A stretch of DNA of 64,000 nucleotides, from assembly GCA_017656305.1 (NCBI GenBank), contig JACDOG010000011.1, positions 1 through 64,000 of the forward strand, written 5' to 3'. Position numbers and translations under genes: made by a program. Positions 1 to 64,000 of the stretch are shown in pieces. The stretch is from Thermoanaerobacteraceae bacterium (GTDB lineage Bacteria; Bacillota; JADQBR01). The notes beneath the pieces were generated by a model. That model was not told the DNA's origin. It searched no databases and saw only the letters and a list, made by a program, of their open reading frames with translations. Positions within the stretch are counted from its first letter, which is position 1. Every line of letters begins with the position of its first letter.

Positions 1-1853
1 ACCTCTTCAATGCTGGCACCGTCTTCAATGGTGCTCAGGTCTCCCAGCTGCTCGCCTTCCGCCACGGCTTTGATTACCCGGCGCATGATTTTACCGCTGC
101 GGGTTTTGGGCAGCATTTTCACAAACTTAATATCCTTTGGTGTAGCCACGGGGCCGATTTTCTCACGAATGAGATTGCGAATAGCCTGCTTGTTTTCGTC
201 GCTGGGTTCCTGACTCTCTTTGAGTACTATTAAGCAGATAATGGCCTGACCCTTGACCTCGTCTTTGATACCGATAGCCATACCTTCGGCTACTGCCGGG
301 TGGGAAGAAATTACTTCTTCTATTTCCCGGGTGCCGAGACGGTGTCCTGCCACATTGATTACCTCGTCAGCCCGTCCCAAAACCCAGAAATAACCGTCTT
401 CGTCCTCAATGCCGTAATCCCCGGTCATATACAGCAGTTTGTCTCTAAAGAAACCGAAATAAGAATTCTTGTAGCGTTCGTCATCGCCCCAGATAGTAAG
501 TAAGTTGCCTGGCGGCAGGGGTGGTTCTACTACCAAGAATCCTTTTTGACCGGCGGGGACACGGTCCCCGTTGGCGTCAACAACCTTCATCTTGTAGCCG
601 ATGACAGGCTTGGTGGGAGAACCGGGCTTAATGGGTAATGCTTCTACCCCGGGCATATTGGATAGCATGGGCCAGCCTGTTTCGGTCTGCCAATAATGGT
701 CAATGACCTTCACTCCCAACGAGTCAGTAGCCCACTGCCAGGTAGAATCGTCTAATGGCTCACCGGCCAGAAACAGGTATTTCAGAGAACTGGTATCCCG
801 TGACTTCAAGTATTGCTCCGGGTGCTTGCGCAGAATGCGGATGGCAGTGGGTGCGCTAAAGACGTGGGTAACCCCGTATTTTTCAACGATCTGCCACCAA
901 ATGGAGGGATCTGGGTAGATTGGTGTTCCTTCGTACATGATGGTAGTGACGCCCTTTAACAACGGGGCATAGACGATATAGGAGTGTCCCACGACCCAGC
1001 CAATGTCAGACGTGGAGAAATAAACATCCCCGTCACTGACGTCATAAATCTGCCCCATGGAGTTATGCAGGGCAACTATGTACCCGCCGGTATCTCTAAC
1101 TACTCCCTTGGGTTTTCCGGTAGTTCCTGAAGTATAGAGAATGTACGAGGGGTCCGTACTGTACAGTTGTTCCGGTTCCACATAAAGTTCGCCTTTTTCT
1201 TCTAGGGCTTCATACCAGTCTAGGTCGCGCCCCTTAACCATGTTGACTTCAGCATAACCCCTGTTTAGAACAATACAGTGCTCCACTTTATGTTTGGCAG
1301 TTGCAATTGCCTTGTCAACAATATTTTTCAAGGGAACGACCTTACCGGCTCGGAGTCCAGCATCAGCTAGCAAAACTGCCTTGGGTTTGGCATCGTCAAT
1401 ACGTTCCGCTAAAGAGTCATAACTAAAGCCGGCAAAAACCACGGAGTGAATGGCACCGATTCTGGTGCAGGCCAACATGGCTATGGCAGCTTCGGGAACC
1501 ATGGGTAAGTAAATTACTACCCGGTCGCCCTTGGTGATACCCAGATTTTTAAGGACGCCGGAAAAGCGGTTTACTTCCCTGTACAGTTCAAAATATGTCA
1601 GGATTCTCGATTTTCCGCTTTCGGGACTTTCCCAGATGATGGCCGCCTGACCTCTTTTGGCACCCAAGGCATGTCTGTCCACAGCGTTATAGCACAGGTT
1701 TGTTTTTCCCCCGACAAACCAGCGGTAAAATGGGGCGTTGGAGTCATCCAGCACCTTATCCCATTTTTTATACCAGTGTAATTGGCTGGCGGCTATTGCC
1801 CAAAATTCTTCAGGGTTATTAACGGAATGCTGGTAGACTTCTTGGTAGCTCAT
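1..1853 (-). CDS. Acetyl/propionyl-CoA synthetase (AMP-forming), 3' end cut by window
   Basis: Activates a short-chain acid (acetate or propionate) to its acyl-CoA via an acyl-adenylate in the cytosol. About 617 residues are visible, starting MSYQEVYQHS; the stop lies left of position 1. Family marks in order: DRHALG near the N-terminus, the ATP-binding loop YTSGTTGKPKG, GWVVGHSYIVYAPLL, WQTETGWP, TGDYGIEDEDGY, INVAGHRLGT, and PKTRSGKIMRR with the acetylatable lysine near the end. The early motifs (FYRWFVGG, CYNAVDRH) resemble the PrpE/ACSS3 branch more than classical Acs, so propionate is a realistic substrate; the sequence alone does not decide. The start has a strong ribosome binding site (AGGAGGT, 1858-1864 complement). 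The gene is divergent from ctsR and appears monocistronic at its 5' side. Confidence 0.9.
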   Translation of the reverse strand, partial: MSYQEVYQHSVNNPEEFWAIAASQLHWYKKWDKVLDDSNAPFYRWFVGGKTNLCYNAVDRHALGAKRGQAAIIWESPESGKSRILTYFELYREVNRFSGVLKNLGITKGDRVVIYLPMVPEAAIAMLACTRIGAIHSVVFAGFSYDSLAERIDDAKPKAVLLADAGLRAGKVVPLKNIVDKAIATAKHKVEHCIVLNRGYAEVNMVKGRDLDWYEALEEKGELYVEPEQLYSTDPSYILYTSGTTGKPKGVVRDTGGYIVALHNSMGQIYDVSDGDVYFSTSDIGWVVGHSYIVYAPLLKGVTTIMYEGTPIYPDPSIWWQIVEKYGVTHVFSAPTAIRILRKHPEQYLKSRDTSSLKYLFLAGEPLDDSTWQWATDSLGVKVIDHYWQTETGWPMLSNMPGVEALPIKPGSPTKPVIGYKMKVVDANGDRVPAGQKGFLVVEPPLPPGNLLTIWGDDERYKNSYFGFFRDKLLYMTGDYGIEDEDGYFWVLGRADEVINVAGHRLGTREIEEVISSHPAVAEGMAIGIKDEVKGQAIICLIVLKESQEPSDENKQAIRNLIREKIGPVATPKDIKFVKMLPKTRSGKIMRRVIKAVAEGEQLGDLSTIEDGASIEE

Positions 1854-2177
1854 TGAAATAACCTCCTTAAAAAAATGAGAGATTGTTTATCCGTGCAAAG
1901 TGTAACCGAACAATCACCTCCAAACACTAGTATGATAATTTTAAATATTATAAAGTTTCTGATAACTACGTTAATTATAATATAATGCCTGGAGCAGGGA
2001 AGCTCAAGAAATTTATGGTGAATGGTAATATTTGAGACTTAAATGGTTGTGTTATCCTGTTAAATGGTGATATCAGGCTTTAAAGGCACCTAATGTGTAA
2101 TTGTGAGCTATAAAGAGAAATATTGAGCATGATGGAGCTAATTTTGAGAAAAAGGCAAAATACGGATTTAATAGATG

Positions 2178-2208
2178 TTGCATAAAATTTTGGCTGCAGG
2201 CATATAAT
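2178..2208 (+). promoter_or_regulatory. Probable SigA promoter of the ctsR operon
   Basis: TTGCAT at 2178-2183 and a perfect TATAAT at 2203-2208 with 19 bp between, slightly longer than ideal. It lies just upstream of the CtsR boxes, so bound CtsR would sit on the start of transcription. The rest of the 1854-2177 intergenic stretch is AT-rich and shows no gene; it must also hold the promoter of the divergent synthetase gene, which I cannot place with confidence. Confidence 0.65.
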
Positions 2209-2218
2209 ATAGGTGAAA

Positions 2219-2253
2219 GGTCAAATAAAGTCAAAAAGTCAAAAAAAGTTAAA
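2219..2253 (+). promoter_or_regulatory. Tandem CtsR operator boxes
   Basis: Four heptads follow in direct orientation: GGTCAAA (2219), AGTCAAA (2229), AGTCAAA (2237) and AGTTAAA (2247). Paired with 3-bp spacers they form two copies of the known CtsR box (heptad-N3-heptad). They lie between the promoter and ctsR, as expected for autoregulation of the class III heat-shock operon. The first box matches the consensus best; the second is weaker. Confidence 0.85.
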
Positions 2254-2268
2254 AAGTTGGTGAGGTTA

Positions 2269-2742
2269 ATGCGTAGTTTGGCAGATCAAATTGAACGATA
2301 CATTAAACGGCTGCTGGAACAACAGGAAGAGGGTGTCGTGGAACTTCGTAGGAATGACCTGGCAAAAATTTTTCAATGCGTTCCCTCCCAGATTAACTAC
2401 GTGCTGAGTACGCGTTTTGCGTTGGAACAGGGATATTTGGTGGAAAGCCGTCGCGGTGGCGGCGGGTATATACGTATTGTAAAGCTGCAGATGGAAGATG
2501 ACAAAGAGTTGCGGAAGTTGATAGATAAAACTTCCAATAATCTCATCAGCCAGCAGGTAGGTGAAGGTCTCATAGAGCGTTTACAAGAGGAAGGTTTTCT
2601 AACCAGGAGGGAAGCGATGCTTGTTAAAGCCATCATCAGGAGGGAGGCTTTACCTTTGGAATTGCCGCTGCGAGACATGGTTCGGGCTAATATACTGAAA
2701 GCCGTGTTGCTGACGCTGACACGTGATGAATTTAACCAATAG
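2269..2742 (+). CDS. ctsR: CtsR, class III heat-shock repressor
   Basis: DNA-binding repressor of clp genes, inactivated by heat and by the McsA/McsB/ClpC machinery. The N-terminal winged helix carries the family motifs FQCVPSQINYVLSTRF and the glycine-rich wing ESRRGGGGYIRI; a helical C-terminal domain follows. At about 157 aa it has normal length. I chose ATG 2269 because CtsR proteins start at about this point (MRSLADQIERYI), although in-frame TTG 2257 and GTG 2260 lie upstream and the GTGAGG before 2269 is very close to the start. First gene of ctsR-mcsA-mcsB-clpC with its own operator directly upstream. Confidence 0.93.
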   Translation: MRSLADQIERYIKRLLEQQEEGVVELRRNDLAKIFQCVPSQINYVLSTRFALEQGYLVESRRGGGGYIRIVKLQMEDDKELRKLIDKTSNNLISQQVGEGLIERLQEEGFLTRREAMLVKAIIRREALPLELPLRDMVRANILKAVLLTLTRDEFNQ

Positions 2743-2753
2743 GAGGGATAGTT

Positions 2754-3266
2754 ATGTATTGTCAGCAGTGTAACCAAAGACCAGCCACAGTGTATATTAC
2801 CAAAATCATTAACGGCGAAAAGTCGGAAATGCACTTGTGTCAGGAATGTGCTACCAAAATGCAGGAGACTAGCGGCTTCGGCTGGGATCCGCACTTTTCC
2901 ATGAATTTGCTCAGCAGTTTTTTTGAAGAAGCGGAATCCGCGCTAAACCTTGCACGAAACTTCCCCAAAACGGACAGGTGTGAAACCTGCGGCTTGACTT
3001 ACAGCAGTTTCCGCCAGTCGGGAAAACTGGGCTGCAGTGACTGTTACAACACTTTTATGGCGCAGTTGTCACCGGTAATACGGCAGATTCACGGCAGTGA
3101 AAAACATACGGGCAAAATCCCGGAACGCGGTGGGGAACAACTGCATATCAAAAAAAAGATTGAACAGTTAAAAGATAAGATGCAGGAAATGGTGCAAAGA
3201 GAAGAATTTGAAAAAGCGGCAGAAGTAAGAGATGAAATTCGCAGATTGGAAGGCAAGTTGAAATAA
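2754..3266 (+). CDS. mcsA: McsA, zinc-binding activator of McsB
   Basis: Adaptor that activates the arginine kinase McsB and protects CtsR/ClpC partners from oxidative stress. Cys pairs that bind zinc are visible: CQQC at the start, CQEC, then CETC and CSDC in the middle. The C-terminus has a UVR motif (EEFEKAAEVRDEIRRLEG) that docks on ClpC. Normal family length of 170 aa. It lies 11 bp after ctsR with a good ribosome binding site (AGGAGGG) and 12 bp before mcsB, clearly in one operon. Confidence 0.93.
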   Translation: MYCQQCNQRPATVYITKIINGEKSEMHLCQECATKMQETSGFGWDPHFSMNLLSSFFEEAESALNLARNFPKTDRCETCGLTYSSFRQSGKLGCSDCYNTFMAQLSPVIRQIHGSEKHTGKIPERGGEQLHIKKKIEQLKDKMQEMVQREEFEKAAEVRDEIRRLEGKLK

Positions 3267-3278
3267 AAGGAGGTTACC

Positions 3279-4346
3279 GTGGTGGCTTATAAAGACATCA
3301 TAAAGCGAATTCGCAGTCGCTGGATGGAAGGATCCGGTGCGCAGGCGGACATTGTTATCAGCAGCAGGGTAAGACTGGCCAGAAACTTACAGGGTATTCC
3401 CTTCCCGCATTTGGCAGACAAGCAAACTGCGCAGGAAGTGATAAATAAAGTTAAGGAAGCAATAGATACCAGTGTGAAAAAAGAGTTCCCCACCATTCAA
3501 TTAACCGCCTTATCTGAAATAGATAGACTGCAAAAACAAATACTATTTGAGAAACATTTAATCAGCTCGCAGTTATTGGAACAGGACGAAAAAGCTGCCG
3601 TTGCCCTGGATGAAGAAGAAATTAGTGTCATGGTCAATGAAGAGGACCATTTACGTATCCAGTGTTTATTGCCGGCATTGCAGCTTCATGAGGCATGGCG
3701 TAAGGCCGATATGGTAGATAACAGTCTGGAGAGGAAACTGGATTACGGCTTCAACGAGCAATTTGGGTATGTAACGGCATGTCCCACTAATGTCGGTACG
3801 GGCATGCGTGCTTCGGTAATGCTACACCTGCCGGGATTGGTTATGACCAAGCGAGCGGGTAATGTGCTGTCGGCCCTATCCAAATTCGGGCTGGTGGTAA
3901 GAGGGTTATATGGTGAAGGAACTGAAGCTTTAGGCAATTTGTTTCAGGTATCAAATCAAATTACTATGGGTAGAAACGAAGAAGAAATAATCAATAACCT
4001 GTCCAACGTGACCCAGAAAATTGTGGACCAGGAGAGAGAAGCGCGGCAGGTGCTGAAAAAGGAGCTGGGCACACAGCTGGAGGATAAGTTGTGGCGTGCA
4101 TACGGTACGTTGCGATATGCGCGTATCATGGATACCCAGCAGGCGCTGTCGCTGCTGTCCCAGGTGCGCCTGGGTGTGGATATGAAAATTATAAAAGGCA
4201 TAGATCCCCGTATCATGACTGAATTGATGATTATGATTCAGCCGGGGTGCCTCCAGTATATTATGGGGCAGGAAATGAATCCCAACATGCGTGATGTGTA
4301 CCGTGCGCATTTGCTGAGGGAAAGAATAAAAATAGAGAATGCGTAG
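3279..4346 (+). CDS. mcsB: McsB, protein-arginine kinase
   Basis: Phosphorylates arginine residues on proteins, marking them for ClpCP and disabling CtsR. It belongs to the ATP:guanido phosphotransferase fold: the substrate/nucleotide region [14 protein letters not shown] near residue 27 and the catalytic Cys in [13 protein letters not shown] are present. At 355 aa it has the family length. Start is GTG 3279 or the adjacent GTG 3282 after AAAGGAGG. Third gene of the operon, 11 bp before clpC. Confidence 0.94.
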
Positions 4347-4357
4347 GAGGTGTAAAT

Positions 4358-6844
4358 ATGTTCTCCAGATTTACTGAACGAGCGCAAAAGGTACTGGCAT
4401 TGGCGAGGGAAGAGGCAGTTAACTTATCCCATCCTGCCATCGGAACGGAACACCTGTTGCTGGGACTGCTGCGTGAAGGTGAAGGTGTTGCAGCCAAGGT
4501 GCTGCAACAAATAGGAGTTGACCTGGAAGACTTGCGTAATGAAGTGAAAAAGGTCATTGGCGAGGTCAAACAACCTGTGGGCCAGGAAATAGGCCTAACA
4601 CCGCGTTCCAAAAAGGTTTTGGAACTGGCGGCTTATGAGGCGCGGAAGCAAGGAGTTAACTATATCGGCACCGAGCATATCTTGATGGGGCTGTTGCGAG
4701 AAGGCGAAGGAGTAGCTGTGCAAATTTTGGAGAACAAAGGTGTCAAACTAGAACAAGTGCAGCAAAAGGTATACGAACTGTTGGGTATCAATAACCAGCA
4801 GCAAAACCCGTTCTTTAATATATTTCCCAACTTCCAGGGACACCAGCAATTTCAGATGGGGGGCAAGGCAAACGGAAATGCCAAGGCAAATACGGCCACG
4901 GCAACTCCCACATTGGACCAGTTTGGAAGGGATTTGACCCAGCTGGCCAAGGAAGACAACCTGGACCCCATTATCGGCAGGCAAAAAGAAATTGACCGGG
5001 TAATTCAGGTCCTGAGCCGGAGAACGAAAAATAACCCGGTGCTAATCGGTGAACCCGGTGTCGGGAAAACTGCCATTGCGGAAGGTTTGGCCCAAAAGAT
5101 AGTGCAGAACCAGGTTCCGGAAATCCTTGCCAATAAAAGAGTGGTGACACTGGACCTGTCGGCACTGGTTGCGGGATCCAAATTCCGCGGGGAGTTCGAA
5201 GAACGGCTGAAAAAGGTAATGACAGAAATTGTCCAGGCAGGTAATATCATTCTCTTTATCGATGAGCTCCATACTTTAGTAGGAGCCGGTGCGGCAGAGG
5301 GTGCTATTGATGCTGCCAATATACTAAAACCGGCTCTGGCCCGGGGCGAGCTCCAGTGTATAGGCGCCACCACTCTGGATGAATACCGTAAGTACATCGA
5401 AAAAGATGCGGCCTTAGAGCGGCGTTTCCAGCCCATAACCGTAGAAGAACCAACCGAAGAGGAGGCTATTCGTATCCTCCAGGGGTTGCGTGATAAATAT
5501 GAAGCGCATCATCGTGTGAGGATTACGGACGAGGCTATTGAAGCGGCTGTAAGGTTATCCAGCCGGTACATTACTGACCGGTTCCTGCCGGATAAGGCCA
5601 TTGACCTGATTGATGAGGCGGCCAGCAGGGTACGCCTGGATACCAGTACCACTCCGGATAATTTAAAGGAACTGGAGAAAAAGCTGGAAGACGTTAGAAA
5701 AGAAAAGGAAGCTGCTGTACACAGCCAGGAATTTGAAAAGGCGGCAAAATTGCGAGACGAGGAACAGCAGCTGAAAAAACAGATTGAAGAAGAAAGAGAT
5801 GCCTGGGAAACTCAACGCGGTACGAAAAAGGCTGTTGTTGAGGCGGAGGATATTGCCAGGATTGTATCTAGCTGGACAGGTATTCCCGTCAGCAGGTTAG
5901 AACAGACTGAAAGTGAGAGACTGCTGAAATTGGAGGAAATCCTGCATAAGCGCGTTATCGGGCAGGATGAAGCGGTAAGGGCAGTATCCAAGGCTATTAG
6001 ACGGGCACGTGCCGGTTTGAAAAACCCGAAACGGCCTATTGGTTCCTTTATTTTCCTAGGGCCGACAGGTGTGGGTAAAACCGAACTGGCCCGGGCCCTG
6101 GCAGAAGCCATGTTTGGCGATGAAGATGCCCTCATCCGGTTGGATATGTCCGAATACATGGAAAAACATGCTGTGTCTCGTTTAATAGGAGCGCCTCCAG
6201 GTTATGTAGGCTATGAAGAAGCCGGCCAACTAACAGAGGCAGTGCGCAGAAGACCCTATTCTGTTGTCCTCTTTGATGAGATTGAAAAAGCACATCCCGA
6301 GGTTTTCAACGTGCTGCTGCAGGTTTTGGAGGACGGGCGTCTAACCGACAGCCAGGGAAGAACCGTTGATTTTCGCAATACGGTCCTGATTATGACTTCT
6401 AACGTAGGGGCCTCCACCATTAAGAGAGAAGTCAAAGTGGGCTTCAAAGCTGCGGATGAAGATAGATACGAGGATATGAAGCGAAATATCATGGAACAAT
6501 TACGCAAGTCCTTCCGGCCCGAATTTCTCAACCGGATTGATGAGACCATAGTCTTCCATAGTCTGAGCAAGGAAGACATCAAGGAAATCGTTGGTCTCAT
6601 GTTAGAGGAGGTAAACAAAAGGCTGGCGGAACAGGACCTGAGACTGGAAGTTACCAATCAGGCCAAGGAGCTTATTGCTGAAGAGGGCTTCGATGAAGAA
6701 TACGGTGCGAGACCACTGCGGAGAGCCATTTTAAAGCTAGTTGAGGACCCGATATCTGAAGGCCTGCTGGAAGGACGCTTTAAAGCCGGCGATACCTTGC
6801 GGGTATCTGTGGAGAAAGGCAAAATAAAGGTGGATAAAAAATAA
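4358..6844 (+). CDS. clpC: ClpC, AAA+ unfoldase of ClpCP protease
   Basis: Hexameric unfoldase that feeds arginine-phosphorylated and adaptor-bound proteins to ClpP. Order along 828 aa: double Clp-N repeat (about 1-145), first AAA+ module with Walker A GEPGVGKT (about 231), a UVR-like middle domain ([12 protein letters not shown], about 460), second AAA+ module with GPTGVGKT (about 567), and the C-terminal D2-small domain ending in a basic tail. All ATPase motifs look intact. It ends the ctsR operon at a strong terminator. No ClpP gene is in view, as usual for this locus. Confidence 0.96.
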
Positions 6845-6878
6845 TGCAGGGGTGTTTGAACTCCTGCATTATTTTTTC
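6840..6878 (+). terminator. Rho-independent terminator after clpC
   Basis: Perfect 11-bp stem AATAATGCAGG / CCTGCATTATT (6840-6850 with 6863-6873) followed by a run of T. It overlaps the clpC stop codon and closes the heat-shock operon. Confidence 0.9.
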
Positions 6879-6933
6879 TTGTACAGGATTTTACCCCTGG
6901 ATGTAGAAGTAATTTTGAGAGGGGAGACAAACA

Positions 6934-8292
6934 ATGGTAAAGCGAAAGAGAAAATTTGTATGCCAGGAGTGCGGGTATGAGACTGTGCGGTGGCAGGGAA
7001 AATGCATCTGCGGCGCCTGGAATTCCTTGGTGGAAGAGATAGTAATAGATAGTCCTGCCGCCCGTGGCGGAACTGTAAATAACTTGAGAAACAAGCCGCT
7101 ACCTATTAATGAAGTGGCCCATGAAGATTACAGCAGGCTGGTTACGGGTAATGGTGAACTTGACCGGGTTTTGGGCGGCGGATTGGTGCCCGGGTCTTTG
7201 GTGCTGATTTCCGGTGATCCTGGTATCGGCAAATCGACGCTGCTTTTGCAGGTAGCTGACAGTATCAGCCGCCGGTACGGCACCGTTCTCTATATTTCTG
7301 GCGAGGAATCCCAGGAGCAGATAAAGCTGCGGGCGGACCGGTTGCAGGTGACCGGCCACAGGCTCCTGATAGTAACGGAAACTAATGTGGAGGTAATCGA
7401 AAAGTATCTGGAGGAGTACCGGCCGGTTTTTGTCATTATTGATTCAATTCAAACCCTGTATACCAGCAGCATTACCTCTGCGCCGGGAAGTGTTTCCCAG
7501 GTCCGTGAATGTGCCGGATACATACTGAAATTTGCCAAAACTCTTAATGTACCCTGTATTATTTCCGCTCACGTTACCAAGCAGGGGGATATTGCCGGGC
7601 CCCGGTTGTTGGACCATATGGTGGATGTGGTGCTGTATTTGGAAGGGGAAAAAAATTACGGCTTCCGCATGCTACGGTCATTGAAAAACCGTTTTGGCAC
7701 CACCAATACTCTAGGTGTTTACGAAATGGTGGAGCAGGGAATGAGGGAAATTACCAATCCCTCGGAGTACTTGCTGAGCAATCAAAGCAGCGGTGTTTCC
7801 GGAGCGGTTGTTGTGGCCAGTGTGGAAAGCACTCGTCCCATACTGGTAGAACTGCAGGCGCTGGTGGTAGGTAATGAAATGGGTATTCCGCCGCGGCGTA
7901 CGGTTGTCGGTGTCAATCGAGATCGCTTAAGTCTGATAGTTGCCGTGCTGCAGAAACGAGCCGGGGTGATCATCGGCAATCACGATATTTATGTCTCTCT
8001 GCTCGGCGGTGTCGAGATACAGGAAACTTCCATAGATTTGGGCATGGCAGTGGCCCTTTATTCCAGTTTAAGAGACTGCCCGGTGGACGGGAAGACCATT
8101 GTTTTGGGTGAACTGGATCTAGCCGGTAGGGTGAGGCCCATTTACAACATTGAACGGCTGGTTCGGGAGGCGGAAAAGCTGGGGTTTAACAGGTGCATCC
8201 TGCCGCAGTCCAATATGAATAAGCTGCAGGATAGTACTATTGAACTGGTGGGGGTAACTGGATTACGAGAGGCCCTGGACGTTTTGTTTTAA
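6934..8292 (+). CDS. radA: RadA, DNA repair/recombination ATPase
   Basis: Helicase-like ATPase that drives branch migration during homologous recombination. The N-terminal zinc finger is followed by a RecA-like core with Walker A GDPGIGKST, the RadA-specific KNRFG motif (about residue 250), and a Lon-like C-terminal domain (452 aa, normal length). The second zinc knuckle reads GKCICGAWN, a C-x-C, where most RadA proteins have C-x-x-C, so one residue is missing between the cysteines. It has its own ribosome binding site 90 bp after clpC and is followed by a terminator. Confidence 0.95.
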   Translation: MVKRKRKFVCQECGYETVRWQGKCICGAWNSLVEEIVIDSPAARGGTVNNLRNKPLPINEVAHEDYSRLVTGNGELDRVLGGGLVPGSLVLISGDPGIGKSTLLLQVADSISRRYGTVLYISGEESQEQIKLRADRLQVTGHRLLIVTETNVEVIEKYLEEYRPVFVIIDSIQTLYTSSITSAPGSVSQVRECAGYILKFAKTLNVPCIISAHVTKQGDIAGPRLLDHMVDVVLYLEGEKNYGFRMLRSLKNRFGTTNTLGVYEMVEQGMREITNPSEYLLSNQSSGVSGAVVVASVESTRPILVELQALVVGNEMGIPPRRTVVGVNRDRLSLIVAVLQKRAGVIIGNHDIYVSLLGGVEIQETSIDLGMAVALYSSLRDCPVDGKTIVLGELDLAGRVRPIYNIERLVREAEKLGFNRCILPQSNMNKLQDSTIELVGVTGLREALDVLF

Positions 8293-8317
8293 ATACTGAT
8301 TAAAGCATATTTCTCTG

Positions 8318-8377
8318 AAACAGGCATATGTTGTTAAGAGAAACTTTACGTTCTCTTGCCATGCTGCCTGTTTTTTT
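8318..8377 (+). terminator. Terminator after radA
   Basis: Long hairpin with outer stem AAACAGGC (8318-8325) / GCCTGTTT (8366-8373), an inner AGAGAA / TTCTCT stem, and a T-run to 8377. It separates radA from disA. Confidence 0.75.
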
Positions 8378-8457
8378 ATTTAGTATGATTTCGGATAGAG
8401 AATAGGCAAGTTAAAAATAATAAAAGTAAGCAGTAATTAACTTTGGAGGGAATTTTA

Positions 8458-9525
8458 TTGAAAGACACGGACCGACTGCTCAGTGCCCTGAAACTGCTGG
8501 CTCCGGGCACTCCTTTCCGGGAAGCGCTGGATAACGTGCTACGTGCTAAAACAGGCGGCTTAATTATATTCGATGATTCCCCTGAGATAATGGAAATAGC
8601 GGAAGGCGGATTTGACATCGACGCGCCTTTTAGCCCGGCGGCCTTGTACGAGCTGGCCAAAATGGATGGGGCTATCATACTGAGTAAGGACGGGAGCAAG
8701 ATATTAAAGGCCAATGTCCACCTGGTGCCGCAGCCGTCCATTCCTTCCCAGGAAACCGGAATCAGACACCGGGTTGCCGACCGGGTAGCCCGCCAAACGG
8801 GAGCACTGGTGATTGCCATTTCCCAGCGGCGCAATCTCATCACGTTATATAAGGATTCCATAAAGTATATCTTTCGCGATGTGTCCTTTATCCTCACCAA
8901 GGCCAATCAAGCATTGCAGACCTTGGAAAAACACCGGATGGTCATGGAGAAGACACTGGTCAATTTAAGCATTCTGGAGTTTGAAGATATTGTTACCTTG
9001 CACGATGTGTTAAAAGGCATGCAGAAAACGGAAATAGTGCAGCGCATTGTCAGGGAAATTGATATGTATATCGTTCAGTTGGGTTCCGAAGGGCGCCTGA
9101 TTAAAATGCAGTTGGATGAGCTTTCCTCTGGCGTGGCAGAGGAACGCCTGTTTTTAATTAAGGATTATTTAATTGCCCGGGGAGAAAAAACAGCGGAACA
9201 GGTGGCCGGTCTAATTGCGCAGTGTTCCACGGAAGAAGTTAGGGATTTGGTATCGCTGAGCCGGATTTTGGGCTATGGTGGAACTCTCAGCAGTCTTGAT
9301 ATGTCATTATCTCCCAAGGGCTATCGCTTGCTGGCCAAACTGCCGCGTATTCCCATGCCCGTCATTGAAAACCTGGTAGACAAATTTGGGACGCTGCAAA
9401 ATATTTTGGCTGCTGATATTGAACAGCTGGTGGAGGTAGACGGGATTGGTGAAGTGCGTGCGAAAACCATTAAAGAGGGTTTGAAAAAACTGCAGGAGCA
9501 GATCTTACTGGATAAACAAATATGA
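8458..9525 (+). CDS. disA: DisA, diadenylate cyclase and DNA-integrity scanner
   Basis: Makes cyclic di-AMP from two ATP and senses branched DNA; in spore-formers it delays sporulation when DNA is damaged. The DAC domain shows the catalytic MDGAIILSKD and GIRHRVADR motifs; a linker helix region and a C-terminal helix-hairpin-helix (VDGIGEVRAKTI) follow. Start is TTG 8458, seven bases after TTGGAGGG, giving the family start LLSALKLLAPGTPFREAL. About 355 aa, normal. Neighbourhood clpC-radA-disA-carD is typical of Firmicutes. Confidence 0.95.
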   Translation: MKDTDRLLSALKLLAPGTPFREALDNVLRAKTGGLIIFDDSPEIMEIAEGGFDIDAPFSPAALYELAKMDGAIILSKDGSKILKANVHLVPQPSIPSQETGIRHRVADRVARQTGALVIAISQRRNLITLYKDSIKYIFRDVSFILTKANQALQTLEKHRMVMEKTLVNLSILEFEDIVTLHDVLKGMQKTEIVQRIVREIDMYIVQLGSEGRLIKMQLDELSSGVAEERLFLIKDYLIARGEKTAEQVAGLIAQCSTEEVRDLVSLSRILGYGGTLSSLDMSLSPKGYRLLAKLPRIPMPVIENLVDKFGTLQNILAADIEQLVEVDGIGEVRAKTIKEGLKKLQEQILLDKQI

Positions 9526-9531
9526 AAGGCA

Positions 9532-9556
9532 GTACCTGAAAAGGTACCGTATTTTT
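9532..9556 (+). terminator. Terminator between disA and a convergent gene
   Basis: Stem GTACCT / AGGTAC with a GAAA loop (9532-9547) and a T-run from 9552. It may serve both disA and, weakly, the opposing minus-strand gene. Confidence 0.65.
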
Positions 9557-9926
9557 ATTTAAGCGTGGCAATGGTTTTGCTGGCCCACCGGGTAAGATAA
9601 CCGGTTTCCAGAACTTTTTCGCAGTACTGTCGGGAAAGAGCCGGTTGGTTACTATCGGCGGCAATTTGATATAGATTGGCATAGATCCAGGCTTTTTCCT
9701 GTTGACCGGGATTTGCTGTCAGTGCCGCATGCAACAACTTGCGTGCTAGATTATGGTGCCCGTGGGGAATGAGGTTTGCCGCCAGGATGCGTAAATAAGT
9801 GGCATTACCTGCTTCTTCTATGTACGAGCCGTACTGCTGCCAAAGCTGCTTTTCGTGTGCCGGCAGGGACATGTAAAGAGAGGCCAAAAAAGGTGTCAGG
9901 TTTGCAAATGTCACGGATACTGCCAT
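9555..9926 (-). CDS. Small TPR-like protein
   Basis: A 123-aa soluble protein, mostly helical, with residues spaced as in tetratricopeptide repeats (ARKLLHAALTANPGQQEKAWIYANL, split here across two helices) in its second half. I do not recognise a named family. It probably mediates protein contacts; no catalytic motif is visible. The start is ATG 9926 or GTG 9914; the latter has the better spacing to AAGAGG. It converges on disA. Confidence 0.65.
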   Translation of the reverse strand: MAVSVTFANLTPFLASLYMSLPAHEKQLWQQYGSYIEEAGNATYLRILAANLIPHGHHNLARKLLHAALTANPGQQEKAWIYANLYQIAADSNQPALSRQYCEKVLETGYLTRWASKTIATLK

Positions 9927-10040
9927 CCTCTTAATTATTATTTACTTGTCTTAATATTTACCGGCAGGTATCCAAGTATGCAAGGAAAAGAGGTAGGACT
10001 TAGACAGCCGTCCAACCACTTTTTTGTTTCGCAAACAATA

Positions 10041-10069
10041 TTTACAGCAACAAAAAGGTCTAATATAAT
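10041..10069 (+). promoter_or_regulatory. Promoter of the DUF2892-like gene
   Basis: TTTACA at 10041-10046 and TATAAT at 10064-10069 with 17 bp spacing, about 30 bp upstream of the gene's ribosome binding site. Confidence 0.7.
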
Positions 10070-10101
10070 AGAAACAACCAGAATAGGGGGGAGGCCATTA
10101 C

Positions 10102-10314
10102 ATGTATGTTGTCAACGGGAAAAATTCTCTGGTCAGACTGATAGCGGGAATATTTGTGCTGCTCAGCGTACTGCTGGGTTATGTGCACAGTCCATACTGG
10201 CACATTTTTACCGGTTTTGTGGGCTTTATGCTGGTGATTTCTTCGCTGACGGGTTTTTGCCCCATGGAATTAATCTTAAAAGCGGTTGGTGTTAAAGAAC
10301 GGAAGGTTATGTAA
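10102..10314 (+). CDS. DUF2892-type small membrane protein
   Basis: A 70-aa protein with two hydrophobic spans (about 12-30 and 34-52) separated by a short loop, then the CPMELI motif common to DUF2892/YgaP-type membrane proteins. These often accompany rhodanese domains, but none is present here. Function unknown. It starts at ATG 10102 after GGGGGAGG, has its own promoter, and ends at a strong terminator. Confidence 0.75.
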   Translation: MYVVNGKNSLVRLIAGIFVLLSVLLGYVHSPYWHIFTGFVGFMLVISSLTGFCPMELILKAVGVKERKVM

Positions 10315-10317
10315 TGA

Positions 10318-10365
10318 ACAAAACGGGCATCTGCAGTAAGTGACAGATGCCCGTTTTGTGTTTTT
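10318..10365. terminator. Bidirectional terminator
   Basis: A 16-bp perfect inverted repeat, ACAAAACGGGCATCTG (10318-10333) with its complement at 10344-10359, with T-runs on the plus side and A-rich sequence on the other. It lies between two convergent genes and can stop both. Confidence 0.9.
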
Positions 10366-10366
10366 A

Positions 10367-10777
10367 TTAAGTAAAGTTAAAATATCGAAGTGTGGCAACT
10401 TTTTCATGCTCTTTTTTCATTACTGTTTCCAAATTCAGGCCCAGTGTATGACAGAGAGCGGTAGTATAAAAGAGGGCTTTTCCCAATTCTGCCTGGATTA
10501 CGTCACGGCATTCCTCGCACAACTCACCGCGCAGGTGTGTATCTAAATAATCCTTAAGGTCACTTAAACAAGCTGATTCAGGAATGGGTTTCTTTTCCGC
10601 AACAACTTTCAAGCAGCCGCAGTTGGTAACGGCCTTAATCACAGCCCGATTTACCCGGGCATTTGTTTCCTGGAATTTGGATAATACATCCAGGATACTT
10701 TGATGGCGGACTAAAAATTGAGAAACTATATCTTGAAAGTCCTGAACAGCTACTTTACTTTCTTCGCCAGATCCCAC
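10367..10777 (-). CDS. Conserved Firmicutes protein, MazG-like C-terminus
   Basis: A 136-aa soluble protein. The middle holds conserved cysteines (NCGC near residue 52, CEEC near 92) and the C-terminal helix (ELGKALFYTTALCHTLGLNL) resembles the MazG/NTP-pyrophosphohydrolase helical bundle. I recall close relatives in clostridia near carD or disA, without a proven function. The MazG metal ligands (ExxE-type) are not complete, so I would not claim enzyme activity. Start GTG 10777 is about 12 bases from the AGGAGA motif. Confidence 0.7.
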   Translation of the reverse strand: MGSGEESKVAVQDFQDIVSQFLVRHQSILDVLSKFQETNARVNRAVIKAVTNCGCLKVVAEKKPIPESACLSDLKDYLDTHLRGELCEECRDVIQAELGKALFYTTALCHTLGLNLETVMKKEHEKVATLRYFNFT

Positions 10778-10866
10778 GGTAAAGGTTCATCTCCTTTCCT
10801 ACACTATAAATAATTATAATCTTTTGAACCTTTGATTGTCAACGAGGTATAAACTGCAAAATGCCG

Positions 10867-10896
10867 TTGACATCGACAAAATTCATGTGTTATAAT
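10867..10896 (+). promoter_or_regulatory. Promoter P1 upstream of carD
   Basis: Consensus TTGACA (10867-10872) and TATAAT (10891-10896), spacing 18 bp. It is the first of two tandem consensus promoters. Confidence 0.75.
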
Positions 10897-10909
10897 TAAT
10901 AATTTCTTT

Positions 10910-10939
10910 TTGACATAAATGCGTCCCATTTGGTATAAT
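10910..10939 (+). promoter_or_regulatory. Promoter P2 upstream of carD
   Basis: Again consensus TTGACA (10910-10915) and TATAAT (10934-10939) with 18 bp spacing, 43 bp downstream of P1. Transcripts from here would carry a leader of about 400 nt before carD, or form a separate small RNA. Confidence 0.8.
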
Positions 10940-10944
10940 ATCTC

Positions 10945-11340
10945 TATCAAGTGCAGTTTAAGACCTATGGTAATATGTCAAGTGCCTAATTACCTCATCT
11001 ATTCACCTTCCTTCTGAGCTTGTAAATTTGGTCGTTACGTAGCCAGTGCATCGACCAAACGCACAAGTTTTCTTGCGGTTAAGACGAGGGTTCTTTTATG
11101 TTAGTGCTTGGGCACCTCGTGATACTTTTTATTGTAGTAATCACGAAACTCTGGCTTATAACGTTTTACCGAGTTGGCAGCCTCAACAAGTTACAAACGG
11201 AGATGGTGATTACCAGAATGTCTCGTCTTAGTATCTTCAGTTTTAAAGTTTCTTGATTAAAAGTTCAAAGGAGTACTGGGGAAGCAGACTTAAGAAAAAT
11301 TTTCTGGTTGGGTTGGTGAAAACATATTATACGAGGGGGT
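10945..11340 (+). ncRNA. Long structured leader or independent small RNA upstream of carD
   Basis: No convincing reading frame exists in this ~400-nt stretch, but complementary segments do. A hairpin pairs CTTG + TTTGGTCG (11019-11034) with CGACCAAA + CAAG (11052-11067). A long-range rod pairs AAGACGAG (11081-11088) with CTCGTCTT (11232-11239) and GTAATCAC (11137-11144) with GTGATTAC (11216-11223). Alternative pairings exist: CAAG 11064 with CTTG 11072, and ACGAG 11083-11087 with CTCGT 11116-11120. Rod shape plus strong promoters would fit a 6S-like RNA, but I cannot match it to a known family by eye. Confidence 0.5.
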
Positions 11341-11346
11341 AGATGG

Positions 11347-11823
11347 ATGTTTAAGGTGGGAGATAAAGTGGTGTACCCGATGCACGGAGCAGGAGTAATA
11401 GAAGCAATTGAAGAAAAGGAAGTACTAGGTGAAACTCGTAAGTATTATGTAATGCGTATGCCTATAGGGGATATGAAAGTAATGGTGCCCATGGACAGTG
11501 TCGCTGAGATTGGTTTGCGGCGGGTAGTGGATGAAGAAGGTGTAGAGAAAGTATTGAATATCCTGAGGGATAAGAAAAGCACTATGAGTGCCAACTGGAA
11601 TCACCGCTATCGGGCAAACATGGAGAAGATTAAAAGCGGGAATATCTTTGAAGTGGCGGAAGTAGTAAGGAATTTGATTCTGCGTGACAAGGAAAAGGGC
11701 TTGTCTACCGGTGAACGCAAAATGCTGGAAAACGCCAAGCGAATTCTTATTAGTGAACTGGTGCTGGCTAAGGATGAAGAGGAAGGACAAGTGGAAAGCC
11801 TTTTGGAAGGTGTTTTTGCTTAA
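11347..11823 (+). CDS. carD: CarD/CdnL-family RNA polymerase-binding regulator
   Basis: Binds the RNA polymerase beta subunit and stabilises open complexes. The N-terminal Tudor-like RNAP-interaction domain is clear (FKVGDKVVYPMHGAGVIEAI), and the helical C-terminal half holds the family region VRNLILRDKEKGLSTGERKM. Normal length of 158 aa. ATG 11347 follows GAGGGGG. It heads the run toward ispD/ispF, although the PIN-TRAM gene after it has its own promoter. Confidence 0.92.
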   Translation: MFKVGDKVVYPMHGAGVIEAIEEKEVLGETRKYYVMRMPIGDMKVMVPMDSVAEIGLRRVVDEEGVEKVLNILRDKKSTMSANWNHRYRANMEKIKSGNIFEVAEVVRNLILRDKEKGLSTGERKMLENAKRILISELVLAKDEEEGQVESLLEGVFA

Positions 11824-11904
11824 TCGGGAACTCTTGTTCTTGGTCTTTTTTGTTTCTAGGGTTTTTCACCGCAAGCAGGGAATATGCCTGAAAACAACAT
11901 TCTC

Positions 11905-11933
11905 TTGAATTTATTTCCAGCAAGTCGTATAAT
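11905..11933 (+). promoter_or_regulatory. Promoter of the PIN-TRAM gene and isoprenoid genes
   Basis: TTGAAT (11905-11910), 17 bp, TATAAT (11928-11933). It lies 40 bp before the start of the PIN-TRAM gene and probably drives ispD and ispF too. Confidence 0.75.
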
Positions 11934-11974
11934 GTGACTTGTGTTATGCAAGAATATAACAAGGAGGTGAGAGT

Positions 11975-13099
11975 ATGATATCTAAATTCATCAGATTGTT
12001 GATTACAGCAGTTATCGCAGGTGGCGGTTTTTCCGCAAGTAATAGTCTAGTTCTTTGGTGGTATGAGGGACCGATGCAAGTAAAATGGGCCATTATCGGG
12101 CTCAGCACCATAGTATCCGCACTTATAGGATTTTACCTGGCTCCCCATATTACCCGTTTTGTCTTGCAGGTGATGGGATGGATTGAAACAAAACTGTCCA
12201 AAACACCTATCCAGGATATAATAGGTGGTGCAATCGGTCTTATATTTGGTCTTATTATTGCTATGTTATTACGCTCTTCTTTAGCTTTAATACCGATTAT
12301 AGGTGATTACCTGCCGTTGCTGGTAAGTTTGCTCCTTGGTTACCTGGGGCTAAGTGTTGGCGTAAAGAAAAAGGACGATTTACTGACCATATTTGCCATC
12401 TTTCCGCGTTTGGGCAAGGACAAACAACTCGGCAAGCCGGTTCCGTCCACAGGTAGCAAGCCGAAGATTCTGGATACCAGTGTGATTATTGACGGGCGCA
12501 TTGCCGATATCTGTAAAACCGGTTTTATAGAAGGGGTACTGGTTGTCCCCGGATTTGTACTGGAAGAATTACGCCATATAGCTGATTCCTCTGACCTTTT
12601 AAAACGAAACCGCGGGCGGCGCGGCCTGGACATTCTCAATAAGATGCGGAAAGAGTTTGACGTAATAGTGAAAATTCATGAAGAGGATTTTGACGATATT
12701 GCAGAGGTGGACAGCAAACTAGTGAAACTGGCGCAGAAGCTGGATGGAGATATTTTAACAAATGACTTTAACCTCAATAAAATTGCAGAACTGCAGGGGG
12801 TAAAGGTTTTAAATATCAACGAACTTGCCAATGCTGTGAAACCGGTTGTCCTGCCGGGAGAAGAAATGACGGTGCAGGTGATTAAAGATGGAAAGGAAGC
12901 CGGCCAGGGTGTAGGTTATCTGGATGATGGTACCATGATTGTGGTGGAAGGCGGCAAGGGCTATATCGGCAAAACCATCAAGGTGCTGGTAACCAGTGTC
13001 CTGCAGACAGCGGCCGGTAGAATGATATTTGCCAAGCCCAAAGAGACGGGAAAAAGCAGTAATATTGACCGTTTAAGTGAGGGGAATGTCGGTGGCTAA
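11975..13099 (+). CDS. Membrane-anchored PIN-TRAM protein (YacL-like)
   Basis: Four hydrophobic segments occupy about residues 5-130 and would place the protein in the membrane. A PIN nuclease domain follows (ILDTSVIIDGRIADI, then DGDILTNDFNLNKIA with acidic residues), and a C-terminal TRAM RNA-binding domain (GQGVGYLDDGTMIVVEGG). 374 aa, as in YacL. The family is presumed to act on RNA, but its substrate is not established. The ribosome binding site AAGGAGG is excellent. The last codons overlap ispD by 8 bp. Confidence 0.9.
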   Translation: MISKFIRLLITAVIAGGGFSASNSLVLWWYEGPMQVKWAIIGLSTIVSALIGFYLAPHITRFVLQVMGWIETKLSKTPIQDIIGGAIGLIFGLIIAMLLRSSLALIPIIGDYLPLLVSLLLGYLGLSVGVKKKDDLLTIFAIFPRLGKDKQLGKPVPSTGSKPKILDTSVIIDGRIADICKTGFIEGVLVVPGFVLEELRHIADSSDLLKRNRGRRGLDILNKMRKEFDVIVKIHEEDFDDIAEVDSKLVKLAQKLDGDILTNDFNLNKIAELQGVKVLNINELANAVKPVVLPGEEMTVQVIKDGKEAGQGVGYLDDGTMIVVEGGKGYIGKTIKVLVTSVLQTAAGRMIFAKPKETGKSSNIDRLSEGNVGG

Positions 13100-13775
13100 C
13101 ATAACAGCCATAATTCCGGCTGCCGGCCAAGGCAGGCGGATGCAGAGTGACATCAACAAGCAGTATCTTTTGTTAAAAGGAAAGCCGGTGCTGGCTCACA
13201 CACTGGCGGTATTTGAAAAAAGTACACTTATCAGTGAAATACTTGTGGTGGTTCGGGAAGAGGAAATGGAGTTTTGCAAAACCCAGATAGTGGATAAATA
13301 TGCCATCAGTAAGGTTAGAGCCATTCTGCCAGGTGGGAAAGAGCGGGTGGATTCGGTAAAGGTGGGGCTGGACAACTGCAGTCCTGATACCGATATAGTG
13401 GTCGTGCACGACGGGGCGCGGCCACTTTTAACATATAAATTGCTCAACCAGGTTTTGGAAAAAGCATTGGAGACAGGGGCGGCTATTGCCGCGGTACCGG
13501 TAAAAGATTGCATCAAAAGGGTTGCTGATGATGTGGTCGCAGAAACCCTGGACAGGCAACAGTTGCGGGCGGTACAGACACCCCAGGCTTTTAAGTTTGA
13601 ACTAATTCGGAATGCATTTAACCAGCCCCTTCCTGAAGTGGTATATGACGATGCCATGATGCTGGAATTGTGCGGTTACAGGGTTTCGGTGGTGCCTGGT
13701 AGTTATAAAAATTTAAAGATAACCACGCCGGAGGATTTGCAGATAGCTGCCGCGCTGCTTGAAAATGAGCAATGA
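13092..13775 (+). CDS. ispD: IspD, 2-C-methyl-D-erythritol 4-phosphate cytidylyltransferase
   Basis: Third step of the MEP isoprenoid pathway: CTP + MEP to CDP-ME. The Rossmann-type CTP-binding loop AIIPAAGQGRRM at the start, VHDGARPLL and the late VYDDAMMLE region are all visible. I prefer GTG 13092, seven bases after GAGGGG; ATG 13086 is the alternative but too close to that site. The gene overlaps the preceding one and ispF follows by 13 bp, so the two MEP enzymes are made together. Confidence 0.94.
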   Translation: MANITAIIPAAGQGRRMQSDINKQYLLLKGKPVLAHTLAVFEKSTLISEILVVVREEEMEFCKTQIVDKYAISKVRAILPGGKERVDSVKVGLDNCSPDTDIVVVHDGARPLLTYKLLNQVLEKALETGAAIAAVPVKDCIKRVADDVVAETLDRQQLRAVQTPQAFKFELIRNAFNQPLPEVVYDDAMMLELCGYRVSVVPGSYKNLKITTPEDLQIAAALLENEQ

Positions 13776-13788
13776 CGGGGGGAGACTG

Positions 13789-14268
13789 ATGCGGGTAGGT
13801 ATCGGTTATGACGTGCACCGGTTGGTGGCGGGTCGAGATTTGATAATTGGTGGAGTAAAGATTGAGTACGAGCTGGGTTTGGACGGGCATTCGGATGCTG
13901 ATGTCCTGACCCATGCCATAATGGATGCTATGCTGGGTGCTGCGGGCCTGGGAGATATTGGCAGGCATTTCCCGGATACGGACCCGGAGTTTAAAGGCGC
14001 TTCCAGTTTGATACTGTTAAAAGATGTAGTTGCCAAAATCAGGCAGCGGGGCTATGCCGTTAATAATGTAGACGGCATCATTGTGGCGCAGAAACCCAGG
14101 ATGAGCCCCTACGTTTCCAGGATGGTTGAAAAGCTTGCGCAAACTATAGGCATTGATCCGGACCGGGTGAATGTCAAGGCTACCACTACCGAGGGGTTGG
14201 GATTTGCCGGCGCAGGGCACGGGATAGCTGCCCATGCGGTGGTGATGGTTAGAGAGAGTGACGAGTAA
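13789..14268 (+). CDS. ispF: IspF, 2-C-methyl-D-erythritol 2,4-cyclodiphosphate synthase
   Basis: Converts CDP-ME 2-phosphate to the cyclic diphosphate and CMP; the family is a zinc-dependent trimer. Metal ligands are seen in GIGYDVHRL (Asp/His) and GHSDADVLTHAIMDA; the tail TTTEGLGFAGAGHGIAAHA matches the family. 159 aa from ATG 13789 after GGGGGGAG. An in-frame TTG at 13759 inside ispD is less likely. Confidence 0.95.
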   Translation: MRVGIGYDVHRLVAGRDLIIGGVKIEYELGLDGHSDADVLTHAIMDAMLGAAGLGDIGRHFPDTDPEFKGASSLILLKDVVAKIRQRGYAVNNVDGIIVAQKPRMSPYVSRMVEKLAQTIGIDPDRVNVKATTTEGLGFAGAGHGIAAHAVVMVRESDE

Positions 14269-14385
14269 ATTTTGACAGGCGAAAATACCGTTAAAAAATG
14301 GTGACAGCTGTGATTTTTTTGATAAACTATATGTTTGAGAAGCGTGGATGTATTTGCTTACAATTATTGATAAGGAGGCGTCAAC

Positions 14386-15849
14386 ATGCAGCAGGTGAGG
14401 GTAAGATTTGCACCCAGCCCAACAGGCCCTTTACATATCGGTGGAGCGCGTTCCGCTTTGTTTAATTATCTGCTGGCCAAAAAACACGACGGAAAGTTTA
14501 TTGTGCGGATAGAAGATACGGATAGAGAACGTTCCGGCAGGGAGTGGGAGGAAAATATTCTTGAATCCTTACGCTGGCTGGGACTGGAATGGGATGAAGG
14601 AGTAGAAGTTGGTGGTGAGCACGGCCCCTATCGGCAGATGGAACGGCTGGACATATACCGGGAATACACCCAAAAGCTGCTTGAGAGTGGACGGGCATAC
14701 CGCTGTTACTGTACCAGCGAAGAATTGGAAGAAGAAAGAGAAAGACTAAGGGCTAAAGGTGAACTGCCGCGTTACCTGGGTCGGTGCCGCAACCTGACCA
14801 AGGAGCAGGAGGAGGAATATATTGCCCAGGGGAGAAAACCGGTAATTCGTTTTAAGGTACCGCAGGGAGAAAAGATCATTGTTGATGACTTGGTGAGGGG
14901 TAAAGTTAGTTTTGACAGTGATGGTGTGGGGGACTTCATCATTGTAAAGTCGGATGGTATTCCCACATATAATTTTGCCGTTATCATTGATGATGCCTTG
15001 ATGAAAATTTCCCATGTTATTCGTGGTGAAGAGCATCTCTCCAATACACCGCGGCAAATTCTGCTTTACCAGGCTTTGGGTATAGAACCGCCGCGTTTTG
15101 CGCATATCTCGTTGATTTTAGGTAAAGACGGTTCTAAAATGAGCAAGCGCCACGGGGCCACCTCTGTTGCCCAGTACCGGCAGCAGGGATATTTGCCGGA
15201 AGCTTTGGTTAATTTTTTGGCGCTCCTGGGTTGGTCTCCTGAAGGTGAAGAAGAAAAGTTTTCTCTGGATGAACTGATTGAACTGTTTAGCCTGGACCGC
15301 GTGGCTAAAAAACCGGCTGTGTTTGATATTGAAAAACTCAACTGGCTTAATGGCGTGTATATTCGCCAGACTGATGTGGAAAAAATTGCCCGCATGGCTG
15401 TTCCCTACCTGCAGGAAAGCGGGCATCTGCCGAAAGATGAAGCCGCCATTGACTGGGAAAAACTGGTAAAGCAAGTAAGTGTTGCGCAGAATTACCTGTC
15501 CAAAGTAAGTGATATAACTGACTTTTTTGCTCAGTTTTACGGTGAGCAGGTTGTGCTGGAAGGCGACGCAGCGCGGGAAGTGCTGCAGCAGGAGCAGGTG
15601 CCGCAGGTAATTGCTCTATTTAAACAAAAATTGCAGGACCTGGATCCGGTTGACTCGGAAGGTGTAAAGAAAATGCTTAAGAGCATTACTAAAGAGCTCA
15701 AGCTGGGAGGCAAGAAGGTCTTTCTGCCGTTACGGGTGGCACTGACCGGGAAAACAAAGGGGCCGGAACTGCACGACTTAATTCCGGTGTTGGGCGTTGA
15801 AGCGTGTATTAAGCGCGTTGAATCCAGTCTGGTCCAGGCTGGGAAGTAG
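14386..15849 (+). CDS. gltX: GltX, glutamyl-tRNA synthetase
   Basis: Class I synthetase charging tRNA-Glu (and perhaps tRNA-Gln, since many Firmicutes enzymes are non-discriminating; not decidable here). HIGH-type motif PTGPLHIGGARS and KMSKS-type DGSKMSKRHG are intact; 487 aa. The ribosome binding site AAGGAGG precedes ATG 14386. The 117-bp gap after ispF has a TTGACA (14273) but no clear -10 box, so the promoter is unresolved. Confidence 0.96.
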   Translation: MQQVRVRFAPSPTGPLHIGGARSALFNYLLAKKHDGKFIVRIEDTDRERSGREWEENILESLRWLGLEWDEGVEVGGEHGPYRQMERLDIYREYTQKLLESGRAYRCYCTSEELEEERERLRAKGELPRYLGRCRNLTKEQEEEYIAQGRKPVIRFKVPQGEKIIVDDLVRGKVSFDSDGVGDFIIVKSDGIPTYNFAVIIDDALMKISHVIRGEEHLSNTPRQILLYQALGIEPPRFAHISLILGKDGSKMSKRHGATSVAQYRQQGYLPEALVNFLALLGWSPEGEEEKFSLDELIELFSLDRVAKKPAVFDIEKLNWLNGVYIRQTDVEKIARMAVPYLQESGHLPKDEAAIDWEKLVKQVSVAQNYLSKVSDITDFFAQFYGEQVVLEGDAAREVLQQEQVPQVIALFKQKLQDLDPVDSEGVKKMLKSITKELKLGGKKVFLPLRVALTGKTKGPELHDLIPVLGVEACIKRVESSLVQAGK

Positions 15850-15856
15850 CATTGTA

Positions 15857-15886
15857 TTGACAGTAGGTTAACCATAAGGGTATAAT
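15857..15886 (+). promoter_or_regulatory. Promoter of cysE-cysS leader
   Basis: TTGACA (15857-15862), 18 bp, TATAAT (15881-15886), just after the gltX stop. Transcription would begin near 15893 and run into the T-box leader. Confidence 0.8.
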
Positions 15887-15892
15887 TACGGG

Positions 15893-16170
15893 GAAAATGA
15901 GATATGGGATACTGCGATGAAGGAAAGAGTAGGTACAATAAGCTTTGCCAGAGAGGGTGTGCCGCCGGCTGGAAGCACGCCTAAAGCAAGTTGTACTGAA
16001 GTGCATTCCCGAGCTGTAATGCTGAACGGTTGGCCCGGCAGGGGCAGCTTATTAGGCATTACCGGTAGTACCGTTATCGCTGGCGTCCAAAGAGAAACCG
16101 GTTGCATCGGTTTAAGCAGAGTGGAACCGCGGGGCCCCTCGTCTCTGTGCGAGAGGGCCTTTTATTTTTT
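15893..16170 (+). promoter_or_regulatory. Cysteine T-box riboswitch with terminator
   Basis: The conserved T-box AGAGTGGAACCGCGG lies at 16118-16132, followed at once by the terminator stem GGCCCCTCG / CGAGAGGGCC (16133-16159) and T-run. The Stem I region (about 15915-16020) includes GAAGTGCATTCC, where TGC is the probable specifier codon for cysteine. Uncharged tRNA-Cys would stabilise the antiterminator and switch on cysE-cysS, which fits both downstream genes. The 350 bp between gltX and cysE hold only this element. Confidence 0.92.
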
Positions 16171-16200
16171 ATATTTACCTAATCAGGGGGTGTATCAACA

Positions 16201-16869
16201 GTGTTAAGGCAAATCAAAAGAGACATTGAAGTGATATTTGAACGAGATCCTGCGGCACGAAGTGTTTTGGAAATTATCTTTACTTATCCCGGACTTCATG
16301 CGCTGATTTTGCACCGGATAGCCCACTGGTTCTTTAAGCGGCGCTGGTTCTTTGTGGCCCGCTTGATATCCCAGTTTAGTCGCTGGCTTACAGGCATAGA
16401 GATACACCCGGGAGCGAAAATCGGTGAGGGTGTGTTTATAGACCACGGTATGGGAGTAGTAATAGGGGAAACGGCCGAGGTAGGTAATAATGTTACCCTG
16501 TACCAGGGTGTAACTTTGGGCGGAACGGGAAAGGAAAAAGGTAAACGGCACCCTACCGTTAAGGACAATGTGGTTATCAGCACCGGTGCCAAGGTGCTGG
16601 GGTCTATTACCATCGGGAACAACGTGAAAATAGGTGCCGGTTCCGTGGTGCTGCGCGATGTGCCCGATAACTGCACGGTAGTGGGCATACCGGGCAAAAT
16701 AGTGGTCAAAAACGGTAGAAAAATTGCCGACGCCGATGGTGTTGATGCCATTGACTTGCGGCATGACCAACTGCCCGATCCGGTAGCGGAAATGATGCTT
16801 TGCCTCCAAAGGAAAATTGAGCGGCTGGAAAGAAGAATCATAGAACTGGAGGTAAAAAAGGATGATTAA
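16201..16869 (+). CDS. cysE: CysE, serine O-acetyltransferase
   Basis: Makes O-acetylserine from serine and acetyl-CoA, the first step of cysteine synthesis. Helical N-terminal part, then a left-handed beta-helix with hexapeptide repeats ([37 protein letters not shown]) containing the catalytic His/Asp region. 222 aa. Start GTG 16201 lies 8 bases after AGGGGGTG. It overlaps cysS by 8 bp and is controlled by the T-box upstream, coupling amino-acid synthesis to charging. Confidence 0.95.
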
Positions 16870-18310
16870 ACTGTATAATACTCTTACCCGCCGGAAGGAA
16901 GAACTGAAAACCCGTGAAGCGGGTAAAGTGTACATGTACGTCTGCGGGCCTACCACATACAACTATATTCACCTGGGTAACGCCCGTCCTATTGTAGTGT
17001 TTGATACCGTGAGGCGCTACCTGGAGTACCGCGGGTACCAGGTTATATACGTACAGAACTTTACTGATGTGGATGATAAAATTATCAATCGGGCCAAAGA
17101 GGAAAATATGGACGCCATTAAACTGGCTGAAAAGTATATAGAGGAGTATTTCGAGGATGCCGACGCTCTGGGCGTCAAAAGGGCGGACTACCATCCCAGG
17201 GTTACCGAGCATATTGATGACATTATTGATATGATACAGACTATCATGGATAACGGCTACGCTTACGAGGTGGACGGCGAAGTTTACTTTGATGTACGCA
17301 GTTTTCCCGATTATGGCAAGCTTTCGCGGCGGGATCTCGATGAAATGCGTGCCGGTGCTAGGGTTGAGGTGGATGAACGGAAAAAAGACCCTCTGGACTT
17401 TGTACTGTGGAAGCCGGCCAAGCCAGGGGAACCGGCGTGGGACAGCCCGTGGGGCAAGGGACGGCCCGGATGGCATATTGAGTGTTCGGCCATGTCCCTG
17501 AAATACCTGTTTAATGGCTTTGACATTCACGGCGGGGGGTATGATTTGATTTTTCCCCACCACGAAAATGAGATAGCTCAGGCGGAAGCATGTACAAAGG
17601 AAGCACCTTTCGTGCGCTACTGGATGCACAACGGTTTTATTACCGTCAACCAGGAAAAAATGTCAAAATCTCTGGGGAACTTCTTTTTGGTGCGGGAGAT
17701 TCTAGACAAGTTTTCCCCGGATGTAGTGCGGTTTTACTTGCTGTCCACCCACTACCGCAGCCCGCTGGATTTTGACGACCAAAAACTAGAGATGAATGCC
17801 AAGGGTTTGGAGAAACTCAAGAACACCAGGGCCCGCCTGTGGGAGTTGTTGAAAGGAAATGTGGTAGAAGATGTGGTACTTGAGGGAGAAAACCGGCGCA
17901 CGTACCAGGCTGTACAAGAAGCACGACGTAAGTTTGAAGAAGCTATGGACGACGATTTCAACACTGCGCTGGGCATTGCCGTATTATTTGAAATCAGTAA
18001 GGAAATTAATAACTATATTAATCAGCGGGACTTTTACCTGGGTAAACAGCAGGTGAAAGTGATTTCGGAATGTCAAAAGCTGTTTGACCAGCTGGGCAAA
18101 GAGGTGCTGGGTATATTTGACCTGGATGCGGGAAACCAGGTTGGCGATAGCGGTTTGGAGGAGTTTTTAATTGAATTGCTGATTGACGTGCGCCAGCAGG
18201 CCAGGAGTAAAAAGGACTGGAATACGGCAGATTATATTCGTGACCGGTTGGCCGAAAAAGGCATTATTTTAGAGGACACCCCGCAGGGGTGTCGCTGGAA
18301 GAGGGGATAA
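16862..18310 (+). CDS. cysS: CysS, cysteinyl-tRNA synthetase
   Basis: Charges tRNA-Cys. HIGH-type sequence YIHLGNARP after the zinc-binding CGPTTYN, the second zinc region ECSAMS and [10 protein letters not shown], and KMSKS in [11 protein letters not shown] are all present; 482 aa, normal length. Translationally coupled to cysE and followed 1 bp later by mrnC. Confidence 0.96.
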
Positions 18311-18311
18311 C

Positions 18312-18713
18312 GTGACAAGAGATTCCTGGCTTACCGAAGACCAACTGCGCCAACTGCCCCCGGCAGTGCTGGCTTATGTAGGTGATGCGGTGTACGAGCT
18401 TTACGTCAGGCGGCAGATGGTTTTGAAGGGATTGCAGAAAGTTAACTTTTTACACAGGCAGGTTGTTAATTGGGTCAATGCGTCTACCCAGGCAAAACTG
18501 TATCACCTGCTGGAAGAAAATTTTTTAACTGAGGAAGAAAAAGGAGTAGCCCGGAGGGGGAGAAATGCCAAAGTGGGCCAGGTGCCCAAGAATGCTAATG
18601 TTGCGGACTACAGGCACAGCACCGGGCTGGAGTGCCTGATAGGCTACCTGCATCTTAAGGGCAATGACCAAAGGGTGCAGGAACTACTGTCGTATTTGGA
18701 TGAGTTGTCTTGA
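18312..18713 (+). CDS. mrnC: Mini-ribonuclease III
   Basis: Catalytic-domain-only RNase III that matures 23S rRNA ends. The RNase III helix with the acidic signature AYVGDAVYELYVR is near residue 20, and the late segment NANVADYRHSTGLECLIGYLHL matches the family; no dsRNA-binding domain, as expected at 133 aa. Start GTG 18312 follows GAGGGGATAAC. Its position right after cysS is a well known Firmicutes arrangement. Confidence 0.93.
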   Translation: MTRDSWLTEDQLRQLPPAVLAYVGDAVYELYVRRQMVLKGLQKVNFLHRQVVNWVNASTQAKLYHLLEENFLTEEEKGVARRGRNAKVGQVPKNANVADYRHSTGLECLIGYLHLKGNDQRVQELLSYLDELS

Positions 18714-18740
18714 AGTACTAGCTAACATGGGGGTAACATT

Positions 18741-19418
18741 ATGAAAGTATCGCTACTAAGTTATACGGAAGACCCGGAAAAAAAGGTGGCGGCGGCGGCG
18801 CGGCTGTGCTATTCGACTGTGGGGGCGCAGGAATTGCTGGAAGATCTGGATGATAAGAAGACGGCAGAGTTTTTGCGAAAGTTAATTTCCATGGGGCACT
18901 TATCTCCTCTGGAGCATGCGGTTTTTACCTTTGCTGTCGAAGGTGTGAGCCGGGTGCTCAGTCACCAGATGGTGCGCCACCGTATTGCTTCCTACTCGCA
19001 GAAATCACAGCGTTACGTCAGTGAGCATAATTTTTCGTATATAATTCCGCCTTCCATTCAGAAAAATCCTGAGGCACTGGCCAAGTACAGGGAGAAAATG
19101 TCTTTAATAGCGCAAAGCTATGCTGAACTAGCGGAAATAGTGCCCAAAGAAGATGCCAGGTATATACTGCCGTCGGCATGTGAAACAAAATTTATCTGCA
19201 CTTTTAATGCCAGGAGCTTATTAAACTTTTTCCAGCATCGTTGTTGCCGGCGGGCGCAGTGGGAAATCAGGGAACTGGCGGAAGAAATGTTGAGGCTGGT
19301 ACGGCAGGTTGCGCCGGTGATGTTTGAAAAGGCGGGAGCTACCTGTGATGTGTACGGAGTATGTTATGAAGGAAAAATGTCCTGTGGAAGGGCGAAAAAA
19401 ATTATGACGCGAGGTTAG
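18741..19418 (+). CDS. thyX: ThyX, FAD-dependent thymidylate synthase
   Basis: Makes dTMP from dUMP with methylenetetrahydrofolate and reduced FAD. The ThyX signature RHRIASYSQKSQRY (RHRxxSxxxxSxR) is intact, as are the FAD/dUMP-binding stretches LEHAVFTF and RSLLNFFQHRCCRRAQWEIR. 225 aa. No thyA is in view, so this may be the cell's main synthase. Confidence 0.95.
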   Translation: MKVSLLSYTEDPEKKVAAAARLCYSTVGAQELLEDLDDKKTAEFLRKLISMGHLSPLEHAVFTFAVEGVSRVLSHQMVRHRIASYSQKSQRYVSEHNFSYIIPPSIQKNPEALAKYREKMSLIAQSYAELAEIVPKEDARYILPSACETKFICTFNARSLLNFFQHRCCRRAQWEIRELAEEMLRLVRQVAPVMFEKAGATCDVYGVCYEGKMSCGRAKKIMTRG

Positions 19419-20159
19419 GTGGATGCTTTGGTAGCACAGATTGAAGGCCGGATACCCGTTTTGGAAGCTTTAAAAAGCGGACGTAAGGTGCACAAGGTAT
19501 ATCTTGCAAAAGGCAGTCAGGGACAAACTGTACAGGATATTTTGGACCTGTGCCGCAAGTATGCTGTTCCCGTAATATATGTGGATAAACATGAACTGAG
19601 AGAACGTGCGGTTACGCGGGGACACCAGGGGGTAATTGCTCTGGGCGAGGAAAAGGGGTATACGCCGCTGGAAGAAGCGGTGCCGTCTGACGTGAGTGGA
19701 AACCCGATTATCCTGATGTTGGACCACCTGCAGGACCCGCAAAATTTTGGTGCTATTTTACGCACCGCAGAAACTGCCGGAGTCTCTGCTATTATTATTC
19801 CCAAGCGGCGTAGTGTGGGTCTGTCCCCGGCTGTAACCAAGGTGGCTGCCGGCGCGGTGGAATATATTCCTGTTTCACTGGTGGCCAACTTGGCGCAAAC
19901 CATAGACTGGCTGAAGGATAAAGGCTACTGGATAGTTGGGGCAGAAGCCGACGCTGCCAGCCCTGTCTATGAGGTGGATTTATGTATGCCGCTGGTGCTG
20001 GTCATCGGCAGTGAGGGCAGGGGCCTGAGCAGGCTTACCCGGGAAAAGTGTGACCTGTTGGTTAATCTCCCGCTGCGGGGCCGGCTCAACTCTTTAAATG
20101 CCTCGGCTGCAGCGGCAGCATTGTTGTTTGAGGCAGTTAGGCAGCGGCTGCAGAAATAG
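19419..20159 (+). CDS. rlmB: RlmB-family 23S rRNA 2'-O-methyltransferase
   Basis: SPOUT-class (TrmH-type) enzyme. The N-terminal RNA-binding domain covers about residues 1-75; the C-terminal knotted domain shows the three family motifs: DHLQDPQNFGAILRTAET, VIGSEGRGLSRL and LPLRGRLNSLNASAAAA. 246 aa. GTG 19419 follows the thyX stop directly; TTG 19428 is an alternative. Target G2251 is inferred from the E. coli enzyme. Confidence 0.92.
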   Translation: MDALVAQIEGRIPVLEALKSGRKVHKVYLAKGSQGQTVQDILDLCRKYAVPVIYVDKHELRERAVTRGHQGVIALGEEKGYTPLEEAVPSDVSGNPIILMLDHLQDPQNFGAILRTAETAGVSAIIIPKRRSVGLSPAVTKVAAGAVEYIPVSLVANLAQTIDWLKDKGYWIVGAEADAASPVYEVDLCMPLVLVIGSEGRGLSRLTREKCDLLVNLPLRGRLNSLNASAAAAALLFEAVRQRLQK

Positions 20160-20168
20160 GTGATAGGC

Positions 20169-20678
20169 GTGGAAGATATTTTAATTGTGGACGGGTACAA
20201 CATGATAAATTCGTGGCCCGAACTGGTGGCGTTAAAAAAACAAAGTTATGCCCATGCCCGAGACAAGTTGCTGGATATCCTCAGTGATTACCAGGGGCTG
20301 ACAAACGTGCAGGTTATCGTGGTGTTTGACGCTCACCTGGTTAAGGGAGGGGTGCAGAAAAAAGAAAATTACGGGCCGGTTCAGGTGATATTTAGTGGTG
20401 AGGGCGAGACTGCGGATATGATAATTGAAAAGCTGGTGGACCAGCTTCCGCCGCAGTTAGCGGTCGCGGTGGCCACATCCGATTGGGCCGAACAGCAGCT
20501 GGTGATGCAGCGTGGTGCCACCAGACTTTCGGCCAGGGAACTGCTGGCAAAGGTCAACCAATTGAAAAGTGACAGTCGGAAGTATTACAAGTCTAATGTG
20601 GTAGACCGTAAAGCCTTGGATGCGAGAGTTGAAGAAAAAGTAAGGAAAACCCTAGAAAAGTGGCGCCGCAGAAGATAA
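20169..20678 (+). CDS. YacP-like NYN-domain ribonuclease
   Basis: NYN/PIN-like endoribonuclease; B. subtilis YacP (Rae1) acts in ribosome-associated mRNA cleavage. The active-site acidic residues are seen in ILIVDGYNMINSW, VIVVFDAHLV and GETADMIIEKL. About 169 aa with a basic C-terminus. I prefer GTG 20169, nine bases after AGGTGAT, over GTG 20160. Position between rlmB and sigH is conserved in Firmicutes. Confidence 0.9.
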   Translation: MEDILIVDGYNMINSWPELVALKKQSYAHARDKLLDILSDYQGLTNVQVIVVFDAHLVKGGVQKKENYGPVQVIFSGEGETADMIIEKLVDQLPPQLAVAVATSDWAEQQLVMQRGATRLSARELLAKVNQLKSDSRKYYKSNVVDRKALDARVEEKVRKTLEKWRRRR

Positions 20679-20718
20679 TTGTCGAATTTCGGCCTTCAGC
20701 GGCTGTAGGAAAACCAAC

Positions 20719-20747
20719 TTGATTTATTTATATATTTCATGTATAAT
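20719..20747 (+). promoter_or_regulatory. Promoter of sigH
   Basis: TTGATT (20719-20724), 17 bp, TATAAT (20742-20747), in the 150-bp gap before sigH. It looks like an ordinary SigA promoter. Confidence 0.75.
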
Positions 20748-20829
20748 GTTTTACGTGTTAGGACAACCTAATAAAGTTTGCTCCATTTTACCTGTTAGGC
20801 TTTTAAAAACTTAAAGTGGAGGAGATGTC

Positions 20830-21477
20830 ATGAGCGTAAATGCCCCAAAGGAAATGTATCATGATTACGAGGTTATGGTGGACGAGGATATTGTATCCTT
20901 GGCTAAGGACGGGGACGATATAGCTCAGGAGTATTTAATTAATAAATATAAAAACTTCGTCCGAGCAAAAGCCAGGTCTTATTTTTTGATTGGGGCAGAT
21001 CGTGAAGATATTATTCAGGAAGGCATGATTGGCCTGTACAAGGCTATTCGTGATTTTCGCGGTGACAAGCTTTCTTCTTTTAGAGCCTTTGCGGAGCTGT
21101 GCATTACCAGGCAGATTATTACCGCAATTAAGACGGCTACGCGCCAGAAGCATATACCGCTAAACTCCTATGTGTCGTTAAACAAGCCTATTTACGACGA
21201 AGATTCTGACCGGACGCTATTAGATGTGATTTCCGGCTCCAAGATTACCGATCCGGAAGAGCTGATTATCAGTCGTGAAGAGTTTGACGACATTGAGGAT
21301 AAAATGGGAGAAATTTTAAGTTCCCTTGAATGGAAAGTGCTCATGGCATATCTCGAAGGAAAATCCTATCAGGAAATTGCAGAGGAGCTAAATAGACATG
21401 TAAAGTCTATTGATAATGCATTGCAGCGGGTGAAGCGCAAGCTGGAGCGCTACCTGGAAAAGCGAGACGGTAACTAA
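20830..21477 (+). CDS. sigH: SigH, RNA polymerase sigma factor for early stationary phase and sporulation
   Basis: Sigma-70 family member of 215 aa that starts the sporulation programme in Firmicutes. Region 2 is clear (ADREDIIQEGMIGLYKAIRDF, core binding and -10 recognition), as is region 4 with its helix-turn-helix (LEGKSYQEIAEELNRHVKSI). Ribosome binding site GGAGGAG; ATG 20830. It precedes a terminator and the tRNA cluster, which is the normal gene order. Its presence supports a spore-forming host. Confidence 0.95.
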   Translation: MSVNAPKEMYHDYEVMVDEDIVSLAKDGDDIAQEYLINKYKNFVRAKARSYFLIGADREDIIQEGMIGLYKAIRDFRGDKLSSFRAFAELCITRQIITAIKTATRQKHIPLNSYVSLNKPIYDEDSDRTLLDVISGSKITDPEELIISREEFDDIEDKMGEILSSLEWKVLMAYLEGKSYQEIAEELNRHVKSIDNALQRVKRKLERYLEKRDGN

Positions 21478-21508
21478 ATGCTAGCTGGTAGTCGGCTGGC
21501 ATTTCTTA
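21477..21508 (+). terminator. Terminator after sigH
   Basis: Nine-bp stem AATGCTAGC (21477-21485) / GCTGGCATT (21495-21503) with one G-U pair, followed by TCTTAT. It begins at the last base of the sigH stop codon. Confidence 0.7.
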
Positions 21509-21554
21509 TGGAAGGTTAGCCGGCTGTTTACCATAAATTATCAGCAATATATTG

Positions 21555-21583
21555 TTGACGAGTATATTTGAACGTGTTATAAT
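21555..21583 (+). promoter_or_regulatory. Promoter of the tRNA cluster
   Basis: TTGACG (21555-21560), 17 bp, TATAAT (21578-21583), 33 bp before the first tRNA. Confidence 0.8.
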
Positions 21584-21615
21584 AGCACTTGTCAGTCAGG
21601 CAGAAATGCCGATGA

Positions 21616-21691
21616 GCCGACGTAGCTCAATTGGTAGAGCAGCTGACTTGTAATCAGCAGGTTGCGGGTTCGAGTCCCACCGTCGGCTCCA
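21616..21691 (+). tRNA. tRNA-Thr (TGT)
   Basis: 76 nt including an encoded CCA. Acceptor GCCGACG / CGTCGGC, anticodon loop CTTGTAA with anticodon TGT, and T-arm with GGTTCGAGTCC. First gene of the cluster. Confidence 0.97.
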
Positions 21692-21704
21692 TTGCTTTCA
21701 GTAT

Positions 21705-21791
21705 GGAGAGGTTCCCGAGTTGGCCAAAGGGGGCAGACTGTAAATCTGCTGGCTTTTGCCTTCGCTGGTTCGAATCCAGCCCTCTCCACCA
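21705..21791 (+). tRNA. tRNA-Tyr (GTA)
   Basis: 87 nt with encoded CCA and a long class II variable arm. Acceptor GGAGAGG / CCTCTCC; anticodon loop CTGTAAA gives GTA, and the T-loop is normal. Confidence 0.97.
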
Positions 21792-21851
21792 GGTGTTTTG
21801 AGAGGTGGGGGTGTCCACCTCTCATTTAACCTTAACCGAAACCGGAAATAA

Positions 21852-21927
21852 TGCGGGGTAGAGCAGCTGGCAGCTCGTCGGGCTCATAACCCGGAGGTCG
21901 TAGGTTCGAATCCTACCCCCGCAACCA
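21852..21927 (+). tRNA. Initiator tRNA-Met (CAT)
   Basis: 76 nt with encoded CCA. Anticodon loop CTCATAA lies on a stem with three consecutive G-C pairs (GGG / CCC), the initiator hallmark. Position 1 is T facing A72, so the end pair is a weak U-A rather than the usual C-A mismatch, which also suits an initiator. Confidence 0.93.
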
Positions 21928-21941
21928 GGTAATGTTTACAT

Positions 21942-22017
21942 GCCCATATAGCTCAGGAGGTGGAGCGTCGCCTTGGTAAGGCGGAGGTCGCCGGTTCAAG
22001 TCCGGCTATGGGCTCCA
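21942..22017 (+). tRNA. tRNA-Thr (GGT)
   Basis: 76 nt with encoded CCA. Acceptor GCCCATA / TATGGGC, anticodon loop TTGGTAA gives GGT. It is the last host gene seen; the phage integrase begins about 85 bp further on, so its 3' end is a candidate integration target. Confidence 0.97.
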
Positions 22018-22025
22018 GTAATATC

Positions 22026-22060
22026 AAGGGTTTCAGCGATTGGCTGAAACCCTTATTCTT
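22026..22060 (+). terminator. Terminator after the tRNA cluster
   Basis: Perfect 12-bp stem AAGGGTTTCAGC (22026-22037) / GCTGAAACCCTT (22043-22054) with a 5-nt loop and ATTCTT after it. Whether it belongs to host or phage depends on the exact crossover point. Confidence 0.8.
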
Positions 22061-22065
22061 CGAAA

Positions 22066-22095
22066 GTAATGCAACGGTAATGCAACCGGGTTGCA
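22066..22095. other. Repeats beside int; candidate attachment-site/integrase-binding region
   Basis: GTAATGCAAC occurs twice at an 11-bp period (22066-22075 and 22077-22086), and the second copy runs into a perfect inverted repeat TGCAACC-G-GGTTGCA (22081-22095). It lies between the tRNA-Thr gene and the 3' end of int, where attL and integrase arm sites are expected. The matching attR would be beyond the window, so the core cannot be defined here. Confidence 0.4.
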
Positions 22096-22102
22096 AAAAA
22101 AA

Positions 22103-23284
22103 TTAAGAGCTGTTTTTACTGAGCAGGCTGTCCATTTTATGGGCAGCTTTTTTCTTTATTTTGAGTGTGACATGGGAGTAAATATTGGCTGTAGTTTTAA
22201 TATCGGAGTGTCTTAGAAGCTCTTGAACAACTTTGAGGCTTTCACCCTGTTCTAATAATCTGGTCGCAAAAGTATGACGAAGGCCGTGTAAATTGACTTC
22301 CTTACTCACTCCAGCTTTCTCCCTTAACTTGTAATACTTTCTTTGAAAGTTTCTCGGGTACATGTAGGTTCCGACGTCAGTTCCAAATACCAAGTTTTCG
22401 TTTTTGTACTCATCTCGCCGTAACATGATAATTTCTTTTTGAGTTTTACGATGTTGCTTTAAAGCTTTTAATGCAATTTCAGGAACTGGTACCGGTGCTT
22501 TGGACTTTTCGGTTTTTGGCTCATTTATGACCAATCCTTGGGATTGGGTTCGTGATAAGGTTTTAGTTACTTTAATGTACCCTGTCTTGAAATCAATATC
22601 ATCCCATTCAAGAGCCAGAAGCTCCCCGATCCGCAGGCCGGTCCCAAGTAATGTGAGAAAGGCTGCCTTCCATTTATCGCTTTCCTCATTGATTACCTTT
22701 AAAAACCTATCCATTTCCTCTTCATTCATCGTAGGAGCTTCCTGGTGCTTCACAGAGGGCCGCTCAGTCGCCTTTGAAGGGTTCCATACCAGGAGCCTTT
22801 TTTCAACCGCTTTCTCGAGGCAACTGTGAATTATCTGGTGTATTTTATGGATGGTTGCAGGTGCTTTCCCGGCATCTCTTAGTTTGTTGTAGAGTGCCTG
22901 AATATGGTCGCTATTTAGTTCAGTGAGGGGTATTTCCCCAAGCGCAGGGTAAATATGCAGTCTGGCGTACATATAGTAATTCTCCAGCGTTGATAACCGT
23001 AACTTAGGCTTTTTATAAAGCTCCAGCCAGTCCGCTAGCCATTCACCAAACGTCACGCTTTTGGCAGTTTCCTGGTCTATTCCCAGGTTCATTTGCTCCA
23101 TATACTCCTGCATTTTTTCTTTTACCTCGGCCCGCGTTTTGCCATAAAAACTTTTTCTTTTGGGCTTCCCTGTTTCCGGGTCCTTTCCAATAGTTATTTG
23201 CCCAACCCATTTACCCTTGTGTTTTCCGCTTTTGACCTGATAGATAGTACCTTCACCATTAGCGTTTTTGCGTTTTTTAGGCAT
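22103..23284 (-). CDS. int: Tyrosine-type phage integrase
   Basis: Site-specific recombinase that inserts and, with an excisionase, removes the prophage. N-terminal arm-binding domain (about 10-55), SAM-like core-binding domain (about 60-165), then the catalytic domain with Arg in GLRIGELLALEW, HGLRHTFATRL (His-x-x-Arg), the second His in LRHSDIKTT, and the nucleophile Tyr in NIYSHV. About 393 aa. Start ATG 23284 (MPKKRKNANGEG) has AAAGGGGG upstream; an in-frame ATG at 23317 does not. It points toward the tRNA, the usual orientation beside attL. Confidence 0.95.
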   Translation of the reverse strand: MPKKRKNANGEGTIYQVKSGKHKGKWVGQITIGKDPETGKPKRKSFYGKTRAEVKEKMQEYMEQMNLGIDQETAKSVTFGEWLADWLELYKKPKLRLSTLENYYMYARLHIYPALGEIPLTELNSDHIQALYNKLRDAGKAPATIHKIHQIIHSCLEKAVEKRLLVWNPSKATERPSVKHQEAPTMNEEEMDRFLKVINEESDKWKAAFLTLLGTGLRIGELLALEWDDIDFKTGYIKVTKTLSRTQSQGLVINEPKTEKSKAPVPVPEIALKALKQHRKTQKEIIMLRRDEYKNENLVFGTDVGTYMYPRNFQRKYYKLREKAGVSKEVNLHGLRHTFATRLLEQGESLKVVQELLRHSDIKTTANIYSHVTLKIKKKAAHKMDSLLSKNSS

Positions 23285-23387
23285 AAACTGTTCCCCCTTT
23301 TGTTGAAATCCTTGCACAAATTAAAAGGACAGGCAAGGTTGAGTCGGAGCGTAGCGGAGCCATATAGCCGCTGTTGTCCGAAGTTGT

Positions 23388-24161
23388 CTAAAGGATATCA
23401 AGTATTTCCTCTGGGCTGGTCAATACAGAAATTCCGGTTTCTTCACCGATAATGTCTTTTACTCTTGCGAAGTCCGAGTCAAAACTTGCAATATATTGAC
23501 ATCCTAAGTGTTGAGCTAAAAGTATATGCATAATGTCAGCAATACCGAGTTGCAAATATGCATAGACAGAAGGCTCTTCCCATACTTTACTGACTGGTAA
23601 ATGAAAATTAACTATATTAACTTGCAACAAGCCCTGTAATCCATGGACCTCTACAAACGATCTGTTTAACCATGTTTCGGACATCAATATCTCTAATCCA
23701 GTTGATACACCTGGCTTCTTTCCTTCTTGTTCTTTGATTTCTGCTTCCCTCAATTCTAAAGCTTTTTTGAGATAATCGCCGATTTGTTTCTTGCTCTTTT
23801 TCTGGATAAGCATCGTTCCTGATGCTTCAGATGCAATTTGTTTAAATGCCGCTTCTGCCTGCCATTCCATCAATTCTAATAAAGAGAATGGACTCACTAC
23901 CGGTGTAACTTTAACTTTTTCAAAGAGCAGTTTCTTTCTAATCTCAACTACTTTGCTAATTCTTTTTTCCGACCTTAAAATATCTTTGACAACTTGTAAA
24001 TGTGGCAATTCGTTTTTCTTCATCAATTTATCCACTTCTGTCTCTGGCATTTCCATACCCTCAGTCATCCAGTAATCTACAAGAACGGACGTATCAAAGT
24101 AGATCGCTGGCAAAAATCTTTTCTGCAGTTTGCCAGTGCTTGTAAGTATTGTATCTTTCAT
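23388..24161 (-). CDS. PIN-domain protein
   Basis: A 257-aa protein with the PIN fold split across its length: YFDTSVLVDYW near residue 21 (first Asp) and GIADIMHILLAQ plus ASFDSDF near the C-terminus (further acidic residues). A long helical, Lys/Glu-rich insertion lies between them, which makes it larger than VapC-type toxins (about 130 aa). No antitoxin-like partner adjoins it. Likely a ribonuclease; its target and a role in phage exclusion are inference. Good ribosome binding site (GGAGG) before ATG 24161. Confidence 0.75.
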   Translation of the reverse strand: MKDTILTSTGKLQKRFLPAIYFDTSVLVDYWMTEGMEMPETEVDKLMKKNELPHLQVVKDILRSEKRISKVVEIRKKLLFEKVKVTPVVSPFSLLELMEWQAEAAFKQIASEASGTMLIQKKSKKQIGDYLKKALELREAEIKEQEGKKPGVSTGLEILMSETWLNRSFVEVHGLQGLLQVNIVNFHLPVSKVWEEPSVYAYLQLGIADIMHILLAQHLGCQYIASFDSDFARVKDIIGEETGISVLTSPEEILDIL

Positions 24162-24401
24162 AAATTAGCCTCCGAGACAATTTCGCCTAACTTAGGGATT
24201 TCCTCTTTTTCTTACGCCGCCTTTCATAATATCCCTCCCAAGTGACCTGTCATAAACACTCACCTCTCAAAAACATATGTTCGGTTAAAAATTAAAAGAA
24301 AAAGCTATTAATTGAAATCTGTAGCAACTAAATGGCTTAATTTGCGCGTTGATAAAAAAGGGTAACTATTTTACAATGATAATAAGTTACGAGGAGGGTT
24401 T

Positions 24402-25127
24402 ATGATGAAAAGAATTGTTATGCTTTTTTTATGGATAGTGTCCTTCGTATTAATCCTATTTTACGTTGTATATAAACCCGAAGAGTTCCTAATACAAGGT
24501 CCGCTAATCCTCGGCTGGGTATTATTTACCTTACAGTTTACTTACAATAATTCCGAAAAATTTTATCTGCTTATTCAAAGAATAGTTTTTAATATTAAAA
24601 ACCCCGACTGTATTTGGAACATGGAAGTTCAAATGACAGGTGATTTTGATAGAGAGATATTTAAAAAAATTGATGAATTGTTTTATTCTAAGGACCAGAA
24701 TTTAAAAATTTACGATATTAGTAATACGAGAAAGATTTATAAGTTATCTACAATAAGCTTTGAAATATCGGTTAAGGAAGATGAGGGTACTATAAATATC
24801 TCCGTTCAAGATTTAGAAGTTAGCTATCGGCGAGCCAAAAACATAATTGATAAAGAACTGGCTAAAATATTTGAAAATCTACAACTGAGTTTAAAACCTG
24901 ACAATAACAGTTTTGGTTTGCATGTTGAATTTAAAGGGTTTAATCCATACTTTGGTTTCTTTATCCGTAGATTAAATGCTAGTACCATAAGTAGTTTTAA
25001 TATTACGATTAAAATCGAAGAAGATTGCGTTGCTGTATATAAAAACAGTATAGATATTAGTACAAAAAGCTTCCAAAGTTTAAATAACTTATCAAAAGAT
25101 TATTTGGCATTTTCCCCATTAGATTGA
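24402..25127 (+). CDS. Membrane protein of unknown function, convergent with the next gene
   Basis: 241 aa. Two hydrophobic spans at about 4-24 and 32-48 are followed by a soluble domain of mixed sheet/helix with many Asn, Lys and Ile. I do not recognise the family. It is AT-rich compared with phage structural genes. ATG 24402 (or 24405) follows GAGGAGGG. Its last 28 bp overlap the 3' end of the minus-strand gene ending at 25100, so the two form a convergent pair in the cargo area. The 240 bp before it (24162-24401) show no gene. Confidence 0.7.
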   Translation: MMKRIVMLFLWIVSFVLILFYVVYKPEEFLIQGPLILGWVLFTLQFTYNNSEKFYLLIQRIVFNIKNPDCIWNMEVQMTGDFDREIFKKIDELFYSKDQNLKIYDISNTRKIYKLSTISFEISVKEDEGTINISVQDLEVSYRRAKNIIDKELAKIFENLQLSLKPDNNSFGLHVEFKGFNPYFGFFIRRLNASTISSFNITIKIEEDCVAVYKNSIDISTKSFQSLNNLSKDYLAFSPLD

Positions 25128-25795
25128 CCGATATTTATTAAAGTCTCGTAAACATCAAGTACAAGGTCAAGTTCATCCTCGATCATATCAAAGGTGTCAT
25201 AAAGAACAATGGAACTTTTCTTGCTTATCGCTATCGTATGTTCTTCCTTAGTTAATTTCGAGACATATTGTAATTGTAGCGAAGAAACTTCTCCTTCTTC
25301 TGCCGCTATCTTAAATTCTTCACTTTTGTTAACATTTGGCCCGAACAACCCAGCAGTTTTTAAATAAGTTCGCTTCAAATCAGCTATCCAGGCACCCGAG
25401 ACCTCTGTTATTAAAGGGTACATTTTAGCAAAGTCTATTGGAACAGGTTGACAGTCAAAAGCCTTGCTGCTATTAAGTATACGAATATAATCACGTGCAA
25501 TATCTGTTTTAGTTTGAATTAGAAGGATAGATTTGTTTCTGTTGTAGTACATATAAAAATCAACTGGTTCAAAATAGTATGTAAAGAATTGATTGAAAAC
25601 TTTACCATACTTCTTGTGTTTATAATCATGGTGACAGGTATATTGGTCGTATCCTTGATAAAAATCTTTGCGGGTTAATTTATAGTTAATTACAGCTTCC
25701 CCTTCATGTTCAAATAAAGCTTCTTGGATAGGCATCTGATAAAACTCATCATCATAAAACTTTTCTACGGCACATATCAAATATGATTTTGGCAT
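25100..25795 (-). CDS. Soluble protein of unknown function, convergent partner
   Basis: 231 aa, no signal peptide or membrane span, rich in Tyr, Phe and Asp/Glu (FYDDEFYQMP near the start; IEDELDLVLDVYETL near the end). No family recognised. It overlaps the membrane-protein gene by 28 bp at the 3' ends and its start lies inside an ImmA remnant. Position suggests cargo such as phage exclusion; nothing in the sequence proves that. Confidence 0.65.
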   Translation of the reverse strand: MPKSYLICAVEKFYDDEFYQMPIQEALFEHEGEAVINYKLTRKDFYQGYDQYTCHHDYKHKKYGKVFNQFFTYYFEPVDFYMYYNRNKSILLIQTKTDIARDYIRILNSSKAFDCQPVPIDFAKMYPLITEVSGAWIADLKRTYLKTAGLFGPNVNKSEEFKIAAEEGEVSSLQLQYVSKLTKEEHTIAISKKSSIVLYDTFDMIEDELDLVLDVYETLINIGQSNGENAK

Positions 25796-26010
25796 ATCTA
25801 CCTATTCCCCCTTCTGAAAAAGCATCGGTCCAAATCCTCACCAACTCCACCGACAGTTCCATCCTCGCTGCAAACTTCTCAATATCCTCCCCGTAAGTAA
25901 ACGCTTCCTTCCCGATCAGTAACTCGGCTGCAAAATAGTTGGCTCGGTGCTCCTCCTTGCCTTGGTCAAAGAATGTGTTCTCTGTATTTTTTTCGGAGCA
26001 ATAATAGGGA
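25752..26010 (-). pseudogene. ImmA/IrrE-type peptidase remnant (C-terminal part)
   Basis: The minus strand encodes TFFDQGKEEHRANYFAAELL and, later, EDIEKFAARMELSVELVRIW, closely parallel to the intact ImmA ending at 27847 (TFFVNGKYERQAHQFAAELL and ESIEDYAKRKNVPVELVRVW). The N-terminal half with the HExxH zinc site is missing, so this copy is dead. The frame stops at 25752-25754, inside the 5' end of the neighbouring gene. The 5' boundary is approximate. Confidence 0.75.
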
Positions 26011-26046
26011 TTTTAAGAGGAGCAGAACCTGTATTACCCAACTTAA

Positions 26047-26736
26047 TCAAGTACAATCTGCTCCATAAATAAACTCATAAAAGTCTATTTCCTCATCATC
26101 AGAAATAAGCCCCCGTTCCTTACATTCTTTGTACCAATTAACGATTGCTTTTTTCATCCGTTCTAATGAAGTTTTCCATACAGGTCTTAAATGCTTAATC
26201 CATAGTTCTATTTCTTCAGGACTAATAAATCTACTTTTTTGACACAATATTTTTGCAGTTTGAATAATTATTTTTGCAAGGCTTTCATCAATAACATTGT
26301 TTGGAATTGACCAGTGAGCATTTCCTAAGCAATCTGTATAAAAAGCAATTTGTTTAACTTGATCAAGAATAAACGGATGTTCGGAGCTGTTGTCAAAGAG
26401 AGGCCGTAGATCATCCAACGTTCGAGCTCCTTGCAAAACAAGACTTGGCAGGAGCCAAGCGACATTCTTTTTGGTGTGTGTCCGGTATTCCCGCCAATAC
26501 TGATTGATTTCTTCCAAAGTTTTGGCCACAGCTAACCCTCTCAAAATCGAAGCTTTTCCTGCTTCCTCAATAGCTAATATTGCAAGGGCTGTAGCAGATG
26601 GGAGTCTTCCGGACTCTAACAAGATAATTGCATCTTCTAGCAGACGAATTGAATTTTCATTAGCCGCATTTATACCTGCTGCAATTTGCTCTGAGTTTAG
26701 TGGTCCTTTGTATTGTTTAAGCTTTCTCTTACTCAT
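26047..26736 (-). CDS. AbiV-family abortive-infection-like protein
   Basis: 229 aa, all-helical. The segment ATALAILAIEEAGKASILRG near residue 48 is the hallmark of the AbiV family, known in lactococci to stop phage maturation. Lengths agree (about 200-230 aa). ATG 26736 has GGAGG six bases upstream. It sits between two ImmA remnants in the cargo block of the prophage. Role in superinfection exclusion is inferred from the family. Confidence 0.8.
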   Translation of the reverse strand: MSKRKLKQYKGPLNSEQIAAGINAANENSIRLLEDAIILLESGRLPSATALAILAIEEAGKASILRGLAVAKTLEEINQYWREYRTHTKKNVAWLLPSLVLQGARTLDDLRPLFDNSSEHPFILDQVKQIAFYTDCLGNAHWSIPNNVIDESLAKIIIQTAKILCQKSRFISPEEIELWIKHLRPVWKTSLERMKKAIVNWYKECKERGLISDDEEIDFYEFIYGADCT

Positions 26737-26852
26737 AATTACCTCCGGATTTCACACAAAATAGTATTTTAACAAGACCCAAATTCCTACTAAATAATAA
26801 CCTCTATGCCCATGCAAATCCTGCCCCGGCACTAGTAACCATAACCATAAGG

Positions 26853-27244
26853 CTATAAAGAATAAGCAACTGAGACCTCCCTTACAAACAAATCTGCTTG
26901 TCTCTCTACTGTTGTTCTCTTCATGTTTAACACTACCACATACCCCACACTGGGCATGTGTTCAATTACATGGCACAATTCATGCAAAAAGACTTTCTCG
27001 CGGGCTTCCAGACTTAAAGATTGGTTAATGACGATATGAAACCTTCTTTGCGTGACCGGTAGGCAAAAGCGGCAACATCGCCGTTTAAATCTGCATAATG
27101 GCAGATGATGCCATACGCCCGCATTACTTCTATCGGGCTCAGGGTGCGGTCCTTAAGTTTTCTGATGATCAGATATTTTTCTGATAATCTGCTCTTTAAC
27201 AGTGGACTACGCTGTCTCAGGCGGAACCATTGATGGAAACTCAT
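26853..27244 (-). pseudogene. Frameshifted ImmA/IrrE-type peptidase
   Basis: An ImmA-like gene broken in the middle. The first frame gives YGIICHYADLNGDVAAFAY and runs out as KEGFISSLTNL; one base away the frame continues HIVINQSLSLEAREKVFLHE with the zinc site HELCH and then ERQADLFVREVSVAYSL to a TAG at 26853. A single-base deletion near 27021 explains the break. The C-terminal domain is also short, so even without the frameshift the protein would be truncated. The 5' end overlaps the DUF4145 gene. Confidence 0.75.
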
Positions 27245-27818
27245 ATATAAACCGGAGTAACATCTCCAAGAATGTAATAAGTGCGATTGCGTCTTCCTTT
27301 TCCATCAAGGCAATTTCATGGGTAGCTTCGTTACCGCGTTTACGTATATAGTCGACCCATACTTTGCCGTTTGGAGGGACGTAGCCTTTGTCCGCCAAAT
27401 ACTCGACGTATTCAACGAAACGCTTGCCCTCTTCTGCTCCCTCCGTAACTGCAATGTTCATGAGCATCTTGCGGCAAAGAAGCACTGCGCCTGTATAGGC
27501 ACCTGAAGCAGCACTCACACGTGCTTCGTTATAAAGATCGGAAAGTTCGTCAGGAAGATTCGACACAGGGTTTCCTGGAGCAGTTCCCGGGTAGATCTCG
27601 CCTTTGGGAGTAAAAAAGGTTGGCCCCTTACAACTTGGACAAATTCGAATATAGGCTATGGGGCTTCCAGATCCGTCGGGCTTTGAGCTTGCCCAGTAGC
27701 CCCTGTTTGACGAGACTTTGTCACCACAGTAACCGCATACATATGTTTTCGCTGGAATTTGTTTGGTGTTATACCATGCACCATCGCCAAGTGAGACACT
27801 ACTTCTTGATAGAGCCAC
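27207..27818 (-). CDS. DUF4145-domain protein with zinc ribbon
   Basis: About 203 aa. The N-terminal half has a zinc-ribbon pair (CGYCGD and CPSCKG); the C-terminal half matches DUF4145 (ASGAYTGAVLLCRKML, then GNEATHEIALM). DUF4145 domains frequently occur with restriction and other defence proteins, but a stand-alone function is not known to me. GTG 27818 has GGAGGTG at proper spacing; an upstream GTG at 27827 lies inside that site. Part of the cargo block. Confidence 0.8.
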   Translation of the reverse strand: MALSRSSVSLGDGAWYNTKQIPAKTYVCGYCGDKVSSNRGYWASSKPDGSGSPIAYIRICPSCKGPTFFTPKGEIYPGTAPGNPVSNLPDELSDLYNEARVSAASGAYTGAVLLCRKMLMNIAVTEGAEEGKRFVEYVEYLADKGYVPPNGKVWVDYIRKRGNEATHEIALMEKEDAIALITFLEMLLRFIYEFPSMVPPETA

Positions 27819-27846
27819 ACAGCACACCTCCGAGTTTGACCTGTAA

Positions 27847-28272
27847 TCAAGTATCTTTCCACACCCTCACCAGCTCCACCGGCACATTTTTCCGCTTCGC
27901 ATAATCTTCAATGCTTTCCCCGTAGGCAGGCTTGTCCGCCGCCAGAAGCAGTTCCGCCGCAAACTGATGGGCCTGGCGCTCATATTTGCCGTTGACAAAA
28001 AACGTTTCCTTGATCATGAAAAAGTATCCCATCCCCTGGGGGTGTAGCTGGTTGTGGCCAATTTCATGGGCTACTATGACCCGCTGGAACTGCTCCGGAA
28101 GCCGGCTGTTGAGGCCTATTATCTTGTGGCCGAAGAGGCTTATCGCCAGGCCTTTTATCTTTTTAAACGGAAAGCGAATGATGGTAATGCCAAGGTGATC
28201 TGCAAGTTCAAAAGGGTCACGGGTGCCGTATTGCTCTACCAGGTTATTGACGGCAGTTTTGATGAAACTCAT
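27847..28272 (-). CDS. immA: ImmA/IrrE-family metallopeptidase
   Basis: Zinc peptidase that cleaves the phage repressor upon induction in ICEBs1-type switches. Zinc motif HEIGHNQLH near residue 72, and the C-terminal region with FAAELLLAAD and VELVRVWKDT. About 141 aa from ATG 28272; an in-frame ATG 69 bp upstream lacks a ribosome binding site. It is separated from the repressor by the fic gene, unlike the usual direct pairing. It is the only intact one of three ImmA copies here. Confidence 0.85.
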   Translation of the reverse strand: MSFIKTAVNNLVEQYGTRDPFELADHLGITIIRFPFKKIKGLAISLFGHKIIGLNSRLPEQFQRVIVAHEIGHNQLHPQGMGYFFMIKETFFVNGKYERQAHQFAAELLLAADKPAYGESIEDYAKRKNVPVELVRVWKDT

Positions 28273-28332
28273 ACTGCTTACACCACCACTGCTCCTTTGT
28301 CTAAGGTTGTCTATTTTTGTCGAAACTCCATA

Positions 28333-28370
28333 ATAAAGCAAAAACTACTACCGGTTGTTGGTAGTAGTTT
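28333..28370 (-). terminator. Terminator after fic
   Basis: Perfect 11-bp inverted repeat AAACTACTACC / GGTAGTAGTTT (28342-28370) with a 7-nt loop; on the minus strand it is followed by a T-rich stretch. It separates fic from immA. Confidence 0.75.
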
Positions 28371-28480
28371 AGTTTGTTGTTGCTTGGCTTATATGCGGTT
28401 GCAGCTTCTTGAGTAAAAGGTCTGCTTGCTATTCAAATTTCCATGCTTGTGGTTATTCATTCCTCATGTTATGAAAGCGG

Positions 28481-29638
28481 CTATGTAGTTAGCTCCGTAC
28501 CAGCCTGAAGCAGGTCAATATATGCGGAATATCTAAACTTTCTGTTTCTCTGAACTTTAGGGTTGTAATGTAGAATTCCGAGATCACAAAATTGTGACAC
28601 AAGAGCATTCGCAGTTGGATAAGTTACTTCTAACATATCAGCAACCTTATTTATTGTAACAACGGGGTGCTCAAAGAGATTTTCTAGTAATTTAAGCCCA
28701 TTTGACGGATTTTTGATACGGGAATTGATTAATTTAGAATGTTCTTCTTTCATTTTAAGAATCTTTTTAGCGGTTTCTGTAGCCTCAATAGAGACTTGTG
28801 CAATACCTTTCAGGAAAAACTTGATCCAATTTTCCCAATCACCTTTCAACCTAATATCCATCAATCTGTCGTAATACTCTGTCCGGTTCATTTTGAAGAA
28901 ATGACTTAAATATAACAAAGGTTTTCTTAATATTTTTTGTTGGCATAACCAAAAAGTAATAAGAAGCCGCCCTATTCTTCCATTGCCATCAAGAAATGGA
29001 TGTATAGTTTCAAACTGGGCATGAATGAATCCTATTTTAATTAATGGGGGAATATCTTCGTATTCATGAAAAAACAATTCTAAGTCAGCCATAGCTTTCA
29101 TGGCTTCGTGGTGTGGTGGAGGAACAAATGTTGCTGAAGATAAAGTACATCCTGCGGGCCCTATCCAATTTTGGCTTTTTCGAAATTCGCCTGGTGACCT
29201 TTCTCCACCGCGAACATCCTGTAAAAGGATCTTATGTATTTCCTTAATAAGTCTTAAAGAGAGTGGTAATTCTTCTAACCTGGTCAAACCATAATTCATT
29301 GCTTTAATGTAGTTTACAATTTCTTCGATACTCTTCTCTTTTTCAACATCAACTGAATCATCAGCATCTAGCACATCGATCAAAGACGCTTGAGTACCTT
29401 CAATTTGAGAGCTAAGAACAGCTTCTTTCTTAACATACATTGCAACGAACAAGTCGGGGTTAGGTAGAATCTGAGTAATTCCGTCCAATCGTCCCAAACA
29501 TCTGTCCGCTGTAGAAAGCAGTAAGAGCATGTCATTATCCATCTTTAGCGGAGGATCTGGAGGAAGCGGCTTAGGAATAAAAGCTCTATAACCTCCTGGT
29601 TGATTCATGAATACCCCAGCTCTATTCGATAATGCCAT
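28481..29638 (-). CDS. Fic-family protein (AMP-transferase fold) with C-terminal winged helix
   Basis: Fic enzymes transfer AMP or related groups to target proteins. The full active-site motif HPFLDGNGRIGRLL lies near residue 213. The N-terminal domain shows SSQIEGTQASLIDVL, an inhibitory-helix-like [S/T]xxxE[G/N]-type segment (SQIEGT). The C-terminus (about 320-385) is a winged helix (VADMLEVTYPTANALVSQF), so it could bind DNA. 385 aa. ATG 29638 follows GGGGAG. A 14-bp palindrome lies 40 bp upstream. Target unknown; role in phage exclusion is a guess. Confidence 0.88.
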   Translation of the reverse strand: MALSNRAGVFMNQPGGYRAFIPKPLPPDPPLKMDNDMLLLLSTADRCLGRLDGITQILPNPDLFVAMYVKKEAVLSSQIEGTQASLIDVLDADDSVDVEKEKSIEEIVNYIKAMNYGLTRLEELPLSLRLIKEIHKILLQDVRGGERSPGEFRKSQNWIGPAGCTLSSATFVPPPHHEAMKAMADLELFFHEYEDIPPLIKIGFIHAQFETIHPFLDGNGRIGRLLITFWLCQQKILRKPLLYLSHFFKMNRTEYYDRLMDIRLKGDWENWIKFFLKGIAQVSIEATETAKKILKMKEEHSKLINSRIKNPSNGLKLLENLFEHPVVTINKVADMLEVTYPTANALVSQFCDLGILHYNPKVQRNRKFRYSAYIDLLQAGTELTT

Positions 29639-29677
29639 ACTTTAGTCTCCCCTATGAAAAAAATAGATTATTAACTC

Positions 29678-29711
29678 CTTATTAAAATTTTAAGGCAAAA
29701 ATTTTAATAAG
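29678..29711. promoter_or_regulatory. 14-bp palindrome upstream of fic
   Basis: CTTATTAAAATTTT (29678-29691) and its exact complement (29698-29711) with a 6-bp centre. Half-sites recur at 29730-29739 (TTATTAAAAT) and 29793-29803 (ATTTTAATAAG). The 217-bp gap holds no gene. The likely reader is the winged-helix domain of Fic itself, but this is inference; the stretch is AT-rich, which lowers specificity. Confidence 0.5.
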
Positions 29712-29855
29712 CTCATTGAACTTTACTTTTTATTAAAATATATTTTTATAACATCGGCTTAGTTTTGTAGTTATTTAATAATTACACTACTAATTTTAAT
29801 AAGCCAAATAATACCAATCAAAATATCATTATTTCAAATTTATTCATAATACTTT

Positions 29856-30206
29856 TCATTTCCTTTTTTTCTTCCGTATCGTTTTCCAAGCCACTTTTAG
29901 GAACTCTATGATGTCCTGCTTGTCTTCTTCGTCTAAGGGCTCGCCGTTGAATTTGATGTTGGAGTGTTTGAGGAGTTCTTCTAGTTCGATGTCGGAGGGA
30001 GGATCGTCGGGGAGGTCATCTAAAAAGTAGCCAGGAGATACTTTTAACGCCTCAGCTATACTTCTTAATGTATCAAGCGAAGGATTACTGCGGCCTTTTT
30101 CAATATCATTCAAATAAGAAACCGATATCTGAGCTTTTTTAGCTAACTCAGTCATGGTCATGTTTTGTTGTTCTCGCAGTTTAGTAATCTTTTTCCCTAA
30201 AGACAT
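29856..30206 (-). CDS. Phage CI-like repressor (XRE family)
   Basis: 116 aa. N-terminal helix-turn-helix (KITKLREQQNMTMTELAKKA, then YLNDIEKGRSNPSLDTL), as in SinR/ImmR-type repressors; the acidic C-terminal tail ends KTIRKKKRK. No autoprotease domain, which agrees with control through an ImmA peptidase. ATG 30206 is preceded by GGACGAGG. It is divergent from the Cro-like gene across the operator cluster and probably maintains lysogeny. Confidence 0.88.
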   Translation of the reverse strand: MSLGKKITKLREQQNMTMTELAKKAQISVSYLNDIEKGRSNPSLDTLRSIAEALKVSPGYFLDDLPDDPPSDIELEELLKHSNIKFNGEPLDEEDKQDIIEFLKVAWKTIRKKKRK

Positions 30207-30278
30207 GATAACCTCGTCCTTTCGGTATAACCGTAATTTTATTATATCCCATGTTTCCCACAATCAAAAGGGTACTGG

Positions 30279-30399
30279 TTTACGTTTTTAACGTAAAACA
30301 AAGAAATACAGAGAAAACAAGAGCATAAGATGTGTAATCCCAAATAATCCTACGTAAGTAACGTAAATCAGTATTGAAGTGTTACGTAAATAACGTATA
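30279..30399. promoter_or_regulatory. Three-operator array of the lysogeny switch
   Basis: Three 19-bp palindromes of form TTTACGTT-N3-AACGTAAA: a perfect one at 30279-30297, and near-perfect copies at 30349-30367 and 30381-30399. They lie between the divergent repressor and Cro-like genes; the third overlaps the rightward -10 box. A fourth copy is inside the Cro-like gene. This resembles the lambda OR logic, with repressor and Cro competing for the sites. Confidence 0.85.
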
Positions 30400-30401
30400 A
30401 T
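30374..30401 (+). promoter_or_regulatory. Rightward early promoter
   Basis: TTGAAG (30374-30379), 16 bp, TATAAT (30396-30401). The spacer is filled by the third operator, so a bound repressor would block it. It would drive the Cro-like gene and early genes. Confidence 0.7.
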
Positions 30402-30444
30402 AAAAGTAGCAGATGGGGAAACGCTAAGTAATGGAGGTGATAAA

Positions 30445-30705
30445 ATGCTAGGTAAACGCATTCGAGAAGCAAGGGAAAGAAAAGGCTTGAAACAAGTGGA
30501 CTTAGCAAAACTAACTGGTCTAGCAAACTCAACCATCTGTGACATTGAAAAGGATAGGATAAAACCTTCTATCGATAGTTTAGCTAAGATCGCAGAAGCC
30601 ATGGAACTTCCCATCAGTTATTTTATACCTTCTCGTTACGAAAATAACGTAAGAAGGTTCCCTAATGACCATACCGCGAGGTTAGACGCCACTGGGACTG
30701 AGTAA
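30445..30705 (+). CDS. Cro-like XRE-family regulator
   Basis: 86 aa, almost only a helix-turn-helix domain (KRIREARERKGLKQVDLAKL, then STICDIEKDRIKPSIDSL) with a short charged tail. Divergent from the repressor and behind the operator-covered promoter, so a Cro role is likely. ATG 30445 follows GGAGGTG. The 3' part of the gene contains a fourth operator copy. Confidence 0.82.
   Translation: MLGKRIREARERKGLKQVDLAKLTGLANSTICDIEKDRIKPSIDSLAKIAEAMELPISYFIPSRYENNVRRFPNDHTARLDATGTE
30635..30653. promoter_or_regulatory. Fourth operator copy inside the Cro-like gene
   Basis: GTTACGAA-AAT-AACGTAAG matches the switch operators in 15 or more of 19 positions. About 240 bp from the main array, it could allow repressor looping. 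Confidence 0.65.
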
Positions 30706-30820
30706 TCCCAAACACCAGGGCGGGGTAGAAAGGGATTGACCAACGAAGAACTGGCCGCGTTAATATTCTTCCCCGGGAGCGGGGGATTAAGCCAGGAAAG
30801 TGGAGGGAGGTGAGGGGAGA

Positions 30821-31045
30821 ATGGAAGAGCTACTAAAAGATATTTTGGCGGAGCTAAAAGCAATAAGGGAACATTTTACTTCTAACTCCGCTAATACTAG
30901 CGTTGTCTTAAATATTAAAACTGTATCACTTTCAACCGAAGAGCTGGTTGAAAAAGTAAGTAGGGAATTGGTTAAAAACCTTCGCATAACGAAGCCGATT
31001 TGGTCTGAAGGTAAAGATGTGGCTGGTAGTGGCTTAGAACTTTAA
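30821..31045 (+). CDS. Small protein of unknown function
   Basis: 74 aa from ATG 30821 after GGAGGTGAGG. An N-terminal amphipathic helix (EELLKDILAELKAIREHF) suggests oligomerisation; the rest has no recognisable domain. Its 3' end overlaps the Ntn-hydrolase gene by 4 bp in convergent orientation, a possible functional pairing. The 115 bp before it hold a GC-rich hairpin but no clear gene. Confidence 0.6.
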   Translation: MEELLKDILAELKAIREHFTSNSANTSVVLNIKTVSLSTEELVEKVSRELVKNLRITKPIWSEGKDVAGSGLEL

Positions 31046-31677
31046 ATTTTAGCGACTTTGTGATGAAAGTTGCCAACAAGAAGGGCTGAGCAAGTAGAAC
31101 CTACCGTGTTTGAGCATTGAGAAACCATTTTTATAGCATTCGCAAATAGGGATGATAGATTATTTTCATGAGGATTTGGAATATGTGCTAATTTTGAGGT
31201 TATCAAACTTTTTACAATATTCTCTTCCATTGACGGGCCACGAACAATCCAAGTAAGGTTTTCTGAACGATTAAAGTTATTATCACTTTCAAAGTTATAT
31301 AAAAAAGCCTTTTTGGATTTGGGATCATAGCCGCCAAGCAAAAATACCATAACGTCATACGCGTTAGGATTGTACTTTTTAAATTGTTTATGCAAAAAGC
31401 GAAAATGTTCTTGGCAACATTCAATAACTTCTTCTACCGAATAATCAGGAGTATCTTGAGGATCGAAAATAGCATTCCTAATAGCCATTACAGCGGCATC
31501 TCCCAGTGTCCCAAGACCAGCCGTAGCAATGGCGATATTTGGCCGAACCAAACGCAATTTCTCTGTACTCGTATTTTTAGCTGAAAGAGTATTTCCTTGG
31601 TTATCAATTTTAACCCTTAATGTATCTGAAACAAATAATACACGGTCATCAAATCGATACCCTATAATTATAGTCAA
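31042..31677 (-). CDS. Proteasome-like Ntn-hydrolase
   Basis: 211 aa. Starting at TTG 31677, six bases after AAAGGTG, the protein begins M-T-I-I-I-G-Y; removing Met exposes Thr1, as in HslV. Asp17 lies in FVSDTLRV at the same distance as in proteasome beta subunits. A catalytic Lys candidate sits in STEKLRLV after a loop six residues longer than usual, and ATAGLGTLGDA matches the glycine turn after it. An in-frame ATG lies 48 bp further upstream, but that product would need cleavage to expose Thr. No ATPase partner is nearby. Activity and substrate are unknown. Confidence 0.72.
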   Translation of the reverse strand: MTIIIGYRFDDRVLFVSDTLRVKIDNQGNTLSAKNTSTEKLRLVRPNIAIATAGLGTLGDAAVMAIRNAIFDPQDTPDYSVEEVIECCQEHFRFLHKQFKKYNPNAYDVMVFLLGGYDPKSKKAFLYNFESDNNFNRSENLTWIVRGPSMEENIVKSLITSKLAHIPNPHENNLSSLFANAIKMVSQCSNTVGSTCSALLVGNFHHKVAKI

Positions 31678-31827
31678 CTTTATCACCTTTCTTTTAAAGT
31701 TTAAAACAGTTATGACATCGGACATTTCATTTTATGCTTTCAACTCCTGTGAGTAATGGTTTAGTAAGTCTAGACACCTACCATTTCGACACAAAGGAGG
31801 AAAAACCTGCTAAAAGGGGGTTACACC

Positions 31828-32058
31828 ATGGCACAAAAAACAGAAAACCTCCGCTATGAAGACCTGCCAGATTTCCTGACTGTCAAGGAACTAAAAGAGT
31901 ATCTTAGGGTAGGCTGGAACAAAGCGTATCAGATTGCCAACGAGATACCGCATTATAGGTCTGGGAACCGAAGATTGTTCCCGAAGGAGAAGGTCAAAGA
32001 ATGGGCTTTAAAGCAGAGTAGAACCAAGATTGAAAAAAGACTTTGGGCCGTAAAGTAA
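31828..32058 (+). CDS. Excisionase-type helix-turn-helix protein
   Basis: 76 aa. DLPDFLTVKELKEYLRVGWN and the wing RSGNRRLFPKEKVKEWAL match the MerR-like DNA-binding fold of Xis/excisionase-family proteins. ATG 31828 after AAAGGGGG. Far from int, so an early-gene regulator is as likely as a true excisionase. Confidence 0.75.
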   Translation: MAQKTENLRYEDLPDFLTVKELKEYLRVGWNKAYQIANEIPHYRSGNRRLFPKEKVKEWALKQSRTKIEKRLWAVK

Positions 32059-32154
32059 ACTTGAGGAGGTTGTGAGAGGGAGATAGCTGGACCGGCGGGG
32101 AGCTGCCGGCCCGGAGGGAGTAGGGTGGAGCCTGGAGAGAGGGGAGGTGAAAAG

Positions 32155-32364
32155 GTGAGCGAGGAGAGGAAATATTGTCCACTGCGGAAGATACAGACGA
32201 TTGCGGATGGGGAGTATTGCAGGAAGGAAGTGACGGAAGAGTTTGATTATTGTATTGAAAAAGAATGCGCCTGGTGGAACAGCCAAGAAAATCAATGCAG
32301 CATTGCTTTGATTGGAGACTACATTCACTACTCTTTCCTTGACCATGATATGAAAACTGGCTGA
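32155..32364 (+). CDS. Cys-rich small early protein
   Basis: 69 aa from GTG 32155 after GGGGAGGTG. Cysteines at regular points (KYCPL, EYCRK, DYCIE, ECAWW, QCSI) suggest a zinc-bound mini-domain, as often seen in phage early genes. Function unknown. Confidence 0.7.
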   Translation: MSEERKYCPLRKIQTIADGEYCRKEVTEEFDYCIEKECAWWNSQENQCSIALIGDYIHYSFLDHDMKTG

Positions 32365-32428
32365 TTTCAGCATAACACATGACAATGCTTTCCAACATGA
32401 CACATAACTGAAGAAAGGGGGGACAAAG

Positions 32429-33001
32429 ATGACATTTGCGCAAAGAATTCGTGAAGCCAGGGAACAGGCAGGCATGACCGCAGTAGAAGCGGCAGATCAG
32501 ATTGGCGTCAGCGACCGGCAACTGCTTCGATACGAACACGGACAAAGCAAAGTAGCGCCGGACATTGTTCTTCGCATGGCGGAGGTATACCGGAAGCCGG
32601 AATTGATTATCCAGTACCGGCAGGAAAAGGACTTATTTGAGCAGGAGTTGGGCGCGATTGAACTGACAAACGTAAATCCGGATGTTGTTGCTGGATTGGT
32701 TAAATTTGAAGAAGAGTTAGAAGAAGCAATAAACGCCACCCGAAACATCCTTCGTATGATTATCAACCACCGGGTAAGCAAAAAAGACAAACAGCGAATG
32801 CCGGAACTGCTAGAACAGATCGTTTACGATGTCAGGACAGCAACGACGCACGTTGAGGTACAACTGCTGGCCCTGCTGGGACTTGAGGTAGGCCTCGAAG
32901 CCCACCGGAGGCATGAAGAGAAATGCATTAAGAAGGGTTACAAGACAAAGAAAAAACCCGCCACACAAGAGCGGGTACAAGTGAGACTTTCCTACGCATA
33001 G
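32429..33001 (+). CDS. XRE-family regulator with long helical C-terminus
   Basis: 190 aa. N-terminal helix-turn-helix (RIREAREQAGMTAVEAADQI, then RQLLRYEHGQSKVAPDIVL); the remaining 120 residues are helical and end in a Lys-rich tail. ATG 32429 follows AAGGGGGG. Likely controls early genes; operator not identified. Confidence 0.8.
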   Translation: MTFAQRIREAREQAGMTAVEAADQIGVSDRQLLRYEHGQSKVAPDIVLRMAEVYRKPELIIQYRQEKDLFEQELGAIELTNVNPDVVAGLVKFEEELEEAINATRNILRMIINHRVSKKDKQRMPELLEQIVYDVRTATTHVEVQLLALLGLEVGLEAHRRHEEKCIKKGYKTKKKPATQERVQVRLSYA

Positions 33002-33033
33002 TATACCACTTCGAGTTTGAGGAGGCAAGCCAA

Positions 33034-33237
33034 ATGGGCGTCTGTCTAGATCGCTTTGCCGGTGTCCCGTTGCCTGATCCCCAGGCGCGTGACCCGGAAC
33101 CGGTTTTATACTGCGATCAGTGCGGGAGGCCAATTTATCCGTGTGAAGAGTATTATCACGTCAGTAGTTTAGATTTAAATTTTTGCGATTATGATTGTAT
33201 ATTTGCAAACTTAGGGATTGACCCAAATGAAGCATAA
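33034..33237 (+). CDS. Small zinc-ribbon-like protein
   Basis: 67 aa. CDQCGRPIYPCEEYY and a later FCDYDC give four or more Cys ligands for one zinc site. ATG 33034 after GAGGAGG. Function unknown; conserved type in early phage operons. Confidence 0.65.
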   Translation: MGVCLDRFAGVPLPDPQARDPEPVLYCDQCGRPIYPCEEYYHVSSLDLNFCDYDCIFANLGIDPNEA

Positions 33238-33248
33238 TCTCCCATAAA

Positions 33249-33290
33249 CCCGGCCCCGGCGTTGGTGGAAGCTCTCAGGCCGGGGCTGGG
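33249..33290 (+). other. GC-rich hairpin between early genes
   Basis: Eleven-bp stem CCCGGCCCCGG / CCGGGGCTGGG with one G-T pair and a 20-nt loop. No T-run follows, so it is more likely an RNA stability or processing element than a terminator. Confidence 0.5.
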
Positions 33291-33321
33291 GATACCTTAC
33301 AACTAAGGAGGAAAAGGAGAA

Positions 33322-33951
33322 GTGGTTTCTCGAGAGGCACCATTTGCTTTACAAAACTCTATTCAAGCATGGCTACCTGGTTTTGATGAGCTTCAGGGCG
33401 CAATTGTCGCCGGGGGTTTCATCCGCGCCTATTATGCCGGCGAAACTCCGTCAGATATGGACCTTTATTTTGAAACTGAAGAGTGTTTTGCTCAAGCCTA
33501 CGAAAAGCTTATTGAATGGGAATGGAAAGAGGTTGCCTTTACCGATAGAGCAGTAACCTTCGTAAAAGATGGCAAGACAGTGCAGTTAATTAAATATATC
33601 TTTGGAATACCACAGGAGATAATTGAGGCGTTCGACTTCACTGTGTGTGCTATCGCAGTAAACATTACTGCTGACGATGCAGGGGAGCTTTGGAAAGAGG
33701 TAATGCACGATAATTTTTTTGAACATCTGGCAGGAAGGGTCTTGGTGTTTACAGGTTCGCCCCTGCCTCTTGCAAGCCTCAAAAGAGCCTTCAAGTATGT
33801 TAAGCGTGGGTACAGCATTTGTGATGAGAACCTTGTGCGTATCATAGAAGCGATAAACCAAGCGGTAAATTTTGAGGATGAGGAAAGCGTCGCTAAACAT
33901 ATGGCAGGGATGGATCCCGACGGAGAACGGCGGATTAGGGTTATTGACTGA
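33322..33951 (+). CDS. Nucleotidyltransferase-like protein
   Basis: 209 aa. The segment VAGGFIRAYYAGETPSDMDL fits the pol-beta superfamily head: GG, then R, then D-x-D as metal ligands, with further Asp/Glu in DLYFETEE. The middle (AFDFTVCAIAVN) and C-terminal half are compatible with tRNA nucleotidyltransferase-like helpers, but it is far shorter than CCA-adding enzymes. GTG 33322 follows AAGGAGG. It sits just before the recombination genes. Substrate unknown. Confidence 0.65.
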   Translation: MVSREAPFALQNSIQAWLPGFDELQGAIVAGGFIRAYYAGETPSDMDLYFETEECFAQAYEKLIEWEWKEVAFTDRAVTFVKDGKTVQLIKYIFGIPQEIIEAFDFTVCAIAVNITADDAGELWKEVMHDNFFEHLAGRVLVFTGSPLPLASLKRAFKYVKRGYSICDENLVRIIEAINQAVNFEDEESVAKHMAGMDPDGERRIRVID

Positions 33952-33967
33952 GGAAGGAGGAATATGA

Positions 33968-34915
33968 ATGCAGGCAGTCAGACTTATCAACACCATAGAT
34001 CTATCCCGGGAAGAATGGTTAGCTTGGCGCCGCAAAGGTATCGGAGGAAGTGATATTGGAGCTATTTGCGGGGTAAACCCCTGGAAGTCACCGGTTGCTG
34101 TCTATCTTGAGAAGGTAGGCGAGGTTAAAGAAGACCGAGAAGACAACGAGGCTATGCACTTCGGGCGTGTCCTGGAAGATGTCATTGCCAAGGAGTTCAG
34201 CCGGCGAACCGGTTACAAGGTACAGAGACGGAACGCCATTTTACAGCACCCAAAAGTCGAATGGGCTTTAGCTAATATTGACCGGCTCATTCTCGCTAAA
34301 GACAGCGACGACGGCAACGGCATCCTGGAAATAAAGACGGCCAATGAGTACGCAAGGGGTGACTGGGAAGAAGGCAAGATACCTGACCAGTACCTTCTGC
34401 AGCTGCAGTGGTACCTGTTTGTCACCGGTCTAAAATGGGGATATTTTGCCACTCTCGTTGGCGGTAATAAATTTTATCACTATCGTGTGGAACGTGATGA
34501 CGAGATTATTGAGTACTTGGTGAAAATCTGCGGGGACTTCTGGAAGATGGTCCAGGACCGGACGCCACCGGAAATGGATGGTAGCCAGTCTAGCACTGAG
34601 GTTTTGAAGTTTTTGTATCCGGAAAGTAAACCCGAAAGCATCATAGAGCTGCCGCCGACGGCGGAGGAACTGATTGCAGAATACGAAGCAGCAGCTGCCG
34701 ACGAAAAGGCAGCAAAAGAGCGCAAAGAGGCAGCGGCAAACAAGATAAAGGCTTTGATGGGTGAAAATGAAACCGCCTGGGCCGGAGATCGAAAAGTGTC
34801 CTGGAAGACGGTTGTGTCCAACCGGTTTGACAGCAAACGCTTCAAAAAAGATTACCCGGAACTTTATGAAATGTATGCCAAACAGAGTCAATACCGGAGA
34901 TTTTCGATTAAATAA
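33968..34915 (+). CDS. YqaJ-family phage exonuclease
   Basis: Lambda-exonuclease-like 5'-3' nuclease of phage recombination. N-terminal motif REEWLAWRRKGIGGSDIGAI, nuclease residues in ILEIKTANEY (E-x-K) and the Gln/Leu region YLLQLQWYLFVTG. 315 aa with a helical C-terminal extension. Paired with recT 14 bp downstream, forming a Redalpha/Redbeta-like recombination system. Confidence 0.92.
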   Translation: MQAVRLINTIDLSREEWLAWRRKGIGGSDIGAICGVNPWKSPVAVYLEKVGEVKEDREDNEAMHFGRVLEDVIAKEFSRRTGYKVQRRNAILQHPKVEWALANIDRLILAKDSDDGNGILEIKTANEYARGDWEEGKIPDQYLLQLQWYLFVTGLKWGYFATLVGGNKFYHYRVERDDEIIEYLVKICGDFWKMVQDRTPPEMDGSQSSTEVLKFLYPESKPESIIELPPTAEELIAEYEAAAADEKAAKERKEAAANKIKALMGENETAWAGDRKVSWKTVVSNRFDSKRFKKDYPELYEMYAKQSQYRRFSIK

Positions 34916-34929
34916 GGAGGCTGATTGAA

Positions 34930-35820
34930 ATGGGTAAGAACAATCAAAACTTAAAAAATAAACTAGCCGAAAGGGCAAACGGTTTAAGCGGTTCTGTTAC
35001 TAATACAGTTAAAGGATTGTTATCCCAGGAGAGCTATAAAAAGCGGTTCGAGGAAGTTTTAGGTAAGAGAGCTCCTGGTTTCATATCCAGCCTTATAAAT
35101 CTTGTAAATGGAAATACCAATTTGCAAGAATGCATCCCGCAAACTGTCATTGCCTCAGCTGCGGTGGCAGCAACTTTAGACCTGCCGATTGACCCCAATC
35201 TGGGGTTTGCCTACATTGTTCCCTACAAAGTAAAGGGCGTGGCTAAAGCCCAGTTCCAGATGGGCTACAAAGGATTTATTCAGTTGGCAATGAGGACAGG
35301 CCAGTACAAGACCATCAACGCTGCAGAGGTATACGAAGGCGAAATAAAGTCACATAACCGTATTACCGGTGAAATTGAGTTTGATTTTGATAATAAGCAG
35401 TCTGATAAAATTATCGGTTACGTGGCTTACTTTAAATTGCTAAACGGTTTTGAGAAATATCTATACATGACTGTCGAAGAGATTGAAGCTCATGCCAAAA
35501 GATATAGCAAATCTTACAACTCTTCAAGCAGCCCGTGGAAAACGGATTTTCATTCTATGGCATTAAAGACCGTCATTAAACGCCTGTTGAGTAAATACGG
35601 CATTCTAAGTATCGAAATGCAGACAGCGGTTAAAGTTGACCAAGCAGTTATCAACCAGGTAGATGATAACGGCAACTTTGATTATGACTACGTTGATACT
35701 GAGGCAAGAGAAATACCGGATGAAGAAGCAGGCGATACCCAAGCAAAGACCGCCGTAGAAGAGCAAATGCCTGACTGGTTGAAGCATGAGGAAGTGCCGG
35801 GTAATACCAATGACCAGTAA
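34930..35820 (+). CDS. recT: RecT-family single-strand annealing protein
   Basis: Anneals single strands made by the exonuclease upstream. Conserved stretches: ASAAVAATLDLPIDPNLGFA, VPYKVKGVAKAQFQMGYKG and SPWKTDFHSMALKTVIKRLL. 296 aa. ATG 34930 after AAGGAGG. The acidic tail after residue 260 is typical. Confidence 0.94.
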   Translation: MGKNNQNLKNKLAERANGLSGSVTNTVKGLLSQESYKKRFEEVLGKRAPGFISSLINLVNGNTNLQECIPQTVIASAAVAATLDLPIDPNLGFAYIVPYKVKGVAKAQFQMGYKGFIQLAMRTGQYKTINAAEVYEGEIKSHNRITGEIEFDFDNKQSDKIIGYVAYFKLLNGFEKYLYMTVEEIEAHAKRYSKSYNSSSSPWKTDFHSMALKTVIKRLLSKYGILSIEMQTAVKVDQAVINQVDDNGNFDYDYVDTEAREIPDEEAGDTQAKTAVEEQMPDWLKHEEVPGNTNDQ

Positions 35821-35871
35821 GCAAAAGGCCGGAGGCGTAAGCCTATCCGAAGAACCAAAGGAGGACAAGCC

Positions 35872-36072
35872 ATGTACTATGACGGTGACTATAAGAGTAG
35901 TGTGCTGAACCAGCTCACGGTGATAAAAGGCTGGATACAGCTCAACAAGCCCGAGGAGGCCGTCAGGGCAGTTGATCAGCTGGCAGTGTTTGTGAGGGAG
36001 GGGAACCATGAAAAGGTACAGGGTGTTTCTGTTTGCGATGACCAGCGTCTTGCTGATTGCGCTAACTTTTAG
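35872..36072 (+). CDS. Small Spo0B-like helical-hairpin protein, His site missing
   Basis: 66 aa. SSVLNQLTVIKGWIQLNKPE and EEAVRAVDQLAVFVREG match the alpha-helical hairpin of Spo0B and of Spo0B-type sensor kinases (HDxxNxLQVIxGLLQL...). The phospho-acceptor His, expected four residues before the conserved Asn, is Ser. So phosphotransfer is not possible; a decoy or dimerisation role is one option. ATG 35872 follows AGGAGG. Its 3' end overlaps the next gene by 65 bp in another frame. Confidence 0.65.
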   Translation: MYYDGDYKSSVLNQLTVIKGWIQLNKPEEAVRAVDQLAVFVREGNHEKVQGVSVCDDQRLADCANF

Positions 36073-36553
36073 TGCAGGTTGTGACAATACCGGTACTCGT
36101 AAAACAGTTGACCACGTAGTTAAAGAGGGTGATACTCTCTGGTCAATCGCCAGGGAGTATCGGCCCCAGGATGACCCAAGGAAAGTAGTCCACGAAATCA
36201 AGCAAGCTAATGAGCTCAAAAGTGCCAAAATTTATCCTGGGCAAGTGCTCAAAGTTGAGGCTACGGCTTACACTCATGCAAAAAGCGGAGGAGATATCAA
36301 CGGCACGGGAGACGGCCGGACAAGCATTGGGTACCAGGTGGACCGTGGGATAGTGGCTGTGGATCCCAGGGTAATTCCATACAACAGCATTTTGCATATT
36401 CCCGGATATGGCTACGCAGTTGCAGCTGACACCGGCGGGGCCATCCGGGGTAAGAGAATAGACCTGTTTTTCCCAAGCCGGGAGGAAGCTCTGCGGTTTG
36501 GCAGGAGGCAGGTTGAGGTTAGAATTGTGAGGGTTCCGGGGGTGAGGGAGTAG
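36008..36553 (+). CDS. LysM and 3D-domain lipoprotein
   Basis: 181 aa. Lipoprotein signal peptide with lipobox SAGC near residue 28, then one LysM (KEGDTLWSIAREYR, about 42-88) and a C-terminal 3D domain (ATAYTHAKSGGD, then AVDPRVIPYNS and AADTGGAIRGKRIDLF) with the three Asp residues of the MltA-like fold. It would be anchored outside the membrane and bind or cut peptidoglycan. Its place among recombination and replication genes, not with lysis genes, is odd. ATG 36008 has GGGAGGGG. Confidence 0.85.
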   Translation: MKRYRVFLFAMTSVLLIALTFSAGCDNTGTRKTVDHVVKEGDTLWSIAREYRPQDDPRKVVHEIKQANELKSAKIYPGQVLKVEATAYTHAKSGGDINGTGDGRTSIGYQVDRGIVAVDPRVIPYNSILHIPGYGYAVAADTGGAIRGKRIDLFFPSREEALRFGRRQVEVRIVRVPGVRE

Positions 36554-36832
36554 ATGCCCTGGGAACTAAATGTAAAGACCTTTTCAGTCGATTACAAGGA
36601 TGGTCGGCACTGTTTTAATTGCAGCGAGTACAGCGACAGTTGTAATTACATGGATCACTTTCAAGCCGGTGGCGGCTGGTCGCCGAGGTCCTTCATCTTT
36701 TGTGAGTTGCTGGGAGGAAAGGTTTTCGTAGAACCGCCTGTGGCCGGCAGTAATGGCCATTATGAAGATATTAAGAAGATTTTGATGCCGGTGACTTGTC
36801 CAATGTGTAATCAGTTGAGTTTTGATTTTTAG
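36554..36832 (+). CDS. Small protein with zinc-binding cysteines
   Basis: 92 aa. HCFNC and DSCNY near the start and CPMC near the end, with several Trp/Phe; probable zinc-stabilised fold. No recognised family. ATG follows the stop of the lipoprotein gene directly, so the two are translationally coupled. Confidence 0.65.
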   Translation: MPWELNVKTFSVDYKDGRHCFNCSEYSDSCNYMDHFQAGGGWSPRSFIFCELLGGKVFVEPPVAGSNGHYEDIKKILMPVTCPMCNQLSFDF

Positions 36833-36849
36833 GGAGACGGGGGAGCTAT

Positions 36850-37620
36850 ATGAACTACATTCGCGAGATTAGAGCGTTTTATGATTGGCTCGGAGTAAAT
36901 CCGCTTCCTCCAGGTTCCATAGCTTTGTGGCATGCTTTAATGCATGTTAATAACAAAGCTGGCTGGAAAAGCGAATTTACGGTAGCCAACATGATGCTCC
37001 AATCACTCACAGGATTAAGTCGTCAAGGTTTGGACAGGGCCAGGAACGACTTAATTCAGAGAGGGCTAATTGAATACACCAAAGGTCGGGGGAATAGAGC
37101 AGGAAAATATAAAGTAAAGTCTGTGTGTAACATAATAGGCACACCAGTAGACACAGTAATAGACACAATGCGGACACAAACTGATACACAAAGCGGGCAC
37201 ACCAGTAGCACATTAGATAAACTAAACGAAAACGAAACTAAACAAGAAAAGAAAGAAAAAGAAGATGACCTTGCTGAACAAGTCAACCAAATAATCGAGT
37301 ACTACAACATAGTTTTCAAAGGTGTTTACCAGCACCGGAAGAACAATCAGACTATAAAAAATAAAGTTAAGACTCGGCTCAAAAGGGGATTCACGGTTCA
37401 AGATATCTGTCTTGCAATAAAAAACATACGGGCAAGTGCATTTCACTGCGGTGATAACGAGAATGGTAAAGTTTACGCTACCCTAGATTTTATTTGTCGT
37501 AATGACCAGAAGGTTGAAGAGTGGATGAACTATAACCCTGAAAATTCTAAACAGAAAGAAGGTGGCCTAACTCATGGCGTTGGCAAATACAGACACCTCT
37601 ATGCAACTGGGGGATCCTGA
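36850..37620 (+). CDS. Phage replication initiator, DnaD-like
   Basis: 256 aa. N-terminal winged helix (GVNPLPPGSIALWHALMHV, then TGLSRQGLDRARNDLIQRGL), a Thr/Ser-rich linker with KKEKEDD, and a C-terminal DnaD-like helical part (about 150-235). It probably binds the phage origin and recruits the DnaC-like loader, whose gene overlaps it by 47 bp. A Lys/Glu-rich, AT-rich linker codes around 37,230-37,270. Confidence 0.83.
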   Translation: MNYIREIRAFYDWLGVNPLPPGSIALWHALMHVNNKAGWKSEFTVANMMLQSLTGLSRQGLDRARNDLIQRGLIEYTKGRGNRAGKYKVKSVCNIIGTPVDTVIDTMRTQTDTQSGHTSSTLDKLNENETKQEKKEKEDDLAEQVNQIIEYYNIVFKGVYQHRKNNQTIKNKVKTRLKRGFTVQDICLAIKNIRASAFHCGDNENGKVYATLDFICRNDQKVEEWMNYNPENSKQKEGGLTHGVGKYRHLYATGGS

Positions 37621-38299
37621 GTGTCCTGAGTGTGGTGGCAGAGGATATTTTTTGTCTCGCAAAGACTTTTCGGTGCAGGTTGATATTACACCCTGTGAGT
37701 GCCGTGAAAAATACCAGCTAAAGCAGTTAATTACGGCCAGCAACATGAGTGACAACCTCCGGCAAAAGGGTTTCAAGAACTTTAAAGTTACTCCAAAAAC
37801 TAAGGCTATGTTCGATATGGCTTATAAGTACGTGAAACGGCATGAAGAACTAATTAAGGCTGGGAAAGGACTAGCAATTACCGGTTCGGTGGGAGTGGGG
37901 AAAACACATATTCTTGCAGCTGTGGCTAACAATCTGCTTGCTAAAAAAATACCGGTGTGCTTTGTAAATACTCCGGACTTAATTGCAGAGCTGCGCCAGG
38001 CTCAGTTCAGCAGTAATAAGCATGAGTATGAACGGAAAATAAGGGCATTATCTAAAGTGGCAGTAGTTATCTTTGACGACCTGGCCAAGGAGAAAGTCAA
38101 AGATTTTGCTAGGGAGCAATATTACCGGATTATCAACCACAGGTATGAGCACCGGAAAGCAACCATGTTTTCAAGCAACTGCACTTTGGATGAGCTGGCG
38201 GAGAAACTGGGTGATGCCACTACAAGCAGACTTGTAGCAATGACCAAAGACTGGTTTGTTCATATTGAGGCAGAAGACTACCGGGTAATGGGAGAGTGA
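37574..38299 (+). CDS. DnaC-like helicase loader ATPase
   Basis: 241 aa. N-terminal zinc cluster CPECGGRGY...CECREK, then AAA+ core with Walker A TGSVGVGKTH (about 100), Walker B VVIFDDLAKEK (about 158), and the arginine-finger region TSRLVAMTKDWF. Loads host replicative helicase onto phage DNA. Overlap with the initiator supports joint action. ATG 37574 after GAAGGTGG. Confidence 0.9.
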   Translation: MALANTDTSMQLGDPECPECGGRGYFLSRKDFSVQVDITPCECREKYQLKQLITASNMSDNLRQKGFKNFKVTPKTKAMFDMAYKYVKRHEELIKAGKGLAITGSVGVGKTHILAAVANNLLAKKIPVCFVNTPDLIAELRQAQFSSNKHEYERKIRALSKVAVVIFDDLAKEKVKDFAREQYYRIINHRYEHRKATMFSSNCTLDELAEKLGDATTSRLVAMTKDWFVHIEAEDYRVMGE

Positions 38300-38305
38300 T
38301 AAGCG

Positions 38306-38560
38306 GTGAGCACAAATTTGGAGCAGCTGTTAAGCCAGATTAAAGCTCTCGAAGTTGAGAACAAAGAATTGCGGCAAAAGTTTAAAGAGCTAGAAGAGCA
38401 TTTTAAAACTGAGCTTGATGATTTAAGGCGTGAGATTGCTAAACCGGTTAATGATGACAAGATAGATTACTTGGTTAGGCGTCTGGAAGAGCTAAGCCGT
38501 GATTTTGTTTACCACCGCCACCAGTCGGTTTTTGGTATGTATACCGGCAAGCCGGAGTGA
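38306..38560 (+). CDS. Small coiled-coil protein
   Basis: 84 aa, mostly one charged coiled coil (LLSQIKALEVENKELRQKF). GTG 38306 closely follows the loader. Unknown function. Confidence 0.6.
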   Translation: MSTNLEQLLSQIKALEVENKELRQKFKELEEHFKTELDDLRREIAKPVNDDKIDYLVRRLEELSRDFVYHRHQSVFGMYTGKPE

Positions 38561-38590
38561 TAAAACAACCTCATGGGAGGGGGATGGAGT

Positions 38591-39004
38591 GTGACAAGGA
38601 TTAATTTGGTACAGCTCCCGCCCAAATACCAAAAGCAAATATTGCAGCAACTAGACGAGAAACCTAAAAAAGTCAACAAATATAGCGCCAAAAAGATAAC
38701 AATAGACGGCCATACGTTCGACAGCAAGCGGGAAGCTGAGTACTACCAGGAACTGAAGATGCGGAAGCGGGCCGGTGAGATAAAGGACTTCGAGCTGCAG
38801 CCAGAGTTTACGCTGCAGGAGGCATTTAAAAAGAACGGGCGCCGATATCGGGCGATTAAGTATAGAGCGGATTTTAAAGTGATTTTTCCGGATGGACGGA
38901 TTGAGATTGTTGATGTTAAGGGATATTCTACCAAAGTCTTTGCTATAAAACGCAAATTATTCGAGTACCGGTACCCGGAGCTGACTTTAAAGATTGTGAA
39001 ATAA
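38591..39004 (+). CDS. DUF1064 endonuclease-like protein
   Basis: 137 aa from GTG 38591 after GGGAGGGGG. FDSKREAEYYQELKM near residue 34, KYRADFKVIF near 84 and EIVDVKGYSTKVFAIKRKLF near 97 match DUF1064, a phage PD-(D/E)xK-type nuclease family (D, D-x-K residues visible). Possibly a Holliday-junction or structure-specific nuclease. A 16-bp stretch just before it recurs upstream of terS. Confidence 0.85.
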   Translation: MTRINLVQLPPKYQKQILQQLDEKPKKVNKYSAKKITIDGHTFDSKREAEYYQELKMRKRAGEIKDFELQPEFTLQEAFKKNGRRYRAIKYRADFKVIFPDGRIEIVDVKGYSTKVFAIKRKLFEYRYPELTLKIVK

Positions 39005-39020
39005 AGGGGAGGCGATTTGA

Positions 39021-39164
39021 GTGGTTAAGATCGGCTTGATAGCTGCACTGCTGGCTGCAGCGTTTGGGATAGGCGTAGTAGCTAAAGATATTTATCAGCT
39101 GATGAAGTTTAAGCGGCAATACAAAGTGGACAACGTCCGGAACTGGAAGGAAGGGACGGAGTGA
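39021..39164 (+). CDS. Small single-span membrane protein
   Basis: 47 aa from GTG 39021 after AGGGGAGG: VVKIGLIAALLAAAFGIGVV gives one membrane span, then a charged tail. Unknown role; short early membrane proteins of this kind occur in many phages. Confidence 0.55.
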   Translation: MVKIGLIAALLAAAFGIGVVAKDIYQLMKFKRQYKVDNVRNWKEGTE

Positions 39165-39217
39165 TGGATAGCAACGCTGGGTGCAAGTTATCAAGAAACT
39201 GTCTGGAGGGAAGTTAA

Positions 39218-39922
39218 ATGGCACGGATAAAAGAAACGGACCTATTTGCACCAGTTAAGGAGTTTTTAGAAGAAGCCGGATATGAAGTTTATACTGAGGT
39301 TGAAGCAGACAGCTTTCGTAGGGCTGATATAGTGGCAGTTTGTAAGCCCGTAGTTACAATAGTTGAATTAAAGACTTCGTTAAGCTTAAGTCTACTGGAA
39401 CAACTGGTCGAATGGAAAGGCAAGGCTCATTACATTTATGGTGCCGTGCCGATGCCGAAGAATGAACGAGTTAACCAGTTTGCCCGAAAGATGCTGGTGA
39501 AAGAAGGAATTGGCCTGTTAGGGATGCATAGATTGTTTAATAATTACTGGGATGACTGGGATCCAGAAAAAGACAAGGACAAGATTTATGTAAGGGAAGA
39601 AATAAGGCCTAAGCTTAACAGAAACATAAGTATTAACTGGGACGAAGTTTTAACTGAGGAACATAAACACTGGGTAGACGGGGGGATAAAGGGCGGCGGG
39701 TACGTTACAGCCTATAAATTGACTATTCAAAGAGTGAAAGAATTTTTAGAGAGCCGTACTAGAAAAGGCAACTGGTTCTTGATAGAAGATATCCTTGAAT
39801 ACTGCGAAACTCATTACGCTACTCCAAAGCCTTCTTTATCCAGGGCGTTAATGCAATATGAAGACTGGTGTGAGGTCAAAAAAGAGAATGGCCGATTATG
39901 GTTTAGGGCAAAAACAGAATAA
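39218..39922 (+). CDS. PD-(D/E)xK nuclease-like protein
   Basis: 234 aa. RRADIVAVCKPVVTIVELKT gives D...E-L-K spacing typical of restriction-like nucleases; the C-terminal part has a winged-helix look (FLIEDILEYCETHYATPKPS). ATG 39218 after GGAGGG. Probably processes phage DNA; exact role unknown. Confidence 0.65.
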   Translation: MARIKETDLFAPVKEFLEEAGYEVYTEVEADSFRRADIVAVCKPVVTIVELKTSLSLSLLEQLVEWKGKAHYIYGAVPMPKNERVNQFARKMLVKEGIGLLGMHRLFNNYWDDWDPEKDKDKIYVREEIRPKLNRNISINWDEVLTEEHKHWVDGGIKGGGYVTAYKLTIQRVKEFLESRTRKGNWFLIEDILEYCETHYATPKPSLSRALMQYEDWCEVKKENGRLWFRAKTE

Positions 39923-40006
39923 AAAAAACAGCCCCACCGCTGGCGGGACCTCTGGAGTATGCTTGTCAACTAAATTATACCAGAGGAGCCAGGGGGTGGC
40001 AAGTGA

Positions 40007-40534
40007 GTGGAAGAGAGAGTTTTTCAAAAGGTAGAGCGGATGCTTTACCGGTACTGGGGGAAGAAAAAACAGATAGAAAGACTACAAAAGAGCCTGGCCA
40101 CCGTGGAACAACATATAAAGGACATCAGGGTTATACTTTCTGATAAAGAAGAACTGTACCCTAGCTTGGGGGTAATCGGTAAGTACATGGTAGTAGTTGG
40201 CGGCCAGGGCGGCGGTGGCCATGGTGATCCGGTGGATGACACTTACAGTGAATTCACCAGGACACTGGAGCAGCTCAGGCGGCAGCTGGCGGATTTGAAC
40301 CGGCGCAGGGTAAAGTTAAAGCTGAGGATCTTCAAGCTGGAGCAGGAAATAGACGGGATAGAGTTTGCTATTGGGGAGCTGGAAGAATTGGAGCAAAAGA
40401 TTGTTGAGCAAAGGTATTTCTATAAACGAAGCAATGTTCAAATTGGGCTGGCGCTACATTGTGATGAAAAGACGATTAGGCGGAAGCGAGAGGAAATCAT
40501 TGAGAGGATAGCCGGGATGCTGGAAGCTATCTGA
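40007..40534 (+). CDS. Sigma-like phage late-gene regulator (ArpU/RinA type)
   Basis: 175 aa. Long coiled coil, a Gly-rich insertion (VVGGQGGGGHGDP, about 64-76), and a C-terminal sigma region 4-like helix-turn-helix (SNVQIGLALHCDEKTIRRKR). Such proteins lie before terS and turn on late genes in many Firmicutes phages. GTG 40007 after GGGGTGG. The short motif TGCCGA recurs three times just after its stop and similar motifs occur in the repeats downstream, possible targets. Confidence 0.75.
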   Translation: MEERVFQKVERMLYRYWGKKKQIERLQKSLATVEQHIKDIRVILSDKEELYPSLGVIGKYMVVVGGQGGGGHGDPVDDTYSEFTRTLEQLRRQLADLNRRRVKLKLRIFKLEQEIDGIEFAIGELEELEQKIVEQRYFYKRSNVQIGLALHCDEKTIRRKREEIIERIAGMLEAI

Positions 40535-40609
40535 AATGCCGAGTTTTTGCCGAATTTGTGCCGAGTTTTAGGGGCAAATTATGGTACTATAAATATAACT
40601 AAATATGTG

Positions 40610-40640
40610 AAAGGCACTCCGGGAGGGGTGCTTTTGGTTT
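40610..40640 (+). terminator. Terminator before the first cargo repeat
   Basis: Stem AAAGGCAC / GTGCTTTT (one G-T pair) with loop TCCGGGAGGG; the T-rich strand is part of the stem. It separates the late regulator from cassette 1. Confidence 0.6.
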
Positions 40641-40722
40641 GTCGTAATGTGTCGGAATTTTTGTCAAGGAATACTTTTCCTCCTGCCGAATTTTTACTTA
40701 AATGGTATGGGGAGGGGGAAAA
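40641..40722 (+). repeat. Cassette repeat copy 1
   Basis: Core TGTCGGAATTTTTGTCAAGG at 40650-40669, then TGCCGAATTTT at 40684 and a G-rich ribosome binding site. Related to copies before the next two cargo genes. In one frame all copies encode a CRN/IVSxFLSR peptide, a trace of shared ancestry. Confidence 0.85.
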
Positions 40723-41601
40723 GTGGTTGGATATTATGATACTAGAATAATATTTCAAATGCATGGAAAGCAGTTTGATGATGGCTATAATTTACATTCT
40801 TTACTTCTTGGTTTAGATAATTTCCAGAAGGTCCTTGATAAATCGTATTTAACTATTAAGAAAAAGGGACGGATGACGGAGAAAGATAGAGAAATATTTC
40901 AAATTAAAGCATATAAATTTACTGAAGGTTCTTTTATAACCGAATTTGGAATTCTTTTGTTAACTGCAACTCAAATAACATTGCCTTATGCGAGTGCTTT
41001 AACGCCCAAAGATATTTTAAATCTGGTTTTTCAAGGGTTTGATTATATAATGTTTGTCCTTAAAGCATATTTAATGGGAAAAACTGTGGAAATAAATGCA
41101 GGGGAGAATAACATGTTGACTGTAAATATTGTTGGAGATAGTAATATAATGATGTTTCCTCCAGAAATTTTAGATTATGTGAAACGTGCAGAATCTAATT
41201 TTGAATCTTTAGCTCAAATAGTTAACCCTGAAAAAGGTATAGATAGTATTTCTTTTTATGATAAGAATTCAGATAAAAAAATAGTTAAAATAGGGAAAGA
41301 GGAAAAAGAGCTTTTTAAATCAAAAACCAAGTTAGAAACTGAAGTGGTATCGTTAAAAGGTGAATTATACAGAATAGATGGTAAGGAATTTAAGGGTAAG
41401 CTAATTGTAACTTATTGTGAAGATGATCAAATTAGTGTTGGCGAAGAGTATAATTTTGAGTTCATAAATAAAGAAGATGTCGACAAATTGAAAAGTGCCT
41501 TCATGGCAGAGAAAACTATATATGCACTTAAGGAAACAATTTTAGATACAACGACATTGAAAAGAAGCGTAAAAAGACTTCTTATTATTGATGTCGCATA
41601 G
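40723..41601 (+). CDS. Cargo protein 1, unknown function
   Basis: 292 aa from GTG 40723 after GGGGAGGGGG. AT-rich with Lys/Ile/Asn-rich codons, unlike the surrounding phage genes. N-terminal half has a GSFITEFGILLL segment; a short hydrophobic stretch follows (about 95-115, FQGFDYIMFVLKAYLMG), then a charged C-terminal half. I recall similar accessory proteins with a GSF motif on mobile elements but cannot name a family. First of three repeat-linked genes. Confidence 0.65.
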   Translation: MVGYYDTRIIFQMHGKQFDDGYNLHSLLLGLDNFQKVLDKSYLTIKKKGRMTEKDREIFQIKAYKFTEGSFITEFGILLLTATQITLPYASALTPKDILNLVFQGFDYIMFVLKAYLMGKTVEINAGENNMLTVNIVGDSNIMMFPPEILDYVKRAESNFESLAQIVNPEKGIDSISFYDKNSDKKIVKIGKEEKELFKSKTKLETEVVSLKGELYRIDGKEFKGKLIVTYCEDDQISVGEEYNFEFINKEDVDKLKSAFMAEKTIYALKETILDTTTLKRSVKRLLIIDVA

Positions 41602-41670
41602 TGTCGCAATTTTTGTCAAGGATTTTGTCTCCTTTCTGCCGAATTTTGGGGGTGGAAAGGGGGTGAAAAG
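41593..41670 (+). repeat. Cassette repeat copy 2
   Basis: Core TGTCGCAATTTTTGTCAAGG (41602-41621), TGCCGAATTTT at 41637, then AAAGGGGGTG. It begins within the last codons of cargo gene 1. Differs from copy 1 at one core base. Confidence 0.85.
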
Positions 41671-41672
41671 TT

Positions 41673-42086
41673 ATGACTTACGACGAATTTATTGAAGCAA
41701 TAGTTGAATCTGAACCAGAAGATTGGTTATATGATGATAATCTAGGTCTTTATGTATTCCAAAACAATATTGCAATTACAATAAAAAATGATAGAGAAAA
41801 TTTACCGGAAGAATTTCATGAAGCATGGGCAACTAATTTTCCTAATAATCGAGCGGTAAGAGAAAGATTTTTCCTTTGTTATAATGGTTCAATAATCGAG
41901 GAGTTCTTTGCAGCTGCTGTAGACGGACATAGGGCACTAATTCCTTATCCTATATCTGAAACAAATTTACGAATGACTAGAAAAAATTATCGCATAGGAA
42001 GAATAATTAACATTCCTTACACAAACGTAATCGAGAGCTATGATAAGTATATAAGAATGGCCGGTATAGCGATAGAAGATAATTAA
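41673..42086 (+). CDS. Cargo protein 2, unknown function
   Basis: 137 aa, acidic at both ends (TYDEFIEAIVESEPEDWLYD at the start), no membrane span or known motif. AT-rich. ATG 41673 after AAAGGGGGTG at the end of repeat copy 2. Followed by its own terminator. Confidence 0.65.
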   Translation: MTYDEFIEAIVESEPEDWLYDDNLGLYVFQNNIAITIKNDRENLPEEFHEAWATNFPNNRAVRERFFLCYNGSIIEEFFAAAVDGHRALIPYPISETNLRMTRKNYRIGRIINIPYTNVIESYDKYIRMAGIAIEDN

Positions 42087-42090
42087 GATT

Positions 42091-42115
42091 AAAAGAGCCT
42101 TCGGGCTCTTTTTCT
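42091..42115 (+). terminator. Terminator after cargo gene 2
   Basis: AAAAGAGCC-TTCG-GGCTCTTTT with T-run: a tetraloop hairpin with 9-bp stem. Classic intrinsic terminator. Confidence 0.88.
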
Positions 42116-42117
42116 TA

Positions 42118-42195
42118 TGTCGGAACGTGTCGAAATTTTTGTCAAGGAAACTGCCCCTTTCTGCTGAAATAAAGAGGCAGAGAGGGGGTAAAAGC
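42118..42195 (+). repeat. Cassette repeat copy 3
   Basis: Core TGTCGAAATTTTTGTCAAGG (42128-42147), then the diverged TGCTGAAAT at 42162 and AGAGGGGGT. Third copy of the cargo-linked repeat. Confidence 0.85.
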
Positions 42196-42198
42196 AAG

Positions 42199-42480
42199 AT
42201 GAAAGGTACTGTTGCTATAATAAATCATAAAATCGGTTGGATTGCTGTGTTGACTGAAAATAATAATTTTACCATAGCAGAAGTTTTGGAGTACTCTTTA
42301 CCGGAATTAGGGGATATTATTTCAGGCAACCTAGAATCTCTTGGAAGTGAAACTTTCTATAATAATACGAAGGAAGAAGAATTTGACGTTTTTGTACAAG
42401 ATATTTATGCTGATTTTACACAAGCAAAAAAACAATTAGAAGTTTTTGAGAATAATAAAACGGAGTGGGAAATACTGTAA
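42199..42480 (+). CDS. Cargo protein 3, unknown function
   Basis: 93 aa from ATG 42199 after AGAGGGGGTAAAAG. Begins MKGTVAIINHKIGWIAVLTE, compatible with a small beta-barrel start, then an acidic helical part. Family not recognised. In-frame codons upstream read through repeat copy 3 and are unlikely to be translated. Confidence 0.65.
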   Translation: MKGTVAIINHKIGWIAVLTENNNFTIAEVLEYSLPELGDIISGNLESLGSETFYNNTKEEEFDVFVQDIYADFTQAKKQLEVFENNKTEWEIL

Positions 42481-42504
42481 AATAATATCCATTCGAATTT
42501 ATTG

Positions 42505-42528
42505 AGAGCCTTTGGGCTCTTTTCTTTT
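42505..42528 (+). terminator. Terminator after cargo gene 3
   Basis: AGAGCC-TTTG-GGCTCT stem followed by TTTCTTTTT. It closes the cargo block 40 bp before terS. Confidence 0.82.
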
Positions 42529-42566
42529 TGCTAAAACAACCCCATGGACAGGTGGTGAATGTTAGT

Positions 42567-43127
42567 GTGGCACGTAACCCGAATAAAAAACGATGCAAAG
42601 CACGAAGCAAACGCACCGGCAAACAATGCAAAAATTGGGCTAAACCTGGATGGGATGTTTGCCACTACCATGGGGCAGGTGGTGGAGCACCGAAGGGAAA
42701 CAAGAATGCCGTCACCACAGGCGAGTATGAGACTATTTGGCTGGACACGTTAGATGATGAAGAACGTGTCCTTTTTGATAAGATTAAGACCGATGTTCTA
42801 AAGCAGTTGGACGAAGAAATCAAACTTATGACCATACGAGAGCGCCGAATGATGCAGCGAATTCAAAGACTAAGACAGGCTGACTTTACGGTGGTTAAGA
42901 TAAAGCAGGGTACCGAGAAAGGAAGGAAAACTGATATACAGGAAAGCGAAGGAACCTTAGGCCAGATACAAGCCATAGAAGAAGCGTTAACCAGGGTACA
43001 GGAGAAGAAAGCCAAACTTTTGGACCTGAAACATAAAATTGAAACTGGCGCAGATAAAGACGACGGCAGCCTGGCCGAACTGGCCCAAGCAATAAGAGAG
43101 AGCAAACTCCGGGCTGGTGATGGCTGA
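42567..43127 (+). CDS. terS: Terminase small subunit
   Basis: Recognises phage DNA for packaging. About 186 aa. N-terminal Cys/His cluster (CKARSKRTGKQCKNWAKPG...CHYH) and the typical GGAPKGNKNA motif, then helical coiled-coil regions. GTG 42567 is eight bases after AGGTGGTGA; earlier in-frame starts lack a site. It overlaps terL by one base. Confidence 0.85.
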   Translation: MARNPNKKRCKARSKRTGKQCKNWAKPGWDVCHYHGAGGGAPKGNKNAVTTGEYETIWLDTLDDEERVLFDKIKTDVLKQLDEEIKLMTIRERRMMQRIQRLRQADFTVVKIKQGTEKGRKTDIQESEGTLGQIQAIEEALTRVQEKKAKLLDLKHKIETGADKDDGSLAELAQAIRESKLRAGDG

Positions 43128-44365
43128 TGGCTTTCAAGTGGGGTCTATTCTCACCGAAACAGCTGGCGTCCATAGAACAGTCCGACGCCCGCCTCAACAT
43201 CTGGGAAGGATCCGTCCGGAGCGGGAAAACGATATCCAGTATAGTGCGATGGCTTGAATATATCAAGACAGGTCCACCAGGAGACCTTTTAATGGTGGGC
43301 AAGACCGAACGGACACTGAAGCGTAACATCCTGGATCCTATTGAGCAGATAGTCGGGACCAAGCGGTTTAAATACAACCGCGGCCTGGGCGAGGTTTATA
43401 TCTGCGGCCGGCGCATTTACGTTGTAGGTGCGAATGACGAAAGGGCAGAGGGGAAAATCCGGGGCCATACTCTGGCCGGGGCCTACGGCGACGAACTGAC
43501 GCTGTGGCCGGAAAGCTTCTTCAAGATGCTGCTTTCCCGGCTGTCGATATCCGGGGCGAAGTTTTTTGGGACCACCAACCCGGATAGCCCGTATCACTGG
43601 CTTAAAACTGAGTACCTGGACAAGGAAGGGCTCAATCTTAAAAGCTGGCACTTTACGCTGGAGGATAACCCGAACCTTGACCCGGCGTACGTCGAGGCCC
43701 TTAAGAAAGAATATGTCGGGTTATGGTATAAACGTTTTATTCTTGGCCTGTGGGTACTGGCCGAGGGTGCGGTCTATGATATGTGGGATGACCAGGTGCA
43801 TGCCGTTGACCGGGTACCAGTGAGGTTTGACCGGTATTACTTAGGCGTTGACTATGGCACCAACAATCCCACAGTATTCTTGCTTATTGGCCAGGCTGGT
43901 CAATTGCTTTATGTTCTGGATGAATACTACTGGGACAGCAGTAAAACCGGTCGGCAAAAGACGGATGCAGAGTACAGTCGGGACCTACAACAATTTATCG
44001 GTAACCGTAGATTACAGGCGATTATCATAGACCCGAGCGCGGCAAGTTTTATTACCCAGTTACGGCGGGATGGTGTTGGACCAATTAGAGAGGCAGATAA
44101 CAGTGTTTTGGACGGTATCCGCAACGTGGCGTCTTTCCTGAGCGGAAAGCGCCTTTTTGTTTATCGTAAAAAGTGCCCAAACCTGCTGAAAGAGTTCAGT
44201 TCTTACGTTTGGGATCCTAAGGCGCAGCAACGTGGCGAGGATAAACCGTTGAAACAGAACGACCACGCGCTGGACGCGCTGAGATATGTGGTGCAGACAG
44301 CAATGAAATATAACTTCGACACAAAAGCTGTCGACCTGCTAAGAGGTGGTAGAGTATATGGCTAA
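43127..44365 (+). CDS. terL: Terminase large subunit
   Basis: Packaging motor: ATPase with Walker A GSVRSGKTISS (residue about 28) and Walker B GAYGDELTLW, then a nuclease domain with GVDYGTNNPT and AIIIDPSAASF and late Asp in QNDHALDALRY. 412 aa, PBSX-like length. ATG overlaps the terS stop. Confidence 0.95.
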   Translation: MAFKWGLFSPKQLASIEQSDARLNIWEGSVRSGKTISSIVRWLEYIKTGPPGDLLMVGKTERTLKRNILDPIEQIVGTKRFKYNRGLGEVYICGRRIYVVGANDERAEGKIRGHTLAGAYGDELTLWPESFFKMLLSRLSISGAKFFGTTNPDSPYHWLKTEYLDKEGLNLKSWHFTLEDNPNLDPAYVEALKKEYVGLWYKRFILGLWVLAEGAVYDMWDDQVHAVDRVPVRFDRYYLGVDYGTNNPTVFLLIGQAGQLLYVLDEYYWDSSKTGRQKTDAEYSRDLQQFIGNRRLQAIIIDPSAASFITQLRRDGVGPIREADNSVLDGIRNVASFLSGKRLFVYRKKCPNLLKEFSSYVWDPKAQQRGEDKPLKQNDHALDALRYVVQTAMKYNFDTKAVDLLRGGRVYG

Positions 44366-45863
44366 ATGGCTCAAACGAGCAGTTGGCGAAATAAGCAAAC
44401 TAAGAGATAACATATTTAACTCTCTGGGCTGGCGCATTATCGGTGGGACTTATGGGGCGCCTTACCGGCTTAACTCCAGCCGGGTGGACTATGCCAAAGC
44501 CCGGGCACTGTATGACAATACCGATGATGACTACAAACTGGGTGCCGGGTTCGCTAAGCCGGTTATAAACACCACGGTTGGCTTTATGGGTGTACCTCGG
44601 TTCCTTTCCGAGGATGAGGATGCCCAGACAGTTCTAGACGACTTCTTTAGTGCCAATGTCTCCAAGATGCAGCTTACTCATCGTAATGCTCTGCGGGATG
44701 GTGATTGTTTTGTTTGGATCACCCGAGAGGAAACCGAGGACGCAGCCCTCTATCCCGAGGCTAAGGTGCGGCTGGTGTATAACATTATTCCGCCGGAACA
44801 GGTTAAAAAGATTAACCGGGACCCGCTGACCGGAAAACCGAGGGAATATGTTTTGGTTTCGGAGCACGTGTGGGAGGACGAGGACGGGGCCAAGAAGAGG
44901 GCAGTTATAACACAGCGCATTAGTCGGGAGCGGAGGGTGATCCAGATTCAGGGTGATAACCCACCGGGCATTCAGCCGGGTGAGGAAAAAAATTCCTGGG
45001 GCTTTATCCCAATTGTTCACTTCAAAAATGAAGGCGATGAGACTGACGAGTTTGGTAAATCTGACCTGGAGCCAATAGAACCGTTTTTAAAGGCTTATCA
45101 TGACGTGATGCTCCATGCTATACAGGGCAGCAAGATGCACTCGACGCCGCGGCTGAAGCTAAAGCTTAAAGACGTAGCGGAGTTTTTGAAAAACAATTTC
45201 GGTATAACGGATCCGCAGAAATTCGCCACAGATGGGGGTACCATAAATCTAGATGGACATGAGCTTCTAATTTTCACAGATGATGAGGATGCCGAGTTTA
45301 TCGAGGTCAGGAGCGCGATTGGGGATGCAGCTACGCTTCTCAAATTTTTGTTTTACTGCATAGTGGATACCTCGGAGACGCCAGAGTTTGCTTTTGGGGT
45401 ACATACGCCGTCCAGCCTGTCCAGTGTGAAGGAGCAAATGCCGATCCTGGTCCGCCGGATAGCCCGGAAGCGGGAACACTTTACAGAAGCCTGGCAGCTG
45501 CTGGCCCGCATCGTCTTGGCCATGACTGCTCAGGCTGAAGGTAAGCGGTTCAGTACTCATGCTACTACGCTAGAGTGGGACGAGATTGACCCGCGGGACG
45601 AAAAGGATGTAGCGGAAACTCTGGAGCGGGTTGTGAACGCTCTTGTCCGAGCACAACAGAACGCTCTGATCAGCCAGGAGGCGGCTGTGCAGTTCCTGGC
45701 TCAATATATCGAGACTATGAACGATTACATCAGCGATGATCCTGAAATTCCGGGCGAACGAGAACGAATCATGAAAACCAGGCTCATGATGATGCGGTTG
45801 GAGGATGCTCAATTTCTTGAAAAGCAGAAGCAAGAGATAGATAAGGAGTTGGGGCAGGTGTAA
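44358..45863 (+). CDS. Portal protein, SPP1/PBSX type
   Basis: Dodecameric ring for DNA entry. About 501 aa from ATG 44358 after AGAGGTGG. NRDPLTGKPREYVLV, HFKNEGDETDEFGKSDLEPI and ETPEFAFGVHTPSSLSSVKE fit the SPP1 gp6-like family. Overlaps terL by 8 bp. The N-terminus contains AVGEISKL, a form of the GE(M/I) motif noted in other head proteins. Confidence 0.9.
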   Translation: MAKWLKRAVGEISKLRDNIFNSLGWRIIGGTYGAPYRLNSSRVDYAKARALYDNTDDDYKLGAGFAKPVINTTVGFMGVPRFLSEDEDAQTVLDDFFSANVSKMQLTHRNALRDGDCFVWITREETEDAALYPEAKVRLVYNIIPPEQVKKINRDPLTGKPREYVLVSEHVWEDEDGAKKRAVITQRISRERRVIQIQGDNPPGIQPGEEKNSWGFIPIVHFKNEGDETDEFGKSDLEPIEPFLKAYHDVMLHAIQGSKMHSTPRLKLKLKDVAEFLKNNFGITDPQKFATDGGTINLDGHELLIFTDDEDAEFIEVRSAIGDAATLLKFLFYCIVDTSETPEFAFGVHTPSSLSSVKEQMPILVRRIARKREHFTEAWQLLARIVLAMTAQAEGKRFSTHATTLEWDEIDPRDEKDVAETLERVVNALVRAQQNALISQEAAVQFLAQYIETMNDYISDDPEIPGERERIMKTRLMMMRLEDAQFLEKQKQEIDKELGQV

Positions 45864-45866
45864 CTC

Positions 45867-46904
45867 ATGAGCGATGAAATCCAGCAAATCAAAGATGCTG
45901 CAGGTGAGTATAAACGTTGGGCGCTAGAAGCCCGCAAGAAATATATCGAGTTACGCCTGCGTCAGGATCCGGAAATTCGGAGCCTGTATATCAGAGCCGC
46001 CGACAGGATTGCTCGCAGACTGAAAGAGATCCAGACAAAAACAGTTTCAGGCCGGTTGATGCTTCGGCACCTGCAGGAGTTAGAGATGCAGCTTAGAAAT
46101 GAAGAGAACCGTTTTGTGCAAGACTTTTCGAAGAAAATGGAAGAATACATTGAGGAAGCCGTCAACGCCAGTGCTGGATACAGCCAGGAGGTGTTGATAG
46201 AAGCAGTAAAGGAAGCCGAAACAAGGCTAGAGCCAGGGCTGATTCGAGAGTTATTTGCCCGGGTCAACCGTCAGGCTGTGGAGGCATGTTGGGCAAGAAC
46301 GAAGAAGGGACTGTATCTTTCGGACCGCATCTGGCAGAAGGGCGAAGATTTTCGCAATACGATGCGGGACCTGATCCAGGAAGCGGTGGCTATCGGGCAG
46401 GATGCAGTGAAGACAGCCCGAATGCTCCAGCAATATGTGAGACAAGGGGCGCAGACGCTGGCGAAGGACTACCCCAACATGATGGAGCGAATGAATGGGC
46501 GTATTCCGGGTGACGTTTGCTACGCGGCCCTACGCCTGGCCCGGACGGAAATGACGGCTGCTTTCGGCGAAGGAACAATAGCTGCAGCCCGTGTGAGCCC
46601 GAGCTATAAGGGAATGAAGTGGGTTCTCAGTAAAAGCCACCCGGTGACAGATATATGCGACACTTTAGCTTCTGCCGATTACGGGCTGGGTCCAGGAGTA
46701 TATCCACCCGGAGAAGAACCGCCATATCCAGCTCACCCGAACGAACTGTGCCACCTGGTACCGGTTCACGAACAACCGGAAGATTTTGTCCAAAGATTGA
46801 AACGCTGGAAGGATAATCCAGCATCGGAACCGAAAATAGAAAAATGGTACCAAAACATTTATCGGCAGGGGGGAGTAAATAGTGACCTACGGTATAGGGA
46901 TTAG
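45867..46904 (+). CDS. Phage minor head protein (SPP1 gp7/Mu F-like)
   Basis: 345 aa. Coiled-coil N-terminal half, and a C-terminal Mu F-like domain with RLARTEMTAAFGEGTI and KGMKWVLSKSHPVTDICDTL followed by HPNELCHLVPV. It attaches to the portal inside the head. ATG right after the portal stop. Confidence 0.87.
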   Translation: MSDEIQQIKDAAGEYKRWALEARKKYIELRLRQDPEIRSLYIRAADRIARRLKEIQTKTVSGRLMLRHLQELEMQLRNEENRFVQDFSKKMEEYIEEAVNASAGYSQEVLIEAVKEAETRLEPGLIRELFARVNRQAVEACWARTKKGLYLSDRIWQKGEDFRNTMRDLIQEAVAIGQDAVKTARMLQQYVRQGAQTLAKDYPNMMERMNGRIPGDVCYAALRLARTEMTAAFGEGTIAAARVSPSYKGMKWVLSKSHPVTDICDTLASADYGLGPGVYPPGEEPPYPAHPNELCHLVPVHEQPEDFVQRLKRWKDNPASEPKIEKWYQNIYRQGGVNSDLRYRD

Positions 46905-47064
46905 TTTTCCTAAGTTACCAACTAAAAAGGACGTGAAGGATTTACGAAAACAGGTAGCACACGACATGTTCGGAGTGGTGGATGGCGGAAAAGCAAAGTC
47001 AAAGCCAGTAGATAAACCAGCTGTAGGTAGAGATAAGACAAAACCCGCCGGCAAAAAGGATTGA
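46882..47064 (+). CDS. Small basic protein
   Basis: 60 aa, Lys/Pro-rich tail; GTG 46882 after GGGGGGAG, overlapping the minor head gene by 23 bp. Unknown. Confidence 0.6.
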   Translation: MTYGIGISFPKLPTKKDVKDLRKQVAHDMFGVVDGGKAKSKPVDKPAVGRDKTKPAGKKD

Positions 47065-47090
47065 GGTGCATCCTGTGCACCAAAAACTGA

Positions 47091-47120
47091 TCGTCCGGGA
47101 CTAAAAACCGGGCGATTTTT
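47091..47120 (+). terminator. Internal terminator in the head operon
   Basis: TCGTCCGG / CCGGGCGA stem (one G-T pair) with a 9-nt loop, then TTTTT. It lies between minor head and protease genes, ahead of a small extra gene. Confidence 0.75.
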
Positions 47121-47138
47121 GCAGAAAGGGTGATATTA

Positions 47139-47384
47139 GTGGGAGAGAAATTCTGCCGGATTGATGGAACGGAGTTAGTGAAGGTTATGGTTACCTGCCC
47201 AGCATGTGGCATAGGCATGGAGATAGATCTAAGCAAGCCATTGGGTAAACAGCTGCGTGAAGGGGTATGTACATGCGGAGAGCCTATAGGAGAAATAAAA
47301 GAACTGGTAATGGCATACAAAACAGCGTTGGATATTATCAATACAAAGCAATATAAAGTGGGGTTCAGTATAAAATGCGAATGA
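47139..47384 (+). CDS. Small zinc-ribbon protein, possible moron
   Basis: 81 aa from GTG 47139 after AAGGGTGAT. FCRIDGTELVKVMVTCPACG and CTCGE give a Cys4 site. It is bounded by terminator-like hairpins on both sides within the head operon. Confidence 0.65.
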   Translation: MGEKFCRIDGTELVKVMVTCPACGIGMEIDLSKPLGKQLREGVCTCGEPIGEIKELVMAYKTALDIINTKQYKVGFSIKCE

Positions 47385-47399
47385 GGTAAGTTATCTATG

Positions 47400-47430
47400 C
47401 GCTGAGGCGAAAGCCAAGGCGTTTTTTCTT
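47400..47430 (+). terminator. Weak terminator-like hairpin
   Basis: CGCTGAGGC-GAAA-GCCAAGGCG with two mismatches, followed by six T and CTTTT. Confidence 0.5.
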
Positions 47431-47457
47431 TTGCGCTTGAAAGGAGGTGAAAAGAAG

Positions 47458-48588
47458 ATGGAGATGTGGTTAATGCAAGCAGTCGGCGAAATGAGCCAAA
47501 TGTCAGGGGAAATGTCTTCTTTGGGTGCCAGTATTAGCGGAGAAATGAAGCCTGAGGATATTCCTCTTGCACCAGGTGTTGATTTGGCAGCATTAAAATC
47601 AGGTGATCAGGATCCTATGGAGGTAGTGGTTGAGGTACCGGCTGGTAGGAGCAAACGTGGTTGGAACTATCTTCCCTCTTCACTTCAGGCAATTGTCAAG
47701 CACGTTCAGGAAAAGACTCTCTCCGGTTTTCTTGGCCATCAAAAACCTGATGAGATAGACAATAAATTTGAGCCTCCGGTTACTCATTGGGTTGGGGCTA
47801 AGTGGCAGGATGGCAAGGCATACTTTCGGGGTGTAATAGATGCAGCTGCTAAGGACCTAAAACGTTGGATCAGGGCAGGTAGAGTAAAACAGGTATCAAT
47901 ATTTGGTTTTCCAAAGCTGCAACAAGTAGCAGGAGAGACGCAAGTGGTCGATTATCGGCCACTGTCGATCGACTGGACACCCCTTGACCGGGCAGGGATG
48001 CCGACAAGAATAGTTGCTATCGGTGAGATGGACGAGATCTTAACAGGAGGTGGACATGAACCAATGAATTGGAAGGAGCTTATTGCAAAATTAAAAGCTA
48101 TGCTGGCCAGCAAAGAAGTGACTTTGGGCCAAGTAGTAGGTGAAATGGGCTGGAACGTCCAAGAGTTGGCTGGTGAAATTGATGCCAATTGGCTAAAAGA
48201 AGTCACTGGTGCTGTTGAGACCTTGAATAAAGTTAGGGAAGTCCTTGGAGTTAGCGGGGAAATGGATATTGTTAAGGTGGCTGAAGAAGCTGCAAAGGCC
48301 GTTACTGAGCAACGCAAGGTCAGCCATGAAAAGCTTGTAAGTGAGGTTATCAAAGAAAAGGTATCCGGTGAAATGGCTCAGAACTTGGTGCGCCGTATGT
48401 TACACATACAGGAAGGTGCCACCAAAGAGCAAATTGCCGGTGAAATTGATGCTCTGCTGAAGGATGAGAGTATCAAGGAAGCAATAAGCAAATTACACAT
48501 TGATAAACCTGCTAGTGTAAGTAGCACAAGCGGTAGCGGAAATGGTAATACTCTACAAAACCTGAGAGTAAAACGTAATTCGATTTAA
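47458..48588 (+). CDS. Prohead serine protease fused to scaffold
   Basis: 376 aa from ATG 47458 after AAGGAGGTG. Residues about 50-190 look like a phage prohead protease (XkdF/S78-like): FLGHQKP with a likely catalytic His94, and VSIFGFP with Ser147; then a helical scaffold region to residue 376. The motif [S/A/V/I]GE[M/I] occurs nine times across the protein. Located between minor head and capsid genes, as expected. The catalytic residues are assigned by pattern only. Confidence 0.78.
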   Translation: MEMWLMQAVGEMSQMSGEMSSLGASISGEMKPEDIPLAPGVDLAALKSGDQDPMEVVVEVPAGRSKRGWNYLPSSLQAIVKHVQEKTLSGFLGHQKPDEIDNKFEPPVTHWVGAKWQDGKAYFRGVIDAAAKDLKRWIRAGRVKQVSIFGFPKLQQVAGETQVVDYRPLSIDWTPLDRAGMPTRIVAIGEMDEILTGGGHEPMNWKELIAKLKAMLASKEVTLGQVVGEMGWNVQELAGEIDANWLKEVTGAVETLNKVREVLGVSGEMDIVKVAEEAAKAVTEQRKVSHEKLVSEVIKEKVSGEMAQNLVRRMLHIQEGATKEQIAGEIDALLKDESIKEAISKLHIDKPASVSSTSGSGNGNTLQNLRVKRNSI

Positions 48589-48602
48589 GGAGGGATTGAC
48601 AG

Positions 48603-49130
48603 ATGGCTTATACTGGACAACCTGTACCGAGCACTGTCTACAATGCGACTCGGGCGAAAGTTGGCGATGGTAAGTCTGTAAAGGTAACGGTGCCGGAGAA
48701 TACCACGATTGAGGCAGGTAAGTTCTACTTGCTGGATGGGTTCTTCGGGGTTGCAATGCAGTCTGTAACCACAGGTTCCGGGGAGACAGCTGAAGTTATC
48801 CTGAACATCGAAGAAGCCGAGTACGAGACGGACCAGACCAATGATACTCAAAACTACGCAGTTGGTACTCCTGTTTTTTGGGACGACACCAACAAAGAGC
48901 TGACTGAAACGGCAACCGGTAACCGGTTTGTTGGGATAGTTACTTCCGCAAAGGATGCCAACGGAGTTATTTGGTTCAAGTTGTCTGCCCAGGCCAATCC
49001 TATGGTTCAGGCTGTAGCTGTAGCAGATATTACAACCGATATGTCTGCTGATGTAAATGACAATGAGTTAAAAGGCAAAATTAATGAATTGCTTGCCGCT
49101 TTACGAGCAGCTGGTATTATTGCAAACTAA
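48603..49130 (+). CDS. Capsid decoration-like protein (DUF2190)
   Basis: 175 aa, beta-rich. VTVPENTTIEAGKFYLLDGF and YAVGTPVFWDDTNKELT match DUF2190, predicted capsid cement. Directly before the capsid gene. ATG after AGGAGGG. Confidence 0.82.
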   Translation: MAYTGQPVPSTVYNATRAKVGDGKSVKVTVPENTTIEAGKFYLLDGFFGVAMQSVTTGSGETAEVILNIEEAEYETDQTNDTQNYAVGTPVFWDDTNKELTETATGNRFVGIVTSAKDANGVIWFKLSAQANPMVQAVAVADITTDMSADVNDNELKGKINELLAALRAAGIIAN

Positions 49131-49144
49131 TGGAGGTGGTATAA

Positions 49145-50206
49145 GTGAGAACTTGGAGCATTGAAGAGTTAAAAGCTAAACGTCGTCAGGGTACCTTTGA
49201 GACAAAGGTACCTTTTGTTTTGGACGGTAAACTCTACGAAGTAGATAAGAAGATCGTAAACGGCGAAATGGAGACCTTTGAGCTAAGCAAACCCATTGGT
49301 GAAATGCTCACCAGTGAGGCCAGCCGGAAAGAACTCGTCCAGAAGGTTGTCTTAGACGTAGAATTAGGGCGGGAGCAGGTACCCATCCTGTATACGCCTA
49401 TCTATGAGCGGTTGCAGGACCCTAACTTCCCGAAAGAATTTGAGGCTAAATGGGCGCAGTATGGAACGGTTATCTTTTTCGAGCACATGGAAGGTGGAGA
49501 GGTCAAGTTCGGCAGCCTCCAGGCTGAAGAAGGGCCTATAGCCAGGATCAAGGGCTATGCAGCAGGGTTTGAGTACACCAAGGAGATGGAGATCTTTAAC
49601 CAGACCTTTAACTTTGAACTGCTGAACAGGGCTTTTGGTGAGGCTCACAATGCTATTTTGAACCACCTGCACTTGGGGCCCATTATCCAATATAGCTACA
49701 AGGCGGCCAACAAAACTGGTCCGGTTTACGTGGATGAAACAGGGAAAGTATTACCGGACCAGAACGGGAGCCATTACATCCTAAGCTTACGTGCTACTAT
49801 TAAACAGGCTCTTAAGGATGCACGAACCAAAAAGCGTCCAGGTAGCATATTACTAGCAAGTTCTACTGACCAGGAAGATATCCAGGATGCTCTAGGAAGT
49901 TTCACAATCGGTGCAACTCCTTACAGAGCTTTAGAAGGCATAACCGACATCATATATTACGATGGCTGGAATACCCAGGTGGGCAAGAAAGAATACAGCT
50001 ATCCAGGAGTGTCTGCAGGAAAGGCATATCTGATTAGGCCTAAGCGTGGATTCAAGGAACTTATTAAACAGGACCTGCAGATTAATGCTACAATGGGAGA
50101 TTTAACTAGACTTGTTGAAAGCCAGATCGTGGGCGACTTCTGGCGTGGTGTATTCGCTGCTATTGATGAAAATGTGCAGGAGATTACCTTCCCGGCTCAG
50201 GCTTAA
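49145..50206 (+). CDS. Major capsid protein
   Basis: 353 aa, GTG 49145 after GGAGGTGG. Long soluble body (VPILYTPIYERLQDP near 75, AGFEYTKEMEIFNQTF near 145, FKELIKQDLQINATMGDLTR late), placed after protease/scaffold and cement genes. Identity is by position and size; I recognise PBSX/clostridial phage capsid-like features only loosely. Two GEM motifs at residues 40-42 and 52-54 could be processing sites. Confidence 0.78.
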   Translation: MRTWSIEELKAKRRQGTFETKVPFVLDGKLYEVDKKIVNGEMETFELSKPIGEMLTSEASRKELVQKVVLDVELGREQVPILYTPIYERLQDPNFPKEFEAKWAQYGTVIFFEHMEGGEVKFGSLQAEEGPIARIKGYAAGFEYTKEMEIFNQTFNFELLNRAFGEAHNAILNHLHLGPIIQYSYKAANKTGPVYVDETGKVLPDQNGSHYILSLRATIKQALKDARTKKRPGSILLASSTDQEDIQDALGSFTIGATPYRALEGITDIIYYDGWNTQVGKKEYSYPGVSAGKAYLIRPKRGFKELIKQDLQINATMGDLTRLVESQIVGDFWRGVFAAIDENVQEITFPAQA

Positions 50207-50220
50207 GGCGGTGAACCTTT

Positions 50221-50565
50221 ATGACGCCTACAGCTGAGCTTCGTTCACGATTGAGGAAACTGCTCAATGAAGTGATCCCCACCGGGGGCACGGAGAGCGA
50301 TACTCGTTTCCTCGATGCTGACTTGGACGAATTACTGACCGAAGCGGTAAACATCTATGGCGCAGCTGCCGCCGGCTGGACCATGAAAGCCGGGATGTTG
50401 CAGAGCCAGATTGAGAGTTACAGTGTTGGGCAGGAAAAATATGATTTGACCTCACTCAAGGACCAACTTTCCCATGCCCTGGCTATGGCTGATAGATATG
50501 CCAACATGGCACGGGTTAGTGGTGGTAGTGTACTTCTCAAAATAACCCCGCCGGAGGTGCTGTAG
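50221..50565 (+). CDS. Head-tail connector protein
   Basis: 114 aa, helical (RLRKLLNEVIP, DELLTEAVNIYGAAAAGWTM). Fits gp6/gp15-like connector proteins by size and position. Confidence 0.7.
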   Translation: MTPTAELRSRLRKLLNEVIPTGGTESDTRFLDADLDELLTEAVNIYGAAAAGWTMKAGMLQSQIESYSVGQEKYDLTSLKDQLSHALAMADRYANMARVSGGSVLLKITPPEVL

Positions 50566-50566
50566 C

Positions 50567-50950
50567 ATGGATTTGGTAGCACTTAGGCGGCAGCACATTA
50601 CCTGGACCATCCAGCAAAACCCGGTAGAGATAACCGTCCAGCGCACCGAAAAGGTGGATATGGGCGGTTATTTTAAAGAACAACCCAGCACTGTCGGCCC
50701 GCTTACGGTACGTATATTTCCACAGGGCAACAGGATACCGCAGGAGATATCAACTCTGGCAGGAACCAAGCAGGTGGATAAGTCCTGGGGTCTGTTGGCT
50801 GATTACCAGGCGGATATCAAAGCCGGGCCGAATGTGCAGGACGAATTTGACGTGCCCGGGCTGGGACATTTTAGGGTGATAGCCGTCTATCCGCAGGTGG
50901 TGCAGGGTCAATTAGTTGGCTACCAGGCAGATCTGGAGAAGGTGAGCTAG
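50567..50950 (+). CDS. Head-closure-like protein
   Basis: 127 aa, beta-rich, with WGLLADYQADIKAGP and a C-terminal strand region; place between connector and gp10-like genes fits a head stopper. Confidence 0.65.
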   Translation: MDLVALRRQHITWTIQQNPVEITVQRTEKVDMGGYFKEQPSTVGPLTVRIFPQGNRIPQEISTLAGTKQVDKSWGLLADYQADIKAGPNVQDEFDVPGLGHFRVIAVYPQVVQGQLVGYQADLEKVS

Positions 50951-50951
50951 G

Positions 50952-51275
50952 ATGGCTCTCGGCGATGGAGCAAGAGATTACATTGACCGCAAGAAGGCCG
51001 GATTGTATGCTCTTTTGCTCAACTGGGCAGGTCAGTTGGAAGGATACGCGAAGCAACACGCCCCATGGACGGACAGAACAGGTCATGCCAGGCAGGGTCT
51101 ACATGCCGGAGTGGAAGATCGCGGCGATGAATTTGTTTTATATCTCTCTCACGGCGTTGAATACGGGATCTGGCTAGAGATGGCACATAACGGCAAATAT
51201 GCAATTGTAGGTCCGACCGTGGATGCTCACATATCGCGCATTCGTAAAACGGTGATTGATTACTGGAGAGATTAA
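50952..51275 (+). CDS. HK97 gp10-like neck protein
   Basis: 107 aa. HAPWTDRTGHARQGL and EYGIWLEMAHNGKYAIVGPT are characteristic of the HK97-gp10/XkdI-type family, involved in tail completion. One base separates it from the previous stop. Confidence 0.85.
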   Translation: MALGDGARDYIDRKKAGLYALLLNWAGQLEGYAKQHAPWTDRTGHARQGLHAGVEDRGDEFVLYLSHGVEYGIWLEMAHNGKYAIVGPTVDAHISRIRKTVIDYWRD

Positions 51276-51277
51276 CC

Positions 51278-52111
51278 ATGAGGGCGACGATAAGACAGCT
51301 TTTAATTGACAATATACTGGATGTCCAGGGGCGAGTGTATGAACCACATGCCGCCGGAGCCAATACTTCAAAACCCTATCTTGTCCTAAAAGAGGGCGTC
51401 CAGGATCCGGAGGCAGATTGGGCTGCCTTTTCTACTATCGTAGAGGTTTGGCCTTATGTCAATCGGACCACCTTCCAGCAGGTGGATGCCCTGGCTAATG
51501 CCGTGATTAATACGCTGCATAGAGCAAGGTTTTCTGAAGCGGGAGAGCAGTATCTTGCTGACTATATTGGTACTGCCGGCCAGGACTTTGTCGATGATGA
51601 GTGGGATGTTATCACCCGGGGCCTGCGCTTCCGGGTATTTGCTTTAGGATGGCTGAACGGCCTTACTTATGACCCGGATCCAGTGTCAACGTTGCAGAGC
51701 TGGACGGCGGCTACCTGGCCGGAGGTACAGACGGACCCGGCAGCTTGGACACCAGCTGATACTGCGCCGGGAATATACTGGCGATTAGTGCGAATTGCAC
51801 CAGTGCAGATTACGGCAGCGGTGAACTGGCTGGAGGCACAGCTAGCAGGGCACATTCTAGCACCTAGTGCGGTGGCAAGGCTTACCTGGGTACGGAAGCT
51901 TACCGAAGGACTGGCAAAGCAGCGCAGGCTAACAATGTCTGACGGCGGGCTCTTAGAGTTGCTGAAAGTGGTTGCCGACAGCGAGGCTGACCCTATGAGA
52001 CGAGGGCAGATGCAGATAACAGCAAGGTTCGGAGTATTACAGCCTACTGCCCAAGCTGAAGTTTTGGGCAGGGCTGTTGTTGGTGGCGCAATTAGCGGGG
52101 AGGTGAAGTGA
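51278..52111 (+). CDS. Tail-terminator-like protein with extra C-terminal domain
   Basis: 277 aa. The first ~125 residues (LLIDNILDVQGRVYEP, AAGANTSKPYLVLKEG) look like a gp17-type tail terminator, normally about 130 aa. A second half (from about 130, TYDPDPVSTLQSWTAAT, then helical) is unusual. It ends ISGEVK. Order relative to sheath is as expected. Confidence 0.65.
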   Translation: MRATIRQLLIDNILDVQGRVYEPHAAGANTSKPYLVLKEGVQDPEADWAAFSTIVEVWPYVNRTTFQQVDALANAVINTLHRARFSEAGEQYLADYIGTAGQDFVDDEWDVITRGLRFRVFALGWLNGLTYDPDPVSTLQSWTAATWPEVQTDPAAWTPADTAPGIYWRLVRIAPVQITAAVNWLEAQLAGHILAPSAVARLTWVRKLTEGLAKQRRLTMSDGGLLELLKVVADSEADPMRRGQMQITARFGVLQPTAQAEVLGRAVVGGAISGEVK

Positions 52112-52112
52112 T

Positions 52113-52313
52113 TTGGCTAAAAAGACGAAGGAGACAGTTATTAGAACTGAGCAAGAGCCGATTTACGGTCGTGAAGAGCTTGTTGCTGCGGCTTCTTCTT
52201 TCGGTGTGAAGCCGGAAGTAGTGGCCGGGGCATTGAGATTAGCTGGTAAAGACAGCATGACAAGGACAGAGGCCGAAAAGGCAATTAAACAATTCCTGGC
52301 GAGGAGGGTGTGA
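52113..52313 (+). CDS. Small tail-region protein
   Basis: 66 aa from TTG 52113 after GGGGAGGTG. GREELVAAASSFGVKPEVVA hints at a small helical HeH/SAP-like DNA-binding fold. Unknown role. Confidence 0.6.
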   Translation: MAKKTKETVIRTEQEPIYGREELVAAASSFGVKPEVVAGALRLAGKDSMTRTEAEKAIKQFLARRV

Positions 52314-52316
52314 TAG

Positions 52317-53744
52317 ATGGCAGGTTCTGTATTTCAAGTAGGCGAGCAGAAGATCCGCCCGGGCGTATATGTTCGGGTGACCAACATTGGTGAGCCGCCG
52401 GAGGCGATTGTGCCGCAGGGAATAGTAGCAGCTTTGTTCCGGGCCTCCTGGGGGCCGTTGGGTGAAGTGGTATATCTTGATAATGCCGACGCAGTGAGCA
52501 ACACGTTCGGCAGCGTTGGTACTGTTGATACTGCTCTTGAGGCATTCCGCGGCGGCTGTCGTAAAGTAGTGGGTTACCGCTTGGGCAGCGGCGGGGCAAA
52601 GGCAGCTGTAACTTTACAGGATACTTCTGCTACCCCGGTAGATGTGGTAACTATTACAGCTAAATACGAAGGCGTGCGCGGCAATGACTTTGCGGTTACT
52701 ATCCGCGATTCGCTAACTGATAATACCAAGCGGGAACTCCTGCTTTATGAAGGAGCAACATTACTGCAAACAATTACCTTTGCTAAAGGTACTACTGAAC
52801 CGCAGGACCTGGTGGACGCTGTGAACGCTTCCAACAGCCCGTATATTACCGCAACGAAATTGGCCGACGGCAACGGTGTTTTGGCGACCGTTACCCAGCA
52901 GGCTCTGACTGGTGGAACAGACCCCACCCTAGATGGCACAAGCTACTCTAACGGACTTTCTGCTATCGAGGCCATTGACTGGAATGTACTGGCGGTGGAC
53001 AGCGAAGACCCGGCAATCCATGCGACGGTACAGACCTATGTGGACAGGGTGAGAAGCGAAGGAAAGCGCATCATTGGTGTTATAGGTGAGCCGACGAGTG
53101 TAGATTTAGCTACCAGGTTAGCCAATGCTGCAGCTTTCAATGATCCAGCTATTGTTTATGTGGCGAACGGGTTTAAGGGGTCTGACGGTGCAGTCAGAGA
53201 GGGATATAAGGCTGCTGCCAGGGTTGCAGGCATGATTGCTTCGGCAAGCATTACTGAAAGCCTTACTCATGCGGCAGTACGCAACGCTACCGAACTGGTG
53301 GGGGCGCTTACCAATGCTGAAATAGAGCAGGCTATCCAGTCCGGTGCCTTGGTGTTCAGCATGTCGGCGCAAAAGCAGGTGCAAATTGAGTACGGCATCA
53401 ATACTTTCGTTACTCCTACTGCCGATATGGATGCCGGCTGGAAGAAGATTAGAAGGGTACGGACCAGAGACAACCTCATGGACAGGATTACTGCCGCTTG
53501 GGACCCGCTGATTGGCAAAATCAACAACAATTCTGATGGCAGGGCTACGCTAATAGCGGCGGCCCAGGGTATCATTAACCGCATGGTTGCCGAAGGAGCA
53601 TTACTTGATGGTACAATCTACGATGACCCGAACAACCCGCCTGTTGGCGATTCGGCTTGGTTTATGGTGGCTGTGGACGACCTCGATAGTGCTGAGAAGG
53701 TCTACATCACTTTTGGCTTCCGGTTTAGCCCGGATATAGAGTAA
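52317..53744 (+). CDS. Tail sheath protein (XkdK-like)
   Basis: 475 aa contractile sheath. N-terminal RPGVYVRVTNIGEPP and C-terminal VYITFGFRFSPDIE are typical; SEGKRIIGVIGEPTS and NPPVGDSAWFMVAVDD match PBSX XkdK. Four bp after the small gene. Proves a contractile (myovirus) tail. Confidence 0.93.
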   Translation: MAGSVFQVGEQKIRPGVYVRVTNIGEPPEAIVPQGIVAALFRASWGPLGEVVYLDNADAVSNTFGSVGTVDTALEAFRGGCRKVVGYRLGSGGAKAAVTLQDTSATPVDVVTITAKYEGVRGNDFAVTIRDSLTDNTKRELLLYEGATLLQTITFAKGTTEPQDLVDAVNASNSPYITATKLADGNGVLATVTQQALTGGTDPTLDGTSYSNGLSAIEAIDWNVLAVDSEDPAIHATVQTYVDRVRSEGKRIIGVIGEPTSVDLATRLANAAAFNDPAIVYVANGFKGSDGAVREGYKAAARVAGMIASASITESLTHAAVRNATELVGALTNAEIEQAIQSGALVFSMSAQKQVQIEYGINTFVTPTADMDAGWKKIRRVRTRDNLMDRITAAWDPLIGKINNNSDGRATLIAAAQGIINRMVAEGALLDGTIYDDPNNPPVGDSAWFMVAVDDLDSAEKVYITFGFRFSPDIE

Positions 53745-53760
53745 TTGGGAGGTGTGACAA

Positions 53761-54210
53761 ATGGCTGATGGGCGCTATGTGTTCAGGGACTGCGTGCCAG
53801 ACGGGACTATTGATGTGGCTAACGTAAGAACAGGTGAAGTTATAACCCGCTCCTGGTCATTCCGCGTAAACCAGCCGCCTGAGCTGCAGGAGTTGTTGGA
53901 TTCTGGAACTCTTGACCCGCGCAACATCCTGAGAGGCTACGATGGGGAGCTTTACGATGGCGAAGGCAATTTCCTTGCTGAAGTAAACGAATGGCAGGCG
54001 CAGATTAACTTTGAGAACTCGGATTACCAGGCAGCCGGGAATAAAATTAAGTGGGCTATTCCGCAAAGTTACACTGTCACGCTTACATTTACTGAGACTG
54101 TGGTTCGCGACGCCCGTATACTGCAGAAGGTAATTGCTGGACTCAAGAATGGCGAACCTGATGCAGTGCTCAACTTCATGGGTGTACTGCGCGGACATAA
54201 AACAATCTAA
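53761..54210 (+). CDS. Tail tube protein (XkdM-like)
   Basis: 149 aa. Beta-rich, EVNEWQAQINFENSDYQAAG and YTVTLTFTETVVRDA; follows the sheath by 16 bp. Forms the inner tube. Confidence 0.9.
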   Translation: MADGRYVFRDCVPDGTIDVANVRTGEVITRSWSFRVNQPPELQELLDSGTLDPRNILRGYDGELYDGEGNFLAEVNEWQAQINFENSDYQAAGNKIKWAIPQSYTVTLTFTETVVRDARILQKVIAGLKNGEPDAVLNFMGVLRGHKTI

Positions 54211-54224
54211 TGGGGGGATAGCAG

Positions 54225-54710
54225 ATGGACGAAGTTAAAAGGGAAGAGCTTTTAACTGCTGAAAATACTATGCTCCAGGACATAGGCGGTGTCCTGGAGG
54301 CAATGGAGACTATTACAAAGTATGAGGTTTTTGATGTTGTTCGGGACGGTAAGAAGCTGTTTTCTTTCCGGGTGCGGGGATTAGACGACGAAGAAATAGA
54401 GAAGTGCCGTAATCAAGCAACGAAGGTAGTCAAGGACCGCAGGCTTGGAAGCCTTGTGGTTCCGAGAGACTTTAATGCGGCGAAGTTTAACTCACTCATG
54501 ATTTATACTGCTACGCACCCGGATGACCGGAAAGCTCTCTGGGACAATAAAACTCTCTGGGATAAGGCTGGAGTTTTAGCAGGATGGCAGCTTGTAGATA
54601 AGGTGCTTAAACGAGGCGAAAAAGAAGCTGTAATCGAGTTAATCGAAAAACTTAGCGGATATGACGGTGAGGAAGGAGAAACTACCGAAGAAACACTAAA
54701 AAACTTATAA
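54225..54710 (+). CDS. Tail assembly chaperone, short form (XkdN-like)
   Basis: 161 aa. Helical/acidic C-terminus; FRVRGLDDEEIEKCRNQATK and YTATHPDDRKALWDNKTLWD fit XkdN/gpG-like. At its end lies an A_AAA_AAC slip site, so a fraction of ribosomes make the longer form. Confidence 0.88.
   Translation: MDEVKREELLTAENTMLQDIGGVLEAMETITKYEVFDVVRDGKKLFSFRVRGLDDEEIEKCRNQATKVVKDRRLGSLVVPRDFNAAKFNSLMIYTATHPDDRKALWDNKTLWDKAGVLAGWQLVDKVLKRGEKEAVIELIEKLSGYDGEEGETTEETLKNL
54698..54704 (+). other. A_AAA_AAC slippery heptamer for -1 frameshift
   Basis: In frame as CTA AAA AAC TTA TAA; two codons before the 0-frame stop. Heptamer AAAAAAC is the classic X_XXY_YYZ form used by tail chaperone genes. Confidence 0.85.
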
Positions 54711-54898
54711 AAGCAGGAGGCCGGGCCGCACTCTTACATCACTTGTTCCAGCGGCTCGGCATTACTCCTGATGAATTCTATGCCAAACCATTTAAGGTAA
54801 GGGCTTTTATGCTGGCATCGATGATGGTGCAACTGGAAGCTGAAGAAGAGGAACGCAAAGAACGGGAAAGGAAGGCGAGGGACGGTGGCGGAAAGTGA
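54704..54898 (+). CDS. Frameshift extension of the tail assembly chaperone
   Basis: Read only after -1 slippage: continues LIKAGGRAALLHHLFQRLGI and DEFYAKPFKVRAFMLA, ending with a charged tail at 54898. Adds about 64 residues, giving a ~224-aa gpGT-like product. No start codon with a ribosome site exists for it. It overlaps the tape measure start by 14 bp. Confidence 0.85.
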   Translation, partial: LIKAGGRAALLHHLFQRLGITPDEFYAKPFKVRAFMLASMMVQLEAEEEERKERERKARDGGGK

Positions 54899-57431
54899 AA
54901 TATATCGCGTAGAGATACCTATAATTGTAGACGACCAATCAGAAACACCCCTTGAACGAGCCAGGGAACGGGTGAATCGTTTTGAGAAAGAGGCCAGAAA
55001 GCGGAATGAGATGATTCAGAAGCATTTTCAATCCCTCGCCAAGCTCAAGATTGAGCCGATGATGCGGGTTAAGGACCAGCTCACGGCAAGCGTGCTCAAG
55101 GCCGACCGCCTTGTAAAGCGCTTGGGCATGGAACAGGCTTCACCCATTCTGGCGGTTCAGGACCGGGTTTCTGCTGTGGTCGCCCGTGTCGATGCTGCTT
55201 TGCAGGCACTTGACCAGGGTAAGGTGGAAGTGTTGGCTGACATGAAAGGCACGCTGATGGATGAAATTGTGAAGGCCAAAGCGGCTCTTTCGGCTTTGAA
55301 TGATGTAAAAACCGGGCCAATAGCTGAACTGCGTGGAGAATTATTCGGGCAGTTAGCCAAGGCGATGTCTCAACTTCGCGATCTGGAACGCATACGAGCA
55401 AGGCCGCAGGCAACTTTGCGGGAACGAGTGATGTGGAAAGCAAAGGAAATAGGGAATATATTACAGAGGCTTACTTCTCGCACGTGGACGCTCACGTTAA
55501 GCGTCAAAGATAAAGTTACTGGCACAATGAAGAAAGTTGGTCACATGCTGTCTACACCGCTAGGGCTGCTGGGCCTTGGCGGTTTGACCATAGGGCCAGT
55601 TGGCCTTATTGGTTCGGCAATAAAAACAGCAGCTGAGTTTGAACAAAGCCTGGCCAATGTACAGTCCGTAGCTGGCGCAACAAGAGAAGAACTTGCGTTG
55701 CTAAGAGAGACGGCTCTATCTGCAGGTCGTGAAACTATATTCAAAGCCTCTGAAGCGGCAGATGCTTTATATTATTTAGCTTCTGCCGGCTTTAACGTTC
55801 AACAGCAAGTGGGGGCCCTGCGGGGCACTTTAGCCTTGGCTGCCGCGACACAGTCTGACTTGGCATTTACATCAGAAACGATGGCCGGAACAATTTCAGC
55901 GTTCGGTTTGCGAGCCGAAGAAGCCGACCGTGTGGCCAATGCCTTTGCGGCCACCATCAGTAACAGTCAGGCCACCATAAACAAGCTGGCCGATTCCATG
56001 CGATATGCTGGCCCAGCGGCAGCGGGGTTTGGCCGTTCCTTAGAAGAAACTATGGCAGTACTAGCCCTTTTCTATAACATGAATCTAACCGGGGAAATGG
56101 CTGGTACGAGGTTTAGAAGTGCACTATCAGCCCTGGCACATCCTGCAGGAGAAACCAAGAAGGCCTTGGCTGCATTGGGCATAAGTGCAAAGCAAGTTGA
56201 TCCTAATCTACACAGCCTAGCTGATATAATCGATTTACTTAAAGCCAAAGGTGTCGATACTACTATGGCTATGCGTCTTTTCGGCCAGGAGACTGGTCCA
56301 GCAATGGCAAAACTCATTGAAATGGGTGGCAATGCCATACGAAAAATGGAAAGAAAGCTTACAGGGACTAATAAGGCTTTCGAGATGGCAGCAATGCAGA
56401 CAGACACCCTGATCGGCACGCAAAGGATGCTTCAGTCGGTATGGGAGTCGGTGAATATCACGCTCGGCACGCAATCCATCCCAGGATTGCGGCGGCTGGT
56501 GGAGTGGATGTACAAGACTATTGGCAGTACGGATGAGCTGGCTAAGAAGATAGGGCAAAAGCTCAACCGTGCTTTCGAGTGGCTGGCGGATATGCTGGAG
56601 AGCCCCGGCTTCAAGGAAGCGGACCTGATAGGAAAGCTGGTAATCCTGCTGGAGGCAGGCACGCCTAAGATATTCGAGGTAGGCTCCAAGTTGGGGGCTC
56701 GTTTGGCGAAAGGCATTGCCGAGGGGCTTGGGTCAGCGATTTTGGAAGATAAGTGGACTGCCTTAGTATTTGGCATTTTAGCGGGCATGTACACGCCGGG
56801 CCCTATTCGGCTTAAAGTGGCTATAGCGGTTTCAATCATAGCCTCCCCGTGGGTGAAGGATTTTCTGGAATGGATTACTACTGACGCGCCAAAGAGAAGC
56901 AGAGAGGTAACGGAGGGCATAACGAAGTATCGCGCCCTTCCTGGCACTTCCGCATATGCGGGGGCGAAGATCGCAGAAACATCGAAGGCCTGGCAGTGGT
57001 TCGAAGAAAAACGGAGAACCACGGCACCAGGTGAGCCTATGATAAAAGGCACCACCATAGGCCCCGCTAAGCATGCTGCTGGAGGTCTGTTTAATCGTCC
57101 TCACCTGGCGCTGGTGGCAGAAGCCGGTCCCGAGGCGATTATTCCGCTTTCGGCCCGGATGAGAAGTCGAGCACTGGCACTGTATGAAGAAACCGGCAGG
57201 CGGCTTGGTGTTAGGCCGTATGCCGAAGGCGGTTTTACAGCTCGCGTGCCCGCGTTTGCGGGCGCAGTAGCCGCACCGAGTGCTATGATCAACATGCACT
57301 TCGACTTGAAAGGCTTGGTGGGGCAGGTAGTAGTGAACAAGGGTACCGACATAGAGGCGGCAATTGACAGGATAACTAGCGTGATAGCGGACAATTTGCA
57401 CAGTGTTTTTCAAAATATGGCGAGGACGTGA
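54885..57431 (+). CDS. Tail tape measure protein
   Basis: 848 aa. Coiled N-terminal third, then the TP901-type core (TAAEFEQSLANVQSVAGATR, about 246), GNAIRKMERKLTG, a hydrophobic stretch near 610-640, and the C-terminal HLALVAEAGPEAIIPLS tail common to tape measures. GTG 54885. Length sets the tail length. Confidence 0.92.
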   Translation: MAESEIYRVEIPIIVDDQSETPLERARERVNRFEKEARKRNEMIQKHFQSLAKLKIEPMMRVKDQLTASVLKADRLVKRLGMEQASPILAVQDRVSAVVARVDAALQALDQGKVEVLADMKGTLMDEIVKAKAALSALNDVKTGPIAELRGELFGQLAKAMSQLRDLERIRARPQATLRERVMWKAKEIGNILQRLTSRTWTLTLSVKDKVTGTMKKVGHMLSTPLGLLGLGGLTIGPVGLIGSAIKTAAEFEQSLANVQSVAGATREELALLRETALSAGRETIFKASEAADALYYLASAGFNVQQQVGALRGTLALAAATQSDLAFTSETMAGTISAFGLRAEEADRVANAFAATISNSQATINKLADSMRYAGPAAAGFGRSLEETMAVLALFYNMNLTGEMAGTRFRSALSALAHPAGETKKALAALGISAKQVDPNLHSLADIIDLLKAKGVDTTMAMRLFGQETGPAMAKLIEMGGNAIRKMERKLTGTNKAFEMAAMQTDTLIGTQRMLQSVWESVNITLGTQSIPGLRRLVEWMYKTIGSTDELAKKIGQKLNRAFEWLADMLESPGFKEADLIGKLVILLEAGTPKIFEVGSKLGARLAKGIAEGLGSAILEDKWTALVFGILAGMYTPGPIRLKVAIAVSIIASPWVKDFLEWITTDAPKRSREVTEGITKYRALPGTSAYAGAKIAETSKAWQWFEEKRRTTAPGEPMIKGTTIGPAKHAAGGLFNRPHLALVAEAGPEAIIPLSARMRSRALALYEETGRRLGVRPYAEGGFTARVPAFAGAVAAPSAMINMHFDLKGLVGQVVVNKGTDIEAAIDRITSVIADNLHSVFQNMART

Positions 57432-57496
57432 TAGGAAACCAGCCTCTTGACTAGAAATACTGTAATGCGAATTTATAACAGCGAGGGGGGGCTGGC

Positions 57497-57667
57497 ATGG
57501 GACAATTTGTTTTGTTCTTGGTAGGTTTAATCGGGCTGATTGCGGGAGCAAAAGGTTGGATCTGGAAAGAACCGGCATTAAAGGCTGTAATAATTGCATT
57601 TTCCCTTATCCTGATTTTTTTGGGTCTGTTTGCCTTCGAATTAACCGTTAGTGTTGACGAATGGTAA
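57497..57667 (+). CDS. Small two-span membrane protein
   Basis: 56 aa: MGQFVLFLVGLIGLIAGAKG and a second span (VIIAFSLILIFLGLFAF). After GAGGGGGG. Possibly a tail-linked membrane or holin-like protein; too short to decide. Confidence 0.6.
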   Translation: MGQFVLFLVGLIGLIAGAKGWIWKEPALKAVIIAFSLILIFLGLFAFELTVSVDEW

Positions 57668-57679
57668 AGGGTGATCACT

Positions 57680-57724
57680 ATGGACTTCTACCTCACGGCT
57701 CCGGATGGGAGCCTTAATTATTGA
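57680..57724 (+). pseudogene. Fragment of an xkdP-like gene start
   Basis: Encodes MDFYLTAPDGSLNY then a stop; identical at protein level to the first ten residues of the xkdP-like gene at 58782, but nearly all differences are at third codon positions. So it is an older homologue, not a recent copy. It marks the left edge of the cargo insertion. Confidence 0.8.
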
Positions 57725-57801
57725 AGGAGTGAAACGGATGATAGTCAAAAGGTAGGAAATTGTGTCTATATATCGAATGTATGTTTTGGGAGGCAATAAC
57801 G

Positions 57802-58500
57802 ATGAACATATTTCCTGAAACTTTGAAAATTATACTTTTATTGTTTCCAGGCTTAATAGCATTATTAGTGGATGAAATGGTGACGGGATCAAGAAAAGAT
57901 AGGAATTCGCCATTAGAAAGGTTATTTATAGCTGTTATATATGCATTCCCTGCATGGCTTTTAACTTTTGGATTACTATTATTAAATTCAAAAATTGGTT
58001 TTAAATTTGATAGTGCTGTAATTGAGAAGGGATTTACGTTAGAACTTTTCCTTTTCTTATTTGTTTACTTTTTTTGTAGTGTTATTGCTGGAACTATTAT
58101 TGGCTACATGATGGCTACTCAAGCTCATGAACATAGTCTTTTAAGTAGAGTAATTAGTTTTATGAGAAAAAGATTAGGAAGACCTGATGTTTCTGGGGGT
58201 ATATCCCCTTGGGATAAGTTATTTTGTAATAGGGAAAGAAAAGTGATAGAAATAATTAGACCTGATGGAACTTCTGAAAAAGGGTTTCTTAAGGATTTTA
58301 CATTTGCTGGGGAGGAAATTAGAGAATTATCAATAGAAGGCATGGATGTAGTTGAAAAATGGAGTGATTATTTAAGTCAACCAAAATATGTATACTATCA
58401 TTTCAACAGTGGAACCTTTGTAAAAATTTTTGATATATCTGAGTATAAAAAGGCCATAGGGTTTAATGGAAGAGCAGAAAAAGAAAGCAAGAAGGGCTAA
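57802..58500 (+). CDS. DUF6338-like membrane protein
   Basis: 232 aa from ATG 57802 after GGGAGG. N-terminal hydrophobic span (IILLLFPGLIALLVDEMV), two more spans (about 40-60 and 78-105), then a soluble domain with GFLKDFTFAGEEIRELSIEG near 170. This matches what I recall of DUF6338; function unknown. AT-rich. Its stop overlaps the minus-strand partner by 4 bp. Confidence 0.72.
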   Translation: MNIFPETLKIILLLFPGLIALLVDEMVTGSRKDRNSPLERLFIAVIYAFPAWLLTFGLLLLNSKIGFKFDSAVIEKGFTLELFLFLFVYFFCSVIAGTIIGYMMATQAHEHSLLSRVISFMRKRLGRPDVSGGISPWDKLFCNRERKVIEIIRPDGTSEKGFLKDFTFAGEEIRELSIEGMDVVEKWSDYLSQPKYVYYHFNSGTFVKIFDISEYKKAIGFNGRAEKESKKG

Positions 58501-58510
58501 TCCTTCTTGC
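58487..58510. terminator. Shared inverted repeat between convergent cargo genes
   Basis: GCAAGAAGG-GCTAAT-CCTTCTTGC, perfect 9-bp stem that includes both stop codons. T-runs are short, so a partial bidirectional terminator. Confidence 0.6.
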
Positions 58511-58691
58511 CACTTGATTGGGAGGAGTTTTGGTTTTTAGGAGGCGGTTCTTTTTCACGCCCAATATTTATGAGATCACTATTATCTAAAGATCCGCCTC
58601 CACTAAACATTTCCCCTAGGCTATCTTTTTTTATTCTTCCTTGGGGTATTGGCCTTTGTTCCGTTGGATTTTGTTTTTTATTTTCAGACAT
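58497..58691 (-). CDS. Small polar partner of the DUF6338-like protein
   Basis: 64 aa, low complexity, rich in Asn, Gln, Lys, Pro and Ser (NKKQNPTEQRPIPQGRIKKD). No fold predicted; likely disordered. ATG 58691 has AAAGGTGGTGA, a strong site, which favours this strand over the overlapping plus-strand frame. Unknown function. Confidence 0.68.
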   Translation of the reverse strand: MSENKKQNPTEQRPIPQGRIKKDSLGEMFSGGGSLDNSDLINIGREKEPPPKNQNSSQSSGKKD

Positions 58692-58781
58692 AGAATATCA
58701 CCACCTTTTTAAAAATCTTAAATAAAGTAATTTAAAGAATTTATTTTCTCCAAAAAGTGAGGAATTTCCTGTTTTAGGCAG

Positions 58782-59435
58782 GTGATCACTATGGATTTTT
58801 ACCTTACTGCTCCTGACGGGAACCGTATTCATTTGCCAGTAAATCCAGAAAAGATAACAGCACAGACCGGAAGTAAGATGCAGACCTTCGAGGTAATCAA
58901 CCTCGGGGATATCGAACTACCACGCGGAATTACTCCGGCTCGGATATCTTGGGAGGGTTTTTTCCCGGGACAGGCTAGGGAAAATGCCGTTTTCGTAAAG
59001 TCGTGGCAGGACCCGAAGGTTCTGGTTAGACTGATTTCTCTCTGGCGCAGAAACAACACGAAAGTCCGTCTACTGGTGACCGAGACTCCACTTAACCTTG
59101 ATTGCTACATTGAAGCTTTTGAGCATACATGGAGTGGCGGATATGGTGATTGCCAGTATCGGATAGAGTTAGTAGAAGCACGGGAATTAGTTATCTTAAC
59201 CGATGTAGAAAAACAAAAGCGAACTATAGTAGGCGGGCAAAAATCTGTTCCTAAAAGGCCAGCACCTCCTCCACCTAAAACTTACACCGTCAAACCGGGT
59301 GATACCCTCTGGGTGATTGCTAAAAAGACTCTTGGCGACGGAAGCAGATGGAGAGATATTTATAATGCAAATGTAAGCGTTATTGGCAAGGATCCAAATG
59401 TATTAAAGCCCGGACAGGTTTTGAGAATCGCCTAA
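58782..59435 (+). CDS. XkdP-like baseplate/tail protein with LysM
   Basis: 217 aa. Begins MDFYLTAPDGNRIHLPV; C-terminal LysM (YTVKPGDTLWVIAKKTLGDG) to bind peptidoglycan. Follows the tape measure after the cargo insertion. Near-copy of the start is found at 57680. No ATG other than 58790 region; start as given at ATG 58791-58793 is also in frame, and the family start MDFYL fixes it near there. Confidence 0.75.
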   Translation: MITMDFYLTAPDGNRIHLPVNPEKITAQTGSKMQTFEVINLGDIELPRGITPARISWEGFFPGQARENAVFVKSWQDPKVLVRLISLWRRNNTKVRLLVTETPLNLDCYIEAFEHTWSGGYGDCQYRIELVEARELVILTDVEKQKRTIVGGQKSVPKRPAPPPPKTYTVKPGDTLWVIAKKTLGDGSRWRDIYNANVSVIGKDPNVLKPGQVLRIA

Positions 59436-59451
59436 AAAGGCGGTGGTTGTT

Positions 59452-60453
59452 ATGATTGACGTTTCTAAAATCGCATATTCGCTGGCTTTTCTTAGTCTCT
59501 TTGGCGAGAGAATTGATCTCTCGCCTTTTTTACGCAGCCTTGAATGGGAAGAGAATGAGGGAGAACTGGCCGTCCGGCTTGAGGCAGAACTGCAAAATAC
59601 TCGGGTGGCTGGTGGTAAATGGCTCCACCAGCTTCTCCCCCTAGGGGGCCAGGTATTCCTGCTTGCAGACTGGGGATCCGGTATACAGGAAGTATTTCGA
59701 GGCACTATCTTTGTCTGGAATTACCGCACCGATCCACTGGGTCATTTAACGATTACCGCCTATGACCAGCTTATTTACCTCACGAAGAGCAAAGATGACA
59801 GGTATTACAAAGCAGGAACAACAGCGAAAGCTATAATCCAGGACATAGCGAAGGCCTGGGGAATTTCGCTAGGAACAGTGCAGGGGCCGGACGTTGCTCT
59901 TGCAAAGCAGGTATTTCGAGGGGATACATTAGCTGATATGATTTTCTCGGTCTTAGAGCAGGCAAAGAAGCGTGGTGCCGGTAAGTGGGTAGTGAGAAGT
60001 AAGCAAGGGAAAATAGACATAATCAGACCGGGGCAGAACAGCCCGGTCTATTGTTTTGGAGCTGAATCAAATGTAGAAAGTGTCGAGGACCGGCAGGATA
60101 TTGAGGACCTTGTAACGCGGGTAAAGATTGTAGGTGCCGAGGATAGCGAAGGCCGGGCACCGGTGGTGGCACAGCTTGACGGCAGAACGGAATTCGGTGT
60201 TTTGCAAGAAGTGATATATAAGCGACAATACGATAACCTTGTGGCGGCCAAAAGTGCGGCTCAGGACATTTTGAATGAGCGGGGGCAGCCGAGGAAGCAG
60301 CGGAGGGTGTCGGCCCCTGACCTACCTTTTATCCGCAAGGGTGACAAGGTAAAAGTTGTAGCCGGTACGCTGAACGGATACTACATTGTATCCAGCGTTG
60401 TCCATGATGCCACCAACCGCACTATGACCATGGGGGTAGAAGACGTTGACTAA
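59452..60453 (+). CDS. XkdQ-like baseplate hub protein
   Basis: 333 aa from ATG 59452 after AAGGCGGTGG. ERIDLSPFLRSLEWEE early, GVLQEVIYKRQYDNLVAAK and DLPFIRKGDKVKVVAG late; late-control-D-like hub fold. Overlaps the next gene. Confidence 0.88.
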   Translation: MIDVSKIAYSLAFLSLFGERIDLSPFLRSLEWEENEGELAVRLEAELQNTRVAGGKWLHQLLPLGGQVFLLADWGSGIQEVFRGTIFVWNYRTDPLGHLTITAYDQLIYLTKSKDDRYYKAGTTAKAIIQDIAKAWGISLGTVQGPDVALAKQVFRGDTLADMIFSVLEQAKKRGAGKWVVRSKQGKIDIIRPGQNSPVYCFGAESNVESVEDRQDIEDLVTRVKIVGAEDSEGRAPVVAQLDGRTEFGVLQEVIYKRQYDNLVAAKSAAQDILNERGQPRKQRRVSAPDLPFIRKGDKVKVVAGTLNGYYIVSSVVHDATNRTMTMGVEDVD

Positions 60454-60799
60454 TAGTGGAGTAAGCAAACTGGCACAGGTGATAGCGGAGAGGATAGCCA
60501 GCCAGACGCAGCGGCCTGATGTGCTGGAGTTGGGCACAATCCAGGACGATATGAGTCTGAAGCTGGACAGGTTCGCGGTGCCGATACCAAAGGGGGAATA
60601 TTTGATATGCCGAAGTCTTGCTTTGCCAGACCCATTAGCAACTACTGCGGAGGCAACGGTAGGGGACCATGGCACACACAGTCATGAAGTGCCGCGGCCT
60701 TCGCAATTGGCACCGCTGTCTCCAAGCGACAGGGTTTTGGTAGCCTGGGTGAATGATGGTATGGACCCGGTAGTAATTGATGTGGTGGTGAGCAGTTGA
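60446..60799 (+). CDS. XkdR-like protein (DUF2577)
   Basis: 117 aa from TTG 60446. ends LSPSDRVLVAWVNDGMDPVV; beta-rich baseplate component. Confidence 0.82.
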   Translation: MTNSGVSKLAQVIAERIASQTQRPDVLELGTIQDDMSLKLDRFAVPIPKGEYLICRSLALPDPLATTAEATVGDHGTHSHEVPRPSQLAPLSPSDRVLVAWVNDGMDPVVIDVVVSS

Positions 60800-61248
60800 T
60801 GGCGAATTTGTATCCTGTTTTTGAAGTGCCGGAAATTGTAGAACAGCAGCAGCAGACAGAGCCAGCGCCAAAATACGGCAGAAGCTGGCTCTTTGATTTT
60901 GAGAAAGGAGATTTTGTTGTTGATGGCACTGGACGGGTTGTAGAGGCAGACGGCCATACAGCCTGGGTACAGTGGTGTGTAAAAACGGTACTCACGGAAC
61001 GGTTTGCCCATGTAATCTACAGTATCGACTATGGCACAGAAATCAAACAGGCGCTAAAACAGCCATCGAGAAAGGCTGTAGAAGCAGAATTGGAGAGGGT
61101 AATTACGGAAGCCTTGCTCGTTGATCCAAGGACCGAGCGAGTTACTGACTTCGCCTTCGAGTGGGATGGCGACATAGTGAAGGTAAGCTTTACTACTGTG
61201 CCTGTTGTGGGACCGCCAGAGAGACTGGAGGTGGTATTAAATGGCTGA
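60799..61248 (+). CDS. XkdS-like protein (DUF2634)
   Basis: 149 aa; ATG overlaps the previous stop. SWLFDFEKGDFVVDGTGRVV and AYGVTRFAFEWDG-like region (VTDFAFEWDGDIVKVSFTTV) fit a gp25/lysozyme-like baseplate wedge. Confidence 0.85.
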   Translation: MANLYPVFEVPEIVEQQQQTEPAPKYGRSWLFDFEKGDFVVDGTGRVVEADGHTAWVQWCVKTVLTERFAHVIYSIDYGTEIKQALKQPSRKAVEAELERVITEALLVDPRTERVTDFAFEWDGDIVKVSFTTVPVVGPPERLEVVLNG

Positions 61249-62350
61249 ACTTCCATCTTATCTTGAGGACCAAACGTTTGAAGCTATTCTCCAGCGAATG
61301 CTTGATGCGTTACCGGATGACTGGGATAAAAGCGAAGGCAATCCTATATATAATGCTCTTGCCCCCGTAGCAGCAGAACTCGCCCAAGCCGCAATATGGG
61401 CTCAGGAGGTGCTACGTAGAGGCTTTGCCCAGACCACCTTCGGCCAGTACCTGGACCTTCGGGCTGCAGAACACGGGCTTACAAGGAAGTCGGCTACAAA
61501 AGCTACTGGACAGGTAACGTTTACCGGAACTCCGGGAACAGTTATTCCGGCTGAAACACAGGTAAGCACGGAGGGAAGCGAAGCTGCACCTGCAATTTTC
61601 TTCACTACAACTGAAGAAGTGACGATTGGAGAGGACGGGGCAGCTACGGCAAGCATAGAAGCGGTAGAAACTGGAGCAAGCGGAAACGTAGCTGCTGGAA
61701 CGATTACTATGCTCGCTCAGCCTGTGACTGGGGTAACCTCGGTAACTAACACATCTGCTACAACTGGCGGGACAGACGAAGAAACGGACGAAAGCCTATT
61801 AGAAAGATTTTTGCAGAAAGTTAGGCAACCTGGAACAAGTGGAAATAAGGCCGATTATATCAACTGGGCATTAGAAGTTTCAGGTATCGGCGGTGCACAG
61901 GTTATTCCTTTGTGGAATGGTCCGGGCACGGTAAAAGTTGTACTCCTGGGCACGGATAAAAAGCCCGCAAGCACCGAGGTAGTTCAGGCAGTGCAGAATT
62001 ACATTGCGCCAACCTCTGGGACAGGAGAAGGGAAAGCGCCTATTGGTGCAGATGTTACTGTTGTAGCTGCAACACCGGTAGAAATAAACATTTCGGCAAT
62101 AGTAGTATTAACTGGCACAAAAACGCTACAGGAGGTCCAGGCTACCTTCGAGAAAGCCCTCGATGATTATCTTGCCAGCATAGCCTTCGCCAGTGATCCA
62201 ACTGTGCGATACGTGAAGATAGGCTCGCTTTTGCTCGACACGGAAGGGGTACAGGATTACAGTAACTTGCTGGTTAATAACGGAACGGCAAATGTGACGA
62301 TAGGCTTGGATGAAGTGGCCGTACGCGGGACGGTGACTTTAAATGAGTAA
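61241..62350 (+). CDS. XkdT-like baseplate J protein
   Basis: 369 aa. LDLRAAEHGLTRKSATKATG and GTSGNKADYINWALEVSGIG and GADVTVVAATPVEINISA are baseplate J marks. Confidence 0.93.
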   Translation: MAELPSYLEDQTFEAILQRMLDALPDDWDKSEGNPIYNALAPVAAELAQAAIWAQEVLRRGFAQTTFGQYLDLRAAEHGLTRKSATKATGQVTFTGTPGTVIPAETQVSTEGSEAAPAIFFTTTEEVTIGEDGAATASIEAVETGASGNVAAGTITMLAQPVTGVTSVTNTSATTGGTDEETDESLLERFLQKVRQPGTSGNKADYINWALEVSGIGGAQVIPLWNGPGTVKVVLLGTDKKPASTEVVQAVQNYIAPTSGTGEGKAPIGADVTVVAATPVEINISAIVVLTGTKTLQEVQATFEKALDDYLASIAFASDPTVRYVKIGSLLLDTEGVQDYSNLLVNNGTANVTIGLDEVAVRGTVTLNE

Positions 62351-62900
62351 TGCTGATAGGATAATGCAATATCTTCCTTACCACTACCAGGAAAGTCGAG
62401 TAATGAAAGCAATAGCTGAAGCCCAGGGTAGCGAAGTAAGTAGCCTCTACGCTACTCTTGATGAAATTTTGAAGCAGTTTTATGTTGAAACAGCTACCGA
62501 TTGGGGGCTCGATTTATGGGAAGAAATGCTCGGATTAAAAAGCTATGCTGGCAAGCCTGTAGAACAGCGCAGTAGCCGGATAATTAGTAAATTACGCGGA
62601 ATCGGCACAGTAACAATAAGTCTTATCAAAAATGTAGCCGAATCTTACGTGAATGGTACAGTTGAGGTTAATGAAGATAATACTAATTACAGTTTTACAG
62701 TTAAATTTGTAGATAATCTTGGGGTACCGCCAAATCTTGAGGACCTAATGGAAGCAATTGAAGAAATCAAACCGGCTCACCTGGAAGTAAAGTATGAATA
62801 TAAATATCTACTCATAAGTGATATCCATGAAGTAATGACTATAAGCGAAATAGAGACACATCCATTGACGGACTTTGCTCCGTTTGAGCCGGTGTTGTAA
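62343..62900 (+). CDS. XkdU-like protein (DUF2313/YmfQ)
   Basis: 185 aa. YLPYHYQESRVMKAIAEAQG and DWGLDLWEEMLGL match the family that links baseplate J to fibres. Confidence 0.88.
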   Translation: MSNADRIMQYLPYHYQESRVMKAIAEAQGSEVSSLYATLDEILKQFYVETATDWGLDLWEEMLGLKSYAGKPVEQRSSRIISKLRGIGTVTISLIKNVAESYVNGTVEVNEDNTNYSFTVKFVDNLGVPPNLEDLMEAIEEIKPAHLEVKYEYKYLLISDIHEVMTISEIETHPLTDFAPFEPVL

Positions 62901-62914
62901 GGGAGGGAAATTAA

Positions 62915-64000
62915 TTGGCTAGTAATACACCTTTTTTAGGTTTATTAAAGAAAGATCCAGCAACTGACGGTAACGATACATTTAACATTAAAACAATGCT
63001 GAATGATAACTGGGATAAGATTGACGCTGATGCGGCCAAGCCGTTTTACTTGAAATCAGCTACTTATGACAGTGCGAACGACAAAATAGATATAACATTC
63101 GGCCCCGGCCGGGCAGCTTTCCTCGAAACCCTGGTTGTGAAAGACCAGGACAGTACCTATAGTATTTACGCTCCGGCGGCGAATACAAGCTATTATGTCT
63201 ATCTCAAAAGCGACGGGACGTTCACCCATAACACTACCGGGGGAGAAGTAACTGGGGCGGTCCCGGTTTGGAAAATAACTACTGGCGCTACCGTGGACCA
63301 AATCACTACCGAGGACCTACGGGGGCAGCTTCCTGGGGCAGGGGCAAGAAAAGTTCAGGATAATCTTGATGATCTGGCTGGAGCCGGTAGAACAACAGAG
63401 ACCGTGAAGGGAAATGCTGATGCAATACAAAGTCATATAGATGCTGCAGCTCCACATAGCGGACATGAAACCCCATCGGGTGCACAAGCCAAGGCTGATG
63501 CTGCAGAGGGTAATGCAAAGGGATATGCGGATAGCTTATTTGATGACCTTGCTGGCGTCGGTAGGACAACCGAAACAGTAAAAGGAAATGCTGATAATCT
63601 TGCAGCACATATAGGGAATACTAACAACCCCCATAACGTCAATCCATCCCAAATAGGTGCCGAAACCCCCGATGGTGCCCAAGCGAAGGTGGATGCACAT
63701 GCAACCAGGACAGATAACCCACACAACGTAACACCTGCACAAATTGGTGCTGTGAATAAAGCCGGGGACACGATGACGGGGTCATTACAATTCAACGATG
63801 CAAATACGAAGATTTTAGAAGGTACGAATAATGCAGTACGTGCCCAGACCAACAGCGGTTATATTGACATTGGCCCCCAAAACACAAATTATTGTCATAT
63901 ATATACTGATAGGCCAGCGTTTTATTTCAATAAGACTGGCTTGTATGCAAGTGGTAACAAAATCTGGCACGCCGGCAACGACGGTTCAGGTTCAGGATTG
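62915..64000 (+). CDS. Tail fibre protein, 3' end cut by window
   Basis: 362 residues visible from TTG 62915 after GGGAGGG; open at the window edge. DDLAGAGRTTETVKGNAD occurs twice and NPHNVTPAQIGA-type repeats three times, as in phage fibres. The late AGDTMTGSL motif is common before the receptor domain. Binds the host surface. Confidence 0.88.
   Translation, partial: MASNTPFLGLLKKDPATDGNDTFNIKTMLNDNWDKIDADAAKPFYLKSATYDSANDKIDITFGPGRAAFLETLVVKDQDSTYSIYAPAANTSYYVYLKSDGTFTHNTTGGEVTGAVPVWKITTGATVDQITTEDLRGQLPGAGARKVQDNLDDLAGAGRTTETVKGNADAIQSHIDAAAPHSGHETPSGAQAKADAAEGNAKGYADSLFDDLAGVGRTTETVKGNADNLAAHIGNTNNPHNVNPSQIGAETPDGAQAKVDAHATRTDNPHNVTPAQIGAVNKAGDTMTGSLQFNDANTKILEGTNNAVRAQTNSGYIDIGPQNTNYCHIYTDRPAFYFNKTGLYASGNKIWHAGNDGSGSGL

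Follow-up and report, generated by a model that had tools for sequence, protein, structure and literature searches.

What the genes between the integrase and the repressor of a prophage do, and how they came to be there, is the question raised by the interval at 23388–29638 of our window (the whole stretch of DNA analysed, 64,000 nucleotides of a Thermoanaerobacteraceae bacterium contig). As shown in Table 1, it contains genes for a PIN-domain protein, a convergent membrane/soluble protein pair, and AbiV, DUF4145 and SoFic-type proteins, together with copies of immA. A preliminary description had listed these cargo families at this place, mostly on the minus strand, and this was borne out by open frames and family searches, with six of the seven intact genes on that strand. 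No attR was found within the 64-kb window. In our analysis, there is about an even chance that the interval is a mosaic defence/exclusion cargo site carrying a Rex-like pair of a sensor and a membrane protein.

Table 1. Features of the integrase–repressor interval and its flanks (window positions).
Feature	Position	Strand	Evidence or remark
tRNA-Thr(GGT)	21942–22017	+	Prophage attachment side; ARAGORN
Tyrosine integrase	22103–23317	-	Pfam Phage_integrase 5.1e-32
PIN-domain protein, cargo	23388–24161	-	Pfam PIN 9.8e-9
Candidate promoter of membrane gene	24349–24377	+	TTGATA-17-TACAAT, 10/12 consensus positions
Membrane protein of convergent pair	24402–25127	+	Open frame
Soluble protein of convergent pair	25100–25795	-	Predicted RdgC fold
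immA remnant, 3′ end only	about 25824–25985	-	Directly upstream of soluble gene; tblastn
AbiV-family HEPN protein	26047–26736	-	Pfam HEPN_AbiV 3e-41; NCBIfam AbiV_defense 7.1e-37
Second immA-like gene, frame-shifted	26844–27244	-	Frame translations and ImmA match
Zinc-ribbon and DUF4145 (HEPN-like) protein	27207–27827	-	Pfam 2.8e-10; PADLOC PD-T7-4 2.7e-10; PHROG 1305 1.2e-25
ImmA (M78) protease, intact	27847–28341	-	Pfam M78 2.2e-13
Hairpin between immA and upstream gene	28342–28370		Start of conserved immA block
SoFic-type Fic protein	28481–29638	-	Between immA and repressor; Pfam Fic 7.4e-22; PADLOC SoFic 7.2e-124
HTH repressor	29856–30263	-	Pfam HTH_3 1.2e-19
Divergent Cro-like HTH gene	30445–30705	+	Open frame

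The exchange of cargo was evaluated by comparison with L017, another element in this genome, which has the att site and integrase, a 497-bp immA block and half of the repressor gene in common with the window. The 133 bp around the 3′ end of tRNA-Thr(GGT) show a 94% match to the end of tRNA-Thr(CGT) in L017, the integrase region is 72.8% identical in nucleotides (93.8% in the N-terminal part), and the immA block is 99.4% identical, the identity being confined to immA with breakpoints at its 3′ end; the encoded ImmA proteins are 97–98% identical. The cargo of L017 differs from that of the window, with genes for a BglII-type nuclease and a TIR protein, and the SoFic gene is missing from its immA–repressor junction. 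Therefore, swapping at this site is well supported, and the recent gene exchange proposed in the preliminary description receives strong support. In L022, immA is flanked by a cargo gene whose counterpart in L017 is the distal one (94.9% nucleotide identity), and the homology ends at the immA end; this one cargo gene suggests an order in which the repressor-proximal cargo is the newest.

It was found that a recombinase lies downstream of immA in 25 of 60 immA loci, abutting immA in 7 of the 25 and separated from it by 0.4 to 6.3 kb of variable cargo in the other 18. The comparison of related prophages that the preliminary description had proposed thus gave empty intervals or intervals filled with differing genes, and not one fixed gene set common to every relative. 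The genes lying between the two conserved phage genes turn over strongly, both when L017 is compared with the window and across the immA–integrase intervals. Prophage antiviral hotspots are already known (Rousset et al. 2022, PMC9122126), and those described there are likewise short variable loci between conserved phage genes, with restriction and other defence genes, including cI–integrase loci in Vibrio and regulator–peptidase–integrase loci in Bacillus prophages. Unlike the hotspots described there, the site studied here has junctions marked by immA and broken immA between cargo units, and occurs in Moorella-related Bacillota hosts. The order repressor–M78 protein–cargo–integrase is the same in the SieF7/2AB system of lactococcal prophages, for which phage exclusion was tested experimentally, and in TP901-1 orf2/3 (PMC7693887); the M78 and PH/SHOCT domains in this comparison were found in our analysis, and the cargo protein of that system is unrelated by domain to the cargo here.

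The preliminary description regarded the ImmA pieces between cargo genes as leftovers, which holds for two decayed copies and does not hold for the third, which is intact. The 3′ remnant extends over 53 codons that are 51% identical to ImmA (E = 1e-12 by tblastn; 5.3e-11 in a genome search), and a frame-shifted piece within the second immA-like gene matched the window ImmA at E = 0.062 and the L025 ImmA at 3.3e-5. As a control, reversed ImmA was searched over the same 63 loci and gave one weak match, with none in the window. Among the loci searched, only those of G000 and G004 yielded remnants, and the more distant immA loci gave none; two G004 copies of immA have one internal deletion in common. 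Solo 5′ immA hairpins and 27-bp immA 3′ ends also occur. The possibility that the immA copies form a mobile element whose ends are conserved was weighed and rejected in favour of recombination between phages followed by decay, because the hairpin was present in only 6 of 299 genomes and no recombinase was seen travelling with it. A scan of viral contigs with the L017 ImmA yielded no relative.

The convergent pair is a genuine, previously unnamed two-gene unit, which distant prophages likewise carry next to their switch. We found five soluble homologues, each with the membrane gene next door, and the pair persists in distant genera despite low identity. In four of the five loci, the genes are tail-to-tail and inside the lysogeny module; they overlap at their 3′ ends by 28 (window), 26 and 4 bp in three loci and are 11 bp apart in the fourth, and in each of the four the membrane gene alone runs against the strand of the repressor side. 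The exception is L116, in which both genes are on one strand, a few bases apart and beside lysis genes. Family models were built on the five sequences, and in left-out tests every pair member was recovered at E = 1.3e-20 or better, the next best match being 0.02 or worse. The window, L115 and L116 versions of the soluble protein had no match in phage records, and scans of viral contigs with the window soluble protein and with the membrane profile found no relative; a repeat scan with the soluble profile gave the same two contigs only. A plasmid match of the soluble protein was judged to be a chance match inside PglX, and neither the L116 version nor the membrane protein had a plasmid match. 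A literature search combining RdgC, prophage, membrane protein and superinfection exclusion found no paper.

The soluble protein matched no family over its cut-off, DUF4747 was absent from it (Pfam, E 1) and from four homologues (Pfam, E 0.1), and its family had no solved sequence relative at E 1. The predicted structure has RdgC as its top match (Foldseek, 2.7e-5; VIA Z 10.3 over 217 residues, 5.3 Å), and Iml3 and CENP-N are also among the matches of the model; the soluble protein is therefore predicted to carry an RdgC-like fold. RdgC and IML3/CHL4 are also the reported fold relatives of RexA. Superposition on the RexA structure 8twq_B gave a VIA Z of 3.6 (162 residues aligned, rmsd 13.4 Å), and hhalign detected no relation to RexA (probability 0.1). 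For the membrane protein, hydropathy and the predicted model indicate one to two N-terminal helices followed by a cytosolic TBP/AdoMetDC-like domain; hhalign found no relation to RexB (probability 0.6), and two weak matches of the family to solved structures (E = 0.0081 and 0.72) were set aside.

Rex-type pairs adjoin the repressor and exclude phages (PMC11077077, PMC6426596). As in lambda RexA/RexB and Sbash gp30/gp31 described there, a soluble protein of RdgC-like (here predicted) fold lies near the repressor with a membrane partner, and four of the five loci are in an immunity/lysogeny region, L116 being the exception. Unlike RexA/RexB, the pair has no detected sequence relation to them, its genes are convergent and not co-transcribed in four of the five loci, and the membrane partner differs from RexB in combining two helices with a sizeable domain in the cytosol.

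The remaining cargo genes (AbiV, DUF4145, SoFic and PIN) are separate one-gene cargo that likely encode RNase or AMPylation defences. The AbiV protein exceeds the HEPN_AbiV cut-offs (141.6 bits versus 27.1 in Pfam; 126.9 versus 27 in NCBIfam) and has this family in common with lactococcal AbiV (PMC3231927, PMC3710099); unlike the latter it is prophage-borne, and the phage target SaV belongs to the lactococcal case. It had no match in phage records, and scans of viral contigs with the window PIN and AbiV proteins found no relative. The DUF4145 protein matched PD-T7-4 with 38 bits and fits the PHROG 1305 phage family better; its one relative in viral contigs (L016) is on a contig with no ImmA or recombinase match, and a relative is also located outside a lysogeny module. 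The Fic protein contains the intact motif HPFLDGNGR and SSQIEG, and falls below the SoFic NCBIfam equivalog cut-off (174 bits versus 550). The PIN gene matched no PADLOC defence model. Over 61 cargo proteins, 229 PADLOC models were matched, versus 65 over 61 controls, a crude enrichment since the models overlap. Superinfection exclusion by the island is plausible on the basis of the family names and the RdgC-like fold of the pair.

We propose a model in which repressor, immA and integrase would form the prophage backbone and the integrase–repressor interval the cargo site, with anti-phage or exclusion genes entering downstream of immA and also between repressor and immA. Insertion would take place by recombination, with breakpoints often at the immA 3′ end, and immA copies, once displaced, would decay where they stand. 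The convergent pair stands out as the most distinctive of the cargo. Its soluble protein, oriented with the repressor, may sense invading phage DNA or replication, and its putative inner-membrane partner, encoded on the opposite strand, would then depolarise or otherwise disable the membrane and abort the infection; these roles are assigned by analogy with RexA/RexB and gp30/gp31. Counted against this model are the low Z score to RexA itself, the lack of an hhalign relation to RexA or RexB, the L116 arrangement, the restriction of immA remnants to G000 and G004 among the loci searched, the five sequences on which the family models are built, and the acidity of the window soluble protein (pI 5.1, compared with 6.1–8.5 for its homologues), which is unhelpful for non-specific DNA binding. 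During lysogeny, expression of the membrane gene could be held down by its antisense position, and this is also counted against the Rex-like explanation.

An unlikely alternative, though one to be weighed, is that the soluble protein is itself the defence and the convergent membrane gene its lytic-phase inhibitor, sparing the induced prophage. The lysogeny-module genes of S. aureus 80alpha are all expressed from the cI promoter, apart from antisense ith-1, which has its own constitutive promoter (PMC11087260); the single antisense gene in our four lysogeny-module loci, the 3′ overlaps and the promoter-like site at 24349 resemble this arrangement. Tha belongs to the HEPN proteins and is inhibited by Ith, whereas the two proteins here are one of RdgC fold and one of the membrane. 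Against this alternative, the number of promoter-like sites in the region (22) does not stand out from the chance level (19.9, sd 5.2), and the same-direction genes of L116 suit co-action over mutual exclusion. Less probable is that the lysogeny switch is tuned by the pair or by its soluble member alone, other phages not being acted on directly (compare the effect of RexA on the bistable switch of lambda, and SzaL/SpaL of pneumococcal prophages). The pair is beside ImmA and the repressor in four of five loci, RexA is reported to bias the lambda switch independently of RexB, and a pneumococcal immA-adjacent gene has been implicated in activation, but it is not obvious why a switch would need the large conserved cytosolic domain of the membrane protein, and 7 of 25 related modules have nothing at the site; therefore, the cargo there is dispensable for lysogeny.

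It is very unlikely that the soluble protein is an RdgC-type phage recombination protein with an incidental membrane neighbour: among its best viral fold matches are some named recombination-associated RdgC and exonuclease, but the neighbour is kept in all five loci despite low identity, and the location is in lysogeny modules and not beside recombination genes. The least probable reading is that the cargo is neutral passenger DNA from frequent phage recombination, now decaying. The two broken immA copies of three and the AT-rich patches fit this, but the cargo frames are open, the Fic motif is intact, and distant genera have retained the pair.

Returning to the Rex-like reading, we tentatively extend it, though this is less likely than not, to a new family of Rex-type exclusion systems in Bacillota prophages, in which an RdgC-fold sensor would pair with a TBP-like-domain membrane protein, as Iml3 does with Chl4/CENP-N in kinetochores. 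Tail-to-tail coding and antisense transcription would tie dose to the lysis–lysogeny switch, and recombination at the 3′ end of immA would spread the unit between phages, the immA fragments being a record of successive insertions.

The two-gene pair is the newer element of these findings, cargo-swapping prophage hotspots being already known (PMC9122126). The immA remnants may provide a readable record of prophage defence sites swapping and stacking cargo. In the papers cited here, Rex-like exclusion is described from lambda-like phages and actinobacteriophages; if our interpretation is true, it would also exist in Bacillota, with a different membrane partner, and the five unannotated pairs would allow signalling from a DNA-binding sensor to its membrane effector to be tested in hosts other than E. 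coli.

In the window, the prophage starts at a tRNA-Thr(GGT), and the minus strand, read from right to left, carries the repressor, a SoFic-type Fic gene, immA, a DUF4145 gene, a frame-shifted immA-like gene, AbiV, an immA 3′ remnant and the soluble-protein gene; next leftward are the membrane-protein gene (plus strand) and then PIN and int. The soluble and membrane genes overlap tail to tail by 28 bp. AbiV scored above both the Pfam and NCBIfam cut-offs, and the Fic protein contains both HPFLDGNGR and SSQIEG, the latter of which we take to be an inhibitory-type motif. The island belongs to a known class, the prophage defence hotspots (PMC9122126), and its defence role is putative.

The window was compared with L017, a second element of the same genome. 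It was found that the att/int side aligned at 73–94%, the repressor 3′ half at 90% and immA at 99.4% over 497 bp, the high identity ending near the immA 3′ end. In contrast, the L017 cargo was wholly unlike that of the window: one gene encodes a nuclease of BglII type (Pfam 6.3e-48), another a TIR protein (PADLOC PDC-S35 1.3e-100; Pfam CAP12-PCTIR 3.3e-32), and the other four matched no family. L017 has no Fic gene between immA and the repressor. This common int/immA/repressor skeleton with different cargo bears out the recent gene exchange proposed for this site in the preliminary description. Defence cargo may be all that survived of L017.

The leftover ImmA pieces between cargo genes, also proposed previously, were confirmed in the window, and immA fragments were likewise present in L017 (where 27 bp from the 3′ end of the window's immA recur between two cargo genes) and in the related stretches L023, L024 and L092 (two places in the last). 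A same-strand gene begins within about 130 bp after the remnants in the window, L017, L023 and L092, the L024 remnant being the exception. In L022, a stretch from G004 (a genome of another family of the phylum), ImmA is 89% identical and the adjoining gene is one that is distal in L017; this cargo-gene homology (94.9% in nucleotides) ends at the immA end. The immA block stops at an identical base in several copies; together with the internal deletion common to the G004 copies and the solo immA ends listed in the table, this could hint at a recombination site. On the basis of this pattern, seen only in the source genome and G004, cargo would enter by recombination at immA, and the displaced immA copies would decay.

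When 398 genomes of the phylum were searched, 69 had a match; stretches around 60 listed places, plus the window and two further stretches from the same-genome search, gave 63 loci with 60 ImmA frames. A same-strand recombinase lay within 7 kb of 25 of the 60 frames, leaving out L050 (same strand, too far at 10.9 kb) and L018 (a third repressor-ImmA locus of the source genome, with the recombinase on the other strand); the remaining ImmA loci had no recombinase within the stretch examined. The view of the int-repressor interval as a site of changing cargo held among these relatives: seven immA-int intervals were empty (≤78 bp) and 18 (0.4–6.3 kb) were filled with varied cargo. The repressor-ImmA gap, 0.4–2.0 kb in 12/60 loci, is a second cargo site. 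A scan of 61 cargo proteins showed, among other families, a C5 methylase, GajA/OLD-like ATPases, DUF3644, EC042_2821 nuclease and DUF3800, and part of the intervals carry genes without a defence link (TPR proteins, DUF4236).

Features of the window, of related loci and of loci with the convergent pair
Locus	Position	Feature
Window	24402-25127(+)	Membrane protein
Window	25100-25795(-)	Soluble protein
Window	25824; 26844-27244	immA fragments
Window	27874-28370	immA aligned with L017
Window; L017	23326-23377; 7532-7581, 19363-19398	~50-bp repeat, beside int; between cargo genes and elsewhere
Window; L017	40634, 41602, 42128; 15253	60-bp repeat, between phage genes; outside element
L017	1940-12148	Apparently reduced to lysogeny module; Cro-like to TetR-like gene, no visible structural phage genes
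L017; L092	7344-7377; 1259-1287	Isolated immA ends, either 3′ (27 bp) or 5′ (hairpin)
L023; L092 (G004)	14666-14954; 3884-4113	immA copies with one internal deletion in common
L093	7875-8845	NERD-domain gene after solo immA leader hairpin, as if leader fused to another gene
L018 (G000:C8:46000-64000)	7029-13819	Repressor-ImmA locus, then type III-like restriction-modification pair on opposite strand
L025 (Carboxydocella)	5566-6771	ClpP/SDH-type serine protease-like gene between ImmA and int (Pfam 2.3e-11)
L120 (TP901-1)	1608-3188	Lactococcal exclusion pair, M78 protein and PH/SHOCT protein; order repressor-M78-cargo-int
G260		Convergent pair (soluble, then membrane) after the repressor and M78 protein genes
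G303		Convergent pair (soluble, then membrane) after the repressor and coiled-protein genes; ImmA and a serine integrase (at tmRNA) come next
L115 (46-kb viral contig)		Repressor, M78, soluble, membrane, tyrosine integrase; convergent
L116 (4.3-kb contig)		Presumably holin-like and lysin-like genes (named from their sequences), then membrane, soluble; one strand

A single-sequence search of the 398 genomes found soluble-protein homologues, besides that of the source genome, in G260 (same genus as Moorella mulderi; 33% identity, 9.5e-40) and G303 (29%, 1.2e-21), and the membrane protein in G260, adjoining the soluble gene and convergent with it. The membrane partner was present beside all five soluble homologues, and four of the five pairs were convergent and in a lysogeny module. 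When each member was left out in turn, the four-member profile recovered the fifth at E ≤1.3e-20, with the next of about 5,500 background frames at 0.02 or above. A profile search of 397 genomes gave no further pair members, and neither family reached a Pfam cut-off. The pair is an unannotated two-gene family.

AlphaFold2 models were built on five-row alignments (soluble, pLDDT 83.8 and pTM 0.81; membrane, 81.0 and 0.74). The soluble model matched E. coli RdgC (Foldseek 2.7e-5; VIA Z 10.3, 217 aligned, 5.3 Å), followed by Iml3/CENP-L (Z about 6–7) and CENP-N (about 5), and its viral fold matches include RdgC-named proteins. According to the RexA structure paper, the fold relatives of RexA include RdgC, IML3 and CHL4, and RexA homologues adjoin repressors in other temperate phages (PMC11077077). 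The match to RexA itself was low (Z 3.6, 13.4 Å), which may be explained by the large domain rearrangement, from the crystallised to an open form, inferred for RexA in that paper. In the membrane model, helices 2–23 and 26–50 are accompanied by a cytosolic domain, whose TBP/AdoMetDC-like matches have Z 8.7, near the level reachable by a common arrangement alone. No relation of the pair to RexA and RexB was detected with hhalign, and by sequence membership the pair lies outside that family.

The layout of the pair resembles the antisense arrangement of tha-1/ith-1 in S. aureus 80alpha, where the antisense gene is described as turning defence off on induction (PMC11087260); however, as a general rule this is opposed by L116, in which both genes lie on one strand. 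A Rex-like action would follow the logic proposed for phage Sbash, in which gp30 activates the membrane protein gp31 and the membrane potential collapses (PMC6426596): the soluble protein would serve in sensing and activate its membrane partner, and membrane potential would be lost. In TP901-1, the orf2/3 pair, described as excluding phages, likewise combines an M78 protein with cargo between repressor and int; it sets a precedent for such pairs (PMC7693887) and suggests that ImmA-like proteins may act together with adjoining cargo. By analogy, the convergent pair would most likely function like Rex.

Follow-up and report, generated by a model that had tools for sequence, protein, structure and literature searches.

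In HslV and the proteasome beta subunits, Thr1, Asp17 and Lys33 are the catalytic residues. A 2021 survey by Fuchs, Alva and Lupas reported 22 new proteasome-like groups (PMC8665760). Phage carriage was recorded for PPH, AAH and some other tabulated groups, and the Firmicute clusters FC1-5 (group II) were tabulated without phages. Apart from proteasome beta and HslV, the groups have no propeptide; neither functions nor AAA+ partners were found for the new groups, and the authors regard the clues to what the 22 groups do as limited (PMC8665760). A BPH homologue has been named in a Citromicrobium phage (PMC8953757).

The gene reported here lies in a prophage with contractile-tail genes that adjoins a tRNA-Thr, within a window of 64,000 nucleotides (the whole stretch of DNA that was analysed). 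Profile matches and a predicted fold support its assignment to the proteasome-like Ntn-hydrolases. The gene, its predicted catalytic codons and the surrounding prophage features are given below.

22103..23317, minus strand: prophage tyrosine integrase (PF00589), beside tRNA-Thr at 21942-22017
26047..29638, minus strand: accessory cassette of AbiV, PD-T7-4/DUF4145, IrrE-type M78 and SoFic (by homology), between integrase and repressor
29856..30206, minus strand: repressor-like HTH gene (RstR-like HTH, below the curated cut-off)
30445..30705, plus strand: cro-like HTH gene, start of the rightward early region (by homology and position)
30800..31045, plus strand: small ORF converging on the CDS with a 4-bp overlap (no family match)
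31042..31677, minus strand: CDS of the proteasome-like Thr-Ntn-hydrolase homologue, 211 aa, TTG start (PF00227, four-relative profile, Foldseek)
31516..31518, minus strand: Gly codon, residue 54, Gly47 oxyanion-hole equivalent (kept in 4/5 sequences, not P0006; on beta2 Gly47)
31558..31560, minus strand: Lys codon, residue 40, Lys33 equivalent (invariant in 5/5; on beta2 Lys33 and the HslV equivalent)
31624..31626, minus strand: Asp codon, residue 18, Asp17 equivalent (invariant in 5/5; on beta2 Asp17)
31672..31674, minus strand: Thr codon, residue 2, mature Thr1 and predicted nucleophile (invariant in 5/5; on yeast beta2 Thr1)
31684..31692, minus strand: Shine-Dalgarno-like AGAAAGGTG, 6 bases ahead of the TTG (from sequence)
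31828..32058, plus strand: excisionase-like HTH gene, divergent from the CDS (HTH_17; TIGR01764 over cut-off)

The first-pass annotation had proposed a phage-borne, proteasome-like Ntn-hydrolase with a threonine right after the start codon. Its reading of the gene is confirmed by the sequence: the minus-strand ORF at 31042-31677 with its TTG at 31677, an AAAGGTG six bases ahead of this codon and the 4-bp overlap with the convergent ORF at 30800-31045. The Met-Thr-Ile-Ile-Ile-Gly N-terminus and the segments FVSDTLRV, EKLRL and ATAGLGTLG are likewise present, and MTIIIGYRFDDRVLFVSDTLRV is found in the gene alongside the latter two. As it had also stated, the gene is carried by a prophage, runs against the early genes and has no adjoining ATPase gene. 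It sits just beyond the repressor/cro pair, and no gene for a proteasome alpha or another beta partner is nearby. At 35.8%, its GC content is below that of the early and late phage region (46.9%), and no consensus promoter was found upstream of it on the minus strand.

The window protein belongs to PF00227 (Proteasome), the sole Pfam family that it matches, with 28.1 bits against a curated cut-off of 22.4 (E 1.8e-6). Searches of PHROGs, NCBIfam and PADLOC with the same protein returned nothing convincing, and no PADLOC model matched. A profile built from the four relatives described below, without the window protein, recovers the window frame at E 1.4e-27 as its sole match among 719 window frames. 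An AlphaFold2 model computed from three sequences (pLDDT 56.2, pTM 0.56) shows strands and helices in the order of a proteasome subunit, with both H1 (residues 57-70) and H2 (81-102) present; a model from two sequences was poorer (pLDDT 41.8). The three-sequence model is of moderate confidence, with residues 22-37 and most of 143-211 below pLDDT 50 and the C-terminal third weakest. Foldseek matched it to 20S proteasome beta subunits (best E 1.7e-9, TM about 0.6), and the best 50 PDB matches were proteasome chains only. A BFVD search with the model returned phage proteins, one of them named proteasome beta. Thus, the proposed identity agrees both with the Pfam match and with a predicted fold which, by Foldseek on a model of pLDDT 56, is of the proteasome/Ntn type rather than an unrelated one.

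In the window gene alone the position of the start codon is a choice. The longest ORF in this frame begins with an ATG at 31725, 16 codons upstream of the TTG, and would give 227 aa; an in-frame GTG also lies upstream. Among the five family members, such alternative upstream starts occur in the window gene only. In 4/4 relatives the codon preceding the threonine is the sole possible start between the upstream stop and this threonine, and a purine-rich, ribosome-site-like stretch lies upstream of each. The TTG at 31677 is thus supported, because the threonine is forced to residue 2 in all of the relatives; it directly follows the start codon rather than being buried within the chain, as the first-pass annotation had proposed for the window gene. 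That the threonine is residue 2 in these relatives is a sequence observation, and its exposure at the mature N-terminus is predicted.

The catalytic residues proposed earlier also find their counterparts. When the four-sequence profile is aligned with yeast proteasome beta2 (E 2e-4), Thr2, Asp18, Lys40 and Gly54 fall on Thr1, Asp17, Lys33 and Gly47. The relatives are only 22-30% identical to the window protein, yet the first three of these residues are invariant in all five sequences, and Gly54 is kept in all except P0006. Inspection of the alignment gave no evident counterparts of the proteasome Asp166 and Ser169 for the window protein. Between two family members, P0004 and P0005, dN is 0.167 and dS 0.778, which indicates that the family is under purifying selection.

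The homologue survey that had been suggested yielded four relatives, two in other Firmicute prophages and two on Bacillales plasmids. A tblastn search with the window protein gave one relative, encoded on a plasmid of Planococcus maritimus (30.7% across 148 residues, E 5e-10); this protein as query found the one on a Peribacillus simplex plasmid. The Peribacillus protein in turn led to a copy with 74% identity on an IMG/VR prophage contig (G398). An N-terminal DNA pattern (MT...G...V...D), designed on the window gene and these three relatives and expected 0.00 times in shuffled window sequence, recovers all four and matches 14 IMG/VR stretches, among which only G398 and a second prophage contig (G399) encode such a protein. 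G399 thereby provides the fifth family member. PF00227 is above cut-off in the window protein and three relatives; the G399 member (L062 17549-18256), with a TTG directly before its threonine, is below Pfam detection and matches the family profile.

Other searches suggest that this proteasome-like subgroup on Firmicute mobile elements is rare. No close relatives turned up in 84,980 species genomes when peptide patterns were taken from the window protein or from three family members; this kind of search demands exact short matches and thus misses distant members. With the window protein, A1 or P0002 as query, IMG/VR gave nothing; tblastn against the INPHARED phages, for which the queries were the window protein, P0002, P0004 and P0006, was likewise without a match. 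Among 398 sampled genomes of the phylum, the window genome alone carries a family member. The sole extra profile match in that sample (G170, L036 9651-10580) is a 309-residue homologue downstream of an ATPase-like gene; it resembles the longer, insertion-bearing groups and does not belong to this family.

The neighbourhoods of the relatives differ. The G398 prophage has AimR, repressor, head and tail genes, and its copy lies near the repressor, between a phage-defence retron of the RT-Toprim type, about 2.6 kb away, and the AimR-type regulator. These two flanking genes are at L034 1707-3413 (the RT-Toprim retron, of type I-C) and 8031-9233 (AimR, an arbitrium receptor). Two accessory genes also flank this copy (L034 3746-4501 and 6771-7439); they are candidate cargo and have no Pfam or PADLOC match over threshold. 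In G399 the copy is co-oriented with the early genes and stands where their region ends, flanked by replication genes and the terminase. An McrC gene lies about 2.6 kb from the Peribacillus copy on its plasmid, and no defence gene adjoins the Planococcus and G399 copies.

Within the window, the region from 22103 to 29638 holds the integrase, a PIN-domain protein, two unfamiliar low-GC genes, AbiV, PD-T7-4/DUF4145, an M78 peptidase and SoFic, the last a homologue with a PADLOC E of 7e-124. All but one of these genes are on the minus strand. A gene of 29% GC at 24402-25127, on the strand opposite to its neighbours, may be separate cargo; it has no Pfam match over cut-off and no PHROG family. The host genome also encodes HslV and HslU of its own, in adjacent genes elsewhere.

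We then propose a model in which the window gene is a prophage accessory gene that probably encodes a stand-alone hydrolase with a threonine nucleophile, activated by methionine aminopeptidase rather than from a propeptide and probably expressed in the lysogen. Since threonine is a permitted second residue for methionine aminopeptidase, the host enzyme would remove the initiator methionine. This would expose Thr1 as nucleophile and general base, with neither propeptide nor autolysis. The hydrolase would then work without an ATPase of its own, as a small oligomer or a monomer; its substrate would be a specific protein or an unfolded one, on which it might hydrolyse an amide bond or, in the manner of connectase, carry out transpeptidation; a ligase or transpeptidase activity of this kind is proposed purely by analogy. 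Early transcription that starts near 30445 and proceeds rightward would cross the gene in antisense; the hydrolase may therefore be produced in the lysogen and silenced once the prophage is induced. In G399 the gene is found where the early region ends and not by a repressor, and lysogenic expression may therefore not be general. Most likely the gene would benefit the fitness of the prophage or of the host; our leading, if tentative, guess is that it interferes with other phages.

It is tempting to refine this model into a component of phage defence or superinfection exclusion, with a protein of the phage or of the host cut by the hydrolase when the cell is infected. AbiV, PD-T7-4 and SoFic homologues share the prophage segment, and the G398 and Peribacillus copies each lie about 2.6 kb from a defence gene, the RT-Toprim retron and McrC, respectively. 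However, such neighbours are commonplace in accessory regions, the Planococcus and G399 copies have no adjoining defence gene, there is no conserved partner gene and no PADLOC model match for the protein, and no link of such proteins to defence was found in the literature. We therefore consider this refinement possible and somewhat doubtful. The broader proposal of a mobile, single-gene Thr-Ntn-hydrolase family on Firmicute prophages and plasmids that acts in anti-phage defence, as an immune effector of the proteasome type, seems to us rather unlikely. A role in the lytic cycle, with host or virion proteins modified during takeover or capsid processing, would suit the G399 copy, which shares the direction of the early genes and has replication genes and the terminase on its two sides. 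It is hard to reconcile with the antisense orientation of the window gene and with the two plasmid copies, for which no phage head or tail genes are listed in the annotated stretches examined, and is accordingly judged unlikely.

The protein might also be a catalytically inactive proteasome-like fold that serves in binding or as a scaffold, as the proteasome alpha subunits do. In favour of this, alpha chains are matched by the profile along with beta chains, the window protein shows no conservation of the Asp166/Ser169 region, and P0006 has no Gly47 equivalent. Against this, Thr2, Asp18 and Lys40 have been kept throughout the five sequences despite their divergence, and a scaffold would not need a threonine exactly at residue 2, which makes an inactive protein quite improbable. 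A duplicated or captured host HslV that partners the host HslU is brought to mind by the adjacent HslU and HslV genes of the host. This origin is highly improbable: the profile gives E 0.79 for HslV and 2e-4 for proteasome beta2, it matches no member of the HslV comparison set, and it matched no HslV in the 398 genomes. Among these readings, the stand-alone hydrolase expressed from the prophage is the one that we favour.

Phage proteasome homologues were already described in 2021 (PMC8665760), and for this reason the window gene is less novel than the first-pass annotation implied. The kind of protein is known; what we may add is a new and rare member that resides on mobile elements of Firmicutes and has a possible, though unproven, role in defence. 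The finding extends the proteasome-like enzymes to a rare mobile-element family of Firmicutes in which the threonine nucleophile is encoded right behind the start codon, and a prophage copy near defence homologues offers a concrete handle on what stand-alone proteasome homologues do.

With the yeast 20S subunits beta2 and beta4 the protein shares the fold and the aligned catalytic residues, at about 20% identity or less among the Foldseek rows listed, and it differs from them in having no propeptide. HslV is likewise a bacterial threonine protease of the same fold, which the host carries together with HslU, but it is far more distant in profile searches and no HslU lies beside the prophage gene. 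Although the catalytic residues align in hhalign, the probability is low (8%). An HslV query against phage records returned only HslV-like sequence, in unannotated records or in Salmonella records annotated HslVU. With no HslV-level similarity and no hslU neighbour, identity with HslV was ruled out.

PPH and AAH of group I are similar in that proteasome-like genes are carried by tailed phages and hosts. However, PPH has about 140 residues and no helix H2, whereas the window protein has 211 aa and both helices in its model (H57-70 and H81-102), and identity with PPH was ruled out on these grounds. Group I is also close to HslV and beta, whereas the window family barely matches HslV. Connectase resembles the proposed enzyme in being proteasome-like and acting with neither a ring nor an ATPase; it differs in being archaeal and in lacking H1 and H2, both of which the window model has.

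A close likeness in description is to FC1-FC5, which share Firmicute carriers, a proteasome-like fold without a propeptide, the Thr1/Asp17/Lys33/Gly47 set and the absence of an AAA+ partner, and in which, as in the window family, both alpha and beta chains are resembled. The four-relative profile gives E 2e-4 for beta2, 6.7e-4 for alpha and 0.79 for HslV; this similarity to alpha and beta, and hardly to HslV, fits group II, as judged by profile similarity and not by the clustering of PMC8665760. Compared by description only, the two differ in their carriers: FC1-FC5 are tabulated without phages, whereas the window family is found on prophages and plasmids.
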